Source: Candidatus Bathyarchaeota archaeon
Lineage (GTDB): Archaea; Thermoproteota; Bathyarchaeia; Bathyarchaeales; Bathycorpusculaceae
Assembly: GCA_018396675.1 (NCBI GenBank)
Contig: JAGTQX010000014.1
Span: 1 to 64,000 of the forward strand
Direction: 5' to 3'
Length of the DNA: 64,000 bases
Both the position numbers and the translations under genes were made by a program. Shown one piece after another: positions 1-64,000 of this stretch. The notes beneath the pieces are model-generated. The model searched no databases. It was not told where the DNA came from and saw nothing but the letters and a program-made list of their open reading frames with translations. The first letter of the stretch is position 1. The number at the start of each line of letters is the position of its first letter.

Positions 1-615
1 CTTTCAAATCTTGTTAAAGTTGAATGCGACATCGACATTGTTAAGACGTTCACTCAGAAAATTACTGAGGAAAGTGAGAGGACAGAGTTAGGCTTTAGAG
101 GCATTCTAAAACAAGTTTTAGTGGACCTTTGGAATGAAAAGAAGGATAACAAGGATTATACCACAGAAGATGGCTTTGTCAAAATCAGCAACAAGGAAGT
201 CTATGATAAATACAATCAAGTTTTGAAAAAGGAGTATGGCGAAGGAGTTTCTCCGGTTAAATTCAAAGAGTTTATGCTTGAGTTTGGCTTCACTGACGCT
301 TTAAACAGAACAAAATTGAAGGTTCCAATTCCTGGCGATGCGGAACCGAAATCTCGTCTCTGCAACGTTTTCACTGAAAGGGTTTTGAGGAAACTTGGCG
401 TTGAAGAGGAAAGGCAGACTTTACGAGAAATTCTCATCAAGGCTAGAGACTGGATTCTAAAAAATAAAGATGCAGACAGCCTTATTGACCTTTTCTCTTT
501 GACAGAGTATGTTGCCAGTTTAACAGAAGAGGAACCGACAAAAATCATAAATGTTCTGAAAAATGACGGCTTGCTCTTCGATGTAGGCAAACCCGGAAAA
601 ATCGGAGCAAAATAG
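1..615 (+). CDS. C-terminal part of an unknown protein, cut by the window edge
   Basis: The reading frame is open from the first base of the window to a TAG at 613-615, so this is the last ~204 residues of a longer protein. A GTG at 121 is in frame but nothing marks it as the start. The sequence is charged and mostly helical, with a stretch around VSPVKFKEFMLEFGFT followed by a short basic segment, which vaguely resembles winged-helix tails of plasmid or virus replication ATPases. That resemblance is too weak for a call. It ends 2 bases before the recombinase gene on the same strand, so the two were probably co-transcribed as part of one integrated element. Confidence 0.6.
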   Translation, partial: LSNLVKVECDIDIVKTFTQKITEESERTELGFRGILKQVLVDLWNEKKDNKDYTTEDGFVKISNKEVYDKYNQVLKKEYGEGVSPVKFKEFMLEFGFTDALNRTKLKVPIPGDAEPKSRLCNVFTERVLRKLGVEEERQTLREILIKARDWILKNKDADSLIDLFSLTEYVASLTEEEPTKIINVLKNDGLLFDVGKPGKIGAK

Positions 616-617
616 CA

Positions 618-1823
618 ATGGTTGTGGCTCCCGCTTGCCCCTCATGCGGTTCAAACCGCCTCTATAAAGACGGCTTACGCTATTTAAGCGACGGCTCAAG
701 CGTCCAGCGCTGGCTTTGCCGAAAATGCGGCTACCGCTTTACAGATCCTAACTATAAAGCTAAAACCGGATGGAGGAATCTTCCATCCGGCTTAAATTTG
801 CCTTCCGGCTTATACTATTCTTGCCAAGGGAACGATGACCCAGACGGGCGAGTACCCTCCGCCACTGAGGCGGTGCAAACCTTGGCCGAAGTGTCCCAAG
901 AGGAAAAGCGGGCTGCGGGAGCCACAAAAACATGTCAAGTGGATGTTAAAGGCAAAATCTTTGATTATATCTGGCACTTGAAAAAGCTTGGAAGATGCGA
1001 TGGCACAATTAAGGGCTACAGACAAAAACTCATGCAGATGTTAAACGAAGGGGTTAACCTCTTAGATCCAGAAGCCGTTAAGGAATATCTAACGCAAAAA
1101 AATTGGTGTGAAGGCAGCAAATTCTATGCGAGCATTGTCTATGATGGATTTGCAAGATTTCTTGGATTAACCTGGCAGAAGCCTGATTATAAGCCATCGC
1201 GAAAAATTCCCTTTATACCAACTGAGCAAGAACTAGATCAGCTTATCGCATGCACAGGCAAAAATCTTTCAGCCCTTCTTCAGCTGCTAAAGGAAACCGC
1301 ATTGAGAGTTGGCGAAGCTTTAAGCTTAAAATGGACTGACATAGACTTGGAGCGCAACGTAATAATACTAAACCATCCGGAAAAAGGAAGTGAACCAAGG
1401 ATATTCAAAGTTACAGCAGCACTAATAACAAAGCTGAACCAACTAACAAAAACCAGCGAATATGTTTTCAAAAATCACCTTCAGCAAAGTGTCGCACAAA
1501 ATTTCCGTATCCAAAGAAAGCGTATCGCTCAAAAACTAGGGAACCCTAGATTGAACAATATAACTTTCCACACATTTCGCCATTGGAAAGCAACAATAGA
1601 ATACGCCAAAACAAGAGACATTCTACACGTAATGCAGTTTCTAGGCCACAAAAACATCAAAAACACGTTGCTTTATACACAGCTAATAAAATTTGAAAAA
1701 GAAGATGACTTTTATTGTGCCGCTGCCAAAACAAGCAACGAAGCAAAAGAACTCATAGAGTCAGGCTTTGAATACATCTGTACAACACCCGAGAACATAA
1801 TGCTATTCAGAAAAAGAAAATAA
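618..1823 (+). CDS. Tyrosine recombinase/integrase with N-terminal zinc ribbon
   Basis: 401 residues. Residues ~8-46 form a transposase-like zinc ribbon (CPSCGSNRLYKDG ... CRKCGYRF). A proline- and glycine-rich linker follows, then a SAM-like core-binding domain (~115-200) and a catalytic domain (~205-370). The catalytic set is complete: Arg in TALRVGEAL, a Lys-bearing hairpin near NHPEKGSEP, His-x-x-Arg in HTFRH, His in LGHKNIKN and Tyr in LLYTQL. It should cut and rejoin DNA at an attachment site or act as a Xer-type resolvase. It starts 2 bases after the upstream ORF and lies at the right side of what looks like an integrated element that continues to the left of the window. No matching att repeat was found inside the window. 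Confidence 0.9.
   Translation: MVVAPACPSCGSNRLYKDGLRYLSDGSSVQRWLCRKCGYRFTDPNYKAKTGWRNLPSGLNLPSGLYYSCQGNDDPDGRVPSATEAVQTLAEVSQEEKRAAGATKTCQVDVKGKIFDYIWHLKKLGRCDGTIKGYRQKLMQMLNEGVNLLDPEAVKEYLTQKNWCEGSKFYASIVYDGFARFLGLTWQKPDYKPSRKIPFIPTEQELDQLIACTGKNLSALLQLLKETALRVGEALSLKWTDIDLERNVIILNHPEKGSEPRIFKVTAALITKLNQLTKTSEYVFKNHLQQSVAQNFRIQRKRIAQKLGNPRLNNITFHTFRHWKATIEYAKTRDILHVMQFLGHKNIKNTLLYTQLIKFEKEDDFYCAAAKTSNEAKELIESGFEYICTTPENIMLFRKRK
766..790. repeat. Inverted repeat inside the recombinase linker
   Basis: Arms CCGGATGGA (766-774) and TCCATCCGG (782-790) are perfect complements around a 7-base spacer. The hairpin falls in the low-complexity linker between the zinc ribbon and the recombinase core. 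A second hairpin (CCGCC/GGCGG) follows near 859-875. The repeat may only reflect how the linker was built. Confidence 0.6.
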
Positions 1824-1923
1824 GCCATGTCGCCATTTATGCCATATATCCCAAGATTTATGGGTAAAGGTTATATTTAGCCAAGACTATTGTGGTGTAT
1901 TTGCGGGTGCAATGTGATGAAAG

Positions 1924-4900
1924 GTGACCGTCAAATTCCAAGCTAATTTTGAAAAACTCTTAAGCATGGACTATCGCCCGCTCGAAGTTGAAAAAGAAAT
2001 CCGCGAATTCTGGAAGCAAAACCGCATAAAAGAGAAACTGATGGAATACCGCGAGAAAAGTAATGTAGGTTTTACTGGCTGGGTCGAAGGGCCTCCAACA
2101 TTAAACGGCATCCCTCATGTTGGACACGCTAGAGGACGAATAATGAAAGACCTGCGTTTCAGATGGAAAACCATGCAAGGCTATTTTATGCCTTTCTGGG
2201 CTGGCTGGGACTGTCAAGGCTTGCCAGTGGAGCTTGAAGTTGAGAAGCTTTTAGGCGTTAAAAACAAACGGGAACTTGTCGAGCGCGTAGGCGAAGAACG
2301 CTTCATAGAAGAATGCAAAAAGACGATTATGCGTTACCACAAGGAATGGGTTGAAGCTGACGAGAAACTGGGAATATTCATAGACCAGAACAAGGCGTAC
2401 TGGACGTATCTGGACAATTACATCGAACGTGAATGGCAATACCTTAAACGTGCTTGGGAGCAAGGTTTACTGGAAGAGGGCTATTACGTTGTTGCCTACT
2501 GTCCAGGGTGTCAAACAAGTCTAAGCAGCGCGGAGGTAGGCTACGAGGGTTCATACAAAGAAGTTGAAGACCCATCGTTATACTTCAAATTCAAATTAGC
2601 TGAATCACTTGATGAGTATTTTCTTGTTTGGACTACGATGCCGTTCACGTTAGTGACTGATCTGATGTTAGCGGTGCATCCAGAAGCAGAATACGCCAAA
2701 GTAAAAGTGGGCGAAGAAAAATGGATACTTGTCAAGTCACGCGTTGAGCCCGTCATGCAAGAGCTTGAAATAGAAAACTATGAAGTGACTGAAACTGTTA
2801 CTGGCAAAAGCTTTGAAGGCGTTAAATACGATTACCCGTTTAAGGATTTAATTCCGAAACAAGCGGAACTGGATACGCATCCGCTTGTACATAGGGTTGT
2901 CTGCGAAGACTTCGTCGATGTCAACACTGCAACTGGTGTTGTTCATCTTTCTCCTGGAAACGGTGAAGAAGACTTTTACGCGGCGCAAAAACGTAATGCT
3001 CCAGTTTTCGCCCCCTTCGATGATGAGGTTAGGTTTACCGCGGAAGCTGGAGTCTTCAGCGGAGTTTTTGCACGGGACGCGGACGCTATAGTTATTGAAG
3101 AACTGCGCAAAAGAGGATTACTTGTCGAAGTTAAACCAGTCAGGCACGAGTATCCAACATGTTGGCGTTCGCATCACAAACTGGTTTGGCTTGCAAGAAG
3201 AGAATACTTCCTCCGAACAGACAAGATAAACGACAAGGTCTTGAAGGCGGCGGAGAAAGTCGAATACTTTTTTGAGGCTCCGAAGAACCGTTTTATCGCC
3301 TTTCTAAAAGAGGGCAAACCGTGGTGCATATCAAGAGAACGTGTCTGGGGAGCGCCAATACCAATATGGGTCTGCGAAAACTGCGGAAACAAAACGCTTA
3401 TAGCAAGCAAAAAAGAGCTTGTAGAAAAAGCCGTGGAAAAGCCTCCTGTAAACTTTGAACTGCACAAGCCATGGATAGATCGTATCAAAATTAAATGCGA
3501 AAAATGCGGAAGCATAATGCACCGCGAACCCTTCGTGCTTGACACGTGGCACAACAGTGGAGCCTCGCCATACGCAAGATTCACAGATGAAGAATTCACC
3601 AAATACGTGCCAGTGGACTTTCTCACAGAAGGCATAGACCAAACACGTGGATGGGCAAACTCGCTGCTTCTGGAACACGTAATACTGACCGGAAAGGCTG
3701 AAGCACCCTACAAGGCGTTCCTTTTCCAAGGCTTAACCCAAGATGCTAAAGGAAGAAAAATGAGCAAAAGCCTAGGAAACATCATCGAAGTAAACAAACT
3801 ATTGGAAAAAGCTTCCGCAGACGTTTGCAGGTTCTACCTTATGAGGAAATGCTCTCCAATAGAGTTCATGAACTTCGACTTAAACGAATTAAGCCGCCGC
3901 CCATATCAAGTGTTAGCCACAGTATATCATTTAAACAGGTTTTTTGTGCAAAACGCTGAATACGATAACTTTGACCCTCAAAAACACACGCTTGAATGGG
4001 CGCGGAATAGTGGCCAACTTAAAAAACCTGACCTCTGGCTACTATCCAAGCTTCAAAAGACGATAAATGAGTACACGCGTATGTTAGAAAAATGCGAATT
4101 CAATGTTGCAATGGCGGAGCTTGAAAACTTTGTCCTAGAAGTTGTAAGTCGACTCTACGTGCCAATGATACGGAAAGAACTGTGGACAGACGACCCTGAA
4201 ACACTTGACCGAAGACTAGCCATATACGCAACGTTATGGCATGTTCTAAAAACTGTTGTGCTGCTCTTTAACCCAGTAACGCCTTTCCTAAGCGAAGCCC
4301 TTTACCAGAAAATCTACAAAAGGCTTGACTCGACGCTTCCAGAGTCTGTAAACTTTGAAAGTTGGCCGCAATATGACGCGAAAATGCGCAACGCAAAGCT
4401 GGAAGATAATTTTGAAACGTTGATGCGATGTGTTTCAATGGTATATTCAGCGAGGCAAACAGCAAAAATAAAACGGCGATGGCCATTGCGCAAAGCAGTT
4501 GTCGTATCCGCAGATAAGGAAACATGCAAAGCATTAGAGGAACTGAACGAGGTTTTCATAGAACTCGCAAATGTGAAAGAGGCTGAATACTTAACAGAGA
4601 CGCCGGAAACCATCAAGAACGAGATAAAGTCTGGAAGATGGACTTGTAACACTGAAAAAGATGTTAGCGTATTCTTGGATGTGCATCGTGACGAGAAACT
4701 ATTGGGCGAGGGACTTATGCGTGACATAGCCAGAAGAGTTCAATCGTTGAGAAAAGAGTTAGGCTTTATGCCGACTGACATGCTTAACAATGTCCACATA
4801 GCAGAACTTGATGAAGAAAATAAAAGGTTACTGCAGCCTTACGCAAAAGAAATGGCTGAACTTGTCCGCGCCAAAAACGTTCAACTGCACACAAATCGAG

Positions 4901-4968
4901 ACGAAGTCAATGCAGAGTGGCATGAATACCAGCTAGATGAAAAGAAAATCTACGTCGCAATATCATAA
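1924..4968 (+). CDS. ileS: Isoleucyl-tRNA synthetase
   Basis: 1014 residues, class Ia. It charges tRNA-Ile with isoleucine in the cytoplasm. The ATP-binding HIGH motif appears as HVGH (residues 65-68) and KMSKS is intact (~612-616, GRKMSKSLGNI). GWDCQGLPVE, SPGNGEEDF (editing domain) and ITEG-like LTEGIDQTRGW are typical of IleRS rather than ValRS or LeuRS. A zinc-type CENCGNK ... CEKCGS pair lies around residues 480-530. The GTG at 1924 is preceded by AAAGGTGA; an ATG 14 codons downstream (1966) is an alternative. The gene stands alone, with a TATA-like GGTTATATTTAG at 1869-1880 serving as a plausible promoter. Confidence 0.97.
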   Translation: MTVKFQANFEKLLSMDYRPLEVEKEIREFWKQNRIKEKLMEYREKSNVGFTGWVEGPPTLNGIPHVGHARGRIMKDLRFRWKTMQGYFMPFWAGWDCQGLPVELEVEKLLGVKNKRELVERVGEERFIEECKKTIMRYHKEWVEADEKLGIFIDQNKAYWTYLDNYIEREWQYLKRAWEQGLLEEGYYVVAYCPGCQTSLSSAEVGYEGSYKEVEDPSLYFKFKLAESLDEYFLVWTTMPFTLVTDLMLAVHPEAEYAKVKVGEEKWILVKSRVEPVMQELEIENYEVTETVTGKSFEGVKYDYPFKDLIPKQAELDTHPLVHRVVCEDFVDVNTATGVVHLSPGNGEEDFYAAQKRNAPVFAPFDDEVRFTAEAGVFSGVFARDADAIVIEELRKRGLLVEVKPVRHEYPTCWRSHHKLVWLARREYFLRTDKINDKVLKAAEKVEYFFEAPKNRFIAFLKEGKPWCISRERVWGAPIPIWVCENCGNKTLIASKKELVEKAVEKPPVNFELHKPWIDRIKIKCEKCGSIMHREPFVLDTWHNSGASPYARFTDEEFTKYVPVDFLTEGIDQTRGWANSLLLEHVILTGKAEAPYKAFLFQGLTQDAKGRKMSKSLGNIIEVNKLLEKASADVCRFYLMRKCSPIEFMNFDLNELSRRPYQVLATVYHLNRFFVQNAEYDNFDPQKHTLEWARNSGQLKKPDLWLLSKLQKTINEYTRMLEKCEFNVAMAELENFVLEVVSRLYVPMIRKELWTDDPETLDRRLAIYATLWHVLKTVVLLFNPVTPFLSEALYQKIYKRLDSTLPESVNFESWPQYDAKMRNAKLEDNFETLMRCVSMVYSARQTAKIKRRWPLRKAVVVSADKETCKALEELNEVFIELANVKEAEYLTETPETIKNEIKSGRWTCNTEKDVSVFLDVHRDEKLLGEGLMRDIARRVQSLRKELGFMPTDMLNNVHIAELDEENKRLLQPYAKEMAELVRAKNVQLHTNRDEVNAEWHEYQLDEKKIYVAIS

Positions 4969-4989
4969 TTATCCAAAGAGTAATTGAAA

Positions 4990-5342
4990 ATGTGCTCAGA
5001 GGAATTCGTTACAAAAGCATTGACAAAATTTAGAGAAGGCTACATTTGCGCAGAAGCGGTTCAGTCTGCGGAGCCTTAACTGGAGCAGTAATGGCGCTTG
5101 GACTAAAATAGGGATGAAATACCTTGGACGAGGTGGCCTACGAAAAATGTATGGCAAAAAGCCTTGAACTCTGCAAATCTTTCAAAGAATTCGAAAGCAT
5201 CTTCTGCCAAGACCTAACCTAATGCAACCTGAAAACAGTTGAAGATAGAATTAAATTCAAAGAACAGCAAATAGAAGAACAAAAATGCACGAAATACGTG
5301 GAAAAATCAATAAAGATGTTGCTGAACTTAACAAAAGAATAA
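4990..5342 (+). pseudogene. Decayed C_GCAxxG_C_C family (redox-active Cys) protein
   Basis: No intact frame remains, but two frames together rebuild this family. Frame one (ATG 4990) reads FREGYICAEAV and stops. From 5067 another frame reads CGALTGAVMALGLK, the family's signature, then hits TAG (5109) and TGA (5115). It continues with ALELC-like SLELCKSFKEFESIFCQDLT and hits TAA at 5220 before a final segment with a C-terminal Cys (EEQKCTKYVEKS) ending at TAA 5340-5342. About 30 residues between the first two pieces are missing compared with the family. It therefore has at least one deletion/frameshift and three in-frame stops. It fills the otherwise gene-free stretch between ileS and tRNA-Ala. 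Confidence 0.8.
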
Positions 5343-5391
5343 AGTACACGAAACCGCAAAATTCACTTAAATTATGACGCATTTGTGTAGT

Positions 5392-5465
5392 GGGCCGGTA
5401 GTTCAGCTGGTATGAACGCCCGATTCGCACTCGGGAGGTCGGGGGTTCAAATCCCCCCCGGTCCA
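5392..5465 (+). tRNA. tRNA-Ala (anticodon CGC)
   Basis: A 74-nt cloverleaf without intron. The acceptor stem GGGCCGG pairs with CCGGTCC and includes a G3:U70 pair, the identity element of alanine tRNAs. The D arm is GTTCAGCTGGTATGAAC. The anticodon stem CCCGA/TCGGG holds the loop TTCGCAC (anticodon CGC). The T arm is GGGGG-TTCAAAT-CCCCC, and the discriminator base is A. CCA is not encoded. Confidence 0.96.
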
Positions 5466-5498
5466 TTTGGTTGTTTATGATAAGACTTATATATTATT

Positions 5499-5515
5499 GG
5501 ATGGATAATCCATCC
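5499..5515. promoter_or_regulatory. Perfect 8-bp palindrome between TATA box and start of the ECF-type gene
   Basis: GGATGGAT and ATCCATCC flank a single A. A TATA box (CTTATATATTA, 5487-5497) ends just upstream, and the GTG start at 5520 lies about 26 bases from its centre, where the transcript should begin. A site between TATA box and initiation point is the classic position for an archaeal repressor. The binding protein is unknown. Confidence 0.65.
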
Positions 5516-5519
5516 ATAG

Positions 5520-6134
5520 GTGCTGCTGTTGAATGCAAAAAATGTAGCACTAATAGCGGTTATGTCTGCTGTTACTGTTGTTGTTGCGTATGCAAGAGGT
5601 TTGGGTTTGCCTTTTCTACCAGGTTTGGTTGAGTTTATGACGGTGTTGATTTTTGTTAGCGGTTTTTGTTTTGGTTGCGTTATCGGTGGCTTCGTTGGAA
5701 TCATAGCCATAACTATTTACATGTTGATTCCTTATCCTTTTGCGCATCCTGTTGCGTGGCTTTTCACAATTTCGCCTATTCTTCTTTTGGTGATGGCCTT
5801 CTTGGGAGCCTTGTACGGAATTGTAGGCGGATTTTTTGGCAAAGTGCGAAATTCTGTTCGTATAAATGCCCGATTTGTTGCTGAACTGGCTTTTCTCGGT
5901 TTTGTTTTGACTCTTTTTTATGACGTTTTTTCAAGTGTGGGTTTCTATCTGGCTTATCCTGTTTACTCTTCTGTTTGGGAAGCTATTTATCTGACATTTA
6001 TACCGCTATATTATCCCTATCCGCCGATAATTCACACATTTACAAATACTTTGGTCTTCGCAGTTTTAGCTCCAGCGTTAATACATGCTATCCATCATTT
6101 TTCAATGTATTTAAAAGTGCCTTCTAATGTTTAG
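5520..6134 (+). CDS. ECF-transporter S-component-like membrane protein
   Basis: 204 residues with about five or six hydrophobic segments and short loops. It begins LNAKNVALIAVMSAVTVVV, followed by a Gly/Pro-rich LGLPFLPG segment and FVSGFCFGCVIGGFVG. This layout (short N-terminal start, helix 1, then conserved Gly-rich turn) fits the substrate-binding S subunit of energy-coupling-factor vitamin/metal transporters. No A or T subunit is nearby, so it probably shares a remote ECF module. The substrate cannot be read from the sequence. It appears leaderless (GTG 5520) and is preceded by a palindromic operator. A TTG at 5529 is a less likely start. Confidence 0.7.
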   Translation: MLLLNAKNVALIAVMSAVTVVVAYARGLGLPFLPGLVEFMTVLIFVSGFCFGCVIGGFVGIIAITIYMLIPYPFAHPVAWLFTISPILLLVMAFLGALYGIVGGFFGKVRNSVRINARFVAELAFLGFVLTLFYDVFSSVGFYLAYPVYSSVWEAIYLTFIPLYYPYPPIIHTFTNTLVFAVLAPALIHAIHHFSMYLKVPSNV

Positions 6135-6259
6135 CACCGTTTATGTTCAACATTAACCTGATATTGTAATAGAAAATGGAGCATTTGGTATACAAGTTTT
6201 TATTGTCAATAAGTATGTTTGTCTCTTTATGTGGATACATTTTGAGGATTCGCTACCTT

Positions 6260-6270
6260 TATTTATATAG
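6260..6270 (+). promoter_or_regulatory. TATA box for the coiled-coil gene
   Basis: TTTATTTATATAG lies about 50 bases upstream of the ATG at 6314, and a GGGAG ribosome-binding site sits at about 6299-6303. This predicts a short 5' leader of about 25 bases. Confidence 0.5.
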
Positions 6271-6313
6271 ATAGGCATTTGAATAGGTTGAAGAAAGCGG
6301 GAGAAAAGTCACC

Positions 6314-6877
6314 ATGTCAAAGAAACCTCCGTCAAAAGATGATGCGTTGGAAGCTTTAGACTTTATAATAAACGTTTTAAGGGAGCATGAAAAGGATTTA
6401 GACCGGCTCATTAACGAACTGGGTAAAATAACCGAACGGTTGGGTGAAGCTGGCGAGTTAAGCGGCAAAATAGAGAATGTAGAAGATAGGCTTTCTAATC
6501 TGCAGGGTGAAATATCCAATCTGATTTCTTACCTATCAACTCCGCATGAGGTACCTAAAGCTTTGTCACAGCCGACCACACAAGCGCAAGTGCAGACTCT
6601 GCAAGCACCAGTTATTGCTGATGTGCGTGGTCCACCGGTTATTCTGCGCTGTAAACATTGGGAGGACTTTCAGACTTTGGCTCGTCAAGCTCAGACGCTT
6701 TCGTTTTTGTACAAGGAAGCGGAAAAGAGTTTCCAAGTTGACGCTCTTAAGAATAATCAGATAATAACTTATAGCGGGGAGCTTCCGAAACAGACGGTGC
6801 TTTTGAAGGCGTGGCTTTCAAAGCTGTTGGACATTTCTGAAGATAAGGTTCTTGAGGGTATTTTAGCTGTCGGTTAG
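6314..6877 (+). CDS. Conserved-looking protein: coiled coil plus C-terminal alpha/beta domain
   Basis: 187 residues. Residues ~5-75 have a heptad-like pattern rich in Leu/Ile/Glu/Lys (e.g. LREHEKDLDRLINELGKI) and should form a coiled coil. Residues ~77-100 are a Gln/Thr/Pro linker. Residues ~105-187 form a compact domain starting GPPVILRCKHWEDF and ending near LDISEDKVLEGILAVG. No enzyme motif, signal peptide or membrane segment is visible. It is transcribed alone from its own TATA box. Function unknown; the coiled coil suggests oligomerisation or a scaffold role. Confidence 0.8.
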   Translation: MSKKPPSKDDALEALDFIINVLREHEKDLDRLINELGKITERLGEAGELSGKIENVEDRLSNLQGEISNLISYLSTPHEVPKALSQPTTQAQVQTLQAPVIADVRGPPVILRCKHWEDFQTLARQAQTLSFLYKEAEKSFQVDALKNNQIITYSGELPKQTVLLKAWLSKLLDISEDKVLEGILAVG

Positions 6878-6962
6878 CTGTTTTTGATGTTGAAGGTTTG
6901 TATGTTAGTGTTATTCCATAACGCTTTTATATTTGCATGAGTATTAAGTCTTACGATGCAGT

Positions 6963-7079
6963 ATGGGGCTGAGGTTGAAGGCTGAGCCAAGACAGTCAAA
7001 ACCTATTTTTCCGTTTTCGAAGCCTTCTCCTTTCTCCTCGATGACGGAAATGACTGTTTGGCCCGCCAAAAAACAATGA
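6963..7079 (+). CDS. Possible 38-residue small protein
   Basis: The frame runs from ATG 6963 to TGA 7077-7079 and is rich in Pro, Lys and Phe (e.g. PIFPFSKPSPFSS). A TATA-like CTTTTATATTTG at ~6922-6933 would place transcription start near 6955-6960, just before the ATG. There is no homology signal I recognise. It could equally be an untranslated leader. Confidence 0.3.
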   Translation: MGLRLKAEPRQSKPIFPFSKPSPFSSMTEMTVWPAKKQ

Positions 7080-7117
7080 AAGCCCCTCTAAAAGCATGAA
7101 GCTGGCGGAAGTTACAA

Positions 7118-7264
7118 ATGGAAGAAAACAGAAAACCCGTAGAAAGGCTCTATGAAGAATTCGCAAAATTTGAAAAGGCAATGGAAGAGCTGCGTTTTCT
7201 GAAACTTGTCGCCCAAGATCTTAAAAGTTTTAGGCGCATGATAAGGTTCAAAAAATATGACTAA
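7118..7264 (+). CDS. Small basic helical protein, 48 residues
   Basis: ATG 7118 to TAA 7262-7264. The product is almost entirely predicted helix, with alternating acidic and basic residues (ERLYEEFAKFEKAMEEL) and a basic C-terminus (SFRRMIRFKKYD). A GGCGGAAG stretch upstream (~7105-7112) could bind the ribosome. It lies between the coiled-coil gene and cysS on the same strand. Composition and codon use look coding. Function unknown. Confidence 0.5.
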   Translation: MEENRKPVERLYEEFAKFEKAMEELRFLKLVAQDLKSFRRMIRFKKYD

Positions 7265-7318
7265 CGCTTTTTAGGTAAAACCTTTAAGTCTTCTCGACAT
7301 TATCATTCTGGACAGAAA

Positions 7319-8743
7319 ATGAGCATGACGAAAAGTGAGATTATCCTCTTCAACACTTTGACACGTAGAAAGGAAAAATTTGTCCCGTTAAAGAATGGAG
7401 AAGCCAAAATTTACACTTGCGGTCCAACAGTTTACGATTTCGCCCACATTGGAAACTTTAGAACGTTTGTTTTTCAAGACTTGTTGAGAAGATGGCTTGA
7501 GTATTGCGGTTTTAAGGTAACCCAAGTTATGAATATAACAGATGTTGACGATAAAACGATAATTGGTGCTAGAAAACGGCAGATTTCCCTAAAGGAATAC
7601 ACAGATTATTATTTGAAGGCCTTCTTTGAAGACATTGAAACCCTGAACTTGGAGAAAGCCGAGTTTTATCCCAGAGCTACTGAACATATTCCAGAAATGG
7701 TTTCCCTGGTTAAGCGGCTTATGGAGAAAGGCTACGCTTACCGTGGCGAAGACGGCTCAATCTACTACGACATTTCAAAGTTCAAGAATTACGGCAAACT
7801 CTCAAAACTGAAAATTGAAGAATTAAAGCCAGGCGCGAGGGTGAAAGTTGACGAGTATGGAAAGGAAGAGGCCAGAGACTTTGCCCTTTGGAAGGCTTGG
7901 GATAAGGACGACGGCGAAGTTTTCTGGGACACTGAAATAGGCAAGGGTCGACCTGGCTGGCATATTGAATGCTCCACAATGGCTATGAAATATCTGGGAG
8001 AAACAATAGACATCCACAGCGGAGGCGTTGACCTAATCTTTCCCCATCACGAGAACGAGATTGCACAAAGCGAGGCTGCAACTGGCAAAGAATTTGCACG
8101 CTACTGGCTACATTCGGAACACTTGCTTGTTGAAGGCAAGCGCATGGCTAAACGTTACGGAAACTTTTACACTTTAAGAGACTTAACCGCAAAAGGTTAC
8201 GACCCGAAAGCTATACGCTATTTGCTTCTGTCAACACATTATAGGCAACAGTTAAACTTCACTTTTGAAGGACTTGAAGCGGCGAAAAACGCAGTTGACC
8301 GCCTAAAAACTTTTACACGTAGGCTTTTGGAAACTGACGGCAAAGGCTGCGGAGAAGAAATAAGACGTTTAATGACTGAAGTTCAAAGGCGTTTTGAAGA
8401 GGCTATGAATGATGACCTGAACATAAGCGTAGCCTTAGCTGCACTATTCGACTTCGTCAGGGACGTAAATAGGCTTATGGACGAGAACAGGCTGAGCAAA
8501 CAAGAAGCCGAAATGGTCTACAGTTTGATGATGAAGTTTGATAAAGTGTTAGGCGTAGTAGGCGAGTTTAAGACAGAGGAGAAATTGCCTACGGAGGCTG
8601 CAGAACTTATCAGAAAAAGAGAAGAAGCCAGGAAAGCGAAGGACTGGGTAACCGCCGACAAAATCAGAGCGCAACTTCGAGAAATGGGCGTAATTATCGA
8701 GGACACGCCTCAAGGAGTGAAATGGCGCATCGAAAAGCGATGA
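7319..8743 (+). CDS. cysS: Cysteinyl-tRNA synthetase
   Basis: 474 residues, class Ia. It charges tRNA-Cys. Zinc ligands expected of the family are present: Cys34 in YTCGPTVYD, the Cys in HIECSTMA, and HHENE. The HIGH motif is HIGN (43-46). KMSKS is degenerate, reading RMAKR (~275-279) before YGNFYTLRDL. The anticodon-binding C-terminal domain is present and ends with the family's typical ARKAKDWVTADKIR helix. The start ATG 7319 is followed in frame by another Met at codon 3. It stands alone, with an AT-rich promoter region upstream. Confidence 0.96.
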   Translation: MSMTKSEIILFNTLTRRKEKFVPLKNGEAKIYTCGPTVYDFAHIGNFRTFVFQDLLRRWLEYCGFKVTQVMNITDVDDKTIIGARKRQISLKEYTDYYLKAFFEDIETLNLEKAEFYPRATEHIPEMVSLVKRLMEKGYAYRGEDGSIYYDISKFKNYGKLSKLKIEELKPGARVKVDEYGKEEARDFALWKAWDKDDGEVFWDTEIGKGRPGWHIECSTMAMKYLGETIDIHSGGVDLIFPHHENEIAQSEAATGKEFARYWLHSEHLLVEGKRMAKRYGNFYTLRDLTAKGYDPKAIRYLLLSTHYRQQLNFTFEGLEAAKNAVDRLKTFTRRLLETDGKGCGEEIRRLMTEVQRRFEEAMNDDLNISVALAALFDFVRDVNRLMDENRLSKQEAEMVYSLMMKFDKVLGVVGEFKTEEKLPTEAAELIRKREEARKAKDWVTADKIRAQLREMGVIIEDTPQGVKWRIEKR

Positions 8744-8848
8744 AAAACAACTCTGTCTTATCGAAACGATTATAAGAGTTATCAACTGCTTGTGCATTTT
8801 GTCCACGCGAGGCTCGAGCTCAAAGAGGTGGCTACGGAGTAATGGGTA

Positions 8849-11848
8849 ATGAAGAACGTGAAGAATCAAAGCATGGAAAGTTCAAGAGTTGGCGAAGATT
8901 CGAGCCGAACAATCCCGACCGTCGAAGAATCCTTAATTTTGCCCATTGACGAGCTTCTTTCCCGTTTAGGCACTTCTCTGTCTGGGCTTTCTTCTGAGGA
9001 AGCAGAAAAGCGTTTAGCGATTTATGGTTATAACGAGTTAGCGAAAAGGAAGAAGAGAGTCGCCGTCGTTGAGTTTCTTCTGCATTTTCGAAGCCCTCTA
9101 GTGATTATCCTCTTGATTGCCGGTTTGATTTCCGGTTTTCTTGGAGAAATAGCAAACGTCGCCATAATTTTTTCTATAGTTTTCCTAAGCGTTATCTTGG
9201 ATTTCTATCAAGAATCCAAAGCTGAAAAAGCCGCGGAAATGCTAAGAGAAAGAGTAACAACAACGGCGACAGTGCTTAGAGACGGCGCCAAACGTGAAGT
9301 GAAGCTTTCAGAGATAGTTCCAGGTGACATAATATACTTGTCAGCAGGAGACATTGTCCCTGCAGACGCTAGAGTAATAAATGCAAAAGATTTGTTCATT
9401 AATCAGTCGGCACTTACAGGCGAATCTTTCCCTGTTGAGAAAACGTCGATACCTCCGAAATCTGGCGAGGCTTCTATAACTGAATGGAAAAATTACCTTT
9501 TCATGGGCACATCTGTTGTCAGCGGAACTGCAACAGCCGTGGTTGTAAGGACTGGAAGTCTCACCGAGTATGGTAAAATTGCGAAAAAGCTTGTTGTTAG
9601 AGAGCCTGAAACCGAGTTTGAAAGGGGAATTAGAAGCTTTGGCTTCATGATTATGGAGATAACTTTTCTACTCGTCATGTTTGTGTTCTCAATTAACGCA
9701 CTCTACAAGCGCGATGTGCTTGGGTCTCTTCTTTTCGTTGTGGCTTTAGCTGTCGGTTTAACGCCGGAACTTTTACCCATGATAATCTCGGTTAACCTTT
9801 CGAAAGGTGCACTTGCAATGTCAAAGAAGGGCGTGATTGTTAAGCGTTTGGCTTCGATACAGAATTTCGGCAGCATGGATGTCTTATGCACCGACAAGAC
9901 TGGAACGCTTACGGAGAACCGTATAAAACTCGTGCTACATGTTGATATTAATGGGGAAGATTCTGAAAAAGTACTCTTATACTCATATCTGAATAGTTAC
10001 TGTCAAACTGGGTTAAAAAGCCCACTTGACGAGGCGATATTGAAGTACAAGAATGTTGACGTGAAAGAGTATCAAAAAATAGACGAGATTCCATTCGACT
10101 TTTTGCGGAAACGCCTTTCCATAGTTGTCGAACACCAGAATCAAAGGTTTATGATCACCAAGGGCGCGCCAGAAGAAATAGCCAAAGTCTGCGCCTACTA
10201 CGAGGTGGGAGACATAATAGCCGACATAACCGATGAAGTACGCAGAAAAATTGAACAAAAATATCTTGAACTTAGCGCTGAAGGCTTCAGAGTTTTAGGC
10301 GTAGCCTACAAACGGTTAAGAGAGGACAAGCCCATCTACACGGTTAACGACGAAAACGAGATGGTTTACCTTGGTTTCATAGCTTTCCTAGACCCGCCCA
10401 AAGAAACAGCACGGGAATCGCTTCAACTTCTAAGCAAGGCCGGCGTTGAAGTTAAAATCTTAACAGGCGACAACGAACTTGTCACAAGAAAGGTCTGTGA
10501 ACACTTGGGCTTCGAAATCAAGGGCATCGTTTTAGGAAGCGAGATCGCACAGGTGCATGATGACGCTCTCGCAAGGGTTGTTGAGGAAGCAAACGTTTTC
10601 TGCAGAGTGACACCAGCCCAAAAAGATAGAATAATTAACGCCTTGAGGAACAACGGTCACGTTGTAGGTTTTCTCGGGGACGGCATAAACGATGCGCCTT
10701 CGTTGAAAAGTTCTGATGTGGGCATATCCGTGAATAACGCCGTTGACGTGGCAAAAGAATCCGCAGACATAATACTTTTACAGAACGATTTGACGGTGCT
10801 CCACGACGGAGTTTTGGAAGGTAGAAAAACTTTCGGCAACACCATGAAATACATCATGATGGGGACAAGCTCGAATTTCGGAAACATGTTCAGCGTAGCT
10901 GGCGCGTCACTGTTTCTAGATTTCTTGCCAATGCTTCCAACACAAATACTTCTAAACAACCTTCTGTACGATTTATCTCAATCTACGGTTCCGACGGACG
11001 ATGTTGACCAAGAATACATTGAAAAGCCAAAACGATGGGACATCTCCTTCATAAGGCGGTTCATGATATTCCTAGGTCCAATAAGTTCAATCTTTGACTT
11101 CTTGACATTCTTCATAATGCTCTTCGTGTTTAACGCTACTGAACCACTGTTTCAGACAGCATGGTTCCTTGAATCTCTTTCAACGCAAACATTTGTTATT
11201 TTTGTCATCAGAACCAAGCGTTCGCCGTTCTACAAGAGCAAGCCAAGCAAGCTTCTGCTCTTAAGTAGCGTAGCCATAGTGACGTTTGCGTCGATTCTGC
11301 CGTTCACGCCACTAGGAGAACTTTTCCAGTTTGTTGCGCCGCCATTCACATTTTACCTCGTGCTCGTTGGGCTTGTCGGCACTTATTTGACACTTGTTGA
11401 AGTTGTCAAGAGATGGTTCTTTAAAAGATATGGCTATCGTTTAGAGCAGATTTTGATACCGCCGAGAAAAATTGGGCTGTACATTGGCAAGACTGCGAGA
11501 CTCGTGCAAAACATGGTTGCCGTTATATGTCTACGTTTTGAAAACGAAATTTCCATAGACTCGCTTGTCGAAGATTTAAAGAATAGTTTAGATTATCCAT
11601 TCGATGCGGAACAAGTTTTCCACAACTTGAACCACTTGCGCCGTGCTGGACTAGTAAGTGTAAACTGGCATGAAAAAACTGTCAAACGTGAGAAAGCGAT
11701 TAAAGAATACGTTATGAAGCATGTGAGTGGCGATTCTTGGCCGAAAGTATCAAGTGATTGGCAAAAAGTAAGCGAGGTTCTCCGCGCCAAATATGGAAAA
11801 ATAAACGAGGAATATTCAAATATTCTTAATCGTCAACTTTACACTTAA
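8849..11848 (+). CDS. mgtA: Mg2+-type (MgtA-like) P-type ATPase with C-terminal extension
   Basis: 999 residues. An N-terminal cation-ATPase domain (~35-100) leads into the transmembrane core. The actuator loop has TGES (~190-193), the phosphorylation loop has DKTGTLTE (~349) and the hinge has GDGINDAP (~610). The C-terminal membrane region includes LPTQILLNNLLYDLSQ, typical of P3B magnesium importers. It should bring Mg2+ (or Ni2+/Co2+) across the cytoplasmic membrane using ATP. The usual family end is near FFKRYGYRLEQ (~866). Here ~130 further residues follow, containing a winged-helix-like segment (see findings). The start ATG 8849 could instead be Met9. It is flanked by cysS and lplA and appears monocistronic. 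Confidence 0.92.
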   Translation: MKNVKNQSMESSRVGEDSSRTIPTVEESLILPIDELLSRLGTSLSGLSSEEAEKRLAIYGYNELAKRKKRVAVVEFLLHFRSPLVIILLIAGLISGFLGEIANVAIIFSIVFLSVILDFYQESKAEKAAEMLRERVTTTATVLRDGAKREVKLSEIVPGDIIYLSAGDIVPADARVINAKDLFINQSALTGESFPVEKTSIPPKSGEASITEWKNYLFMGTSVVSGTATAVVVRTGSLTEYGKIAKKLVVREPETEFERGIRSFGFMIMEITFLLVMFVFSINALYKRDVLGSLLFVVALAVGLTPELLPMIISVNLSKGALAMSKKGVIVKRLASIQNFGSMDVLCTDKTGTLTENRIKLVLHVDINGEDSEKVLLYSYLNSYCQTGLKSPLDEAILKYKNVDVKEYQKIDEIPFDFLRKRLSIVVEHQNQRFMITKGAPEEIAKVCAYYEVGDIIADITDEVRRKIEQKYLELSAEGFRVLGVAYKRLREDKPIYTVNDENEMVYLGFIAFLDPPKETARESLQLLSKAGVEVKILTGDNELVTRKVCEHLGFEIKGIVLGSEIAQVHDDALARVVEEANVFCRVTPAQKDRIINALRNNGHVVGFLGDGINDAPSLKSSDVGISVNNAVDVAKESADIILLQNDLTVLHDGVLEGRKTFGNTMKYIMMGTSSNFGNMFSVAGASLFLDFLPMLPTQILLNNLLYDLSQSTVPTDDVDQEYIEKPKRWDISFIRRFMIFLGPISSIFDFLTFFIMLFVFNATEPLFQTAWFLESLSTQTFVIFVIRTKRSPFYKSKPSKLLLLSSVAIVTFASILPFTPLGELFQFVAPPFTFYLVLVGLVGTYLTLVEVVKRWFFKRYGYRLEQILIPPRKIGLYIGKTARLVQNMVAVICLRFENEISIDSLVEDLKNSLDYPFDAEQVFHNLNHLRRAGLVSVNWHEKTVKREKAIKEYVMKHVSGDSWPKVSSDWQKVSEVLRAKYGKINEEYSNILNRQLYT

Positions 11849-11864
11849 TCTTGGCGCGTTGGTT

Positions 11865-12650
11865 TTAGGTTTTTCCACGCATGTTCCAATTTTCTGTAGC
11901 GTATTTTTCTCTGCTAAGCTTTTCTGCAAGCGCTTTCTCGTAAGATGTTAACTCTCCATTCTCGAATTGCGTGTTTAAGGCTTTCTGGAAACCTTCAATT
12001 AAAACATTGTAAACGGTTTCAGGCGAGATTTCTTTTTCAAGCTCCGCGTTTATCGATGTTATCTTGTTTTTCGCTATATCTACGATTTCAATGCATGTTT
12101 TAGCCCATGGAACTTTTAGGAAACTGAACATTTTCTCAAGATTAACGTCTAAAAGAACTGTGCCATGCTGTAAGACCACGCCGGCCTTGTGGCATTGGGC
12201 ACTTCCCGAGATTTTTCTTCCGTTCACTGTTAGGTTTGGGCACGCTCTTGTGTCGCCTTCGTTAAAGTCTGCTTTTAAGCCTAGAATTTTTAAGGCTTCA
12301 ACTATTCCAGCGTAAATTTTCGCGTAAACTTCAGTTATGTCTTTGGCTTGCAAGTCTTCTCTGCTTGCGATTATGCTGTAGGTTATTTCGCCTTCAGCAT
12401 CGTGATAAACGGTGCCTCCGCCAGTTATCCGCCTAACCACGTCAACGCCGTATTTGTTGCAGTTTTCCAGGTTAACTTCGTTTTCTATTTTTTGAAATTT
12501 TCCTATTGACACTGCTGACGGATTCCAGCAATAAAACCTCACTGTATTTGGCGCCAAACCTCTTATTCTGGCGTCAAGTATAGCCTCGTCCATTGCCATG
12601 TTCATATAGGCGTTATGTGTTTCAAGTTTCAACAATCTCCAGCGAATCAT
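11865..12650 (-). CDS. lplA: Lipoate-protein ligase A, catalytic domain
   Basis: About 261 residues from the ATG whose first codon is at 12650, which has a GGTGACG ribosome-binding site. The frame stays open to a TTG at 12725, but that extension is Lys-rich and unlike the family. Family motifs are RRITGGGTVYHD (lipoate pocket) and NGRKISGSAQ, whose Lys contacts the lipoyl-AMP carboxylate, then HGTVLLDV. The C-terminal accessory domain of bacterial LplA is absent, as in archaeal enzymes that work with a separate LplB. No lplB lies nearby. It attaches lipoate or octanoate to carrier proteins such as GcvH. It faces away from rps12 and converges with the ATPase gene. Confidence 0.88.
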   Translation of the reverse strand: MIRWRLLKLETHNAYMNMAMDEAILDARIRGLAPNTVRFYCWNPSAVSIGKFQKIENEVNLENCNKYGVDVVRRITGGGTVYHDAEGEITYSIIASREDLQAKDITEVYAKIYAGIVEALKILGLKADFNEGDTRACPNLTVNGRKISGSAQCHKAGVVLQHGTVLLDVNLEKMFSFLKVPWAKTCIEIVDIAKNKITSINAELEKEISPETVYNVLIEGFQKALNTQFENGELTSYEKALAEKLSREKYATENWNMRGKT

Positions 12651-12815
12651 TATGGAAACGTCACCGTTAACCTTAAGCTTACCCTTTTTGGATTTTTGTG
12701 TTTCGCCCTTTAAAATGCCGCTCAAAGCCTTATTTTCTAATTTTCTTTGGTTTTTGCTTCGTTCAGTTTAAATATTAGAGTTGTGAATAGACGTAGCGAG
12801 AGGAAAACATAACCT

Positions 12816-13256
12816 ATGGGTTCAAAGTCTCCGAGAGGCGAATTCGCCGCTAGAAAACTCGCGGAAAAAAGGCAACGGTTCCGATGGAGTAGCATGTACT
12901 ATAAACGGCGAATGCTTGGATTAGACGTCAAAGCAGACCCGCTTGAAGGTGCGCCGATGGCGAGAGGCATAGTGCTTGAAAAAGTCGGCGTGGAAAGCAA
13001 ACAACCCAACAGCGCCATAAGAAAATGTGTCAGAACACAACTAATCAAGAACGGAAGAGTCATAACGGCTTTTCTCCCAGGAGACGGCGCCCTAAACGTT
13101 GTCGACGAACACGATGAGGTAGTAGTAGAGGGAATAGGCGGCTCCCGTGGAAGAAGCATGGGCGACATTCCGGGCGTACGTTGGAAAGTCATAATGGTTA
13201 ACGGCGTTTCACTCAAGGAACTCATACTTGGAAGAAAACAGAAACCGATGCGGTGA
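12816..13256 (+). CDS. rps12: 30S ribosomal protein S12
   Basis: 146 residues, archaeal/eukaryotic S23/uS12 type. It sits at the decoding centre. The conserved [12 protein letters not shown] loop and [10 protein letters not shown] region are both present, and the C-terminus is basic. The ATG at 12816 follows an AACCT context without a strong ribosome-binding site, and the promoter lies in the 90-base gap to lplA. The stop codon overlaps the GTG start of rps7 (GTGA), so the two are translationally coupled, as in the usual archaeal str operon. Confidence 0.98.
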
Positions 13257-13894
13257 GAAAAGTGAGTAAAGAACCGAAAGAAGCCGAGCAGAAAGAGCAA
13301 AAAGAGCAGCATAAAAAAGCAAAAGAAGAAAAAGACGTGAAGCTATTCGGCAAATGGAGCTTCAAAGACATTGAAGTCAAAGACCTAGGTTTGCAAAGAT
13401 ACATTTGTCTTAAACCCGTTACGGTTCCACACACCATGGGGCGACATGAACACAAACGTTTCGGCAAATCAAACGTGAATATTGTTGAAAGACTTGTGAA
13501 TAACCTCATGCGTCCAGGAAAAAACGCTGGAAAAAAGGCTAAAGCAATAAACATGGTTAAGCACGCTTTTGAAATTATTCACCTGCGCACTGGCAAAAAC
13601 CCTATAGAAGTGCTTGTCCGAGCGGTTGAAAATTCTGCGCCGTGTGAAGACACCACGAGAATAGCTTACGGTGGAGTCGTGTACCATTTGTCGGTTGACG
13701 TTGCGCCGCAAAGACGCGTCGACTTGGCTTTGAGGCACATATGCGAAGGTGCAAGACAAGCGGCAATTAATAATCCACGTTCAATTGAGGAATGCCTAGC
13801 AGAAGAGCTTATTTTAGCTGCAAACCATGATATGAAAAGCCACGCAGTAGCAAAACGTCACGAAATAGAAAGAGTTGCTCAAGCTTCAAGATAG
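13253..13894 (+). CDS. rps7: 30S ribosomal protein S7
   Basis: 213 residues, uS7 family; it nucleates assembly of the small-subunit head. The N-terminal ~35 residues are a highly charged Lys/Glu tail, followed by the conserved core ([47 protein letters not shown]). The GTG at 13253 overlaps the stop of rps12 by four bases; a second GTG four codons on (13262) is also possible. EF-1A, often next in this operon, is present about 1.8 kb downstream, separated by a GTPase gene on the other strand and a small peptidase-like gene. Confidence 0.97.
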
Positions 13895-13904
13895 CCTTAC
13901 TTTC

Positions 13905-15080
13905 CTATTTTGTGTGTATTTCGACAATATCGCCGTCTTCCAACTGGAAGGTTGCGCCCACTTTTTGGGGACTGAAAACGAGGCGTTTAGCCCAAACCTT
14001 CGCATAATAAAATCTTTCACCGAAGTCGCTGTGAATGCTTCTAGCCAAATCGTAGACCGTTGCCCCTTTTTTCAAGAGGAATGGCTTTGTTGAAAAACTT
14101 TTTTCACTCGGCTCTTTGGTGTAAACTCGGATTAAGTCCAAAGTTTTGAATAGGTTTTCTCCAATTTTCTCTAAGCCTTTTCCGGTCTTGCAGGAAACTG
14201 CAATTATTGGTAGTTGTCCGCCAACATAAGTTTCCAAAAATTTTAGGTTCGCCTCTGCACCGTTCACGTCAATTTTGTTTGCGACGATTATGGTTGGCTT
14301 GTAGATTGTACTTTCAAAAACTGCATCCTCAACTTCGTCTAAAGTGGCTTCGCCGTAAATTTTGACAACTGCATCCGTAACCCTATAACTTTTGAGAAGT
14401 TCCTCCAAATCTTTGAAACTGCAGTCTAAAAGTTTTCCAAAAACAATTATGCGTAAGCCAGCACCCATAAACTTTCGTTCAATCTCCACACGCGCCTTTG
14501 GCTTGCTGACAAGCACCCGTGTCTTTTCCAGTTCTCCAAGAATTAACGACAGTTGCTCAACTGGATTATTTGCCAAGTCCACCATTAAAATTAAGCCGTC
14601 AGCGTTTCTAGCTAAAGCCAAGGTTTGAAGTCCCCACCCTCTCCCGTCTGCGGCACCCTCCATTAAAGCAGGAGCCTCAACTACTTGGAACTGGATGTCC
14701 TCGTAAGAAAGCATGCCCGGAACCGGTTCTCTGGTCGTGTAAGGTGCTGGCGAAACTTCAACTTTTGCGTTTGTTGCAATTGCAAGAAGGCTGCTTTTAC
14801 CCACATTCGTCAATCCCAAAATGACAATTTGCGCCGCGCCTTCTTTTTCTATGAAAATTTTCGGTCCGCTTTGGCCAGCCTTTCTGCGTTTCCCCTCAGC
14901 TATTTCCTTTCGCAGAGCAGCCATCTGTTTCTTAACTTGGGCACATAGCTTTGCTGTTCCTTTATGTTTTGGGACAAGACCTAAAAATTCTTGCATAAGC
15001 TGAAGCTTTTGTCTAGGGTTTCTTGCAGCTGAAACTTCCGCCCATTTACGTTTGGCTTCAGCGGGCAAATTTGTGGGCAT
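13905..15080 (-). CDS. DRG/Obg-family GTPase with TGS domain
   Basis: 391 residues from ATG 15080 (an in-frame TTG at 15098 is possible, but the family begins MPTNLPAEA). A helical N-terminal region precedes the G domain: G1 GLTNVGKSS (~89-97), a G3 region reading VEAPAL in place of the usual DTPG-like motif, and G4 ANKID (~280s). The C-terminal TGS domain (~320-391) ends DGDIVEIHTK. DRG proteins are translation-associated GTPases that bind ribosomes or RNA. The position beside rps7 and EF-1A fits a translation role. It converges on rps7 with a 10-base gap. Confidence 0.93.
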   Translation of the reverse strand: MPTNLPAEAKRKWAEVSAARNPRQKLQLMQEFLGLVPKHKGTAKLCAQVKKQMAALRKEIAEGKRRKAGQSGPKIFIEKEGAAQIVILGLTNVGKSSLLAIATNAKVEVSPAPYTTREPVPGMLSYEDIQFQVVEAPALMEGAADGRGWGLQTLALARNADGLILMVDLANNPVEQLSLILGELEKTRVLVSKPKARVEIERKFMGAGLRIIVFGKLLDCSFKDLEELLKSYRVTDAVVKIYGEATLDEVEDAVFESTIYKPTIIVANKIDVNGAEANLKFLETYVGGQLPIIAVSCKTGKGLEKIGENLFKTLDLIRVYTKEPSEKSFSTKPFLLKKGATVYDLARSIHSDFGERFYYAKVWAKRLVFSPQKVGATFQLEDGDIVEIHTK

Positions 15081-15176
15081 AAGCCGTACGCGTCCCAAAA
15101 CCTATTTCAAAAGATAACACTAATATTCATTTCGAAAGATAAGCAAAAAGAGCCGCAAGAATAGAGAAGAACCATC

Positions 15177-15539
15177 ATGTTTGAAAGCGAACTTTTATTT
15201 AAGGCTAGAATTGTGCAGCTTATCCTTCTTAAACAAGTTGATGAAGCCTTGAAATTGCTCAGCAGAAACTACGGTGTTGATACTCCAAAATTAAAGGTTG
15301 GGATGCCAAAGAGACATCACGGAAAAGTTGGATGTTATGTTCAAAAAACCAGAACAATACACGTTGTTGATGGAGAGAAACTTGGAGACCCGTTTGTTAT
15401 TCTCCATGAATTTTATCATCATCTTCGAAACATCGGTGGAAAACATAAAGGCACAGAGAAAAACGCAAATAGATTTGCAAAGGAATTTCTTGAAGCGTTT
15501 ATAACTTTAAAAGAAGCAACGAAAGCGGCAGATGTTTAG
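15177..15539 (+). CDS. Small HExxH metallopeptidase-like protein
   Basis: 120 residues. The motif HEFYHHL (~79-85) matches the HExxH zinc-binding signature, and a later Glu in KEFLEAF could be the third ligand. The N-terminal part is helical, followed by a beta segment (KTRTIHVVDGEKL) just before the active-site helix, as in minimal zincin folds. There is no signal peptide, so it is cytoplasmic. It lies alone between the DRG GTPase (divergent) and EF-1A. The substrate is unknown; it could be a structural zinc protein rather than a protease. Confidence 0.72.
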   Translation: MFESELLFKARIVQLILLKQVDEALKLLSRNYGVDTPKLKVGMPKRHHGKVGCYVQKTRTIHVVDGEKLGDPFVILHEFYHHLRNIGGKHKGTEKNANRFAKEFLEAFITLKEATKAADV

Positions 15540-15694
15540 CTTATCTACCGTCAAACATGAGCTGTAAAAAAATTTGGCATTTTATCAACGGTTAGAAACA
15601 TGATAAACTTAAAATAATTGATTTAACAGTTGTGTAAACGAATCCACTAAAAAATAGGGAAACCAAAATTTAGGAGAAATATGGAGGAGAAGAA

Positions 15695-17002
15695 ATGAGC
15701 AGGCCGGAAAAACCACACTTGAACCTAGTGATTATGGGACACGTTGACCATGGAAAATCAACAACAACTGGACACATGCTTTACTTAGCTGGAGTCGTCG
15801 ACGAAAGAACAATAAAACAATTTGAAGAAGAAGCCAAGAAAATGGGCAAGGAGACTTTCAAGTTCGCGTGGGTCCTCGACAACCTCAAAGAAGAACGGGA
15901 AAGAGGTGTAACAATAGACCTTCGATTCCTAAAATTTGAAACCAAAAAATACTATTTCACAATTATTGACGCGCCTGGACACAGAGACTTCGTAAAGAAC
16001 ATGATTACCGGCGCAAGCCAAGCCGACGGCGCCATACTATTCGTATCAGCCAAAAGAGGAGAATTCGAGGCAGGCATCGGTCCAGGAGGACAAACACGTG
16101 AGCACGCTTTCTTGGCTTTCACTTTAGGCGTTAACCAACTTGTCGTCGCCGTTAACAAAATGGACGACGCTTCAGTTAACTGGAGCCAGGAACGTTACAA
16201 CGAAGTTAAGAACGAAGTCAGCCGAATGCTTAGAATGGTAGGCTACAAGGTTGACAAAATCCCCTTCGTACCCACTTCAGGTTGGACAGGTGACAACCTT
16301 GTTAAGCCAAGCGACAAAATGCCATGGTACAAGGGTCCAACGTTGCTTGAAGCATTAGACGTTTTCGAAGTGCCTCCGAAACCATTAGATAAACCTTTGC
16401 GCATTCCAATTCAAGACGTTTACAGTATAACAGGTGTTGGCACAGTTCCAGTTGGCCGAGTTGAAACAGGAGTGCTAAAAGAAGGCGATAACGTCATATT
16501 TATGCCATCAAACAAGCAGGGCGAAGTCAAGTCACTGGAAATGCACCACACGCGAATTCCAAGGGCTGAACCAGGCGACAACATCGGTTTCAACGTTAGA
16601 GGTATAGCGAAAACGGATATACGCCGTGGAGACGTCTGCGGTCACGTAACCAACCCGCCGACGGTCGCAAGAGAATTCATCGGCCAAATAATCGTCATAT
16701 ACCACCCAACAGCGTTGGCAGCAGGCTATACACCAGTTCTACACTACCACACTGGACAAATCGCGTGCAGATTTACAGAACTCATAAAGAAAATTGATCC
16801 ACGTTCAGGAAATGTTGTCGAGGAAAAACCGTCGTTCCTGAAGACTGGAGACGCTGCACTTGTTAGAATGGAGCCACTTCGTCCAATAGCACTTGAAACC
16901 TATTCTGACTTTCCAGAGCTTGGAAGATTCGCTGTTAGAGACATGGGCACAACCATTGCCGCGGGCATAGTGAAAGAGATAACTAAAAAAGGACTACAGT
17001 AG
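15695..17002 (+). CDS. tuf: Translation elongation factor 1-alpha
   Basis: 435 residues. It is the GTPase that delivers aminoacyl-tRNA to the ribosome. G1 GHVDHGKST (~15-23), G3 DAPGHRDF and G4 NKMDD are intact. Domain II follows ([19 protein letters not shown]), then domain III, ending [12 protein letters not shown]. The ATG at 15695 is preceded by GGAGGAG (15683-15689), one of the strongest ribosome-binding sites in the window, consistent with very high expression. A TATA-like CTTAAAATAATT lies near 15608-15619. Confidence 0.98.
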
Positions 17003-17080
17003 CCTCCATTCCCACCTTTTTATCTTTTAACTGATTGTAATTTTAAAGTGCACAAAATTAATATGCAACCATTAATGCCT

Positions 17081-18619
17081 TCAGTGCATTTCATTTTTGC
17101 GGAAGATTTTCTCAAGCGTTTCTTCTGGCAGCGGTTTTGTTAGTAGGCTTACGACGAAGTAGAGGGTTGCCGAGCCGAAGATAAGCAGCAACGCCCAATA
17201 ACCCCAGTGGTGAAGTCCGACAAGTTTTCCATAAGCTTGAGGGTGCAACGCCGTTAAAGCTAAGCCGTATATTATGGTTGCCGCTGCTCCCCATTTTGTG
17301 GCTCTCCGCCAATACATGGAAACACCAACAACGAAAAAGAAAATTCCAGCTTGCGCGACAGCTGAACCTGCCATGAAGACGGAGAGAATCGGAGGCGTGG
17401 CGGTTAGTGTCCACCATAATGGTATTACAATGAATGGGACAAGCATAAGTCTTGTGAACAACAAAAGTTTGTTTGGCGAAACCGTAGGTTTCAAATTGTG
17501 CACGAAGTCTCTTGTGGCGTTTGTAGCCATAATCATAGCCATTCCCGCTAACGTTGCGACTGAAGCGGCGAAGACGCTGGCGGCAAACAACGCGGCTAAA
17601 GGCGTTCCACCAGCGCTTATGCTGACTAGAGCGCCTATAGCGTCTACACCCATGGGCGTGCTTTCTCTAAGCAAGATGTCTCCCCAAACGGCTCTGCCGG
17701 CTAACCCGACGGTTCCTATCCAAAGTGGGGTTAAGCCGCCGAAGATTAATATTAAAATCATAATCCAGTACTCTTTTTTGGAAATTTTACGTGCGCCGAG
17801 AAATCTTGCTATGTTGTGTGGAAACCCCGTTGCCATCAGGAGGAACATGAATATGGATGCTGTAACGCCGACCCAGTCAACCCATGGATAGGCTAAACTT
17901 TTAACGTCAGACGCCGGGAGAATGTAACTGTTCAAAGATTGCGCTTTAAGAGCTTCTTCAATTTTCACTGGACCACCAGCCCAGAAAATAGCGGCAATAC
18001 CTAAAGTCCATCCAACTGTTGTTAAGAAGATTCCTTGGAAGCATGAAACCCACTGTGTGCCAGTGTAGCCTCCCACCATAACATAAATTGTAACGAGAAC
18101 CGCTGTAAGTATGAGACTCCATTCAAAGGGAGTGCCTGTTGTGACTGTCCAAACCGTTGCCATGGCTTTGTATTGACCAACGGAATAAACTATGAGAAGG
18201 ATTATCATGGCTAATCCAGCCAAAGCTTGCAGGGATTTGCTTTCAAATCTTACCTTGAGCATTTCAGGGACTGTTCTTGCCCCGAGCTTAACATACCTTC
18301 GCATCCTGTAGCCCATAACTAGGCATAGTGCAATGCCCATTAGGGAGATGGTGCCTATCAGCCAGCTTCCAGCCCATCCCGCCGTATAGCCCAAACTTGC
18401 GTTCCCATACATTGCCCAACCACTTAGGTAGGACGCGATAAGCGCAAAGCCTGTTATTACTGGTCCAATGTCTCCGTGTCCAACCAGCCAATCCTCAAAA
18501 GTTCTTGTTTTTCTCCGCATCAGAAAGCCAAGTAGCACGCTTATTGCGAGAAAAGCCGCTATGGCTGTTATGACGCCGAAAATCAATGTGGTGCTTATTT
18601 CTGGTAACTCGTCTGACAT
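17081..18619 (-). CDS. Sodium:solute symporter (SSS family)
   Basis: 512 residues with about 13 hydrophobic segments. Family features include the early WLVGHGDIGPVITGFALIAS, the GARTVPEML loop and GGYTGTQWVSCFQG. It should import an organic solute with Na+ across the membrane. The relatives this resembles (PanF, ActP, PutP) take pantothenate, acetate or proline, and the sequence alone does not decide. It starts 1 base after the stop of a small membrane protein gene, and the two form a two-gene operon like PanF-YhdT or ActP-YjcH pairs. Confidence 0.9.
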   Translation of the reverse strand: MSDELPEISTTLIFGVITAIAAFLAISVLLGFLMRRKTRTFEDWLVGHGDIGPVITGFALIASYLSGWAMYGNASLGYTAGWAGSWLIGTISLMGIALCLVMGYRMRRYVKLGARTVPEMLKVRFESKSLQALAGLAMIILLIVYSVGQYKAMATVWTVTTGTPFEWSLILTAVLVTIYVMVGGYTGTQWVSCFQGIFLTTVGWTLGIAAIFWAGGPVKIEEALKAQSLNSYILPASDVKSLAYPWVDWVGVTASIFMFLLMATGFPHNIARFLGARKISKKEYWIMILILIFGGLTPLWIGTVGLAGRAVWGDILLRESTPMGVDAIGALVSISAGGTPLAALFAASVFAASVATLAGMAMIMATNATRDFVHNLKPTVSPNKLLLFTRLMLVPFIVIPLWWTLTATPPILSVFMAGSAVAQAGIFFFVVGVSMYWRRATKWGAAATIIYGLALTALHPQAYGKLVGLHHWGYWALLLIFGSATLYFVVSLLTKPLPEETLEKIFRKNEMH

Positions 18620-18620
18620 T

Positions 18621-18797
18621 TTACTCTTCCTCCCAGTACCACTTTGTTTTCAGCAGCACCACTGCTAGAGCGAAAATTATTGCCAGAACGCCGTGGCTCC
18701 AGTAGGCGTACCATCCTCCAATGTAATAAGCGGTTAATGGAACACAAATAACGCATAAAATCATTATGAAAATTACAGGAAGCGCGCCTCTCTTCAT
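18621..18797 (-). CDS. Small two-helix membrane partner of the symporter
   Basis: 58 residues from ATG 18797, which follows a GGGGA ribosome-binding site; an in-frame TTG at 18821 gives 66 residues. Two hydrophobic helices (LPVIFIMILCVICVPLTAYY and GVLAIIFALAVVLLK) are joined by a short aromatic turn, and the tail is charged (TKWYWEEE). It lies directly upstream of the SSS gene with a 1-base gap. Small proteins in this position are usual for several SSS symporters. No independent function can be read. Confidence 0.8.
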   Translation of the reverse strand: MKRGALPVIFIMILCVICVPLTAYYIGGWYAYWSHGVLAIIFALAVVLLKTKWYWEEE

Positions 18798-18941
18798 TTG
18801 TTTCTCTTCCCCTTGCGCCAATTATCTTAAGCTTAATAGTTTTAATTGTTTTGGCGACCTTGCGAAATATCGAATGAATCCATAGTAGAAACCGCAAGAG
18901 AAAATAGTTTCAAAGGCGGCATACAAGTTAGAGTTGAGGTT

Positions 18942-19649
18942 ATGTCAGGCGCGGAAACACTATTACCATACTTGAAAGAGAAAAAATGCGATGAGCAAGA
19001 ACCGACAATTATCGTCGATAGCCGCGAGGCAAGCAGCGCTGACAGAATCGTTAAGGGACTTAGGGAACGCGGCGTCAACGTGAGAATTGAAGTGTTAGAA
19101 AAAGGCGATTATGTCTTATCTGATGTTTGCGCGGTTGAACGTAAACGGGTTCAAGATTTTGTTTACACGCTTACGCGCAGGTATCTTTTCGAGCAGCTTT
19201 TCAAACTTAAGGAAGTTTATCCAAAAGCGTTAATTCTATTGGAAGGATACATGCCGATTATCTACAAGTTTAGTAAAATACAGCCTGCAGCCGTTTGGGG
19301 AGCGCTTTTTAACCTTGCAAAAAATGGAATCGCCATAGTGAACACCACTTCATACAAGGAAACTGTGGATTTTCTCTGCATTGCCGCCAGACAAGAGCAA
19401 ATAGTGGAGAAGAGAACGCCGACGGTGCATCCGGTCAAAAAATGTGAGACGCTTGAGGATGCGCAAGTTTTTTTTGTTTCAAGCTTGCCCAATATTGGAA
19501 GGGAAAAAGCTATAGCAATCCTTAAATCCTATCAAACACCGTTAAATGCCTTCTTGAACGTTGACGAGTGGTCTAAAACAGTTTACGGTCTTGGACCGAA
19601 AATAAGCAGCAAAGCAAAGGAAGTGTTAAACACACCGTTTAAGGGATGA
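18942..19649 (+). CDS. XPF/ERCC4-type structure-specific nuclease
   Basis: 235 residues from ATG 18942, which has GAGGT four bases upstream; longer frames from a TTG at 18846 add unrelated sequence. The ERCC4 domain has IIVDSRE (~24-29), GD (55-56) and ERKxxxD (66-72, VERKRVQDF), all catalytic metal ligands. The C-terminal helix-hairpin-helix pair contains LPNIGREKAIAILKSY and GLGPKISSKAKEVL. No helicase domain is fused, so this is the short crenarchaeal-like XPF form that cuts flap, fork and branched DNA and usually works with PCNA. It overlaps the next gene by 4 bases (ATGA). Confidence 0.92.
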   Translation: MSGAETLLPYLKEKKCDEQEPTIIVDSREASSADRIVKGLRERGVNVRIEVLEKGDYVLSDVCAVERKRVQDFVYTLTRRYLFEQLFKLKEVYPKALILLEGYMPIIYKFSKIQPAAVWGALFNLAKNGIAIVNTTSYKETVDFLCIAARQEQIVEKRTPTVHPVKKCETLEDAQVFFVSSLPNIGREKAIAILKSYQTPLNAFLNVDEWSKTVYGLGPKISSKAKEVLNTPFKG

Positions 19650-19993
19650 AACGTCGTATGGATGTGGAAATTGCCGCAACAAAAAAGGTTAGCATCTTAG
19701 GGCTGGACAAACGCAGCGTAGGCGACATTGCATGGTGCGCTACAACCTACGGCGTCAATAGGCTTTACTGGATAGACGGCTACTTGCTGTGCTTGGAAGT
19801 TTACGAAAAATCCTTTGAACATGAGTTGAAAAACAAAGAGTTTCCAATAAGCCAAATATGTTACGCGGAGTTCCCAAAATACGAGAAAATCTATGAAGTG
19901 GAAAAAAGCCTCCAAATTCCAATTGTAAACGTTTCAGACATGAAAATATTCAAAAGCATACTTAAAGCCATAAAAGAGGCTGAAAAGGGTTAA
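19646..19993 (+). CDS. Unknown protein coupled to XPF nuclease
   Basis: 115 residues. The start overlaps the XPF stop by four bases, so the two are translated together. It is a soluble alpha/beta sequence with YGVNRLYWIDGYLLCLEVY in the middle and a helical C-terminus (MKIFKSILKAIKEAEKG). No motif, zinc site or signal is visible. The coupling suggests a role in DNA repair, but that is inference only. An alternative start at Met5 is possible. Confidence 0.75.
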   Translation: MKRRMDVEIAATKKVSILGLDKRSVGDIAWCATTYGVNRLYWIDGYLLCLEVYEKSFEHELKNKEFPISQICYAEFPKYEKIYEVEKSLQIPIVNVSDMKIFKSILKAIKEAEKG

Positions 19994-20013
19994 ACAGGAG
20001 CTTTTAGACGTTT

Positions 20014-20619
20014 TTAAGACTTATTTTGTGTTTTAACGTAACCGTATCCTAACTCAAAGGCTTTAACGTTTGCTTCGACGTATTTGGCTGGGACAAGCTC
20101 TTTCAAAGCTGTAACCAAGCTTTCTTTTTTTATTGGCAGTTTTCCGCTTGCCGCCAGAGCGCCTAATAAAACGCTGTTCTGCATCAAGACGCTCCCAGCA
20201 TCTTTAGCCAACCTTAACGACTCAACTGTTATGATATGACGTGAGAATTGTTTAATCTTCCCGAGTATTTCTTCCACTTGTGGATAATCCTTGCCCTGTA
20301 GAGTAAGCCCCGGCGGAGGAATCTTCTCGTCACCTATAACAATAAGAGTTTTTTCCGAAGCGCACCTTATGTTACGCAAAGTCTCCAAAGGTTCAAATCC
20401 CAGCAAGACATCAGCTTTTCCATCCAGAACCATCGGTGAAAAAACGTTTTCGCCAATTTTAACGGTGGAAACCACAGCTCCACCACGTTGAGCCATACCG
20501 TGAATTTCGCCAACTCTAACGTTTAATCCATCTTTAACAGCCGCTGCTCCTAACGCTTCAGCTGCCAAAAGTATGCCTTGTCCACCGACACCGGCTAAAA
20601 CTATGTTAAATTCTTTCAT
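20014..20619 (-). CDS. iorB: Indolepyruvate:ferredoxin oxidoreductase, beta subunit
   Basis: 201 residues. It starts with the gamma-type 2-oxoacid oxidoreductase fold: LAGVGGQGILLAAEALG (~8-24), then VGEIHGMAQRGGAVVS. Together with IorA it oxidises aryl-pyruvates, made from Phe, Tyr or Trp, to aryl-acetyl-CoA with ferredoxin as acceptor. It lies 16 bases after iorA in the same operon. The length is normal for the family. ATG 20619 is the only sensible start. Confidence 0.95.
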   Translation of the reverse strand: MKEFNIVLAGVGGQGILLAAEALGAAAVKDGLNVRVGEIHGMAQRGGAVVSTVKIGENVFSPMVLDGKADVLLGFEPLETLRNIRCASEKTLIVIGDEKIPPPGLTLQGKDYPQVEEILGKIKQFSRHIITVESLRLAKDAGSVLMQNSVLLGALAASGKLPIKKESLVTALKELVPAKYVEANVKAFELGYGYVKTQNKS

Positions 20620-20635
20620 TAAGAATCCTTACCTC

Positions 20636-22519
20636 CTATTGGTTTTTTGGTTCTATAGCTTTGTATGGACAAACATTTGCGCAAAGTCCACATCCAGTAC
20701 ATAGGTTCTCGTTTATGGTTACCGTCTTTTCTTCAGTAAGGATTAGCGCTGGGCAACCTAGAAGTTTGATGCACGCCATACACGAAGTACATTTTTCGTT
20801 TACCTTGAAAGGCACAATCTTTAAGCCTTTTCGCCTTTTTTCCCTAACAAGAAGCAAGGCGCACGGTGCTCTAAAAACTATAAGCGAGGTTTCCGTGAAC
20901 TTTAAAGCTTCCTTCAAAACGTTTTCGGCTTCTTTAACATTGAACGGGTCGACAACTTTGACGAATTTAACACCGCAACCTTCAGCTACCTTCTCAACGG
21001 CTATTCGCTCAGTGGCGCTTCTCATGCCAGTCACACCTGTTCCCGGATGCGGTTGATGCCCAGTCATTGCTGTCGTTAAATTGTCTAAAACCGCAACCAC
21101 AATTTTGTGCTTGTTATAAACCGCGTTTAGCAGCCGTGGAACTCCAGCATGGAAAAATGTTGAGTCTCCGATGACTGCGATTGTGTCTGCTCCAGTGGTT
21201 TTGCTTATACCTTGCGCGGTTCCTATTCCCGCTCCCATGCAAATTAGAATGTCGCCTATTTTTAACGGCGGTGACGCCCCTAAAGCGTAGCAACCAATAT
21301 CCGTCGCGTAAATCGCCTTATCTCCAGCAACCCTTCTCATAACATAAAAAGATGCTCTATGTGGACACCCAGCGCACAAAACTGGTGGTCTTGGAGGAAT
21401 TTCCACGGTAACTTCAGCATACTTTTTATTTACGTTTTCCAAGTTAACTGGCATTTTATTTTTGGTTATTTCTGCTAATCCTTTCAGCACTATGCCCGTT
21501 GAGAGTTCTCCAGATCTTGGAAAATATTGTTTCCCCATTTTACCGTAAACGGTGGTTTTAGGCGCGTAATCTTTGGCTATTGCTTTGATATGCATTTCCA
21601 AGTAGGGCTCAAGCTCCTCAACAACGATGAGTTTTTCATGTGCTTGCAGAAACTTTCCAATCATTTTTTCTGGAAGCGGGTGGGTCATTCCAAGCTTTAA
21701 AACATCCGCGTTTAGTCCAAGCAACTTCATGGCTTCGACAGAGTAATTGTAAGCTGCACCTGATGAAATCAAGCCATACTCCACGTTTTCAACTTTGTGT
21801 GTCACGGTGTTTCCCGTGAAAGTTTCAGCTATCGCCTTTGCCTTCTCAAGACTTTGCAGAAGCACATCGTGTCTGGGTCTAGAATATGCGGGAACCATAA
21901 CCAAGCGTTTGCTGTCTCGGGTAAAAGTGCCCTTTAAACTTGGCTTTACAAGCTTTCCATAAACTACCGGCGCCCGCATGTGGCTTACGCGTGTTGTTGT
22001 GCGCAAAATGACTGGTAGCCCAAGCCTTTCAGAAATCTCGGCGGCTAAAACCACCATGTCTTTTGCTTCCTGCGCGTTTGAAGGCTCTAAACACGGTAGG
22101 TTCGAAAGTAAAGCGTAGAATCGACTGTCCTGCTCATTTTGTGAACTGTAGCATTCCGGGTCATCGGCGACTACAATGACGAATCCTCCGTTTACTCCAG
22201 TGTAAGCCAGCGTCATCAGAGCATCTGCAGCCACGTTTAAACCAACATGCTTCATTGCCGTAAGCGCTCTCACTCCACAGTTTGCAGCTCCAGCGGCTAC
22301 CTCAACAGCGACAATTTCGTTAACTGAATACTCCATGTAAACGCCTGCATCAACCGCAATAGCGGAAACTGCGTCCCCGATTTCCGAAGCTGGTGTTCCA
22401 GGATAAGTTGTGACAACACTTATGCCTGCTTCTAATGCACCGCGGACGATGGCCTCGTTACCCAGCAGTAGTACGCGTTTTCCCACTTCATCCTTCAACA
22501 ATATTTGAGGGTCTGGCAT
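20636..22519 (-). CDS. iorA: Indolepyruvate:ferredoxin oxidoreductase, alpha subunit
   Basis: 627 residues. The N-terminal pyrimidine-binding domain begins LLLGNEAIVRGALEAG and TTYPGTPASEIGD. The thiamine-diphosphate domain (~370-540) contains CAGCPHRASFYV, IGCYALG and the GDSTFFHAG metal-binding stretch. Two [4Fe-4S] clusters are bound by CTSCMACIKLLGC and CTGCGLCANVC at the C-terminus (the first loop is CxxCxxCxxxxC, one residue longer than usual). It decarboxylates aryl-pyruvates and passes electrons to ferredoxin. It is the first gene of iorAB and is followed upstream by acyl-CoA catabolic genes on the same strand. Confidence 0.96.
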   Translation of the reverse strand: MPDPQILLKDEVGKRVLLLGNEAIVRGALEAGISVVTTYPGTPASEIGDAVSAIAVDAGVYMEYSVNEIVAVEVAAGAANCGVRALTAMKHVGLNVAADALMTLAYTGVNGGFVIVVADDPECYSSQNEQDSRFYALLSNLPCLEPSNAQEAKDMVVLAAEISERLGLPVILRTTTRVSHMRAPVVYGKLVKPSLKGTFTRDSKRLVMVPAYSRPRHDVLLQSLEKAKAIAETFTGNTVTHKVENVEYGLISSGAAYNYSVEAMKLLGLNADVLKLGMTHPLPEKMIGKFLQAHEKLIVVEELEPYLEMHIKAIAKDYAPKTTVYGKMGKQYFPRSGELSTGIVLKGLAEITKNKMPVNLENVNKKYAEVTVEIPPRPPVLCAGCPHRASFYVMRRVAGDKAIYATDIGCYALGASPPLKIGDILICMGAGIGTAQGISKTTGADTIAVIGDSTFFHAGVPRLLNAVYNKHKIVVAVLDNLTTAMTGHQPHPGTGVTGMRSATERIAVEKVAEGCGVKFVKVVDPFNVKEAENVLKEALKFTETSLIVFRAPCALLLVREKRRKGLKIVPFKVNEKCTSCMACIKLLGCPALILTEEKTVTINENLCTGCGLCANVCPYKAIEPKNQ

Positions 22520-22660
22520 TAACCGTTTTCTCCAAACCTTTGAGAGACCCTTTTACCCTTATGCTTTCAAATATAACTTTTGGTGAATAAAGCCCGTTGA
22601 ATATGTTCGAAATGGAATCTAAAAATAGGGAGTGAATGAATAAGCTTCTTTTTTTAAAAG

Positions 22661-23446
22661 CTATTTACCCTTGAACACTGGTTTCCTCTTTTCAATAAAG
22701 GCTGAAACGCCTTCCTGAAGATCCTCGCTTGAGGCTACAACACCAAAACCTTCACTTTCCAAGGCTAATGCGGCGTCAAGACTTGCTTCCGCGCCCTTGT
22801 TTATCAAAGCTTTAGCTACTTTAATGGCTACTGGCGCCTTTTGTGCAAGTTCCACGGCGAACTGCTGCACTGTTTCCCTAAACTTGTCCTGTGGAACAAC
22901 CATGTTTACTAGTCCAAGCTGCTCAGCTGTTTTCGCATCAATAATTTTCCCAGTAAAAACAAGCTCTTTTGCTTTCGTCATGCCTATTAGCCGTGTTAAC
23001 CTTTGGGTTCCGCCCCATCCTGGAATCAGTCCAATGTTTATTTCTGTTTGGCCCATTCGAGCGTTTTCGGAAGCTATGCGGAGATCGCATGCCATCGCCA
23101 CCTCTAGTCCACCGCCCAACGCGTAACCGTTTATTGCTGCTATTACGGGCTTTTCAAGGTTTTCCAATGCGACGCATAGTTTCTCTCCAGTTTGAGAAAG
23201 CTTCCGCGCTTTTAAGGCGTTCATTCCTTTCATGGCTTTGATATCTGCTCCGGCGGAAAACGCTTTTTCTCCAGCTCCAGTCAAAACAACAACTCGTATA
23301 TTCTCATCAGCTTTCACGTCTTCAAGGGCGCGTATTACTTCGTTTATTACTTCTTCGCTGAAGGCGTTAAGCGCCTCTGGCCTGTTAAGTGTGATTGTCG
23401 CTACGCCTTCGTTTTTCTCGTATATTATATATTTGAACTCCATCAT
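22661..23446 (-). CDS. Enoyl-CoA hydratase / crotonase
   Basis: 261 residues, crotonase fold. The oxyanion-hole segments FSAGADIKAM and GYALGGGLEVAMACD are present, as are both catalytic glutamates (GLEVAMACD and QTEINIGLIPGWGGTQRL). It hydrates trans-2-enoyl-CoA to 3-hydroxyacyl-CoA. The ATG at 23446 is followed at once by a second ATG, with AGGTGAAAC just upstream. The next gene upstream, 22 bases away, encodes the following enzyme of the same route, 3-hydroxyacyl-CoA dehydrogenase. Confidence 0.94.
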   Translation of the reverse strand: MMEFKYIIYEKNEGVATITLNRPEALNAFSEEVINEVIRALEDVKADENIRVVVLTGAGEKAFSAGADIKAMKGMNALKARKLSQTGEKLCVALENLEKPVIAAINGYALGGGLEVAMACDLRIASENARMGQTEINIGLIPGWGGTQRLTRLIGMTKAKELVFTGKIIDAKTAEQLGLVNMVVPQDKFRETVQQFAVELAQKAPVAIKVAKALINKGAEASLDAALALESEGFGVVASSEDLQEGVSAFIEKRKPVFKGK

Positions 23447-23468
23447 GTTTCACCTCGCCTTATACACT

Positions 23469-24332
23469 CTATTTTTGTGTCCAATCGTAGAAGCCTTTAC
23501 CAGTTTTTCTTCCGAGAAGATTTGCTTTAACCATCTGTTTCAAGCCGGGGTGCGGTTGGAACTTTTGGTCAAGTTCTTTCTGGAGGACTTCAGCTATGGC
23601 TAAAGTTGTGTCAGCACCTATATAGTCCAAAAGCATCAGCGGCCCCATCGGCCAGTTTAGTCCAAGCTTTATAGCCTTATCTATATCTTCTTTGTCCGCC
23701 ACGCCTTCCCAGTGCAGTGCTACAGCCTCGTTTAAGGCAGGTATCAGTATGCGGTTTACAATAAAGCCTGGGCAGTCTTTTTTCACGAGAACGGTTTCCT
23801 TCTGCATTTTGTGGGCGACATCCAGAACGGTCTGTATGGTTTCTTCTGAGGTTTTTGCGCCTTTTATTACTTCAACAAGCTTCATCAGTTGCGGCGGGTT
23901 AAAGAAGTGCATTCCACAGACTTTTTCTGGACGTTTCGTTGCCGAGCCTAGCTCCGTTATGCTTATGGATGAAGTGTTGGAGGCTATTATCGAATGTGAA
24001 GGCGTACATTCGTCTACTTCGCGAAAAGTTGCTCTTTTAAGTTCAATGTTTTCTGGAATAGCCTCAATCACCAAGTCGGCCTTTGAAACGGCTTCTCGCA
24101 TGTCCGTCGTCGGATGTATCCGCGCCAGTATTTCGTTGAATTCCTGCTCGGTTATCTGGCCTTTGCTTAGAAATTTTTGGAGGCTGCCGCGTATCATGTT
24201 CATGCCGTTGTCAACGAATCTCTGCTCTATATCCCGCATGTAAACTTCGTATTTGCCAACTTGAGCTGCCACCTGTGTTATGCCATGCCCCATCAAACCG
24301 GCACCTAAAACGGCGACTGTTTTAACTTCCAT
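23469..24332 (-). CDS. 3-hydroxyacyl-CoA dehydrogenase
   Basis: 287 residues, single-function short form as in clostridial Hbd. The NAD-binding glycine loop is LGAGLMGHGI (~9-18). IASNTSS and the catalytic His region MHFFNPPQLMKLVEVIKG follow, and the C-terminal helical domain contains KLGLNWPMGPLMLLDYIG. It oxidises 3-hydroxyacyl-CoA to 3-oxoacyl-CoA. No thiolase is in the window to complete a beta-oxidation turn. It is likely in one operon with the crotonase gene downstream. Confidence 0.95.
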   Translation of the reverse strand: MEVKTVAVLGAGLMGHGITQVAAQVGKYEVYMRDIEQRFVDNGMNMIRGSLQKFLSKGQITEQEFNEILARIHPTTDMREAVSKADLVIEAIPENIELKRATFREVDECTPSHSIIASNTSSISITELGSATKRPEKVCGMHFFNPPQLMKLVEVIKGAKTSEETIQTVLDVAHKMQKETVLVKKDCPGFIVNRILIPALNEAVALHWEGVADKEDIDKAIKLGLNWPMGPLMLLDYIGADTTLAIAEVLQKELDQKFQPHPGLKQMVKANLLGRKTGKGFYDWTQK

Positions 24333-24467
24333 ACGTGTTCACCAAATTGTCCCAAGTTTTTTATGTAGAGAATATTTTGTGTGGTGAGATGATAAAAGAC
24401 TTTCCAAAGTGCAGCGAATTTTTGCAAGAAAAAGTATAGGCGAAAGGGCGTATGCTTGTTTTGGCTG

Positions 24468-25634
24468 TTAGTATGATTTTGGCAGTCCAAGAACGTGTTG
24501 TCCTATAAACGCCAGTGCCATTTGATGCGTGACAGGCGCCAGTCTTATCAAGTTTATTTCTCGCCACCATCTTTCCACATCGTATTCCACAGCGTATCCG
24601 TATCCGCCGAAGGCTTGCATTGCGTGATATACTGCCTCTGTTCCAGCCTCGACAGCCGCCACTTTAGCCATGTTAGCTTCTGCTCCGCATTCTTGTCCAC
24701 GGTCGTATAGCCAAGCAGCCTTATAATTTAGGAGTCTAGCTGCTTCAATTTTGGATTTTGCTTCAGCTAATGGAAACTGTATGGCTTGGTGTGCACCTAT
24801 TGGTGCATCAAAAACCTTTCTTTCTTTCGCGTATTCAACAGCCTTTTTAATCGCCAACAAGCCTAGGCCGCACGCGGCAGCCGAAAATGACATTCTTTCA
24901 GGGTTTAACGTGTCAAGCAGCAGATACCAGCCTTTGTCCACTTCGCCTAAAACATTTTCTTTCGAAACATGTAGGTCGTTTATGTAGAATTCAAAGGTTT
25001 TTGAATAGTGTATTCCATGTTTTTCTATGGGAATTATTTCGATGGCTGGGTTCGGCAAATCCACAATGAACAGCGTTAAGCCTAATGTCTTTTTAGGCGC
25101 TTTGTCTACGGGTGTTGTCCGTGTGACCAAAACCGTGCCTTTTGCTCTGTCCGCGCCTGAAATGAAAATTTTCTGACCGTTTATAATGTATTCGTCTCCG
25201 TTTTTCGCCGCTGTTGTTTTAATGTTCAGCGTGTTGGTTCCTGCGTCTGGTTCTGTTAACGCTAGGCAGAACTCCATTCCTTTTGCGATTTTAGGCAGAT
25301 ACTTCTCTTTTTGAGTTTCATTGCCATGTTTTGTTATTGACGCGCCGCCGAAAATTGATGAAAGGCAAAGGAACCATTCTCCAGCAAGTCCGCAGCCTTC
25401 GGAAACCAAGGTTTCCATTGCTAGAAGCATTTCGAACATGCCCATGCCTCCTCCACCGTATCCTTCTGGGATTAGTATCCCAGGGAAACCCGCGTCAACG
25501 AGGCTTTTCCAAAAGTCCTCTGGAAACTCGTGCTTCTTGTCCTTTTCTCTCCAGTATTCTGGACCGAAGTCGCGGGCGATTTCAGCGGCTGTTTCAACTA
25601 TCATTTTCTGTTCGGCTGTTAACTCAAAATCCAT
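24468..25634 (-). CDS. Acyl-CoA dehydrogenase
   Basis: 388 residues, FAD enzyme that makes the 2,3-double bond of an acyl-CoA. The N-terminal helical domain, the middle domain with FCLALTEPDAGTNTLNI, and the C-terminal helices with QAFGGYGYAVEYDVERWWRE are all present. The usual catalytic Glu in a YEGT motif is replaced by LAPVT. A Glu in LNPERMSFS lies at the helix-G place used by isovaleryl- and long-chain-type enzymes, so activity is likely kept. The tail ends GLPKSY. It is separated from the dehydrogenase gene by ~135 bases. Confidence 0.94.
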   Translation of the reverse strand: MDFELTAEQKMIVETAAEIARDFGPEYWREKDKKHEFPEDFWKSLVDAGFPGILIPEGYGGGGMGMFEMLLAMETLVSEGCGLAGEWFLCLSSIFGGASITKHGNETQKEKYLPKIAKGMEFCLALTEPDAGTNTLNIKTTAAKNGDEYIINGQKIFISGADRAKGTVLVTRTTPVDKAPKKTLGLTLFIVDLPNPAIEIIPIEKHGIHYSKTFEFYINDLHVSKENVLGEVDKGWYLLLDTLNPERMSFSAAACGLGLLAIKKAVEYAKERKVFDAPIGAHQAIQFPLAEAKSKIEAARLLNYKAAWLYDRGQECGAEANMAKVAAVEAGTEAVYHAMQAFGGYGYAVEYDVERWWREINLIRLAPVTHQMALAFIGQHVLGLPKSY

Positions 25635-25744
25635 AGTTTTCCCAACCAGTGTTACCCATATTTTAAAGTGTTCATTATAAAACGCTTTCTTGTCAGAAAA
25701 ACAGAAATTAAAGTTAAAAGCTTGGCGTAAAACCGCATGCGTGG

Positions 25745-26545
25745 CTATTTGGTTTGGTCGGGTCTTGGAATGTAGATTCCATGCGGGTCTATAGCCCTCA
25801 ATATGTTCAACTCGTCATACGTCGGAAGCTCCGTTGTCGGCACATGTTCTGGAATTATAAAATCGAAACCGCTGTTTTCCTTAACGTCTTGTACTGTTAC
25901 TCCAGGATGAACCGTTGCCAGTCTAATCCGCTTTGTCTGCGGGTCAAAATCCATCTGGCATAGGTTGGTTACCACAAGCGATGGGCCGCCGCCGAGCAAG
26001 CCTGCTTTTTCGCGTGCTCCTGGGCCGTCTAGAAATCCTGGACTGGTTAAGTAATCGAGTTTCTTCACCATTTTCCTTTTTTCATGCGTCATTATTACTA
26101 TGATGCGTTTAGCTGACGAAATTATGTCGTTGCCGCCGCCGCTTCCCGGAAGTCTAACCGTTGGGTTTTCAAAACTGCCTATGTATGTGGTATTTATGTT
26201 TCCGTATTCGTCTATTTGGGCGGCGCCTACAAAGCCTACATCTACGTGCCCTCCCTGCAGCATCAATCCGAGAGTTTCGATTAAGCCTATGGCCGCTGAC
26301 GCTCTGTAACCGAGTCTCGAGTCAGCTATTGAGAGGGCTATGTCCTTGGCGTTTGAGTCTATGAATCCTGCTTCGTAGACTATTTTTGCTTTTGGCGCAT
26401 GTGTTCTCTTTGCCAGCATTGCAGCAATCATCGGCAAGCCTGTGCCTACGAAGACAACTTCGCCGTTTTTTATGGCTCTGGCTCCGCAAACCGCCATAAG
26501 CTCAAGAGTGGTGAATTCTCCGAGTTTTACATAATTATTTTTCAT
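25745..26545 (-). CDS. CoA-transferase (glutaconate/GctB-like), beta subunit
   Basis: 266 residues, family I CoA-transferase fold. Notable segments are FVGTGLPMIAAMLAKR, IVYEAGFID (Glu in the position of the CoA-accepting Glu of the family), GFVGAAQIDEYGN and the glycine loop RLPGSGGGNDI. With the neighbouring alpha subunit it should move CoA between a carboxylic acid and an acyl-CoA. Relatives include IpdB ring-opening hydrolases, so hydrolase activity is possible. It follows the alpha gene after 15 bases; GAGGAG precedes the ATG. Confidence 0.9.
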   Translation of the reverse strand: MKNNYVKLGEFTTLELMAVCGARAIKNGEVVFVGTGLPMIAAMLAKRTHAPKAKIVYEAGFIDSNAKDIALSIADSRLGYRASAAIGLIETLGLMLQGGHVDVGFVGAAQIDEYGNINTTYIGSFENPTVRLPGSGGGNDIISSAKRIIVIMTHEKRKMVKKLDYLTSPGFLDGPGAREKAGLLGGGPSLVVTNLCQMDFDPQTKRIRLATVHPGVTVQDVKENSGFDFIIPEHVPTTELPTYDELNILRAIDPHGIYIPRPDQTK

Positions 26546-26560
26546 TTCGCGTTTCTCCTC

Positions 26561-27472
26561 CTAGTATGGGAAGGGTTTTTTGGCTTTCAGTTTCATGAGG
26601 CGTTCCATCCCGATTTTCTTGAGGAACTCTGTGTGGTCTTCGACGCTTGTTATGTATTCTTCACAGTATTTTTGCCATCCCTCTTCTGTTTTGCACTGCT
26701 GATAATACATGCGCACGTGTTCCATGTCGTAATCGTAGTAATTGTAAACCATCATCGGATACGCGCCCCATGGGCTTTCAACCACGTAGTCCACGTAGAT
26801 GTTCGGAATCGCCGTCTGGTCCGGCTGTGAGCGTATAAGCTCCGTGTCAACTATCTCTTCAGCTAAAACAATTACTTTCTTTCCAGCTCTGGCGCCTTCA
26901 ACGTCTTCGCCTTTGATTCCGTCTATTTGGGCGTTGCCTTCCATGTCCACGCGGGAAACGTGCACTATGCTGAAGTCTGGACGCACAGATGGCACAAGCA
27001 CAACTTTTTCGCCTGTGAATGGGCACGTTATAACTTCCGCCTTTTTAGATCTAAACCTAGTTTTAGCCAGTAAGTCTGTTCCAAGCATGCTTTTTAACGG
27101 CATAAACGGGACTCCTAAAGCACCGCCTAGAAAACGGAGCGCCATCGCCAAATTCGTGTAGTCTTCAATTTGAACTGCGCCTTCGCGTATTCTCCGCTGA
27201 ATGTTTGGAGCCAAGCCTATGCCTTCTATCGCGTAGAAAGCTAACTCAAAACGTGAAACAACATAAGCGCCTGACAAAATGTCAATGTCCATTTCAGAAC
27301 CGCACGTGTAAATCGTCAAGTTCCGCTTTTTCTGCCTAACAAGTTCATGTGCAAGAGCCATTGGGGGTCTCTGGAATCCGAATCCACCCCAAAAAAGGTG
27401 TGCTCCATCATTGATGAGTTTAGCTGCCTCTTTAAGGGTTATTCGCTTGTCCTCCACTTCCGCTTCAACCAA
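26561..27472 (-). CDS. CoA-transferase (GctA/IpdA-like), alpha subunit
   Basis: 303 residues from a TTG at 27472, which has GAGGTG eight bases upstream. The frame stays open to 27634, but that part overlaps the nitroreductase gene and does not resemble the family, which starts near DKRITLKEAAKLINDGAHLF. It contains LFWGGFGFQRPPMALAHELVRQ and a central loop with DIEDYTNLAMALRFLGGALG-like sequence (IQIEDYTNLAM ... GGALGVPFMPLKS). It works with the beta subunit encoded next. The substrate is unknown; a branched or aryl acid from the IOR pathway is a reasonable guess. Confidence 0.88.
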   Translation of the reverse strand: MVEAEVEDKRITLKEAAKLINDGAHLFWGGFGFQRPPMALAHELVRQKKRNLTIYTCGSEMDIDILSGAYVVSRFELAFYAIEGIGLAPNIQRRIREGAVQIEDYTNLAMALRFLGGALGVPFMPLKSMLGTDLLAKTRFRSKKAEVITCPFTGEKVVLVPSVRPDFSIVHVSRVDMEGNAQIDGIKGEDVEGARAGKKVIVLAEEIVDTELIRSQPDQTAIPNIYVDYVVESPWGAYPMMVYNYYDYDMEHVRMYYQQCKTEEGWQKYCEEYITSVEDHTEFLKKIGMERLMKLKAKKPFPY

Positions 27473-27539
27473 ACAGTGACACCTCGCTACCCTATTTTTA
27501 ACCCAGTTTAAATTTAAACTTTCAAAGTCTTTCCCAAAT

Positions 27540-28082
27540 TTAAAGTTCAAGCGGGACGCCATAAGAATCTTTGAAGAAAATTTCGCTGAAAGCTTTTCTA
27601 GGTCTCGCTGGCGGGTCCTCGTCTGGAACACCAACCGGAAGCAGTGCTATCACCGCTAAATCTTCTGGTATTTTTAGAATCTTTTTGACTTCCGCTTCGT
27701 TGAAGGCTCCAATCCAGCATGTGCCGTAACCGAGAGCTGTTGCGGCTAAAACCATGTGTTCAATTGCAATCATCGGATCCTGCTTGTGAGGTATTCTAGT
27801 GTCGGAAAGTGAATATGTAAGCTTTGTCGAAGCTTTAGGATCGCCTAGAGCAACAATAACCGCGTTGGCTTCTGCAATAAATTTCTGTTTGTTTGAGGCG
27901 TTAGCCAAAGCTTCTTTTATTTTCGCTTCTCTTACCACTATGAAATACCATGGTTGACGATTTCCGCCTGAAGGCGCTAGGCGCCCAGCCTCCAAAATCA
28001 TTTTTAACTCGCTGTTTGCTATTGTGCACGGTTTAAATTTTCGAATGCTTCTCCGCTTTTCTATCGCCTTAAACAAGTCCAT
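27540..28082 (-). CDS. Nitroreductase-family flavoprotein
   Basis: 180 residues, FMN-dependent. Signature segments are RRSIRKF (~9-15, FMN phosphate contact), APSGGNRQPW (~36-45) and ALGYGTCWIGAFNE. It transfers hydride from NAD(P)H to an unknown acceptor. The gene lies upstream of the CoA-transferase pair on the same strand (68-base gap) and its start is near the promoter of the divergent DRE-TIM gene. The length is normal for the family. Confidence 0.92.
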   Translation of the reverse strand: MDLFKAIEKRRSIRKFKPCTIANSELKMILEAGRLAPSGGNRQPWYFIVVREAKIKEALANASNKQKFIAEANAVIVALGDPKASTKLTYSLSDTRIPHKQDPMIAIEHMVLAATALGYGTCWIGAFNEAEVKKILKIPEDLAVIALLPVGVPDEDPPARPRKAFSEIFFKDSYGVPLEL

Positions 28083-28206
28083 AAACGGGTTTCACCTCAA
28101 ACGTTTCCTTGTCATATCACGTGAAATCTCTAGAATGCTCAATTCTTATATAAGTGCTTGTGAAATAACAAATGCGTTGAATGTTTACTTGTGGAACGTG
28201 GCGCTT

Positions 28207-29535
28207 ATGCGTAAAACAATATTTAAGAAACTTGAGGCACAAGGATTAATCGCCAATTACAACCGATTGAGGAAAAATCTTCCGCCGAAACTTCCTGAAA
28301 GAGTTTTCATTTGGGATAAAACCTTCAGGGAAGGCGTCCAAACGCCATGCGTGTTTTTGACGTATGTTGAAAAGGTTAAACTGGCTAAAATGCTCGACGA
28401 AATGGGCGTTTCAATTTTGACTGTTGGCTTTCCAGCGTTATCTGAAGAAGAGAAGAACAGTGTTAAACGAATCTCAAACGAGGGCTTTCAACAAGCCAGC
28501 ATAGCTGCTGCTGCACGCGCAATCAAAAGCGATGTTGACGCTTGTCTCGACTGCGGTGTCAGAGAAATCACTATCGCCACGCCGTTTAACGGGCTGAACC
28601 TTCAATATAGACTTAAAATGACGAAAGAACAAGCGTTAAAGAACGCTGTCGATTGCATCGAATACGCGAAAAAACATGGCGTTATAGTTGACTTTATTTT
28701 GGAAGACGCCTCACGAACTCCTTTGGATGATATTTTGCAAATTTTTGAAGCAACCGCTAAAGCTGGCGCCGACAAGCTTGTTTTGGCGGATACTGTCGGC
28801 TTTTTAAGGCCGTTGTCAATGCGATATTTAGTTTCTCACGTTAGGGACGGGCTTCAGCAGAGGCTACGCGGCGACGTCAAACTTTCGGTTCATTGTCACA
28901 ATGATTTCGGATTAGCCACAGCGAACACGCTTGCGGCCGTAGAAGAAGGCGTGGCATACGTGCATACTTGCATAGTTGGATTCGGCGAAAGAGCTGGAGT
29001 AGCCCCATTTGAGGAGGTTGTAGCCGCGCTAGAGCTTCTATACAATGTTGATACGGGCGTTGACATGAAGAAACTTTTCAGACTTGCACAACAAGCGGAG
29101 AAAAGCTTTGCTCTTCCAATACAGTTCCATAAGCCGATAGTCGGCGAGAACGCTTTCTCATACGAGGTTGACGAGCATGTGGAGGGAATGTTGGCCCATC
29201 CGCTTATTTATGAGCCTTTTCCACCTGAGATGATTGAGCGAGAACCCCAATTCTACATCAGCAGAAGCGGTGGAAGGCGACTTGTTGAAAAACGTCTCGA
29301 AGCCGCGGGAATAAAAGCCACAAGCGTGCAAGTGGAAGAAATTGTCCGAAGAATACGGCTTATGCAGGAAAATCTTGACAAAGGCGGAGCACAGATGACC
29401 TTTTACCAGATTAAGAAGCTTATGAGAGATCTGCGGAAAGGTTTAACCGAAGAAGAGTTCTGGCGCATAGTTGAACAAGTCACAAGGCAAAAGCCGAAAC
29501 TTCCACAGCCCCTGCTGGAGGCGCAAGAACCCTAG
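28207..29535 (+). CDS. DRE-TIM metallolyase (isopropylmalate/homocitrate/Re-citrate synthase-like)
   Basis: 442 residues from ATG 28207. The frame is open from 28024, but that part overlaps the nitroreductase gene and a TATA box (TCTTATATAAG, ~28143-28153). The catalytic start WDKTFREGVQTP (DxTxREG) and metal site VHCHNDFGLATANT are intact, followed by GFGERAGVAPFEEVV. The C-terminal ~110 residues are helical and lack the LeuA regulatory domain. The reaction is a Claisen condensation of acetyl-CoA (or a homologue) with a 2-oxoacid. Homocitrate, citramalate, isopropylmalate or (Re)-citrate are all possible; no pathway partner is adjacent. Confidence 0.85.
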   Translation: MRKTIFKKLEAQGLIANYNRLRKNLPPKLPERVFIWDKTFREGVQTPCVFLTYVEKVKLAKMLDEMGVSILTVGFPALSEEEKNSVKRISNEGFQQASIAAAARAIKSDVDACLDCGVREITIATPFNGLNLQYRLKMTKEQALKNAVDCIEYAKKHGVIVDFILEDASRTPLDDILQIFEATAKAGADKLVLADTVGFLRPLSMRYLVSHVRDGLQQRLRGDVKLSVHCHNDFGLATANTLAAVEEGVAYVHTCIVGFGERAGVAPFEEVVAALELLYNVDTGVDMKKLFRLAQQAEKSFALPIQFHKPIVGENAFSYEVDEHVEGMLAHPLIYEPFPPEMIEREPQFYISRSGGRRLVEKRLEAAGIKATSVQVEEIVRRIRLMQENLDKGGAQMTFYQIKKLMRDLRKGLTEEEFWRIVEQVTRQKPKLPQPLLEAQEP

Positions 29536-30539
29536 ACCATGCTTAACTCTTCAGTCACTCTAACTTTTTCTTTCCTGCCTAACGGCTTTGGATAATTGTA
29601 AATCGGACCGCTTGGCTTCTCGTTGTAATATGGACGGTTACAGTTTGGGCAACCAGAAGTTTGGAAAGGCTCACCTGACTGTATAGCCTCATTCAAAGTT
29701 TGCGAGTCAACGCCGAAACTAATTATCCGCGCGTTCTCGTCAAAACTCATTTTCTCAAATCTTGACTTTCCACGACATATCAAATATCTTGCCAGCTGCA
29801 CACGCCTATACTGTCGAATAGAAGGTTGCCTACAATTTTCCAAGGCGGTTCCAGCGATAGGCGTAAAAGCAAAAAGCGCTGGCAAAACACCAATATCCAC
29901 GCATTTCTGAATTATTTCTACCATCTCTTTTTCAGTTTCTCCCAAACCCACAATCAGATGCGTGCTAACTTTGCCTTTTCCAAAAATTTTCACAGCCTCT
30001 CCCAATAGTGTTAGCTGGCTTTTCATGTTATACGGACCGCCAGCTGCTGCTCCCTTAACCTTGTTGAATATTTCTTCCGTTGCTGCATCAATTGGTATTC
30101 CTATACGCTCGGCACCCGCTTCAGCCAAGCGCCTAATGTTTTCAATATTTAGCGGTTGACATGAAACCGAAATCGGAATCTTTACACGTTGATAAACAGC
30201 CTTCACAATTGTTTGAAGATGCGTTAAAACTTCCGGATAGTTCAGAGCTTGTATGCATACACGTTTTATAACGTCTTTTCTGACTGCATTTTCAATTTCA
30301 TCTAGAACCCGCGCAGTTGCGAAGGCTGGCCATGAAACTCTTGAAAGCATGTCGGCTCTGCTGCGGCTGTTTCGTGCTTGTGGACAAAATCCACAGTTTG
30401 CGCGGCATTTTCCTTCGCTGAAAGTCATCAAATAAGCTGTTGTGGGCGCAGCGTCAAGCTTACCGTTTAGCAGTCCCAAAACTATTGCGGAGCCTAGAGA
30501 AACTCGAATTTTTTCTGGTGGTTTCTCGCTGTTTGTCAA
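29532..30539 (-). CDS. Biotin-synthase-related radical SAM protein (candidate LipS-type lipoyl synthase subunit)
   Basis: 335 residues. The SAM-cleaving [4Fe-4S] motif is CRANCGFC (Cys45, 49, 52). An unusual C-terminal CPNCNRPYYNE (Cys297/300) could bind a second cluster. The central barrel includes SVSCQPLNIENI and HLIVGLGETEKEM. The start is a TTG at 30539 with no clear ribosome-binding site. It is not a true BioB, and no biotin genes are nearby. Together with the radical SAM gene at 31089 it resembles the pair of BioB-like proteins that insert two sulfurs to make lipoyl groups in some archaea; this is an inference from family recall. It converges on the DRE-TIM gene with a 4-base overlap. 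Confidence 0.8.
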   Translation of the reverse strand: MTNSEKPPEKIRVSLGSAIVLGLLNGKLDAAPTTAYLMTFSEGKCRANCGFCPQARNSRSRADMLSRVSWPAFATARVLDEIENAVRKDVIKRVCIQALNYPEVLTHLQTIVKAVYQRVKIPISVSCQPLNIENIRRLAEAGAERIGIPIDAATEEIFNKVKGAAAGGPYNMKSQLTLLGEAVKIFGKGKVSTHLIVGLGETEKEMVEIIQKCVDIGVLPALFAFTPIAGTALENCRQPSIRQYRRVQLARYLICRGKSRFEKMSFDENARIISFGVDSQTLNEAIQSGEPFQTSGCPNCNRPYYNEKPSGPIYNYPKPLGRKEKVRVTEELSMV

Positions 30540-30658
30540 GTTTATACGCGCTCATCAAACCCTTTTTCAACAAAGGTTTTTGTGTTGTTCTGCTAATGAT
30601 TCTGAATTCATAAATATTTTATCACTTTTGCAGTTTAAACCAGAGTTTAAAAGGGAAA

Positions 30659-31012
30659 GTGTTGAAATTGCGCAGGTCAAAACTTGAAACTTACGAGGCT
30701 ATCTTATCGGTGTTAGCGAAGAGACCGTTGACTGTTGACAGCATAGCCTACAGAACCAACACTGACTGCACGGTTCTGCGCCAATACCTGGAATCGCTTG
30801 CTAGAAACGGCCTTGTCAAAGAAATGTCCAGCGGCAAGAAAAAGCTATACCTAATAACAGAAAGGGGCACAGCAGTCTTCAGAACACTCAGCTTCCAGAG
30901 GTATCTTGACAAAATCGCGAAAACACTCAAGGCTTCAAATAATGATTTAGAAACGGCGCCGACACCCACAATAATGAACGACAACGAAAGCAAAAACAAG
31001 AACGAAGACTAA
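30659..31012 (+). CDS. Winged-helix DNA-binding protein
   Basis: 117 residues from a GTG. Residues ~5-80 form a winged helix: KLETYEAILSVLAKRPLTVDSIAYRTNTD, recognition helix CTVLRQYLESLARNGLV and wing SSGKKKLYLITERG. The tail is Asn/Asp/Glu rich and probably disordered. It lies between two radical SAM genes and just upstream of the second (77-base gap), so it may regulate them. No ligand domain is visible. Confidence 0.85.
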   Translation: MLKLRRSKLETYEAILSVLAKRPLTVDSIAYRTNTDCTVLRQYLESLARNGLVKEMSSGKKKLYLITERGTAVFRTLSFQRYLDKIAKTLKASNNDLETAPTPTIMNDNESKNKNED

Positions 31013-31088
31013 CCGTTAGCCATTAAAACAAGTTGACTCTTCTTAACGAAAGTTATTAAGCAGTTAGCGTAGGCTTTAATAGAGAAAT

Positions 31089-32108
31089 ATGACGGCGCAA
31101 GCTTCTCCAGAAGAATTATGGCGGACAGCCGACAACGAGTTTCTCAAACTTTTAGACAGCGACATGTTCTTCTCCACACAGAAAACGCTTCATTTCTATG
31201 CGCCGAGCTTCATGTACTATAAAACTGGCTATTTCTGTTCATCTGCCAAAGATTTCCCGACAATTTCAGTTACCGGCAAAGGATGCGCATTAAATTGTAA
31301 ACACTGCGGCGGGAAAGTCTTGGAAACCATGTACCCTGTTAAAACGCCGGAGGAACTCTACAATTTATGCGCTAAGCTTAAAAGCGAAGGAGCTGTAGGC
31401 TGCTTGATTAGTGGCGGTTGCCTTTCAGATGGTTCAGTGCCTCTGGACAGATTTACCTCCGCAATTAAACGGGTCAAAACAGATTTTGAGTTTGCAGTTT
31501 TCGCACATGTTGGCATAGTGAATTTTGAAAAGGCTGAAAGGCTTAAGAAGGCGGATGTTGACGCGGCTTTAATCGATGTTATAGGCGCAGACGAAACCAT
31601 AAAAGAAATTTACAAACTGAACGTGACTGTGAAGGATTACGATGACGCTTTGAAAGCCCTAAACCAAGCAGGTTTAAGTTTCATTCCCCACGTTATCGTT
31701 GGGCTTCATTACGGAAAACTCAAAGGCGAATTTAACGCTTTAAAAATGATTCACAAATACAAGCCTTCAGCCATAGTGATAATTGCCTTCATGCCCATAC
31801 ACGGAACCGAAATGGCTCATGTTAAACCGCCTACCTCCATAGACATAGCCAAAGTACTCGCCTCAGCAAGAGCAATGTTTCCAGAAACCCCCATAGCGTT
31901 GGGGTGCATGCGCCCAAAAGGAAGGCATAGAATAGAAACGGACATATTAGCCATAAAAGCCGGAGTTGATGCCATAGCCTTCCCCGCGGAGGAAGCCATA
32001 AAATTTGCTGAAGCGTCTGGCTGTAAGATCAGTTTCTCATCATATTGTTGTTCTCAAATATCCTTGGATGTTTTGAAATTTAACGCCAAGCAAAAATCGA
32101 AGACTTAA
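31089..32108 (+). CDS. BioB-like radical SAM protein (candidate LipS-type lipoyl synthase subunit)
   Basis: 339 residues. The cluster motif CALNCKHC (Cys66, 70, 73) matches CxxxCxxC. A TIM-barrel core follows with SGGCLSDGSVPLDRF, DVIGADETIKEIYKL and HVIVGLHYGKLKGE. It ends with a Ser/Cys-rich stretch (SFSSYCCSQI) that may hold an auxiliary cluster. It appears related to the uncharacterised biotin-synthase homologues found in many archaea and now linked to lipoate synthesis. It is transcribed after the winged-helix gene and overlaps the 3' end of a small membrane protein gene on the other strand by 29 bases. Confidence 0.8.
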   Translation: MTAQASPEELWRTADNEFLKLLDSDMFFSTQKTLHFYAPSFMYYKTGYFCSSAKDFPTISVTGKGCALNCKHCGGKVLETMYPVKTPEELYNLCAKLKSEGAVGCLISGGCLSDGSVPLDRFTSAIKRVKTDFEFAVFAHVGIVNFEKAERLKKADVDAALIDVIGADETIKEIYKLNVTVKDYDDALKALNQAGLSFIPHVIVGLHYGKLKGEFNALKMIHKYKPSAIVIIAFMPIHGTEMAHVKPPTSIDIAKVLASARAMFPETPIALGCMRPKGRHRIETDILAIKAGVDAIAFPAEEAIKFAEASGCKISFSSYCCSQISLDVLKFNAKQKSKT

Positions 32109-32316
32109 CCGTGTTGACAATGTCATCTCTGAGTTTTGAATACAATGCGCTCAGTCTTTTCGCATCGTTTTTAGCCATGCCCATTTTAATAAGCTCTTTT
32201 TCAAAAGCTTTTCTAGCTTTTCGAACCTTCCAGCCAAAGCTTAGCCACAGGACTGCAAGGTTTACCATAAGGCGAATCATGTTAAGAATTGTGCTAATTA
32301 TTGCTGTTAACTTCAT
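32080..32316 (-). CDS. Small single-pass membrane protein, last of a four-gene small-protein group
   Basis: 78 residues. One hydrophobic helix (~8-28, TILNMIRLMVNLAVLWLSF) is followed by a basic cytoplasmic helix. The cytoplasmic part has FEKELIKMGMAKNDA, which matches FYKELKDAGMPEDVA in the neighbouring 136-residue protein. Function unknown. It converges with, and overlaps, the radical SAM gene. Confidence 0.75.
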   Translation of the reverse strand: MKLTAIISTILNMIRLMVNLAVLWLSFGWKVRKARKAFEKELIKMGMAKNDAKRLSALYSKLRDDIVNTVKSSIFAWR

Positions 32317-32374
32317 CTTGCCTTGTCCGCCGTGAAAACCTTAAAATGGCGTTTTCCTTTTTCAGCGTAGAAGT

Positions 32375-32785
32375 CTAATCTTCGTCCTCATCGTTTTCAT
32401 CGTTTTCCTCACGTTTCGCTAAGCCTTTTTCAGCAAGCTTAACTTTTATTCGCCTTGAGATTTCCTTTTCCAACTCGTCGCTGTCCACATGCTTTTTTCC
32501 ACCTACAGCGTTTTTCATGACTTCGCCGAGGCTTGTGAACGCGGATATGTAGCCTTCGGTCATTTTCACGGCTACATCTTCTGGCATGCCTGCGTCCTTA
32601 AGCTCTTTGTAGAAGGTGGCTGCGGCTTTACCCATGTCTCTGCCGGCTTCTTCTGAAAATATGCTTGCTATTATTCCTTTGATTAGAGATGGGACTTCCT
32701 TTGAGACCACGCTTAAGACTTCTCTCAGTTCTTCAACGTCTTCTTCGGTTTCGATTTTCTTTTTCTTTTCTTTCTCCTCAGTCAT
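32375..32785 (-). CDS. Acidic helical protein sharing a motif with its neighbour
   Basis: 136 residues from ATG 32785, chosen because GGAGGTGA sits just upstream; an ATG six codons earlier would overlap this site. Lys/Glu-rich ends flank a helical core (~35-95) containing FYKELKDAGMPEDVAVKMTE. It ends in a very acidic tail (ENDENDEDED). No membrane segment or catalytic motif is seen. The motif shared with the 78-residue membrane protein encoded next suggests a common ancestor or binding partner. Confidence 0.78.
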   Translation of the reverse strand: MTEEKEKKKKIETEEDVEELREVLSVVSKEVPSLIKGIIASIFSEEAGRDMGKAAATFYKELKDAGMPEDVAVKMTEGYISAFTSLGEVMKNAVGGKKHVDSDELEKEISRRIKVKLAEKGLAKREENDENDEDED

Positions 32786-32823
32786 AGTGATTTCACCTCC
32801 CATTATTTTTGGTGTTGTTGCAA

Positions 32824-33054
32824 TTAACGGTTTTGGATTCTGCGCATGTACTCTGTTGCTTGGCTCTTACCGATTTCGGCTTCAATAAGCGCCCTTTTCA
32901 GATGCTTTCTTGAACCGTTAAAATTTTGTTCCATGTAGGCATTCTGCTCTGTTTTTGCTCTGTCTTTTCCAATTTTGAGAATTATGCCGAATTTTCTGCT
33001 TATTAGATTGCCTAAACCCTTTTTTGCGTTTAATCCAGTTTTGTTTAGATTCAC
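32824..33054 (-). CDS. Small basic protein, unknown
   Basis: 76 residues from GTG 33054, placed ~7 bases after a GGAGGT site; a GTG at 33063 would overlap that site. The protein is rich in Lys, Arg and Asn (NLNKTGLNAKKGLGNLISRK ... KHLKRALIEAEIGKSQA). It has no hydrophobic helix or cysteines. It lies between the acidic helical protein and the winged-helix gene, all on the minus strand. It could bind nucleic acid, but nothing specific supports that. Confidence 0.65.
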   Translation of the reverse strand: MNLNKTGLNAKKGLGNLISRKFGIILKIGKDRAKTEQNAYMEQNFNGSRKHLKRALIEAEIGKSQATEYMRRIQNR

Positions 33055-33130
33055 TTTTTCCACCTCCGATGTAACTAATAGCGTGGCTAGGGTTGTTATT
33101 TATTCTGGGAAAAAGTGGTCAACTTGGCGG

Positions 33131-33580
33131 TCACTCTGCAAGTTCGTAAACGTTGCCGTAACCCTTCGCCTTTTTAACCACGCCTTCCTTTTCTAAACGC
33201 TTTAGTCTATCTCTTATGATTCGTCTAGAGGCTTTTCCACGCATTCTACGCACTTGCCGTGTTATCGCGGAAACGTTGAGCTTCTCGTTTACGGCTAGCG
33301 CTTGAACTACACATCTTGAAATGTCGTCTTTACTTATCCACTCTTTTTTCAAGTGTTTTTCAGCAGTTTTCAGTCTAGAAGCAAGTTTTAACGGTTCGCC
33401 ATACAAGCTTACTCCAACGCGGCTTAAACGCAGATATGGCGCCAGTTCCGCGTATTCTGGATTGTTTACTATTAGCGTCTCCAGCGTCTCAAGTCGCTTA
33501 ATGATTAAGTCAAGCTTTTTGCTTAACTCCTCTATGTTTACGCTTGCATTTTCAGGTTTTTTGCCGTTTTTATTTCGCAT
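33131..33580 (-). CDS. Winged-helix protein with N-terminal coiled coil
   Basis: 149 residues. A short coiled coil ([21 protein letters not shown], broken here for length) precedes a linker. A winged helix at ~85-149 has [20 protein letters not shown] as a probable recognition region and [11 protein letters not shown] as wing. It should bind DNA as a dimer. It is first in a row of four minus-strand small genes and is a candidate regulator of them. Confidence 0.8.
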
Positions 33581-33680
33581 TCGTTTTCCTTTTCCTTTAT
33601 TGTGTCATTATGCTGATAAAACTTCTTTTTGGCTGGCGGTTTTTGGTTATGGAAAGAATTAAAAACTGAAAGTCTCTAGA

Positions 33681-33691
33681 GTGTATAAAAT
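33681..33691 (+). promoter_or_regulatory. TATA box of the ferredoxin gene
   Basis: GTGTATAAAAT lies about 20 bases upstream of the ATG at 33707, so the transcript is probably leaderless or nearly so. Confidence 0.55.
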
Positions 33692-33706
33692 AGGTTGAGA
33701 AAAAGT

Positions 33707-33907
33707 ATGCCAAAAGTTAAGGTTGATTGGAACAAGTGTAACGGCGACGGCGTATGTGTTGAAGTTTGTCCGGTGAACGTTTTTGAACTTAAGAAATTGC
33801 CAGAATACACGGACACGCAGAAGTCTGTTCCAGTTCGGGAAAACGAATGTATAGCGTGCATGGCATGTGTAGCTTCGTGCCCAACGCAAGCGATAACGGT
33901 TGAAGAA
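33707..33907 (+). CDS. Small di-cluster ferredoxin
   Basis: 66 residues from ATG 33707 (a TTG at 33695 adds four residues but lies too close to the TATA box); the last coding codon is followed by TAA at 33908-33910. The first cluster site is CNGDGVCVEVCP, where Asp stands at the second Cys position, as in ferredoxins with a [3Fe-4S] or labile [4Fe-4S] cluster. The second site, CIACMACVASCP, is a full [4Fe-4S] motif. It is a soluble electron carrier that could serve IorAB or the radical SAM enzymes. It is monocistronic. Confidence 0.93.
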
Positions 33908-33915
33908 TAACGCTT

Positions 33916-34857
33916 TTAGACTATGTTATTAAAAGTTTCAAAGAGGAACGCGGCTACTGCTATGGCTAACATTAGTATGCTCCATGCACGTGTTATTTTG
34001 TGGCTCCGCTTGTTCATCAAATATAAAACGAAAGTCACAAGAATCATAAACGGGACTGTTAATAAAATTTCGAACAAGGTCACAGTGAAAGACCTTATCA
34101 GGCCGACGATTCCAAAAACAAGCGTTATCGTTATTATGTTATCGCCTATAACATTGCCTACGGATATTTCTTGTTCGCCGTGAAGTGCAGCGGCCACTGA
34201 AACGGCGGTTTCTGGAACGACGCAGCCCAGAGCCATTATCGTTAGTCCAGCGTAGAAGTGACTTAAACCGAAAGCTTCCGACATTGCAATGGTGCTGTAA
34301 ACGAGTAGATATGTGCCAGCTATTAATGCAGCGCCGCCTAGAAGCATTGTGATGGCTGGTTTTACTATGCTTTCGTGCTTTACGTTGTTTGGGTCTCCGT
34401 TTCCGTTCCCCTTGCGAATGGAGTAGTAAATGAATAGCGGATATAAGGCCAAGAAGATGAGTCCCATCCACCATGTAACCATCCCGGTTGCCACCGTGAA
34501 AGCCATGAGCATTACTCCAAGCCCAATCATGAAGAAGCATTCCTTGTTTATTGTGGAGTTTTTTATTTTAAACTCGCCTATTAAGCCGCATATGCCAATT
34601 ATTAATGGAATGTTGTAGATGTTCGAGCCTATTATGTTGCCTAAAGCCATCTGTGAAGATCCGAAAAACACCGCTGTAAGGGAGCTTACAAGCTCTGGAA
34701 AAGATGTCACGGAAGCGACGAAAACTGTCCCGACAACGACTTTATGAATGTTTAGACTCGAAGCTAACCTTGCCGCTGCATCTACTATCTTTTTCGAGCC
34801 CAAGTATAGGAGCAGCATACTCGCTATAAAAGCTGCGACGCTTAATAGTAAAGTCAT
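33916..34857 (-). CDS. Na+/Ca2+-type exchanger (CaCA family)
   Basis: 313 residues with about 10 hydrophobic helices in two inverted halves. The alpha-repeat signatures are VGTVFVASVTSFPELVSSL (first half) and LTIMALGCVVPETAVSV (second half), each with the acidic residue that binds the cation, followed by GNIIGSN and GNVIGDN. It exchanges Ca2+ for Na+ or H+ at the cytoplasmic membrane. The second repeat's GxxxPE is slightly varied from the usual GTSLPE. It converges with the ferredoxin gene. Confidence 0.93.
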   Translation of the reverse strand: MTLLLSVAAFIASMLLLYLGSKKIVDAAARLASSLNIHKVVVGTVFVASVTSFPELVSSLTAVFFGSSQMALGNIIGSNIYNIPLIIGICGLIGEFKIKNSTINKECFFMIGLGVMLMAFTVATGMVTWWMGLIFLALYPLFIYYSIRKGNGNGDPNNVKHESIVKPAITMLLGGAALIAGTYLLVYSTIAMSEAFGLSHFYAGLTIMALGCVVPETAVSVAAALHGEQEISVGNVIGDNIITITLVFGIVGLIRSFTVTLFEILLTVPFMILVTFVLYLMNKRSHKITRAWSILMLAIAVAAFLFETFNNIV

Positions 34858-34962
34858 AGTTATTCCTTAGCATTTTCCGTCACAACTGCATTAACTGCAA
34901 TATAAACTTATCTGAGCAGAGAGGTTATGTTAAGCGTATGCTAGCATGATTTACGAGATATT

Positions 34963-36111
34963 TCAACTGGAGTTTTCTTGTTTACGCGTTGGCGGAATAA
35001 AAACTCTAAGCCTGTTTAGAGCGTTTAATTTTTCCTTATCTCCGATTTTCGCGTCTTCTACTGCGCGTTTTAGGATTTGTATGGACTCGTCCATCGCTTT
35101 CCTATCCACTGGGTGCGGCACACCGTCTTTTCCGCCGTAAGCGAAGGAGTATTTTACCGGGTCTTTCCAACTTGGCTTTTCGCCGTAGATGAGTTCAGCG
35201 ACTAGGGCTAGTCCTCTAACTGTTGCCGCGCCAACGCCTTTAAAGCCAAGAAGTTCCTCGTAATTTTTAGGCTTGAACTCGTAAACTTGCTGTAAGGCTT
35301 TCCAATTTATGTTGACTGGCATGGACAAAACGTCTAACGGATACTCTGTCCAACGGTTTTGCGCTGTTTTGGGAAGCCACTCTTCCAGCAATTTTTGATA
35401 GTCTGGCCTAACGGACATTATTAGCCTCATCAGTTTTTTGGGCGGTTCACATGCCAAGTCCACGGATGCTTTTCTGCAGCCTTCGCTTTCTTTTGCTGTC
35501 ATGTCTAGGGCTATTTCACGTTTTGCCTCTCCTGCAATCGCGCTGTGCGGTTCGACGACGAAGCTTTTGACGTTTTCTGAAAGCCAATGGTAACGCCTTG
35601 CTGTGCGGTCTTGTGGGCACATTCCCTGCTGGATTACTGCCCATTCGCCTTTCTCATCTACGAAGAATGCGTGGTGATAGAGCTGGTAGCCAGCCTGAAC
35701 AGCCGTGTTATCTACTTTCGCGCTCATTTTGCTTGCATAACGAAGATTCTCTATTTTACCGTCTGAAAACCCGAATTTTTCGCCAATTTGCCAAATTTCC
35801 AGAGGTGCCTGCCTTGAGACTCGCCCTTTTCCGCCGCAAACCGCTAAACCATGCTCTTCGGGGATAACTGCTTGCTTTAAAACGCCTGTTACGACTGTGG
35901 TTACGCCTGAAGAGTGCCAGTCATATCCTAAAACGCAGCCTAAAGCTTGAAACCAGAAGGGGTTTGAAAGACGTTTTAAAAATTCGCCGGCGCCATACTC
36001 GTCAACGATTATTGTGACGATTTCTTTGGCGAGTTTCTGCATTCTGACAACTAACCATCTTGGCGCTTTGCCATAATGGAGCGGAAGCTTAGCAACGCCT
36101 GTTCTTTGCAT
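34963..36111 (-). CDS. DUF763 family protein
   Basis: 382 residues. The N-terminus MQRTGVAKLPLHYGKAPRWL and the segments GYDWHSSGVTTVVTGVLK and VCGGKGRVSRQAP are hallmarks of DUF763, found in many archaea and some bacteria. Near ~285-300 a helix-hairpin-helix-like element appears (YEELLGFKGVGAATVRGLAL), which suggests DNA binding. Two helix-rich regions surround it. The activity is unknown; nuclease or DNA-repair roles have been guessed for the family. It is monocistronic and divergent from the MBL gene. Confidence 0.9.
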   Translation of the reverse strand: MQRTGVAKLPLHYGKAPRWLVVRMQKLAKEIVTIIVDEYGAGEFLKRLSNPFWFQALGCVLGYDWHSSGVTTVVTGVLKQAVIPEEHGLAVCGGKGRVSRQAPLEIWQIGEKFGFSDGKIENLRYASKMSAKVDNTAVQAGYQLYHHAFFVDEKGEWAVIQQGMCPQDRTARRYHWLSENVKSFVVEPHSAIAGEAKREIALDMTAKESEGCRKASVDLACEPPKKLMRLIMSVRPDYQKLLEEWLPKTAQNRWTEYPLDVLSMPVNINWKALQQVYEFKPKNYEELLGFKGVGAATVRGLALVAELIYGEKPSWKDPVKYSFAYGGKDGVPHPVDRKAMDESIQILKRAVEDAKIGDKEKLNALNRLRVFIPPTRKQENSS

Positions 36112-36242
36112 GAGATGAACCGCGCTTCTTAAATCAATATAGGCTATGCTTTAGCATTATTTTTATGTTGCCGAAATTGAGGTTCGCTCTTAAACGTAAG
36201 GCTTAAAGGGCTAGGCTTTAGAAAACAAACTCTTGAGTAATA

Positions 36243-37208
36243 ATGAAGCTCTACGGAACAGCCAATCTTCAATTTATTTTTGCGTTTCTGCTTATGCTGT
36301 TTTCAGCATCCATTATTGTAAGCACGAGTATAAGGATGGGTTGCGGAAACTCGTGTTTGGTTACTGTTTATTTCTTTGACGTCGGTCAAGGAGACGCCAT
36401 ATTCGTCGACACAAACGGGTTGGACATGTTAATCGATGGTGGACCGCGAAAAGCTGGCGCAGCTTTAATGGGTTATTTGGAAGCATTGAACGTTTCAAGG
36501 ATAAGTTTTGTTGTTGCTACGCACCCTCACGAAGACCATATAGGCGGATTAGTGGCGGTGCTTAACTCAAGCATTAATGTTGACGCGGTTCTGTACAGTG
36601 GCGAAAGCGCAACAACACAAGTATACTCAAATTTCATTAGTCTAGCTCAAGGCAAAGTTACGTTGGCTGAAAGAGGTCAAGAATATGTTTTAAGCGATGA
36701 CGTGAACTTCACTGTTCTTAACCCTGTTCAACCTCTCGAATTTAGCGATTCAAATAGCAACAGCATAGTTTTGAGGTTGCAAGCAGGAAATGTGGCGTTT
36801 CTTTTCGCTGGAGACGCAACCTTTGATGCTGAGGAAAGCATGCTTAACGCTGGCTTAAACGTTGCAAGTCAAGTTTTGAAGGTCGCCCACCACGGAAGCA
36901 GATATGCAACTTCCGCCACGTTTTTGAACGATGTGAATCCCGAATACGCTGTTATAAGCGCTGGAGTGGACAATACTTACGGGCACCCGCACGTTGAAAC
37001 AGTTCAGAGGTTGCTGGAAAAAGGCGTCACGGTTTACGGAACCTACCTTTCTGGAACGATAATCATGAGCACCGACGGACAAACAGTGCAAGTTCACGGG
37101 AATCCTAAACCAGTTTCAGAATTTCCTCAAGGCGTAGTTTTATGTTTAATTTTGGTTTTGGTTACGTTTTTCGTTTTTTGGATAAAAAATTTGCGTAGAA
37201 GCGGCTGA
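36243..37208 (+). CDS. Membrane-anchored metallo-beta-lactamase fold hydrolase (ComEC/Rec2-like domain)
   Basis: 321 residues. An N-terminal hydrophobic helix (~10-32) and a C-terminal one (~292-314) bracket the enzyme domain. The enzyme domain has FFDVGQGDAIFVDT and LIDGGP, metal site THPHEDHIGG (93-102), FAGDAT and KVAHHGSRYAT. This is the subtype fused to the ComEC DNA-uptake channel, but here it is free-standing and faces the cell exterior. The substrate is likely a nucleic acid or other phosphodiester. It converges with coaD. Confidence 0.9.
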   Translation: MKLYGTANLQFIFAFLLMLFSASIIVSTSIRMGCGNSCLVTVYFFDVGQGDAIFVDTNGLDMLIDGGPRKAGAALMGYLEALNVSRISFVVATHPHEDHIGGLVAVLNSSINVDAVLYSGESATTQVYSNFISLAQGKVTLAERGQEYVLSDDVNFTVLNPVQPLEFSDSNSNSIVLRLQAGNVAFLFAGDATFDAEESMLNAGLNVASQVLKVAHHGSRYATSATFLNDVNPEYAVISAGVDNTYGHPHVETVQRLLEKGVTVYGTYLSGTIIMSTDGQTVQVHGNPKPVSEFPQGVVLCLILVLVTFFVFWIKNLRRSG

Positions 37209-37213
37209 ACGGT

Positions 37214-37699
37214 TCAGGCGTGCTTTTTTATCAAGCGTCCTTCACGGTCGATTTCGCCCATGCGTATCCGCGTGGTGGAAATTGGCGCATGGTTTTCGGA
37301 CGGAACCATTTCAATAGTGACAACCTTTAACGGTTCAAGCCCGTGTTTTGTTCTTTCCTCGTTTATTTTTTTGGCTGTGGGCTCTGTTTCTTTACTGACA
37401 ACTATCGCTTCGAGGCATCCCTTTTGAAGCGTGGCTCCGTAAGCATCGTTTAACGGAATTATTTTAGCTCTTTCCAGCAACCCGTGTTTATTTAAGAAGC
37501 ACTTTAACTCTATCAATCGCTCTTCGTAGGAGGCTACCATGTGAGGCTTTTTCATTTTCGCCACAAACTCATCTGTACACAAGCCGATTAAGACCTGCTC
37601 GCCAACTTCAAAAGCCTTCAACAACAATGTTTTATGGCCCTTATGGAGTTCGTCGAATGTTCCGCCAACAGCCACCGACTTAAATCGCTTGTTATTCAA
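37214..37699 (-). CDS. coaD: Phosphopantetheine adenylyltransferase (archaeal type)
   Basis: 161 residues from TTG 37699 with GAGGT seven bases upstream. The nucleotidyltransferase motif is VGGTFDELHKGH (T/HxGH). STTRIRMGEIDREG near the C-terminus corresponds to the ISSTxIR motif. It makes dephospho-CoA from phosphopantetheine and ATP. It follows the pantoate kinase gene by five bases, forming a CoA-synthesis operon. Confidence 0.92.
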   Translation of the reverse strand: MNNKRFKSVAVGGTFDELHKGHKTLLLKAFEVGEQVLIGLCTDEFVAKMKKPHMVASYEERLIELKCFLNKHGLLERAKIIPLNDAYGATLQKGCLEAIVVSKETEPTAKKINEERTKHGLEPLKVVTIEMVPSENHAPISTTRIRMGEIDREGRLIKKHA

Positions 37700-37704
37700 C
37701 TCTT

Positions 37705-38634
37705 TTACCTCAGCAACCTTGCTCCTTGAAGATCAACCTTCGCCAAGAGAACTTTTTCTTCTGGGAGAACCCGTTTAAAAGCTTGCGCCACCCGCTCAGC
37801 GTTTTCTAATGTTGTTAACGCGTGTACCGCTTCTCCCACCATGTTCTGCGCTGCGCCTATCGCGTCAGCTTCGTCAGCAGCCCTAAACAGTTTGCGGACA
37901 TTCTCCGTCAAAAAACCAGTTTTCTCGGCAAAAAAACGGCAACATGTCAAGAAATTCTCAAGCGAAGGTTCTGCGAGAATTTTTTCAAGGGTTTCTCTTC
38001 CCCACTTGTTTATCGCTAGGCGTTTTTCAGGTGAGGATAAGACTTCTTTTGTCGGTGTTGGACCAAAAACTCCCGCGACGACAACATAATCCGCTGATAT
38101 TGGTATGCGGTCTATTATGGCGGTTTCTGGCGCGCCGGGTTCTTTAGTGATTACGCATCCGCCGAGCATAAGCGGGCCGACGGTGCCTAGACCAGTCTTG
38201 CACTTGACTTCTGCGATGTGGGCTATTCGTCCAAGCTGGTTATAGGTTAAGTTTAAGCCTAAAGCCTTTGAAAGGGCTAAAGCTGTTGTTAAAGCTCCGG
38301 CTGCGCTTGAGCCGAAGCCGGCTCCGATGGGAATTTCAATCCGATGGTTAACCGTGACTGCGTAGTTTCCTTTTGTTTTTTCCAGTAGCATCTGTACAAC
38401 GGTGCGTGTTGTTTCCGCTTCAGAAGCGTTTCTGCCGTTTATGAGGATGTTTACTGTGTTTTTGTCTGCTTCTGAAACGTTTACTTCCGTTGTTACGCCT
38501 TTCTGTATTCCGAAGCCTCCACCTCTGGCTCCGACTTTTTCCAAGTTTTTTATCGGCGTTCCGTCTGGCAATGTGTCGCATATTTCAAAAAAACTGGAGA
38601 TTCCAGCTGGGCTGAAAGCCTTTACACTTTTCAA
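37705..38634 (-). CDS. Pantoate kinase (GHMP family)
   Basis: 309 residues from TTG 38634. It begins KSVKAFSPAGISSFFEICD and contains GARGGGFGIQKGV. The GHMP ATP loop is PIGAGFGSSAAGALTT (~100-115). This is the archaeal pantoate kinase family (with phosphopantothenate synthetase it replaces bacterial PanC/PanK order). It phosphorylates pantoate in CoA synthesis. It lies between an ECF-type transporter gene and coaD on the same strand with gaps of 8 and 5 bases. Confidence 0.92.
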   Translation of the reverse strand: MKSVKAFSPAGISSFFEICDTLPDGTPIKNLEKVGARGGGFGIQKGVTTEVNVSEADKNTVNILINGRNASEAETTRTVVQMLLEKTKGNYAVTVNHRIEIPIGAGFGSSAAGALTTALALSKALGLNLTYNQLGRIAHIAEVKCKTGLGTVGPLMLGGCVITKEPGAPETAIIDRIPISADYVVVAGVFGPTPTKEVLSSPEKRLAINKWGRETLEKILAEPSLENFLTCCRFFAEKTGFLTENVRKLFRAADEADAIGAAQNMVGEAVHALTTLENAERVAQAFKRVLPEEKVLLAKVDLQGARLLR

Positions 38635-38642
38635 TTTTTTAT

Positions 38643-39377
38643 CTACTCTTTTTTCTGTGTAAGTGAGGGAAAAGCCCTTCTACATGCTTTGATTATCGGC
38701 GGTCCAAGTGTTACCAGAAACGGGATTTCAGTTGCAAAAGTCCATACCAACCATAAGAAGCTTGCGTAAAAAGGCGCGTTGCGTTCCCAGCCAGTTGAAA
38801 GTGGAAGCGGTAAAACTTGGCTGTAAGCCCATAAGCCGAAGCCTATCCACGCGCTTCCAACGGCTAATCCAATGACAGAGCCAAACTGGTAACTGCGCCA
38901 TTCAGGGAAAACATGCCCAACAATGACGGCGATTACGTAACAGCCGATGAATACGCCCAGAAAAAGAAGCCCAACATCAAGGTTCAATATTGCCTCATTA
39001 AGCAGATAAAATATCATCAAAGCGATTACGCCGCAAACTCCCAGTCCAGCGGCGACGTGTTTCCATTCAATGTTTTTCTTGCTTATGTACCCTATTATGA
39101 AGAAGCCTAGAAAGTTTGACGGTACGCCTACCGTGAGGCTTAACCAGGGTATACCATGTCCAGGCTGGATCATGTCGGCGAAGAATATGCCTATTGCGGC
39201 GCCTATTCCGCCGACCCATGGACCGAAGAGTGCCGCGAAAACTGCTGGAACAATTACTGCGGGCCAGAATCTGACGACTCCTACGACTGGGCTAACTATG
39301 CCCAAGTTTGTTAAGTAACCTACAATAGTGTATAACGCGGCGCATACGGCGGTCATTGCTATGTCAAGTGTTTTCAA
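38643..39377 (-). CDS. ECF-transporter S-component-like protein of the CoA operon
   Basis: 244 residues from TTG 39377, with GGTGA eight bases upstream. Six or seven hydrophobic helices are visible, starting MTAVCAALYTIVGYL and then VRFWPAVIVPAVFAALFGPWVGGIG, the S-component layout. Being first in an operon with pantoate kinase and PPAT, it may take up a CoA precursor such as pantothenate or pantoate; this is inference from context. It is divergent from the pilin gene and shares a 190-base regulatory region with it. Confidence 0.8.
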   Translation of the reverse strand: MKTLDIAMTAVCAALYTIVGYLTNLGIVSPVVGVVRFWPAVIVPAVFAALFGPWVGGIGAAIGIFFADMIQPGHGIPWLSLTVGVPSNFLGFFIIGYISKKNIEWKHVAAGLGVCGVIALMIFYLLNEAILNLDVGLLFLGVFIGCYVIAVIVGHVFPEWRSYQFGSVIGLAVGSAWIGFGLWAYSQVLPLPLSTGWERNAPFYASFLWLVWTFATEIPFLVTLGPPIIKACRRAFPSLTQKKE

Positions 39378-39439
39378 CGGTTTTTCACCTTTTATTGTGA
39401 AGGGCGAAGGTGATTTCAGATAAAGATTTCGTATATTTT

Positions 39440-39457
39440 GTTTAAACGCGTTTAAAC
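39440..39457. promoter_or_regulatory. Perfect 18-bp palindrome in the divergent region
   Basis: GTTTAAACGCGTTTAAAC is its own reverse complement over all 18 bases. It lies 62 bases from the ECF-S start (minus strand) and 113 bases from the pilin ATG. A dimeric repressor or activator site is likely; it could serve either gene. Confidence 0.65.
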
Positions 39458-39498
39458 TTGATGTATTTGCGTCTTTATGTTGTACTGTTGTACAAGTA

Positions 39499-39519
39499 TG
39501 TGTAGCTTTGTTCTACGCA
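39499..39519. promoter_or_regulatory. Inverted repeat upstream of the pilin promoter, copy 1
   Basis: TGTGTAG and CTACGCA (one mismatch) are separated by CTTTGTT. A TATA box (TTATTTAAAA, ~39527-39536) follows within 10 bases. The 33-base surrounding sequence is nearly repeated at 40262, upstream of the pilus operon. The position just upstream of the TATA box fits an activator. Confidence 0.7.
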
Positions 39520-39570
39520 CAAATTATCTTATTTAAAAATGAACGACTCTCGTGCACGGAGCGAAACAAG

Positions 39571-40134
39571 ATGAAACTGTTAAAGAGTAAGAAAGGCTTA
39601 AGCACAGTAGTGACAACGCTGATTATCCTAGTCGTTTCAGTGTTGCTAGCGTCAGTTGTAACCTTCTACGCCATAAACGTGACGACAACCCGTGTACAAG
39701 AAGAATCGCTTTTCTTGACAAAGCCACACATATGGTACAGCTCCACCAATGAAACGCAGACTGGCGAGGCTGCCATAATGATAATAAACACTGGCGGACG
39801 AGACGTTGTAATCGACAAAATTACAGTTAGAGGACAAGAATGCGAATGGACTAACGTTTTCTACAACATAACAAAAGGAAGCATTACTGGAGACCTTGAA
39901 TTCCAAGATACCTTAACTGATGGTGGAACAATATCAATAGGTGGATCTAGTTATGAATTCATCCAAGGCACATCAGGAACTGATTTGACTTTGAGGTCTG
40001 GTTATACAATGATCATTTACATCGACGATCCTGACAGCATTTCACTGAATGACATAGGCTTAACCGTCGGTATAACAGTGTTCACTTCGAACGCACAATA
40101 CTATAAAGAGGCAAACGTAGAAGCCACCGCATAA
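39571..40134 (+). CDS. Major-pilin-like protein with class III signal peptide
   Basis: 187 residues from ATG 39571 (an earlier in-frame ATG at 39508 precedes the TATA box). The N-terminus KLLKSKKGLSTVVTTLII is a prepilin signal: basic stretch, cleavage expected after KKG, then a hydrophobic helix of ~22 residues. The exterior domain is beta-rich with Thr/Gly-rich repeats and possible N-glycosylation sites (NVT, NIT, NET). It is likely the pilus subunit, polymerised by the ATPase encoded downstream. It is monocistronic and ends at a pyrimidine-rich terminator. Confidence 0.85.
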   Translation: MKLLKSKKGLSTVVTTLIILVVSVLLASVVTFYAINVTTTRVQEESLFLTKPHIWYSSTNETQTGEAAIMIINTGGRDVVIDKITVRGQECEWTNVFYNITKGSITGDLEFQDTLTDGGTISIGGSSYEFIQGTSGTDLTLRSGYTMIIYIDDPDSISLNDIGLTVGITVFTSNAQYYKEANVEATA

Positions 40135-40142
40135 ACTGGTGA

Positions 40143-40177
40143 CTCCTTTCTCCCCTCTCTCTTTTTCCCTTGTTTTT
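40143..40177 (+). terminator. Pyrimidine-rich terminator after pilin gene
   Basis: The sequence after the pilin stop is nearly all T and C, with runs TTTTT and GTTTTT and no stem-loop. This is the usual form of archaeal termination signals. It would separate the abundant pilin transcript from the operon downstream. Confidence 0.55.
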
Positions 40178-40264
40178 ATCAAGCTTTTGAAACTTTTAAA
40201 CATGCTCTCGTGCAAATTATAACCGACATTAAAGTTTTCAAATCTTGATTTCAGATAAGCCCTA

Positions 40265-40285
40265 TGTGTAGTTTTGTTCTACACA
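40265..40285. promoter_or_regulatory. Inverted repeat upstream of the pilus operon, copy 2
   Basis: TGTGTAG and CTACACA are perfect complements around TTTTGTT. The copy before the pilin gene (39499-39519) differs at only a few bases, and both are followed by a conserved ATCTTAT. A shared regulator for both units is the simple reading. Confidence 0.72.
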
Positions 40286-40348
40286 CACCATCTTATCTTG
40301 TGATTGACTCAAAAGGGTTCAATTGGCAAACGGCAAGAGAGGAGACTG

Positions 40349-41182
40349 TTGAGAAGAACACCAAAAAGCACGTTAAAAAAATTCATGCGTTCGCGAAAGG
40401 CTTTAGCTATTCCAGTAACCTACTTGATACTCTTCGCCTCGCTTTTAGCTATAATCTCCATCACATACGGTTTTGCAGTGGCTAGGATAAGCGCAAAAGG
40501 TGCAGCGTTAAAACTTTCAGTTGCTAAACAAAACATGCAAACGTTAGACGACGCCGTGCGTTCTGTGGCGTGGAGCTTCGGCGCCTCAAAAACTGCATAC
40601 ATGGAGGACTGCGGAGGCGTTTTCCAAACACAGTCAAGCAAAGATTTAAGCCTAACACTAACAGACGAGCAGACTTTCGCTTACACAGTATTGAACAGTT
40701 CCATCGGAAAAGTGTGCTACGTTCTTGAGGCTTCGACGGAAAGCCAAGAAGGCCTATACGTTAAAGGTGATAGCCGCGCCATCATAAACCAAAGCGCATA
40801 CCCAATGACGCAACTTTATTTTGCAAGAGGCGAGAACGCGCAGCAACTAACCCTATGTTATCGGCCAATGGCAACGGTATTGGCAGCTGGCACAACTGAC
40901 GGTAAACCTCTAAACTTTATTCGCGTATATGTAATAAGCTTGGCTTCTTCTGAAGCTTTGACAGCTAGCGGAAGTTTTTACGTTAAAGCTTCAGCCTTGA
41001 ACGTTACAGTTGAATCGCAGCTTTACAATTTGAACAGCACGGTCTCCTCTCTGGCTTTGAAGGCTGTCTCCGACGGGGTTCAAACCACAGTTTGGCTTCC
41101 AATAGAAAGCAATGCAGAAGGCGCGTTTGTGAACCTCGAAATTCTAACCTGCCACATCAAAATCCAGAGGGTGAACGCTTAA
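40349..41182 (+). CDS. Pilin-like envelope protein, first gene of the pilus operon
   Basis: 277 residues from TTG 40349, chosen for a GAGAGGAG site just upstream; TTG 40304 and ATG 40385 are alternatives. A basic N-terminus leads to RSRKALAIPVTYLILFASLL, which resembles a prepilin peptidase site (RKA then a hydrophobic helix). The exterior part (~230 residues) is beta-rich with N-x-S/T sites and two Cys near residue 90. It is probably a minor pilin. It ends one base before the next gene. Confidence 0.75.
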   Translation: MRRTPKSTLKKFMRSRKALAIPVTYLILFASLLAIISITYGFAVARISAKGAALKLSVAKQNMQTLDDAVRSVAWSFGASKTAYMEDCGGVFQTQSSKDLSLTLTDEQTFAYTVLNSSIGKVCYVLEASTESQEGLYVKGDSRAIINQSAYPMTQLYFARGENAQQLTLCYRPMATVLAAGTTDGKPLNFIRVYVISLASSEALTASGSFYVKASALNVTVESQLYNLNSTVSSLALKAVSDGVQTTVWLPIESNAEGAFVNLEILTCHIKIQRVNA

Positions 41183-41183
41183 A

Positions 41184-41645
41184 ATGCCAGCTATAACGCC
41201 GAGTTACCTTTACACTTTGTTCGCTGTGATAGCCGTAAGCAGCATCCTAACAGTGTCGTTCATGAACTATGCCAACGCCGTGCGCACTTCGCTGGAAACA
41301 CGAAAAATGAAAAACCTTCTCGACCAAATCGCAGCTAAAGCCACGGAACTATTAACGCTTACGATGACAACAAACGCGAAGGCTTCAACTTTCATACAAG
41401 CGCCTAACGCAATGGGTGAAAAACAATATTGGATAAGGCTAGAAAACGACTCAACACGAGCTTGGCTTGAAGGCGGCTTTGGAAACACACCAACAGAAAA
41501 CACAGAACTACGCGCCTACATTCCAAACTGCGCCTTAGTCTCAGGTTACTACATCAGCGGCTATGGTGCAATCTGCCTAACATGCTCCGTGGATAATGGC
41601 GCCATAAAAATACAGATTTTAAGTGCAAGCCAGAACGGGGGTTAA
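41184..41645 (+). CDS. Pilus-operon protein with N-terminal membrane helix
   Basis: 153 residues. A single hydrophobic helix (~7-28, TLFAVIAVSSILTVSF) starts almost at the N-terminus with no basic leader, followed by a polar helix and a beta-rich exterior domain with four cysteines in its second half. It begins MPAIT, like the later operon member MPAIS at 44781. A pseudopilin or pilus-base component is likely. It ends 5 bases before the ATPase gene. Confidence 0.75.
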   Translation: MPAITPSYLYTLFAVIAVSSILTVSFMNYANAVRTSLETRKMKNLLDQIAAKATELLTLTMTTNAKASTFIQAPNAMGEKQYWIRLENDSTRAWLEGGFGNTPTENTELRAYIPNCALVSGYYISGYGAICLTCSVDNGAIKIQILSASQNGG

Positions 41646-41650
41646 CAAAC

Positions 41651-43252
41651 ATGAAGTTCAATTTGAAGCCCAAAAAAGGCGAAGCTGCACAAGCAGAATT
41701 CAAAAATTTAATGATGGAAGAAGCCGAGTTAGCAAGCGTTTTGGAAATTCAGAAATGGAGTGTTCCGGAAGGTTACTTGGAGATTGAATATTACCCCCTC
41801 CGTCCACCGTTCTCCTACGCGGCGGTAATTCAAAACGAGGAAACCCTCGAATACCTTTATGTTTTAGATGAGTTGCCGTTGTCAAAAGAGGAAAGAGACG
41901 GCTATTTCAGGCTTAGAAACATTTTGGAGTTCGAGTTGCAAGCGCCAGAAGGCGAAGAGACGCTGGCAGAATCTTTCAGGCGGCAGATGCCCGTAATACT
42001 ATCCAAGCATCGTAAGGTTCTTGAGGGAATTTCACCCATCGGAGTGCGAAAAATCCTTTACTATCTTGAAAGAGACATTGTTGGATACGGCAAAATAGAC
42101 CCATTAATGTATGACGAGTACGTTGAGGACATTGGATGCAGCGGCGTAAACAAGCCAGTTTACCTTTGGCACAGGAAATATGAAAATATTAAAACCAACG
42201 TGATTTTCAGGGATGAACAAGAACTTGAAGACTTCGTAATGCGCATGGTTCATAAGTCTGGAAAACACGTGAGCATCGCCTTTCCAATAGTGGATGTTAC
42301 TCTGCCAGAAAAACATCGTTTGGCAGTCTCTTTTGGAAGAGAGACTACCCCATACGGAACAGCCTTCACCATCAGAAAGTTCCGCAAAGACCCCTTCACA
42401 ATAATCGACCTCATAGAAAATGAAACAATAAACGAGAGCATAGCCGCTTACCTTTGGCTTCTGATGGAAAACAAGATGTCAGTCATGATTATAGGTGCGA
42501 CAGGTGCTGGAAAAACCACTGCCCTAAACGCGGTTGCATGCCTCATAAAACCAAGCTACAAGATTATATCAGTCGAAGAAGTCGCCGAAATAAACCTTCC
42601 ACACGAAAACTGGACATCCACAATTGCACGGTCCGGTTTTGGAGCAGAAAGCGAAGGCGAAATTACACTATACGACCTCATTAAATCCGCAGTACGCCAC
42701 CGTCCAGATCTTGTAATCGTAGGCGAAGTCCGCGGTGAAGAAGCCTACGTGCTTTTCCAAGCGTTAGCCACTGGACATGGAGGCTTATGCACGTTGCACG
42801 CTGAAGATGTGGACACGGCTGTTAAGAGGCTTACGCAACCGCCGATGAGTATCCCTACATCTATAATTTCACTCATGAACTGTGTAATCAACGTTAAGCA
42901 CGTGCGAACGCCTGTTTTCCTTGAATCTGGAAGAAAGCTTTCAAGCAGGAAATTCGTGAACGTTACAGAAATAAAAGAGTATGACAGTTATCAGGAAGTC
43001 TTCAGTTGGAACCCCTCAACAGACACGTTCAACGAAAACCTTTCTGAAAGTTATCTGCTGAAAAAAATGGCTTCAAGCCTAGACATCCCGGTTGAGAGAC
43101 TCCTAGAAGAGTTGGAATACCGCAAAAAAGTTTTAGCACACATGGTTGAACAAGGCATACGCGACTACCGAAGCGTAAACAAAGTTCTAAGCAAATACTA
43201 CAACAATCCAGAGCTCTTCCAGAAAGAATTTCTAGAGAATAGCGGATGGTGA
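41651..43252 (+). CDS. Type IV pilus/secretion ATPase (FlaI/TadA/GspE family)
   Basis: 533 residues. The N-terminal domain (~1-220) is followed by the RecA-like domain with Walker A GATGAGKT (282-289), an Asp/His region, Walker B DLVIVGEVRGEE (~350-360) and the His box ATGHGGLCTLHAED. The order and motifs match archaeal FlaI and Tad-type hexameric ATPases that power subunit assembly at the inner face of the membrane. It is followed after 4 bases by the membrane platform gene. No archaellum-specific genes (FlaH, FlaF/G) are present, so a pilus or secretion machine is more likely than an archaellum. Confidence 0.95.
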   Translation: MKFNLKPKKGEAAQAEFKNLMMEEAELASVLEIQKWSVPEGYLEIEYYPLRPPFSYAAVIQNEETLEYLYVLDELPLSKEERDGYFRLRNILEFELQAPEGEETLAESFRRQMPVILSKHRKVLEGISPIGVRKILYYLERDIVGYGKIDPLMYDEYVEDIGCSGVNKPVYLWHRKYENIKTNVIFRDEQELEDFVMRMVHKSGKHVSIAFPIVDVTLPEKHRLAVSFGRETTPYGTAFTIRKFRKDPFTIIDLIENETINESIAAYLWLLMENKMSVMIIGATGAGKTTALNAVACLIKPSYKIISVEEVAEINLPHENWTSTIARSGFGAESEGEITLYDLIKSAVRHRPDLVIVGEVRGEEAYVLFQALATGHGGLCTLHAEDVDTAVKRLTQPPMSIPTSIISLMNCVINVKHVRTPVFLESGRKLSSRKFVNVTEIKEYDSYQEVFSWNPSTDTFNENLSESYLLKKMASSLDIPVERLLEELEYRKKVLAHMVEQGIRDYRSVNKVLSKYYNNPELFQKEFLENSGW

Positions 43253-43256
43253 AAAA

Positions 43257-44759
43257 TTGCAGAGAACCATCAAAGGACCTAAAATTTTTGGTAAAATGTT
43301 AAACCGCTTAGTTGAAGAGGATACAAGCGAAATAAACCGTGAACTTCCATTCGCCGCGTTACTTTTCACAATACTGGCTGCAAGTGAGGTAACCCTGTAC
43401 GAAAGCTGGAAAAAACTATGCGCAATAGATCATCTACCCAAATTCCAGCAAGAGGCAAAAGAAATCGTTAGGCAAGTAGAAGTTTTGGGCTACGACCCTT
43501 TGACTGTCATGCAAAGACGCGCCGAAAAGACAAAATCAAAAAGTTACCGTGAATTTTTGTTCGGCTACGTTTCAGCTGTGAGAAGCGGCGGGAACATTGT
43601 GAACTATCTTAAAAGCAAATTGCGCTCAATCTTCGACATTCAAAGTGCTGCTGCAATCCGCTCCATTGAAAGGCTTGGAACACTAGTGGAAGCATATGCA
43701 GTCATGCTAATCGTGACACTTTGCTCTTACATACTCTTCATAATCTTTTCAACAACATCGGTATTCGAGCCAATGAAGGCCACCGGGACTCCCGGCATTT
43801 CCACACCGCTTGTGTGCCTTCTGGTATTCGGCGTAACTCCACTAATATCCGTAATCTTCATGATTATAGCCCATTTTGAAAGAAAAAGCAACATTGTCGG
43901 GCTTAAGAAACCATACAAAATCGCAGCGATAACAGTAATTGCCTCATGCGGCTTATTGGCAGCAGTATTCCTAGCGCCGCCGCTTCAATATTTGACAAGT
44001 CCACAAGTTCTGCCGCTTGTTGTAACCGCATGCCTATTGACAATTTCGATTCCATCATCAGCAGTCTACATTGAAATAGCCAGAATAAACAATGCCGCTG
44101 AAAACGCCATGCCAAACTTCCTCAGAGACATTACAGAAGCGAGAAAAACCGGACTGTCGCCTGAAAAAAGCATAATCCACGCTGCGAAACGTTCAGGCTA
44201 CGGAAAGTTTTCTGAAGTTCTGTCGCTTATCAGAAGTCAAATGGAGTGGGGAGTACCGTTAAGGAAAATATTTTCCAGCGTTAAAAGAAAGATTCAAACA
44301 TGGCCTGTTCTAGTTAACTTCCTTATACTTATGGAAACAATAAAAATGGGCGGCGGCTCAAGCGTCGCTTTGGAAATATTAACCGAGTACAGCGAAAAAC
44401 AAAAGGATGTCGAAACAAACAAGAAGTCACTGTTAAGGCCCTACGTTATTCTCGCCTTCATATGGAGCGTCCTAATAGCCTTAACAACAACCATGGTCGC
44501 TTTAACTGTCTACGCCTTAACGCAGCTTTCATTTCCAGGCTCTACACCAATGTCTTTTCTCGTTATACAAGAGCAGATGAACCTGTTCTCTTTAGGTATA
44601 CTGCTACAATGTTGGCTTTCCGGCTTTTTCGTTGGCAAAGTTAACGAGGGCAATTTTGCAGCTGGCTTCAAATATTCAGCTATGCTTGTGCTCACTGCTC
44701 ATATTTCGCTTATGCTTTCACAAACCATGCTCGGTGGAATGTTTGGACTCATTCATTAA
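43257..44759 (+). CDS. Type II secretion F/TadC/FlaJ-like membrane platform protein
   Basis: 500 residues from TTG 43257 with GGTGA upstream. There are two T2SSF-like cytoplasmic domains (GNIVNYLKSKL ~110-125 and GKFSEVLSLIRSQM ~315-330) and several hydrophobic segments between and after them. It anchors the ATPase and pilin assembly in the membrane. The duplicated domain layout is the FlaJ/archaeal-pilus form. Confidence 0.93.
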   Translation: MQRTIKGPKIFGKMLNRLVEEDTSEINRELPFAALLFTILAASEVTLYESWKKLCAIDHLPKFQQEAKEIVRQVEVLGYDPLTVMQRRAEKTKSKSYREFLFGYVSAVRSGGNIVNYLKSKLRSIFDIQSAAAIRSIERLGTLVEAYAVMLIVTLCSYILFIIFSTTSVFEPMKATGTPGISTPLVCLLVFGVTPLISVIFMIIAHFERKSNIVGLKKPYKIAAITVIASCGLLAAVFLAPPLQYLTSPQVLPLVVTACLLTISIPSSAVYIEIARINNAAENAMPNFLRDITEARKTGLSPEKSIIHAAKRSGYGKFSEVLSLIRSQMEWGVPLRKIFSSVKRKIQTWPVLVNFLILMETIKMGGGSSVALEILTEYSEKQKDVETNKKSLLRPYVILAFIWSVLIALTTTMVALTVYALTQLSFPGSTPMSFLVIQEQMNLFSLGILLQCWLSGFFVGKVNEGNFAAGFKYSAMLVLTAHISLMLSQTMLGGMFGLIH

Positions 44760-44780
44760 AAGCGTAAAAAGGTGAAACTT

Positions 44781-45845
44781 ATGCCCGCGATATCTCTTGA
44801 CACGTTCTTCGCATGTTCCCTGATGGTTTTGCTTATGCTTTCAGCTATGGCTGCAACTACAAAGCTCTTATACCCTTCAATAAATGGTTCGTCAAGTGAA
44901 GTTGCCGAAAGATACAGAAAAATGGCTCAATATATTCTGCTAAACGCTGGAAACCCGCCGAACTGGGGACAAGATGGACAAAACTTTCCGGAAGAATTTG
45001 GGTTAGCCAAAGCTGGAGCTGAAAACGTTTACACGCTTGATATTGATAAAGTTTCTAGACTAAACGGCTTAAACGTTTACGCTTTAAGTTACGCTCAAAT
45101 GTTCACAGGCTTGAAAATGCCAGACGTCTCCTTTTCTATTGAAATAAAACCAGTCTTTGAAACCCGTATAAGCTTAACTGCAACCTTTCGCGGCACGGAT
45201 GAAACAATGTACCAGTTTGAAGTTTCAACCGAGAAGGACGGTGTCAAAGTTCCGACAAACCTAAAACTGTACATAATTGCTGAAGATTTTTTGGAATCAT
45301 CAAATATCCTTATTTCTGATGGCGCCGTCAACCTGAACGTGACAATCCCAAACAGCATTAACGGGCCAGCCTTACTTGTCGTTTTTGCAAGGTATGTTTA
45401 CAACGATAAAATGTTTTCTTTCGCATCTTACGCCTTTACGCATAACGCGCAAAAACCAGAACCTTCTGGCACATTTCTGCAACTCTCACCATTAAATTAT
45501 ACGCTAACAGTCCAATTCAAAACTCAAGAAACGGTTTTGTCGAAATTTTACGCGTTGGCTTTCAATTATTCCTCAGAAATTACGCCGAGAGAAAGCATCA
45601 ACCAATCTGCAGTTTTTAGCTTTCCAAAGTTTTTAGACTCTAGTCCCACGGTGCTTGTTATTACTGGAAAAAGCGCTGGACGGTTTTTTGTGGAGTGCAC
45701 CGCATATCCGCAGGTACCGTTGCAAGTTGGCGCCAGTTTTTCAGAAGCGTCAAGCCTTTCAGATGTTTTTGCTTACAGCCACCTTGTATCAATAAACCGT
45801 GCAGTTTACGTTTGCACACTCTGGTTTGGGGGGCCAAAACTGTGA
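44781..45845 (+). CDS. Large pilin-like envelope protein of the pilus operon
   Basis: 354 residues from ATG 44781 with GGTGA six bases upstream (a GTG at 44772 is less likely). One N-terminal hydrophobic helix (~7-28) precedes ~320 exterior residues, beta-rich with many N-x-S/T sites. It begins MPAIS, echoing MPAIT in the 153-residue protein. No enzymatic motif is seen. It may be a tip or adhesin-like subunit. The next gene's GTG overlaps its stop codon. Confidence 0.72.
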   Translation: MPAISLDTFFACSLMVLLMLSAMAATTKLLYPSINGSSSEVAERYRKMAQYILLNAGNPPNWGQDGQNFPEEFGLAKAGAENVYTLDIDKVSRLNGLNVYALSYAQMFTGLKMPDVSFSIEIKPVFETRISLTATFRGTDETMYQFEVSTEKDGVKVPTNLKLYIIAEDFLESSNILISDGAVNLNVTIPNSINGPALLVVFARYVYNDKMFSFASYAFTHNAQKPEPSGTFLQLSPLNYTLTVQFKTQETVLSKFYALAFNYSSEITPRESINQSAVFSFPKFLDSSPTVLVITGKSAGRFFVECTAYPQVPLQVGASFSEASSLSDVFAYSHLVSINRAVYVCTLWFGGPKL

Positions 45846-46267
45846 AACACCGGAATATGGGACAGATTAGGATAATTGAAGCTTTTCTGGCCGTGTTTAT
45901 TGTTTTCTCTTCTTTGGCCATTTCTGCAAATCTCACGGTAACCAACCGTTCCAGCGACGAGCTTGACGATTTAGCTTCAATTGGACTGCAAGCACTGTTA
46001 TGGCTGGATTCAAATGGAAACTTGGGCGAATACATAAATAACCGAAACTGGACGGCTTTACGATGTTCCTTAAACGTCTTGTTGCCGACAAGCGTCTCCT
46101 TCAATGTTACAGTGTATGATGTGGAAATGCGGCAAATCAACAATGAAATAATCTCTAACGGAAACCTGAACAGTCAAGACGTCGCTTTCGTCAAGTATAT
46201 TTGCGTAAGTCAAAACTCGGTTTTCAAAGTTTATGTGGTTCATATGCATTTGGCGGTGGCTAAATGA
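45842..46267 (+). CDS. Small pilin-like protein of the pilus operon
   Basis: 141 residues from GTG 45842, which overlaps the previous stop (GTGA); ATG 45857 is an alternative. A hydrophobic helix (IIEAFLAVFIVFSSLAISAN) is followed by a short exterior domain with N-x-T sites. The Glu in RIIEAFLAVF near the helix start recalls the Glu5 of type IV pilins. It overlaps the next gene by four bases. Confidence 0.72.
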   Translation: MKHRNMGQIRIIEAFLAVFIVFSSLAISANLTVTNRSSDELDDLASIGLQALLWLDSNGNLGEYINNRNWTALRCSLNVLLPTSVSFNVTVYDVEMRQINNEIISNGNLNSQDVAFVKYICVSQNSVFKVYVVHMHLAVAK

Positions 46268-47022
46268 GAAAAATTGCTAAAATCTGTAGGGCTAGAAGCT
46301 CTGGACAACTTTTCATAGTGGCGGCCATAGCCATCGCCCTAATAATTTCTTCGATAACAGTATATGTTTACGAATTCAACAGAGAAAATCAAGCTCCAGA
46401 AGACCATTTAGTAAGTGAATATTTTCTAGTTGTGAAACAAGGTTCAAGAAACGCCGTGATAAGCGCGCTTGCAAACATTTCAGACGGCGGCGAAAAAACG
46501 GTGTTAGCTGAAAACGTTGGGGCTCTTTCAGAAGCCTACTTAAGTGTGATGCAAAATGGCATTTATCAGTTATCTTACACGCTTTTTAACAGCTCGGGCT
46601 ACGCGGATGGAGTAAAACTTTTGTGGAGCGACAATGGGTTAGGCGTTTCAAGCGCCTATGTAGAGTTCACTTTGGAGACAATTGGCTTAACATTCAACGC
46701 CACAATGACATATGCTGTTAACGTGACGACGACCGCCAAAATAGCAGGTTACTACACGATTAACGGCACGGCTAAAGACGTAAACATAACATGCCAAATT
46801 TTCAATGAGGAAGAACCAGCCCTAGTCAAAAACATAACAACGTATTATGAGGATTCTGGCGTTTGGCTGCCTGTTACGCCTTCAATAATAAATTACGGCA
46901 ACGGCACATACATCCTATCATTTACGGTTTTTACGTCGTCTGACCCCGTGCAAGTATCAGTGCATATCAGCGACTTACGTGGCATACTAGTTCAAGCAAA
47001 CGCAACATGCAGCAGCTTGTAA
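46264..47022 (+). CDS. Pilin-like envelope protein, last gene of the pilus operon
   Basis: 252 residues. A basic N-terminus (RKIAKICRARSSG) leads to a hydrophobic helix (QLFIVAAIAIALIISSIT) with a cleavage-like SG/Q border. The exterior domain is beta-rich with about nine N-x-S/T sites, hinting at a heavily glycosylated surface protein. It closes the operon; RbkR follows after ~95 bases. Confidence 0.74.
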   Translation: MRKIAKICRARSSGQLFIVAAIAIALIISSITVYVYEFNRENQAPEDHLVSEYFLVVKQGSRNAVISALANISDGGEKTVLAENVGALSEAYLSVMQNGIYQLSYTLFNSSGYADGVKLLWSDNGLGVSSAYVEFTLETIGLTFNATMTYAVNVTTTAKIAGYYTINGTAKDVNITCQIFNEEEPALVKNITTYYEDSGVWLPVTPSIINYGNGTYILSFTVFTSSDPVQVSVHISDLRGILVQANATCSSL

Positions 47023-47118
47023 GAGCAATTTTAGCTATTCAAATTCGAGCGCCTTAAATATCTATTAGGGCACTTCTAAATTGAGTGACAAGGCTGGGGG
47101 CGAGGAAGGTTTTAAGAA

Positions 47119-47808
47119 ATGATTGAAACGCAAAGTTGGCGCCACCTTTGCACTCTTTTGAAACTGGCTGAAATGGGTGCACATCGTAGAACAGCCAAAA
47201 TCTCCACGGAGTATTTAGCCAGAAAACTTGGCATTTCACAACAGTCAGCTTCACGTCACCTAATAGAACTTGACAGAAAAGGTTGGATTAAACGAACAAC
47301 AACCCATGAAGGCTGCTTGATAAGAATTACCGAAGCTGGCGTTGCAGAGTTAAAGAAGCTTTATTCGAACATGCGTTTCCTGATGGAGGCAGCTTATCCG
47401 CCGTCAGTGACCATTGAAGGCATAGTCTTCTCTGGATTAGGCGAAGGCGCTTACTATGTTACACGTGACCCTTACAGGCGGCAGTTTATTGAAAAACTCG
47501 GTTTCGACCCATACCCCGGGACGCTTAACCTAAAACTTGTAACTGAGTACGACGTGAAAACGCGTTCAGAGCTTGAAGGTTACCCAGCCATAGAAATTGA
47601 AGGCTTTACAAATGAAAGCCGCACTTTTGGACCTGTTAAATGTTACCCTGCAATAATCGAAAACAGAGTGAAAGGCGCACTTATTTCAGCAATAAGAAGC
47701 CACTATGACGCTTCGGTTGTGGAGATAATCGCGCCCGTGTGCTTGCGGAAACATTTAACATTAAAAGATGGACATAAAGTGAAAGTTGAAATTTTAACAA
47801 CGCCGTAA
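47119..47808 (+). CDS. ribK: RbkR: winged-helix regulator fused to CTP-dependent riboflavin kinase
   Basis: 229 residues. The winged helix (~8-85) contains STEYLARKLGISQQSASRHL. The kinase domain (~95-229) has VFSGLGEGAYYV and GFDPYPGTLNLKL, the CTP/Mg2+ contacts of archaeal RibK. It makes FMN and represses or activates riboflavin genes. RibL, which makes FAD next, is encoded ~600 bases downstream on the other strand. The usual RbkR operator could not be picked out in the 95 bases upstream. Confidence 0.93.
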   Translation: MIETQSWRHLCTLLKLAEMGAHRRTAKISTEYLARKLGISQQSASRHLIELDRKGWIKRTTTHEGCLIRITEAGVAELKKLYSNMRFLMEAAYPPSVTIEGIVFSGLGEGAYYVTRDPYRRQFIEKLGFDPYPGTLNLKLVTEYDVKTRSELEGYPAIEIEGFTNESRTFGPVKCYPAIIENRVKGALISAIRSHYDASVVEIIAPVCLRKHLTLKDGHKVKVEILTTP

Positions 47809-47818
47809 AAGTCACGCT

Positions 47819-48434
47819 TTACCCATAGTTCACGCTGTATCTGTATTTTATCTTTGAAACGCGCCTAGCGGCGATAACGTATCCCACGAGTAGCCCAGCG
47901 ACTAAACCGCCAAAATGCGCCAAGAAATTAATGTTGGGACCAGAGCTAACCATCAATAGAAAAAACGCGTAAAATAAAACGCTGATTATGGATTGTCCTA
48001 TTGTTTGTCTAACGTAAATTGCACACGCGCCGAAAAGCCCAAAAATCGCGCCTGAAGCGCCAGCGGAAACAATGTAAGGTCCCAAAAGGAGCGTTAAAAG
48101 GTTTCCAGCTAAGCCGCTTATGAAGTATACTGCCGCGTATTCGGTGAGGCTGAAAAGTTCTTCAGCTCTTAGGCCGAAGATTAAGAGAAAAAACATGTTG
48201 CCTAAAAGGTGCACGATGTTCACATGAATGAACATGGCTGTGAAAAGTTGCCAATACCAACCGCGCATTACAAGCCAATTTGACTGCCCATAGATAATGA
48301 GTAGATTATCGTTTGTGTAAATTAAATCTCCCGACGATAGACGTATAAATGTATACGAGTATGTTGGCTGTTATCAGCAGATAGGTGAGCATGAACTTTT
48401 TGTCGACTTTGTGCATAAGCATTGCTTTTGTCAT
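47819..48434 (-). pseudogene. Rhomboid intramembrane serine protease, interrupted by one frameshift
   Basis: The intact frame (47819-48268) has WQLFTAMFIHVN, GASGAIFG with the catalytic Ser, and NFLAHFGG with the catalytic His, but lacks the first helix. That helix lies just upstream in another frame: from ATG 48434 it reads MLTYLLITANILVYIYTSIVG, and after the shift the frame reads DNLLIIYGQSNWLVMRGWYWQ, the expected rhomboid join. The break is near 48305-48315. The ATG at 48434 overlaps the RibL stop (ATGA), so the two genes were coupled. It may be a recent mutation or a sequencing error. The shorter frame may still be translated from 48268. Confidence 0.78.
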
Positions 48435-48895
48435 CTTCTAATGTAGTGTTCAATTATTTTCTGCTTGATTTTTGAGGAACTGTCCAGTTCGTCTTCGCCG
48501 AATTTGCCAATGCGTACAACTTTTATTTTTAATCCCTTCGATTTCACATAGTTTCTGACTTCTTTTTCCATTCCGTCTTGGTCATGTCCGACAGCGATGA
48601 TGTCCGGCTTAATTTTTTCTATGACTTTGCCTAGGTTAAAGTCCTCATAGCCCAGAATCGCCTCATCAACAACCTTTAAGGATTCCACAAGTGCGCGGCG
48701 CTGGTTTTCAGGCATAACTGGTTTTGCGCCTTTTCTTTTCTCGACGGTGCTATCTCTGGCGACGATCACGATTAGTTCAGCGTCTTTCCCGCCAACTTTC
48801 TTTGCTTCTTCCAGAAAACGAACGTGACCAAGATGCAGAAGGTCGAATACGCCTGAAGCTAAAACTATTTTACGTTTTGTCTCCTTTTTGGCCAT
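48431..48895 (-). CDS. ribL: FAD synthetase (archaeal RibL)
   Basis: 154 residues, nucleotidyltransferase fold: ASGVFDLLHLGHVRFLEEAK (HxGH-type motif HLGH) and SSSKIKQKI near the C-terminus. It adenylates FMN to FAD. RibL proteins typically carry two C-terminal cysteines; none is visible here. It overlaps the DUF357 gene by 31 bases and the rhomboid start by four. The neighbour RbkR supplies FMN. Confidence 0.88.
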   Translation of the reverse strand: MAKKETKRKIVLASGVFDLLHLGHVRFLEEAKKVGGKDAELIVIVARDSTVEKRKGAKPVMPENQRRALVESLKVVDEAILGYEDFNLGKVIEKIKPDIIAVGHDQDGMEKEVRNYVKSKGLKIKVVRIGKFGEDELDSSSKIKQKIIEHYIRR

Positions 48896-49146
48896 TCAAA
48901 CTTCACGACTCCTAACATTTTTAGGGCGTCAAGCAAGCCTTCACAGTAAGCAACTGAGGCGAGGCTTACCTCAAACCTTTTTCTGTCCCTATAATACTTA
49001 GCGTCTTGCAAATAGGCTTTTGCTGATTCAACAACCCGCCTAGCTGAATCCGCAGTTATCCGCGTATCGCCGTCGACAAAGGACAACTCGTTGAGGACAC
49101 GTTCCGTGGAAGCAATGTATTTTGAGACAAGCTCTTCTAGACTCAT
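48865..49146 (-). CDS. DUF357 protein
   Basis: 93 residues, all-helical: LVSKYIASTERVLNEL, a turn, then AYLQDAKYYRDRKRFEVSLASVAYCEGLLDAL. This matches the DUF357 family, which is common in archaea next to RibL and diphthine synthase, and looks like a four-helix HEPN-like bundle. The role is unknown. It overlaps dph5 by four bases and ribL by 31, so the three are coupled. Confidence 0.9.
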   Translation of the reverse strand: MSLEELVSKYIASTERVLNELSFVDGDTRITADSARRVVESAKAYLQDAKYYRDRKRFEVSLASVAYCEGLLDALKMLGVVKFEWPKRRQNVK

Positions 49147-49940
49147 TTGACAAGCCTCCTAACAATTGGAGGCGCATCTGCAAACGCTATTAGTGCTTCA
49201 GCCTCAATAAAATGGAGTTCGCCGGGAAAAATTAGGCTGTAAGGCGGCTCGCCGAAATCATAACCTAAAAGTTTGTTCACAAAATCGGCTTTCACTGTCG
49301 GATTCAAGCTTCCAGCCCGTGCTATGCCAACCGCAAGCGTTTCACCGCTTATTATGCCCATCCGCCGCTTTTCTTCAATTTTCAAAAGCATCGTAAGCGC
49401 TTCCTGAATGCTCATATAACGCTTTTTATCCGCATCTATATCCAATAAGCACAGCGTGTGAAGCCCGATTTCCTTGTTTTTCGCTATAACCGTGTAAGGA
49501 GTTTCTGAAAAATTTTCTTGAAATGGCAAAGTGACGCTTTTACCGAACTTGTAATTGTGTAAACCGCTTAAACCCACGGCGGCCGACATTATTGATGCAC
49601 CATGAACTATACGTGTTTTTATTCCACGCTTCTTTGCTTCCAGCCTAAGCGCAACATGAGTAGTTGCAACAAGCGGATCGCCTGGAACAAGCAAAACCGT
49701 TTTGCCTTTTTCTGCAGATTCTAGAACCGCTTCACCGTTTTCTTCTTCAAGCTCCCGCCGTGAAACAACCCGAATTTTCTTTTCCACAAGTTTTTCGAGT
49801 TTTTCAACGGAAAAGTCAAGCATCAAACTTGTGTAAAGCTCAATGAAAACTTCGTTTGCAGTTTTAGTCTCTTCCAAGCCTTTTAGGCTTATTCCTTTTT
49901 CGTCATGCAGTCCCAATCCGACGAATACTAGCTCATTCAA
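49143..49940 (-). CDS. dph5: Diphthine synthase
   Basis: 265 residues from TTG 49940. It is a SAM-dependent tetrapyrrole-methylase fold: FVGLGLHDEKGISLKGLE at the start, VPGDPLVATTHVALR, and VHGASIMSAAVGLSGLHNYKFG. It adds methyl groups to the modified histidine of elongation factor 2 in diphthamide synthesis. It is the first gene of the dph5-DUF357-ribL-rhomboid operon. Confidence 0.94.
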   Translation of the reverse strand: MNELVFVGLGLHDEKGISLKGLEETKTANEVFIELYTSLMLDFSVEKLEKLVEKKIRVVSRRELEEENGEAVLESAEKGKTVLLVPGDPLVATTHVALRLEAKKRGIKTRIVHGASIMSAAVGLSGLHNYKFGKSVTLPFQENFSETPYTVIAKNKEIGLHTLCLLDIDADKKRYMSIQEALTMLLKIEEKRRMGIISGETLAVGIARAGSLNPTVKADFVNKLLGYDFGEPPYSLIFPGELHFIEAEALIAFADAPPIVRRLVK

Positions 49941-50059
49941 TGCGGTTTCCCAATTTACAGAGCATTCAAAGCTTTAAAACTGTTTACGCCGTGAACGCGT
50001 GTTGGAAAGTTATATAATCTTTATTGTGCCTAAATGCACGCTAAAGACGGTGTCAAAAG

Positions 50060-51274
50060 ATGGGCGAGTTTGTTTCGCGTTACCGCTGGGTGATGGTTGC
50101 CATAACTTGGCTTATGATGTTTTCTCTCGGCGCAAGCTGGTTTTGTTTCACTCCCATGCAGTTAATCCTGATGAACGATTTATCATTGGATTTCAGTCAA
50201 GTAGGCTTGATTATAGGCTTGGTTCCCTTATCCCTAGTTCTTCTATGCATTCCAGGCGGGTTAATCGCCGACCGTTTCGGCATCCGAAAAACCGTGCTCA
50301 TGGGCGGAATATCCCTAGGCGTTTTCGGACTTTTAAGAGGATTCGCCACAAACTTCACAACGTTGGCTTTAACAACGTTTATGTGTGGAGTGGGCTACTC
50401 AATAGCTTATCCAAATCTGCCGAAAATAACTGGAATATGGTTTCCGCCGCGGGAATACGCAATTGCAAGCGGCGCCATGTTCACTGGCATGGAAGTCGGC
50501 ATGGCACTACCCTTCATACTGGTTCCCACAGTGCTACTTCCATGGGTTGGATCTTGGCGTTTTGTCTTCACGATAATAGGCGTTCTAAGCCTAGCGCTTA
50601 CTCTTGGTTGGATTTTATTGGCGAGGGAAAAGCCTAAAGAGGCAGTTGGCAAACCGCAGCAAAAGCCGAATGAAACGCTAAAGAGTGCACCGTTTAAAGA
50701 GTCCCTCTCGGTGGTGCTTCGTAACAGGCATATGTGGATTTTAATGTTGACTACACTGTTTCTCTTAGCGCCACAAGTTGGCTTTTTAGGGTTTCTACAA
50801 TCAATGCTAACGCTAAAAGGGTTAGACGAGGCAACAGCAGGCGTGGTGACCTCTCTAATTTCATGGTTTATGATTCCAGGAAGCTTCATTATTCCAATGA
50901 TTTCCGACAGGGTTGGCTTAAGAAAACCATTCATTTGGGCAATTTCACTTATTGCCGGTGTGACTCTCTACGCTGCTGGAACAACGACAAGCATCACCTT
51001 ATGGCTTTCAGTTATCATTTACGGCTTCCTAATAGGCGGCATGGCGCCAATAATCTTAGCAATGCCTGTGGAAATTGTTGGGCCGCGACATTCCGCAACG
51101 GCTGGCGGATTCATGCTTACGGGAGGATACTTCGGCGCAATGGTTGCCCCGTGGCTGGCAGGCTATCTTTCAGTTGTGACTAGTTCATTCTATCCAGCGG
51201 TAATATTATGCGTGGCACTGACAGAAATTGATGTGATTTTCGGCTTGATGCTAAAAGAAAGTCGTGAAAAATAG
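50060..51274 (+). CDS. MFS transporter
   Basis: 404 residues with 12 predicted helices. It carries the MFS loop GGLIADRFGIRKTV between helices 2 and 3, and GVTSLIS-like and SDRVGLRKPF in the second half. The N-terminus resembles anion/cyanate (CynX) or nitrate carriers, but the substrate is unknown. It stands alone between the diphthine synthase operon (divergent) and a membrane protein. Confidence 0.9.
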   Translation: MGEFVSRYRWVMVAITWLMMFSLGASWFCFTPMQLILMNDLSLDFSQVGLIIGLVPLSLVLLCIPGGLIADRFGIRKTVLMGGISLGVFGLLRGFATNFTTLALTTFMCGVGYSIAYPNLPKITGIWFPPREYAIASGAMFTGMEVGMALPFILVPTVLLPWVGSWRFVFTIIGVLSLALTLGWILLAREKPKEAVGKPQQKPNETLKSAPFKESLSVVLRNRHMWILMLTTLFLLAPQVGFLGFLQSMLTLKGLDEATAGVVTSLISWFMIPGSFIIPMISDRVGLRKPFIWAISLIAGVTLYAAGTTTSITLWLSVIIYGFLIGGMAPIILAMPVEIVGPRHSATAGGFMLTGGYFGAMVAPWLAGYLSVVTSSFYPAVILCVALTEIDVIFGLMLKESREK

Positions 51275-51340
51275 CCAAAATAGGCGTTGTTTTCGTCTTG
51301 AGCACAAGTTTTAAAAACGTTGCGTTAGAATCTACTTTAT

Positions 51341-52276
51341 ATGAAAACTGATTATGGTGTTCTGAATTTTTTTCGTGGCAAAGTGTTTTTGTTAATGCTG
51401 ATTTTCAGTTTTGAAAAGACACTGATGTATTATCTGATGACATTTCTTCCATTTTGGATAAACAGTGTTCTTGCAGTAAGCGTTTTCCGCATTATTCTTT
51501 CCGCGTATTCCTTTCTGGTTAATTTTGTTCTATTCTTTGTGGCTTTCTACTATGCATGTGACCGGGGTATTGTCATCCAAGAAAAGCCAGCAGGCACATT
51601 GATCTCCATTCTGGTTGGCGGTTTCGTCGGAACATGGATTGGCGGTTTAACCGCACCTCTCCTCTTACCCGCTTTAGGCGTGAAAGATTTCAGTTTCACA
51701 TATGGATTATCAATGTTGCCCAGCGTGATGCAGCAAAGCCTTCCATCTGACACTATACTCGCAATTGCTGCCATGCTATCATCATGGTTTGTGCTAAAAT
51801 GGGATGAAAAACTGATGGAATCCGGCTTCAAAGCTAGGGCGGAAGCGCCTCCCGACATAATTCTTGTCAGTGTGCTTTACGCGGTGTTCGGCATATTGTC
51901 GCTGTGCATTCTGCCGCTGCTCATTTTTGTTCCCTACATTGGAACCGAGTTATGGAGTTTGTGGCTGATTGCAACTCTGTTTCCTTTAGTTGCCGTTAAC
52001 GCTGTCTCGCAAATAGCCGTAGCCGTTGGACTCTATAAGGGCAAAAGGTGGGGCTGGCTGACAGCGTTTGCCGCGTCAATGATAAGCATATGCTTTAATG
52101 CGGTTTCATTGACAATCTATGGTTTTCAGCCTTCTTCGGAAAGCTTTTCCACACTTGTCTTCCTAACAGTGATGATTATAGCATTAGTACTAAACATTAT
52201 AACGATAATATTCCTATTGACTTCAAGTTCAAGACACCATTGCAGAATAGTGAACCCAACAAAACCTTCCCCGTAA
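51341..52276 (+). CDS. Multi-pass membrane protein, unknown
   Basis: 311 residues with about eight hydrophobic segments, including a Gly-rich central turn (SILVGGFVGTWIGGL) and an aromatic-rich late part (GWLTAFAASMISICFNAVS). No transporter or enzyme family was recognised. It is preceded by a GCGTTAGAATCTACTTTATATG stretch that includes a TATA-like element, and is followed by tRNA-Lys. Confidence 0.75.
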   Translation: MKTDYGVLNFFRGKVFLLMLIFSFEKTLMYYLMTFLPFWINSVLAVSVFRIILSAYSFLVNFVLFFVAFYYACDRGIVIQEKPAGTLISILVGGFVGTWIGGLTAPLLLPALGVKDFSFTYGLSMLPSVMQQSLPSDTILAIAAMLSSWFVLKWDEKLMESGFKARAEAPPDIILVSVLYAVFGILSLCILPLLIFVPYIGTELWSLWLIATLFPLVAVNAVSQIAVAVGLYKGKRWGWLTAFAASMISICFNAVSLTIYGFQPSSESFSTLVFLTVMIIALVLNIITIIFLLTSSSRHHCRIVNPTKPSP

Positions 52277-52362
52277 AAACAAACAAGAGTATGAAAGCTT
52301 ATTAACGGCTTCTAAAATGCATAATTTGAAAAAACGCTGAAAAGTCAAACAAAATCAGAAAA

Positions 52363-52467
52363 GGGCCCGTAGCTCAGTAAGGTAGAGCGGCGGACCATAC
52401 CGCTGCACGGGATGGGTTGAGGCTCTTAACCCGTAGGTCCCGGGTTCAATTCCCGGCGGGCCCGCCA
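52363..52467 (+). tRNA. tRNA-Lys (anticodon CTT) with a 28-nt non-canonical intron and encoded CCA
   Basis: The acceptor GGGCCCG pairs with CGGGCCC; discriminator G and CCA are encoded (52465-52467). Total length without CCA is 102; removing 28 nt gives a 74-nt tRNA. The only removal that restores a good anticodon arm deletes 52393-52420 (or 52394-52421), giving stem GCGGG/CCCGT and loop CTCTTAA, anticodon CTT (52425-52427). This places the intron inside the 5' anticodon stem (29/30 or 30/31), not at 37/38. The T arm CCGGG-TTCAATT-CCCGG and D arm are normal. Confidence 0.85.
52393..52420 (+). other. Intron of tRNA-Lys
   Basis: The 28 bases can fold into a hairpin: CCAT pairs with ATGG, and inside it CCG pairs with CGG around a 5-base loop. 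One base of slippage at the junctions cannot be resolved because G flanks both sides. I could not draw a textbook bulge-helix-bulge with four-base central helix, so a relaxed motif is implied. Confidence 0.6.
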
Positions 52468-52500
52468 TCTATGAGTCTTGTATCCCGTAGGGGTTCTTTT

Positions 52501-52524
52501 GAAAGTTTGTTTGAAAGTTTGTTT
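52501..52524. repeat. Tandem 12-bp repeat after tRNA-Lys
   Basis: GAAAGTTTGTTT occurs twice in tandem, 34 bases after the tRNA. The rest of the 52468-52656 gap holds no gene; a TATA-like GATTTTTATATTC (~52633-52645) lies before the next gene. Confidence 0.7.
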
Positions 52525-52656
52525 GTGCGGTCATGGGACCCTTACGTTTTTGGTTGATGGGCGCGGCTTTTTGAATAGCAAACAGACCGTTTTAGAAGGG
52601 TGTTCTAGAACATAGAATTATGTTTTTAGAGGGATTTTTATATTCATTGACAGAAA

Positions 52657-53073
52657 ATGAGCAGAAGAAGAATTGTTCTATTTTGCTTATGCCTCGTCAT
52701 ATTTTTAGCAGTGTCGTTCCTTTATGTTTTTGATTATTTACCTTTTTATGGAAAAGTAAGAATTTCGGCTATACATTCTAATCCGGAGTTTTGGGTGAGC
52801 AAGAGAGTATGTGTTCAAGGTATTTTAAAAGGGCCCTTCCTGCATATACCAGAGAAAGCGCCACCATACATTTATGTGTTAGAGGAATTGCAAACTGGGG
52901 CCGCAATAGGAATCACATGGAGAAACGATGCGGATTTCCGTCCATGGGAATCTGAAGACAAATACGTTACAGTTGTTGGAGTTATAAGAAAGGGTTTTAC
53001 TCGCCCATTAATTGTTATACCAGTCTATTACATAGAAGCTGAGGAAACTTGGCTTTATGCAAAACTTATATGA
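52657..53073 (+). CDS. Membrane-anchored OB-fold-like protein
   Basis: 138 residues. An N-terminal hydrophobic helix (~6-26) is followed by a beta-rich domain: SKRVCVQGILKG, YIYVLEEL, KYVTVVGVIRKGF. This order of strands is typical of an OB fold. The protein should hang outside the membrane. Its single Cys in the exterior domain is not a lipobox. The ABC transporter genes follow after only six bases, so it may assist that exporter. Confidence 0.72.
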   Translation: MSRRRIVLFCLCLVIFLAVSFLYVFDYLPFYGKVRISAIHSNPEFWVSKRVCVQGILKGPFLHIPEKAPPYIYVLEELQTGAAIGITWRNDADFRPWESEDKYVTVVGVIRKGFTRPLIVIPVYYIEAEETWLYAKLI

Positions 53074-53115
53074 GATATTGTGAATAATCATTGTTCGGTT
53101 GCGGATGCCGGGCTA

Positions 53116-53862
53116 ATGGATAAATTTGCCATAGTTATGGAGGATGTTGTTAAAAATTTTGAAGATGTTACCGCGGTGAATCATGTCAGTTTGCATGTTG
53201 CCAGCGGAGAGCTCTTCGGTCTGCTTGGGCCGAACGGTGCTGGTAAAACTACGACTGTGAACATGCTTTGCGGGCTTCTGAAACCTACAAGCGGCTCTGT
53301 TTTTGTTGGCGGATACGACGTGCAAAAAGAAAATGTGAAAGTTAAAGAATTGATTGGCGTTTGCCCGCAGGAAACTGCCACCTACCCATACTTGACGGGT
53401 ATAGAAAACATAGAACTTTTTGGAAACTTGTACACTCTTGACAGAAAAACGCTTTCTGCTCGACGTGACATGCTTCTTGAGAAGATGGGACTGGCACAAG
53501 ATGCTAAAAGAAAAGTTGAAAAATACAGCGGTGGCATGAAGCGGAGACTAAGCATAATATTGGCGTTAATCCATAACCCGCAAATAATTTTCTTGGATGA
53601 GCCAACCATAGGCATGGACCCGCAATCGCGCCGCGCTGTATGGGATTTTATGCAGGAACTGAAGAGAGAGGGCAAAACAATCTTTTTAACCACCCATTAC
53701 ATGGAAGAAGCGGAAATACTGTGCGATCGTGTAGGCATAATTGATTATGGAAAATTAATCGCGGTTGACGCGCCGAAAAAACTGATTTCGAAATACGGCG
53801 TAGCAAACCTTGAGGAGGTTTTCATCAAGTTAACTGGGAGAAAGATACGGGAGGAAGTCTAA
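53116..53862 (+). CDS. ABC transporter ATP-binding protein (ABC-2 exporter type)
   Basis: 248 residues from ATG 53116; GTG 53080 is in frame but adds non-family sequence. Walker A GPNGAGKTT, signature KYSGGMKRRLS, Walker B IIFLDEPTIGMDP and the switch His TTHYMEE are all present. It powers the permease encoded directly after it (the next ATG follows the stop with no gap). Such DrrA-like proteins export drugs, lipids or other hydrophobic compounds. Confidence 0.95.
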   Translation: MDKFAIVMEDVVKNFEDVTAVNHVSLHVASGELFGLLGPNGAGKTTTVNMLCGLLKPTSGSVFVGGYDVQKENVKVKELIGVCPQETATYPYLTGIENIELFGNLYTLDRKTLSARRDMLLEKMGLAQDAKRKVEKYSGGMKRRLSIILALIHNPQIIFLDEPTIGMDPQSRRAVWDFMQELKREGKTIFLTTHYMEEAEILCDRVGIIDYGKLIAVDAPKKLISKYGVANLEEVFIKLTGRKIREEV

Positions 53863-55023
53863 ATGAAGTTTCAGCGAGTTAAAGCCTTAACTTCTAAAGA
53901 AATTAAGAAAACCATTCGGGAGCCAGCGGTGCTTTTTATGATTTTTCTTTTCCCTATAGTTTTTGTTTTGGCTTTCGGCATGTCCTTTGGCGGTCTGGGA
54001 GGCAGCACGCAGCCCGTGTACGCTTTAGGCGTGGTTAACATGGACCAACAAAACACGGCGAATTATACGCTGCATTTTATTGACGCTTTGTCAGCTACAA
54101 AAATATTAAGTGTTCAAATTTACGTTGACAATCAAACAGCCCAAGACGACCTATCTCAAGGAAAAGTTCAAGCGGTCATGCTTATTCCAGATGGTTTCAG
54201 CCAAAGCTTGGTTTCTTATAACGCGGTGCCCGATGACCCAAGCCAGTGGGTTAACGTGACGGTTTCGCTTTACTTGGATAAAGGTTCAATTGTTGCAACG
54301 CAAGCTATTCCACCAATAATTCAGCAAGTCTTGGACACGTTCACTAACCAGGATAGGCAGACGGTTTTAACTCCAGTGAGCTTACAAATTGCATCATATG
54401 TAGAGACGAAGCAAACCTCTGCTTTCGAGTTTATGGCGCCTGGCATGTTTACCTTTGCTTCGATTTTTCTTATAATGATGGTCGCTCAGTCTTTCACTCA
54501 AGACCGTGAAAACGGCATGATGAAACGTATTAGGACAACTCCAACAACGCCGACAGAGTTCATGACGAGTCAAATCATATCGTACATGCTTATCGCCTTA
54601 ATCCAAGCGGTTCTAGTGTTCGCCGCAATTCACTTAATAGGATTTAAGCCAAACGTTGATTTTTCCGCATATGCCCTCGCATTTGTCTTTGTGCTCATAT
54701 TCTCGTTGTCTAACGTGGGCTTCGGTTTAATCACGGCAACCGTCGCCAAAACATCTAACGCGGCAACTGGGCTTTCCTTCCTATTTGTTCTTCCGCAACT
54801 TTTCCTTGGGACTTTCGTCGGCGCCTCTTTATCATCCGCCGCGCAGACTGCCAGCAAATTCGTGCCAAGCTACTACGTTACAGACGCTTTAACCTCGCTT
54901 TTCCTTAGAGGAGCGCATGTAACAAGCCAAACTGTTCTGTTTGACTTTGCAACAGTAACTGCATCATGCATCCTAATTTTGGCTGCTGGTATAATCCTAT
55001 ACGCAAAGTATTACCGAATCTAA
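53863..55023 (+). CDS. ABC-2 type permease
   Basis: 386 residues. One N-terminal membrane helix (~22-45) precedes an exterior domain of ~160 residues. Five further helices begin with FMAPGMFTFASIFLIMMV and include QSFTQDRENGMMKRIRTTP, the family's cytoplasmic coupling loop. It pairs with the ATPase upstream. The substrate is unknown. The C-terminus is YAKYYRI. Confidence 0.94.
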   Translation: MKFQRVKALTSKEIKKTIREPAVLFMIFLFPIVFVLAFGMSFGGLGGSTQPVYALGVVNMDQQNTANYTLHFIDALSATKILSVQIYVDNQTAQDDLSQGKVQAVMLIPDGFSQSLVSYNAVPDDPSQWVNVTVSLYLDKGSIVATQAIPPIIQQVLDTFTNQDRQTVLTPVSLQIASYVETKQTSAFEFMAPGMFTFASIFLIMMVAQSFTQDRENGMMKRIRTTPTTPTEFMTSQIISYMLIALIQAVLVFAAIHLIGFKPNVDFSAYALAFVFVLIFSLSNVGFGLITATVAKTSNAATGLSFLFVLPQLFLGTFVGASLSSAAQTASKFVPSYYVTDALTSLFLRGAHVTSQTVLFDFATVTASCILILAAGIILYAKYYRI

Positions 55024-55082
55024 CACTGTAGACTAAAAACTAATAGGTTTAAACGTGTTCTAAATATCCATAGTGAAGCCGG

Positions 55083-57491
55083 GTGCCTCGCATAAAAAGG
55101 CTAGTTTTTCCATTTTCCGCTATTGTTGGATTGGATAAACTCAAGCTGGCGATTTTAATAAATGCCATAAACCCAAAAATTGGCGGAGTGCTTATAAGGG
55201 GACCCAAAGGCTCTGGAAAAAGCACTATTGTGCGTGCTTTGGCGGACATTCTTCCAAAAATAAGCGTTGTTAAAGACTGCCCGTTCAATTGCAACCCTCA
55301 TGACCCTTCCAACATGTGCATAAAATGCAGCGAAAAATACAGTAAAGGTGAAAAACTTCTCATTGAAGAACGGGAAATGCTTGTCGTGGATTTGCCTCTC
55401 GGCTCAACAGAAGACAGGGTTGTCGGAAGTCTAGATATTGAAAAAGCCATAAAATATGGCATAGAAGCGCTTGAACCTGGAATCTTGGCGGAGGCAAATC
55501 AGAACATTTTATATGTTGACGAAGTGAACCTCCTACCAGACCACATAGCCGACGACTTGCTTGACGCTGCTGCAACTGGATGGAACGTCGTAGAAAGAGA
55601 AGGCATATCAGTAAGTCACCCTTCCCGTTTCATATTTATTGGAACAATGAACCCGGAAGAGGGCGACTTAAGACCACAACTTCTTGATAGATTTCCCTTA
55701 TCCGTTAACGTGGAAAGAATAACTTCTATCAAAGATAGAATTGAAATAGTCAAGAGGAACATGGAATTTGAGGCTAACCCGGAGAAATTCTATGAAAAAT
55801 ACAAACCGTTGCAGGAGGAACTGCGCAGCCGCATAATGCAAGCTAGGAAAATCCTGGAAAACGTCGAGATGCCTGAAGACCTTCTAGAAGCGATATGCAA
55901 GGCATGTTTGGAACTTAAAGTAGACGGAGTTCGCCCAGACATAGTAATAGCCAAAGCAGCGGCTGCATTGGCAGCTTTCGAAAACAGAACCGAAGTCACT
56001 TTGAACGATGTTCTGGTAGCAGCTGAACTTGCTTTAGGCCACAGAACAAGAGAAGGAGGATTCCTCGAACCAGCAACACCACAAGAAATCAGAGAAACTT
56101 TCACGGCCGCCGTGAAAAAAATTTTTGAAATTGAAAAAATCAGCGAGCCACCCGCGAGAGATGTCAAGAATAAAAAAAGGTTCTTGAAAGGAAAAGCCTT
56201 ATTCTGGGTTAAGCGGGACGCCTCTGAAGAAGAGGAGAAGAAAGCGACAAAAGAGAACTTTCTAAATAAAGCGCGATCAAAATGGTTTAATTTCATTTTC
56301 CTTTTCAATAGACTTCTCGGCGGAGTTTTTTTCGGAATCGGAAAAAAGTTGAGAAAAGTTCCGAGAAAAGCATCTGAGGTCGGCGGCTTCCAAATTGGCT
56401 CAGAAAAGCTTAGAGGAGAAACTTCCGAGGATGGCGATGTTAAAAAGCAGAGAGGGGAGCTTAAGGGTATACCGACAGTTAGTGCCGCTGCTGGTCCCAG
56501 AATCTCTGAAGGGCGCCAAATAATATCAAATGTGAAAATGAGCGCTTCACCCTCCAAATTTTTTCTGAAAATGGGAAAAGTTAGGGTTAAGGGCAAATAC
56601 GCATACGCTGGCAGACATTTTCAAGAGTTAACTGCACTTCGCAGAGGAAAACCTTACGGTTGGCGATTTCCAAAAGGAAAACCTGCAGATATTCATTTGC
56701 CTGCTTCAATTCGGGAGTCCGCACGGAGACAGAAAGGCAGAGAAAAACCGTTAGGCTTGGCTCTCCAAATGTGTTTGGAGGACATCCGCGAAAAGTTGAT
56801 GATGTACAAGACGCGGTTTACCATGATGTTTGTCGTCGACCTAAGCGGCTCAATGCTTCTGAACGTAGAAGCTGTTAGAGAAGCCTTATTGATGCTTCAT
56901 AGCGACACTTATAGAATGAGAGACCGTGTTGGCATAGTGGCTCTGAAAGACACTGGAGCAGTAGTCGTACAGCATCCAATAACAAACCTTAGGGTTGTAG
57001 CTAAAAAGTTAATAGACATGCGTGTAAGCGGCTTTACTCCTCTCGCTGCTGGAATGTTAAAAGCGTTAGAAATTTTGCGAGAGACAAAAAAGCGTGATCC
57101 ATCAACCGTTCCAGTAATGGTTGTAATAACTGACGGTGGCGCAAATGTTCCATTAAAGAGAAGCATTGAAACTGGCGAGGTTAGGCAGATAAAAGAAACG
57201 CGCATTATTCTCAGGGAATACGAAGACTTAGCTGTCAAAGATGCAGTAGCGGTTTCCAAACTTATTAGGCGAGAGGGTATACACACGATAATAATAAACA
57301 CTAATCCGCACTTCTACGGACGCGAAACTTACGGTTTCATTGTAACCGAGCTTATCGCTTTGCACACGAATGGAAGCCACCACGCAATCGGGAGGTTAAC
57401 AACCCAGAAAGATTTGATAAACGACATGTTTGAAAAGATAAAAAAAGACCAAGCGCAAATAGCTTCTCAGACAACTAAACTGGCGGCTTAA
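55083..57491 (+). CDS. Mg/Co-chelatase-like protein: AAA+ (BchI) fused to VWA (BchD)
   Basis: 802 residues from GTG 55083. The AAA+ domain (~10-350) has Walker [11 protein letters not shown] (~38-47) and Walker [11 protein letters not shown], with an inserted Cys set (CPFNCNP ... CIKC, ~65-85) common in this subfamily. A basic linker (~350-560) with a hydrophobic patch follows. The VWA domain (~575-790) has the metal site DLSGSML and ITDGGANVP. It may insert metal into a tetrapyrrole with a CobN-like partner or act as a general MoxR/VWA chaperone. No tetrapyrrole genes are adjacent. It overlaps the next gene (opposite strand) by 17 bases. Confidence 0.9.
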
Positions 57492-58458
57492 CGTTCTTCT
57501 TGAGTTTCATGTTTTGTCGCATCCACTTTTCAAATTCTTCAGATGGCGGGTTTTCGTCGAAAAGCCTCTTTCTGAAAGCTTCAAAGAAAGTGTTTCTTTC
57601 TCCTCGAAATTCTGCTGCCGTTAGCACACTGTGTCCAACTTTTTCAGCTTTTTCAAAAACTTCTGTGGTTTTTTCTCTCCATTTTTCGTCTCTCAAAATG
57701 TGATGCTCCAAAATAACGAGTTGTGAAGCTTCGACGAGTTTCTCGAGATTTTTAAGCCCTATTTGGATTTGTTTGTTGTCAACTCTGAATCCCGCCAGAT
57801 AGGATGGTGGTCCACCAATCATTAAGAGTTGGGGCCTTTCGCTGATTATGATTTTAAGTGTCCGCGTTGAAATTGGTCCTTGCACGTCTGGAGCGAAAAG
57901 AAATTTCTCGTCTTCGAATTTTATTGTCGTCATCAGCACATAGCCTAGCGTGGAGTCTTCTGAGCCGTGAAACACTGGTTCCGAAAACTTTATGGTTGTT
58001 TCTCCAACGGTGAAGCTTTTACCATCCGCCAATTCAAGTCTTTCCGCGTGTTTTCCACCAGTTTTCTGGAAAATCCATCCTCTGCGTCTTTGGCTAAAGT
58101 TAATTTTTTCTTTAGGATTCTTGATTAAAACGGTTTTTCCTTGATAAATTTGTTCGGCGGTCTCGTCTGCTTCTGTCCAGTTGCATAACCAATCCTCATA
58201 TGACGGTGTGTGGTGGTCAAAATGGTAATGGCTTACTGTTACTATGTCTGCTTTTTCAGCTGCTTCAGCTATTCTTCTACGGCTTTCCATTATGGCTTTA
58301 AACTCTAATGGATGGGGCGGCAGACCGTAACGGTTGGGACAAAGTGAAACTCCAGCGTCTAGGAGAATTTTCACGTCTGGCGTTTCAACATAAGTGCACA
58401 TGGACCGCACACCGAGGCTTTCAGCAGCTAAAGGTTTAACCTTCAGATTCTTGAGCAT
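57475..58458 (-). CDS. UPF0282-type metallo-beta-lactamase fold hydrolase
   Basis: 327 residues. The metal site is [11 protein letters not shown] (HxHxDH) and a second His lies in VFHGSED; the late [12 protein letters not shown] may give another ligand. The early [24 protein letters not shown] is the UPF0282 signature. It is a predicted cytoplasmic hydrolase with unknown substrate, present in most archaea. Confidence 0.9.
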
Positions 58459-58602
58459 GATGTTTCAACGCTTCTTGGCTTGGATAAAAATATATCTTTT
58501 TATGCAAGTTAAATTCTTTAATTTCTTGGCGGGCGATGACGACTCTGGCCCCGCTGAGCCCAAAATGATTGGGATCTTGAGTGCGAGAGCCTGCCCTTAT
58601 TT

Positions 58603-59643
58603 TTATTTTGTGAGTATTTGGTTTACGTTTAGGTTTAGGACAATTTCTGCTATGTCGCTGGCGTATTCAGCAGTTCTTCTCATGCTTTCCATTATCATTC
58701 TTATGTTGGAAACATCGACTTGTTCGATTTTTTTGCGAATTTCCTTTATCACTTCATTTTCAAGCGTCACTATTGTTTTCGCTTTGTATACCGCATGATC
58801 AGCTAACAAATAGTCTTTTTTGAAAAGCGATTTTATGGAATCCTCAAACACTTTTCTGGCAAAGAGTCCCATTTCAGAGATTTTTTGGAAAACTTTTTCG
58901 CTTGGTTTTTCCTTTAATAAAGTAATATTTTCGGCGATTTTCACGGCATGGTCAGCTATTCTCTCAACAGATTTTACTATCACCCTATAGCCTAGGCAGT
59001 CTCTAGCACTGGAAAGTCCAATATCCTTGAGGATTTTTTCGTTTTGCACAGCCGCTTTTAATTGCCGGATTATGTAAAGACTGAAGCGGTCAACTTCATC
59101 GTCTAACTGGATTACTTCTTTGGCGAGTTCTTTATTCAAGTCTCTTAATGCTTGTATGTCATCTTCATGCATTGACGTGGCGATCAAACACATTCGCCTT
59201 AAAGCGCTTTCCATGGACAATTCGGGATAACTAATAAGTATCTGCAGCTTCATTTCGTTTGGTGACTCTGATATGATTTCTGTGCCTACAAGCTTTTTTC
59301 TCGTCAATTCTTTTATCGCGTTTCTATGAAGCGCGTTTATGCGTTCATCTTTTGTTCGCACGTTAATGAAGTTGTATCCAACTAAGTATAGCGAAACAAT
59401 TTCTCGCGTAACGGTATCCGAATTTTCTTTGTTTGATATTATGATCGTAGCCTCTGCAGGTGTTAGCGACGATTTTGCCATTTCTTTTGGAGATAAAATC
59501 AGTGAACCGTTTTGTTGAGAGACAACAAGTTGGCTTCCCGCCTTTAACCCCCGACTTGTAACCCATTTTTTCGGCAAGGAGATTATATATGTGGATTTTC
59601 CTGTAAATTGGATTTTTCTTATTTCTTCATTTGATGTTTCCAT
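58603..59643 (-). CDS. AbrB-PhoU fusion, phosphate uptake regulator
   Basis: 346 residues. Residues ~8-55 form a SpoVT/AbrB DNA-binding fold (KIQFTGKSTYIISLPKKWV, LKAGSQLVVSQ). The rest holds two PhoU three-helix repeats with ExxxD-type metal motifs (e.g. DEVDRFSLYIIRQL, SVERIADHAVKIAENI, RRTAEYASDIAEIVL). This archaeal fusion is thought to be the DNA-binding regulator of phosphate genes. It is divergent from pstSCAB-phoU, which it probably controls along with itself. Confidence 0.93.
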   Translation of the reverse strand: METSNEEIRKIQFTGKSTYIISLPKKWVTSRGLKAGSQLVVSQQNGSLILSPKEMAKSSLTPAEATIIISNKENSDTVTREIVSLYLVGYNFINVRTKDERINALHRNAIKELTRKKLVGTEIISESPNEMKLQILISYPELSMESALRRMCLIATSMHEDDIQALRDLNKELAKEVIQLDDEVDRFSLYIIRQLKAAVQNEKILKDIGLSSARDCLGYRVIVKSVERIADHAVKIAENITLLKEKPSEKVFQKISEMGLFARKVFEDSIKSLFKKDYLLADHAVYKAKTIVTLENEVIKEIRKKIEQVDVSNIRMIMESMRRTAEYASDIAEIVLNLNVNQILTK

Positions 59644-59651
59644 TCTTTTCT

Positions 59652-59726
59652 ACCTATATAGTAATTTTTTAACTATATTGATTATTCGGATAAGGTATAT
59701 AGATTTTGCTGTTTTCTATATAAAAG
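59652..59726. promoter_or_regulatory. Divergent pho/pst promoter region with four CTATATA-type sites
   Basis: CTATATAG (59654-59661), CTATAT (59673-59678), TATATAG (59696-59702) and CTATATA (59716-59722) recur within 75 bases. The last is the TATA box of pstS (26-30 bases from ATG 59747), and the second, read on the minus strand, fits the TATA box of the regulator. The other two may be regulator sites. AT-richness makes some chance matches likely. Confidence 0.5.
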
Positions 59727-59746
59727 AAAAAAAGAGGCGCGTTAAC

Positions 59747-60712
59747 ATGAGTAAAAAAGCGAATAAAGGAATCTCCACAATTGCAGCAATCGCAGGCATG
59801 CTGTCCCTTCTAATAATCGGACTGGTTGCAGGATATTACGTAAACGCGATTACTGCAGGAAATCAGACAAGCGAATTTGAAGAAGATAGTTCTTGGCGAA
59901 CTGCAAGCATCACCCTCTCTGGTTCAACAACAGTGTTACCAATAGCAAATGCAAGCGCCATTGCAATGATGAACAAGTACTCTGGCGTCACCATAACCGT
60001 TCAAGGCGGTGGTTCCGGAGTAGGTTACAGCAACATAATTGACGGCGTAGTCGACATAGGAATGGCTTCTAGGGATCCTAAAACAACAGAAATAACAAGC
60101 GCCCAAAGCAAGGGAGTTAACTTGTGGCTTCATCCAATAGCTTTAGACGCGGTTTGCGTCGTAGTTCATCCTTCAGTTGCAAACTCAAGCCATTCGCTGA
60201 ATCTTACCCTTCAAGATGTTGGCAAAATTTTCGCTGGAATCTTCACCTACTGGGACGAGGTTGAAGCGGGTTTGCCGCACCAACCTATTGTAATAGTTGT
60301 TAGAGAGCCCGGATCAGGCACAAGAGGCACATTTGAAGAATATACTATGCATCCTTGGAACTACAACGTGACAACCAGTGCAAGCGTACAGCCGAGCAAC
60401 CCTGCCGTTAGAACCAAAATTGAAACTACACCGTATTCTATAGGCTACGTTAGCTTTGGTTTCTTGAGTGATTCAATGCATGTTGTGTCCTTGGCTAAGG
60501 AAGCGGGAAAACCATATGTTTACCCAACGATTTCGTCAATTGCTAAGGGAGAATATCCAATTTCACGATACCTATATCTCATTACAAATGGTCAACCAAA
60601 AAGCGGTTCACTGGCTGACAGGTTCATAGATTTCGTGCGAAGCAAAGAAGGCCAGCAAATAGTGGAAGCCAACGGATATCTAAAACTTCCATACGTCTAC
60701 CCCGCATCTTAA
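59747..60712 (+). CDS. pstS: Phosphate-binding protein PstS with prepilin-like signal
   Basis: 321 residues from ATG 59747. The N-terminus SKKANKGISTIAAIAGML has the KG-IST pattern of class III (prepilin-type) signal peptides, followed by a hydrophobic helix. The binding domain has LSGSTTVLPIANAS, GGGSGVGYSN and REPGSGTRGTFEEY, the phosphate contacts of the PstS fold. It captures phosphate outside the cell and feeds PstCA. It is first in pstSCAB-phoU. Confidence 0.94.
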   Translation: MSKKANKGISTIAAIAGMLSLLIIGLVAGYYVNAITAGNQTSEFEEDSSWRTASITLSGSTTVLPIANASAIAMMNKYSGVTITVQGGGSGVGYSNIIDGVVDIGMASRDPKTTEITSAQSKGVNLWLHPIALDAVCVVVHPSVANSSHSLNLTLQDVGKIFAGIFTYWDEVEAGLPHQPIVIVVREPGSGTRGTFEEYTMHPWNYNVTTSASVQPSNPAVRTKIETTPYSIGYVSFGFLSDSMHVVSLAKEAGKPYVYPTISSIAKGEYPISRYLYLITNGQPKSGSLADRFIDFVRSKEGQQIVEANGYLKLPYVYPAS

Positions 60713-60735
60713 AAGATTGAAAAAGGAGCATGCTG

Positions 60736-61653
60736 ATGGGCTTCAGAAAACGCGGAATGTCCCATTTTTTGAAACGTTTAAAAGCTGAACCCGTAGAGGT
60801 CATTTTGTTTCTTTGTGCATCCTCTTCTATAATCTTTCTTTTTCTAATGCTTCTGTTTATAGCAAAAGAGGGCGCACAAGCTTTTCTTACGTTTGGAATA
60901 AATTTTATAATCGGTTCTGTTTGGGAAACCAATTTGGATCTTTATGGTGCCTTTCCTTTGATATATGGTTCTCTCATGGTAGTTGCAGGCGCCGTTGTTA
61001 TTGCCGTGCCGTTGGGAGTTGTTACGGCGATATTTATAGCTGAGGTTTTGCCGTTCTCGTTTAGAGACCTTATAAAATCTTTAATTGAGCTTCTGGCTTC
61101 TGTGCCGTCAATAATATATGGGTTTGTAGGCTTGCTTTTTATAGCCCCGCAAGTGGCTCGCCTATTCGGAATATCTTCTGGAACTGTGGCGTTAACAGCG
61201 TCCATTGTTTTGGCTATAATGTCCATTCCAACAATTGTTGGCGTTTCTGGAGAGGTTATCGCTGCAGTACCCAGAGACTTTAAAGATGCCGCTTTGGCGC
61301 TAGGCGCAACTAAATGGCAAACAATTAAAAGTGTAGTCATACCTACCGCTAAATCTGGTATCCTTGCAAGTATTATGTTGGGTTTTGGAAGAGCCATTGG
61401 CGAAACTGTTGCCGTCCTTATGGTTGCGGGTAATGTCGCGTTAATTCCAACGCCTCCTTGGAACTATCTATCGCCAGTATATCCGCTCACGGCTACTATA
61501 GCTATGCAAATGGGCGAAGCGGCTGTTGGAAGCTTGGAGTACAGCGCCTTATTCGGTTTGGGGATGATTTTGTTCATAGTGACTTTCATCGTGAACACGT
61601 TGGCCGACGCAATTGTCAAAAGGGAGTCAAAATTCAGGAGCGGTGTAAAATGA
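60736..61653 (+). CDS. pstC: Phosphate ABC permease PstC
   Basis: 305 residues from ATG 60736, since GGAG at 60725-60728 is well spaced for this codon and too close for the ATG at 60730. Six helices are predicted, with the permease loop AALALGATKWQTIKSVVIP (EAA-like). It forms the membrane channel with PstA. The stop overlaps the pstA start (ATGA). Confidence 0.95.
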   Translation: MGFRKRGMSHFLKRLKAEPVEVILFLCASSSIIFLFLMLLFIAKEGAQAFLTFGINFIIGSVWETNLDLYGAFPLIYGSLMVVAGAVVIAVPLGVVTAIFIAEVLPFSFRDLIKSLIELLASVPSIIYGFVGLLFIAPQVARLFGISSGTVALTASIVLAIMSIPTIVGVSGEVIAAVPRDFKDAALALGATKWQTIKSVVIPTAKSGILASIMLGFGRAIGETVAVLMVAGNVALIPTPPWNYLSPVYPLTATIAMQMGEAAVGSLEYSALFGLGMILFIVTFIVNTLADAIVKRESKFRSGVK

Positions 61654-62480
61654 GCAAAGTAAGGGAAAAAGTGCTTTTTGCTTTTCTCGGTATACCCACA
61701 GCAATTTGCCTAGGTGTTTTCTTTTGGCTTGCGTCTGTTCTTCTATCCGGCTTTGGCACGATTAAATGGAACCTTTTGACTGCTAGCGTGCTTAATGGAG
61801 GGTATCTTGAGATGATTGTTGGAAGCGCTTATTTGCTGTTAGGCGCGGCTGGAATTGCCAGCCCAGTTGGCGTTTTAGCAGCCATATACCTTGTCGAGTA
61901 TGCTCCTCGTGGAAGGCTAACGCGCGTCATCGACCAAGCCATTAACAACTTAGCTGGGGTACCATCAATAGTCATAGGCTTGTTTGGTTACACTTTCTTT
62001 TGCAGACAACTTGGACTCGGAATATCTCTTGCAGCTGGCTGGTTTACCTTATCATTGATGATGATTCCAATAGTAATTAGAGGAACAGAAGAAGCCGTTA
62101 GAATGGTGCCGAATGCCTTCAAAGAAGCAGCTTTAGCGTTAGGAGCATCCAAATGGAGGACGGTGCGCTCCATAACCGCTCCTTCTGCGGCTCCTGGCAT
62201 AATTACCAGTATTCTACTTGGCATTGCACGCGTTGCTGGAGAAACAGCGGCAATATTATTCACGTCATGTGTCTTGGTTACTAGAGGTTTACCCAAGTCG
62301 CCTTTTGAACCTGTAATGGCTTTGGCATTTAACTTGTTCGTGAAGATTGTTGCTTTAGGTGAATCTCCCGATAAGGTCTTTGGAATAGCCTTCATTCTGT
62401 TTCTAATGGTTATTTCGCTGGCAGCTGCTGCAACAGCTTTCAGAATTTACTATAGGAGAAGGCAACCATGGTTAAAGTAG
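61650..62480 (+). CDS. pstA: Phosphate ABC permease PstA
   Basis: 276 residues from ATG 61650; the frame is open further upstream but that part is the pstC coding region. Six helices and the coupling loop [17 protein letters not shown] are visible. It pairs with PstC. Its end overlaps the pstB start by 13 bases. Confidence 0.95.
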
Positions 62481-63220
62481 ACATTAGACAACTTAACGTT
62501 TGGTTAAAAGGCAACCATGTTTTAAAGGATATAACGCTTACAACAAAGGAGAACGCTGTAACCGCCATAATGGGGCCATCCGGATGTGGAAAAACCACTT
62601 TGTTGAGGGCAATAAACAGGATGAACGAGATTATAGCTGGATGCCGAACTACCGGCGAACTGTACATTAATGGGCGAAACATTTACGACGGAGAAACTAA
62701 CGTATACGAGTTGAGAAGAAGCGTTGGCATGGTGTTTCAAAAACCGAACCCGCTTCCGAAGTCAATTTTTGAAAATGTAGCGTTTGGAGTTAAAATTCAC
62801 AAGATGGCGAACGGAGAAAGTCTCGCGAGTATCGTTGAAAGAAGCCTTAAAGAAGTGGCGTTGTGGGAAGAAGTTAAAGAGAGATTAAATGACAGCGCGT
62901 TCAGTCTTTCAGGCGGACAACAGCAAAGACTATGCATTGCAAGAGCTCTTGCAGTAAATCCTGAAATAATCCTCCTAGACGAGCCTTGCAGCGCTTTAGA
63001 CCCCATTGCAACAGCTAAGATAGAAGCGTTAATGCGGAAACTGGCGGAAAAATATACTGTAATAATAGTTACGCATAACGTGCAACAAGCTGCAAGGGTT
63101 TCTGATTATGTTGCTTTTCTTTATTTAGGAGAACTCGTCGAGTACGGACCAACCAAGCATGTTTTCGAGAACCCGCAAAGCAAGCTAACTGAAAGATATT
63201 TAACGGGAGAGTTTGGATAG
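62468..63220 (+). CDS. pstB: Phosphate ABC ATPase PstB
   Basis: 250 residues. Walker [10 protein letters not shown] (~34-42), Q-loop [12 protein letters not shown], signature [11 protein letters not shown] and Walker [14 protein letters not shown] are all intact. The NPLP tract and length are typical of PstB. It drives phosphate import. phoU follows after 11 bases. Confidence 0.97.
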
Positions 63221-63231
63221 GTGATGAAATA

Positions 63232-63876
63232 ATGAGTAGGATAATAGACTCTGGTCTTGAAGATCTTTCCGGAATGCTTCATAAAATGGGTGAACTAGCC
63301 TACCGCACAGTTTTCGCAGCGCTTACAGAAAGCTTCCAGAACATAAATGTTGATGATGAAGTTAGTGAAATGTCGGATACGCTTGTCTTGATCGCGGATC
63401 AAGTTGAAGATAAGGCGTTTGAACTTATTGCAAGATTCCAGCCAGTAGCCTCAGATCTGAGAACTATCAAATCTTATATGAAAATCGCCTACGACTTTGC
63501 GCGTTTTGGAAGATATGCGCTTGATATCTCATACATTAACAAGCGGCTTGGCGGAATAAGAGACTGTGACGAATGGATAATTTCGTACCTTAAAGAGATG
63601 AGCGACGTCGCCTTAAGCATGGTGAAGCTCAGCGTCGATTCTCTAAGAAGCCACGATTCGCAGCTTGCGGAGAAAATATCCGAAAAGGAAAAGGAGATAG
63701 ACAAAATGTATTTTGATTTTCTCTATAAACTAATCGAAAAGGCAGACGCTACGACAAAATGCACAATCTCAAGCGTTTTGATAGTTAGATACCTTGAAAG
63801 AATAGCTGACCATGCAACCTACATATGCGAAGCAATAATCTACATCGCGACAGGACAAAAAGTAATCCTCAGATAG
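63232..63876 (+). CDS. phoU: PhoU-family regulator
   Basis: 214 residues, two PhoU three-helix repeats without the AbrB domain: QVEDKAFELIARFQPVASDLR and LERIADHATYICEAI carry the acidic metal sites. It likely signals phosphate status from PstB or restrains transport. It is last in the pst operon; the AbrB-fused paralogue lies at the other end of the cluster. Confidence 0.93.
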   Translation: MSRIIDSGLEDLSGMLHKMGELAYRTVFAALTESFQNINVDDEVSEMSDTLVLIADQVEDKAFELIARFQPVASDLRTIKSYMKIAYDFARFGRYALDISYINKRLGGIRDCDEWIISYLKEMSDVALSMVKLSVDSLRSHDSQLAEKISEKEKEIDKMYFDFLYKLIEKADATTKCTISSVLIVRYLERIADHATYICEAIIYIATGQKVILR

Positions 63877-64000
63877 TTCTAGAATTGTTTTAATTGAGTT
63901 CAGTTTGGCTAAACTTGGCGAATATTCTTTCCGTGTGGAAATGTTGATAAACGTGTTTTCTTTTTATGCCGTGATTGTTGTTGGGGTGATCCAAGCGTGG
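63877..64000 (+). other. Window end: no complete gene
   Basis: These 124 bases include AT-rich stretches and a late open frame (GTG near 63970) that runs off the edge. It could be the start of the next gene, but ~10 codons cannot show that. Confidence 0.3.

Follow-up and report, generated by a model that had tools for sequence, protein, structure and literature searches.

The + strand of the window (the whole stretch of 64,000 nucleotides that was analysed) contains eight open genes between positions 39571 and 47022: a stand-alone pilin gene, A, followed by B, C, an ATPase gene (D), a platform gene (E), F, G, and H. From B to H, the genes are separated by 1, 5, 4, 21, -4, and -4 bases, and A lies 250 bases upstream of B. 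The initial annotation, which had described a seven-gene pilus-type operon and a separate pilin rather than an archaellum, is correct in this respect: the locus is of the type IV pilus (T4P) kind. The cluster can be regarded as real because both its gene set and its order are kept in orthologous loci, which is not expected by chance. One gene flanks it on each side in the window. That at 47119-47808 encodes a winged helix-turn-helix protein with a CTP-dependent riboflavin kinase domain (PF01982, 1.1e-42), and that at 38643-39377 the S component of an ECF transporter of the riboflavin type (PF07155, 1e-8); a similar kinase gene also adjoins the cluster in several relatives.

The motor is encoded by D and E. 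D (41651..43252, 533 aa) is a PilB-type assembly ATPase that matches T2SSE at 1.1e-36 and, weakly, PilB3_C at 0.0064; the Walker A motif of a FlaI/TadA-type ATPase, which had been placed at residues 282-289, was located there as GATGAGKT. E (43257..44759, 500 aa) is a PilC/TadC-type inner-membrane platform in which T2SSF (3.2e-20) is matched in two stretches of one gene, as expected from the two-domain TadC/FlaJ-like platform described earlier. Among solved structures, the nearest relative of the ATPase is the Archaeoglobus fulgidus secretion ATPase 2OAP (376 bits), followed by the Sulfolobus archaellum ATPase FlaI/ArlI (4II7), a member of the same superfamily (222 bits), and CpaF (145 bits). 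In the ATPase tree, the window-type sequences and those of a paralogous locus on contig C10 of the same genome group with sequences from Thermoproteota and Nitrososphaeria, apart from the haloarchaeal group, from 2OAP, which forms a separate long branch, and from FlaI, which serves as an outgroup together with the genome's own archaellum-type ATPase. It should be noted that this tree is a quick one, built without bootstraps and with long branches for the haloarchaeal sequences and 2OAP; thus, no conclusions are drawn from it beyond the distance to ArlI/FlaI and the placement among Thermoproteota and Nitrososphaeria sequences.

A single N-terminal hydrophobic helix is present in A, B, C, F, G, and H, in agreement with the at least five single-helix surface proteins noted earlier, and class III leaders (charged residues followed by G or A ahead of the hydrophobic helix) are found on A, B, G, and H. 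A (39571..40134) is a predicted major pilin (PilA-like) with the canonical leader MKLLKSKKG/LSTVVTTLIILVV, although its match to Pilin_N in Pfam (E=6.3e-4, 21 bits) stays below the curated cut-off of 25.2. The putative minor pilins are B (40385..41182, leader RSRKA/LAIPVTYL), for which 40385 is the most likely start and 40304 a possible alternative; G (45842..46267, leader MKHRNMG/QIRIIEAF); and H (46264..47022, leader RARSSG/QLFIVAA). The start of G is most likely the GTG at 45842, which overlaps F by 4 bases, rather than the ATG 15 bases further on, since the charged leader is present at that position in most orthologues. C (41184..41645) and F (44781..45845) appear minor-pilin-like; they start MPAITPSY and MPAISLDTFF, respectively, without a class III leader. 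The many N-x-S/T sites attributed to these proteins hold only for H, which has nine where shuffled sequences average 3.1 (a count reached in 0 of 1000 shuffles), whereas the remaining proteins exhibit no excess over composition.

A single-sequence Pfam search of B, F, and H gave nothing useful, whereas scans of the whole homologue sets of the five subunits did yield matches, all of them below the curated cut-offs: DUF7289 for B (best E=1.3e-5, three of 30 members), DUF7266 for C (best 6e-5, 14 of 24 homologues), DUF7287 for F (E=0.0093, two of 28), DUF7288 for G (best 9.8e-5, 14 of 31 homologues), and DUF7261 for H (E=0.014, three of 28). HMM searches of the subunits thus give one-to-one matches to DUF families, at sub-threshold scores. 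When the DUF7288 model was searched against relative genomes, nine of 81 were matched, none above the cut-off, and in five relatives the matches lie approx. 2.6 kb past the orthologous ATPase, i.e., at the position expected for G. Structure prediction, which had also been proposed as a check, gave models of C and F that appear pilin-like in outline. The predicted model of C (pLDDT 84) has a single helix (6-63) and a sheet of seven strands, which would correspond to the usual pilin outline, and that of F (pLDDT 88) has helices at 6-30 and 36-54 followed by beta domains. Nonetheless, fold searches revealed no significant match of C or F to a solved pilin: for C, nothing in the PDB fell under E=0.08, the top match being a chain of a type II secretion system (T2SS) pseudopilus at a non-significant 0.084, and F matched generic Ig/FnIII domains only.

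A comparison of gene neighbourhoods across Bathyarchaeia showed that the cluster is conserved. Orthologues of the window ATPase, 60-91% identical, occur in 38 of 80 relative genomes, and the orthologous loci read share the arrangement A-B-C-ATPase-platform-F-G-H, with one to three tandem copies of A upstream; the eight-gene order is therefore recurrent across many Bathyarchaeia genomes. For every one of B, C, F, G, and H, the window-type profile matches all 21 window-type loci. Beyond this class, 70 of 200 genomes of the phylum have a G-type gene according to the Bathyarchaeia G profile. Of 14 sampled phylum loci, eight contain the whole B-C-F-G-H series in this order and not interrupted by the motor; a T4P ATPase lies in the same stretch for seven of these eight, with a PilA-type match in five of the seven. 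Among the rest of the 14, three loci retain part of the series with its order unchanged, and in another one the order differs. Since the block is unbroken in those eight loci and here the ATPase and platform genes lie between C and F, the arrangement in the window can be considered a variant of the phylum-wide block.

Several layouts among the relatives deserve mention in their own right. In L068, three tandem A-type pilins are located at -3721 to -1544 relative to the ATPase, two of which are of equal length and identical across the N-terminal part compared. Two loci, L075 and L078, have a C10-type ATPase and platform followed by different pilin-like genes in place of B-C-F-G-H, and in L067, which is from the same genome as L075, a PilA-like gene and a peptidase-like gene lie downstream of the window-type cluster; these layouts suggest that pilin sets are exchanged. 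A predicted regulator (..LGLSKNEIRIYLHLARSG..ASEISEALSL) is encoded approx. 2-4 kb upstream of the ATPase in L060, L063, L066, and L067 and downstream in L068; it is not found in the window and is a candidate pilus regulator. Three genomes of one family (G134, G212, and G190) have three to four G-type (DUF7288-like) genes each.

The genome under study encodes four ATPases of the same superfamily as D, including that of the window. The paralogous locus on contig C10 (L008, G000:C10:213000-232500) has the same A, B, C, F, G, and H set and an ATPase 52% identical to the window one. Its order is Ig/PKD surface protein-ATPase-platform-B-C-F-G-H-PilA-like-prepilin peptidase, i.e., B-C-F-G-H follow the platform unbroken, whereas in the window the motor pair lies between C and F. 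It differs further in its much longer G and H, in the 982-aa Big_1/PKD/beta-helix surface protein upstream, and in the prepilin peptidase downstream (C10:230681-231424; PF06847 1.9e-22, PF01478 1.8e-11). When profiles of the two types were aligned with hhalign, A (whose counterpart is the PilA-like gene) matched at 6e-5, B at 4e-21, F at 3e-11, G at 1e-18, and H at 1e-10; C matched its counterpart weakly (0.2), and the best off-diagonal pair was no better than 0.015. The locus on C1 (L009, G000:C1:49000-67000, at approx. 5688-14692) is archaellum-like, with ArlF/G-like single-helix proteins, a KaiC-like (ArlH-like) ATPase, ArlI- and ArlJ-like proteins, and then four archaellin-like genes, a reading made by eye except for the ATPase. 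The fourth T4P-type ATPase, on C4 (L007, G000:C4:42000-61000, 8429-14046), is accompanied by a platform split into two genes and by two pilin-like genes, one of 613 aa. The absence of FlaH, FlaF/G, and a prepilin peptidase, which the initial annotation had pointed out, is thus a property of the cluster but not of the genome, because a peptidase and an archaellum-like locus are encoded elsewhere.

Outside the phylum, the five DUF families occur together in haloarchaea. On a plasmid of Halobaculum halophilum (L082), DUF7289, DUF7266, DUF7287, DUF7288, and DUF7261 are encoded behind an ATPase and a platform, and the layout in Haloferax mediterranei (L164) is the same. A PilB4 locus plan with its own pilin set has been published, with the roles of most pilins left open (Makarova et al. 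2016, PMC4858521, Fig. 4B), and the Halobaculum locus, judging from its pilins and ATPase extensions, is probably of this type. For PilB4-PilC4, expression only has been reported, and its impact is said to remain to be established (PMC12542753). The haloarchaeal locus shares with the window the ATPase, the platform, and a nearby PilA-type pilin, and its five DUF families may correspond to the window subunits, whose homologue sets each match their own DUF below the cut-offs. However, its gene order is ATPase-platform-F-G-H-C-B rather than B-C-ATPase-platform-F-G-H, its ATPase comprises 989 aa with extra terminal parts compared with 533 aa, and the two ATPases lie on different branches of the tree, so that the PilB4-type ATPase feature is not found in the window. 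Profile comparison (hhalign) with the two haloarchaeal loci is weak: diagonal E-values are 0.003-0.12 for B, C, G, and H, B scores better off the diagonal, and F has no match. Likewise, HMMs built from only these two haloarchaeal loci found no F, G, H, or C in Bathyarchaeia. A Tad/Flp pilus was also considered and rejected: both T2SSF domains of the platform lie in a single gene and not in separate TadB and TadC, the CpaF match of 145 bits is well below that of 2OAP (376), and there is no TadZ-like gene in the cluster. With the ATPase, the TadC/PilC platform, the PilA-type pilin, and a prepilin peptidase in the genome, the gene-level features of an archaeal type IV pilus of the PilB/PilC type are present.

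The N-termini of C and F form a separate question. A class III leader on C or F is absent from every Bathyarchaeia orthologue read. The MPAIT and MPAIS starts that had been remarked upon reflect an N-terminal pattern shared by the two proteins and also seen in basal orthologues (MPSNSIDYL in C and MPVTSLDTL in F); the remark is explained by the fact that Bathyarchaeia homologues of C and F begin with MP or MA (rarely with another short start), with the helix following almost directly. D7 is invariant in the alignment of F homologues, and an acidic residue is found at position 7 of basal or paralogous C proteins. More distant F relatives in the phylum start MKAYEYIFA, MHALEYLVA, and MHVTIDNMF. 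Haloarchaeal F carries a class III leader (NRGQTNIDF) and haloarchaeal C has a charged start, in contrast to their counterparts in the window. ArlF and ArlG of the archaellum provide a precedent for pilin-like proteins that lack class III leaders and are left unprocessed. From their sequences, C and F may likewise be leaderless pilins.

It is very probable that the locus encodes an archaeal type IV pilus assembly, with A as its filament protein, B, C, F, G, and H as putative minor pilins, and a surface, probably adhesive, pilus as its product. Within this context, D as the ATPase and E as the polytopic platform would draw pilins out of the membrane and assemble them into a filament, and A would polymerise as the major pilin. 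The prepilin peptidase encoded on C10 would trim A, B, G, and H in trans, whereas C and F, whose genes would directly specify a mature-like N-terminus, might reach the membrane with no class III leader. Minor (pseudo)pilins of bacterial T4P and T2SS prime assembly and sit at the tip or base. By analogy with the minor-pilin priming complexes of bacterial T4P (e.g., PMC7541494), B, C, F, G, and H would together prime assembly and remain at the tip or base of the pilus. The most likely product appears to be a pilus with an adhesive or another surface role. While the pilus reading is well supported, the following counts against it: the leader by which prepilins are defined is missing from C and F, the Pfam matches of the five subunits are below cut-off, the haloarchaeal profile matches are weak, C matches its paralogue at 0.2, and neither modelled fold significantly matches a solved pilin.

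In principle, the same motor could power a short piston for protein export or DNA import without building a long surface pilus, as in a T2SS-like or DNA-uptake pseudopilus. The five minor subunits would suit such a device, the nearest structural matches of C, albeit not significant, are T2SS pseudopilins, and the best solved relative of the ATPase was deposited as a type II secretion protein. However, a separate PilA-type pilin, sometimes in tandem, accompanies the cluster, no conserved effector or DNA-processing gene lies beside it in the loci read, and what appear to be the same subunit families are found in haloarchaeal T4P loci; a pseudopilus is unlikely. A T2SS also has an outer-membrane secretin and secreted substrates; the envelope here is an archaeal one, and no substrate gene was identified. 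A second archaellum, or a degenerate one, has a negligible probability: archaella are indeed related to T4P, and ArlF and ArlG are similarly devoid of class III leaders, but the tree and the gene content already contradict this reading. The cluster has no archaellum accessory genes, including any ArlH-like gene, the window ATPase lies outside the ArlI clade and groups neither with FlaI nor with the ATPase of the archaellum-like locus, and that locus, as read by eye, is a separate one elsewhere in the genome.

The initial annotation had favoured this cluster as the best candidate for an undescribed machine. In such a machine, the five beta-rich proteins would not be pilins but form a surface complex on a borrowed T4P motor. 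The missing class III leaders of C and F and the Ig-like matches among relatives of F and H are consistent with such a complex, and no published work on what B, C, F, G, and H do, or naming the five DUFs, was found in the papers searched. Nonetheless, class III leaders are present on B, G, and H, the model of C has a single long helix and a beta sheet, the five subunits show sub-threshold matches to a set of families co-encoded in a haloarchaeal T4P locus, and B-C-F-G-H is widespread in the phylum and linked there to T4P motors. The candidacy is not supported, and a machine of this kind is very improbable. The match to a described system was largely found, at the family level through the five DUFs, but not as an experimental description of the subunits.

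Taking the type IV pilus as the preferred reading, a broader proposal can be put forward, if only tentatively and with more doubt than confidence: B, C, F, G, and H might constitute a core archaeal minor-pilin complex for priming, at the tip or base, which resembles the T2SS minor pseudopilins and is common to Thermoproteota and Halobacteria. C and F would be its leaderless members, with a mature-like N-terminus and an acidic residue near position 5-7 encoded directly, thereby bypassing the prepilin peptidase. The phylum-wide ordered block of five subunits and its two leaderless members are points of modest interest. Bathyarchaeia are shown to carry complete T4P loci, in a lineage in which pili have gone largely unremarked. 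Moreover, five haloarchaeal DUF families of unknown function appear to be linked to a single ordered set of subunits that recurs across the phylum, and their role thereby becomes open to direct testing.
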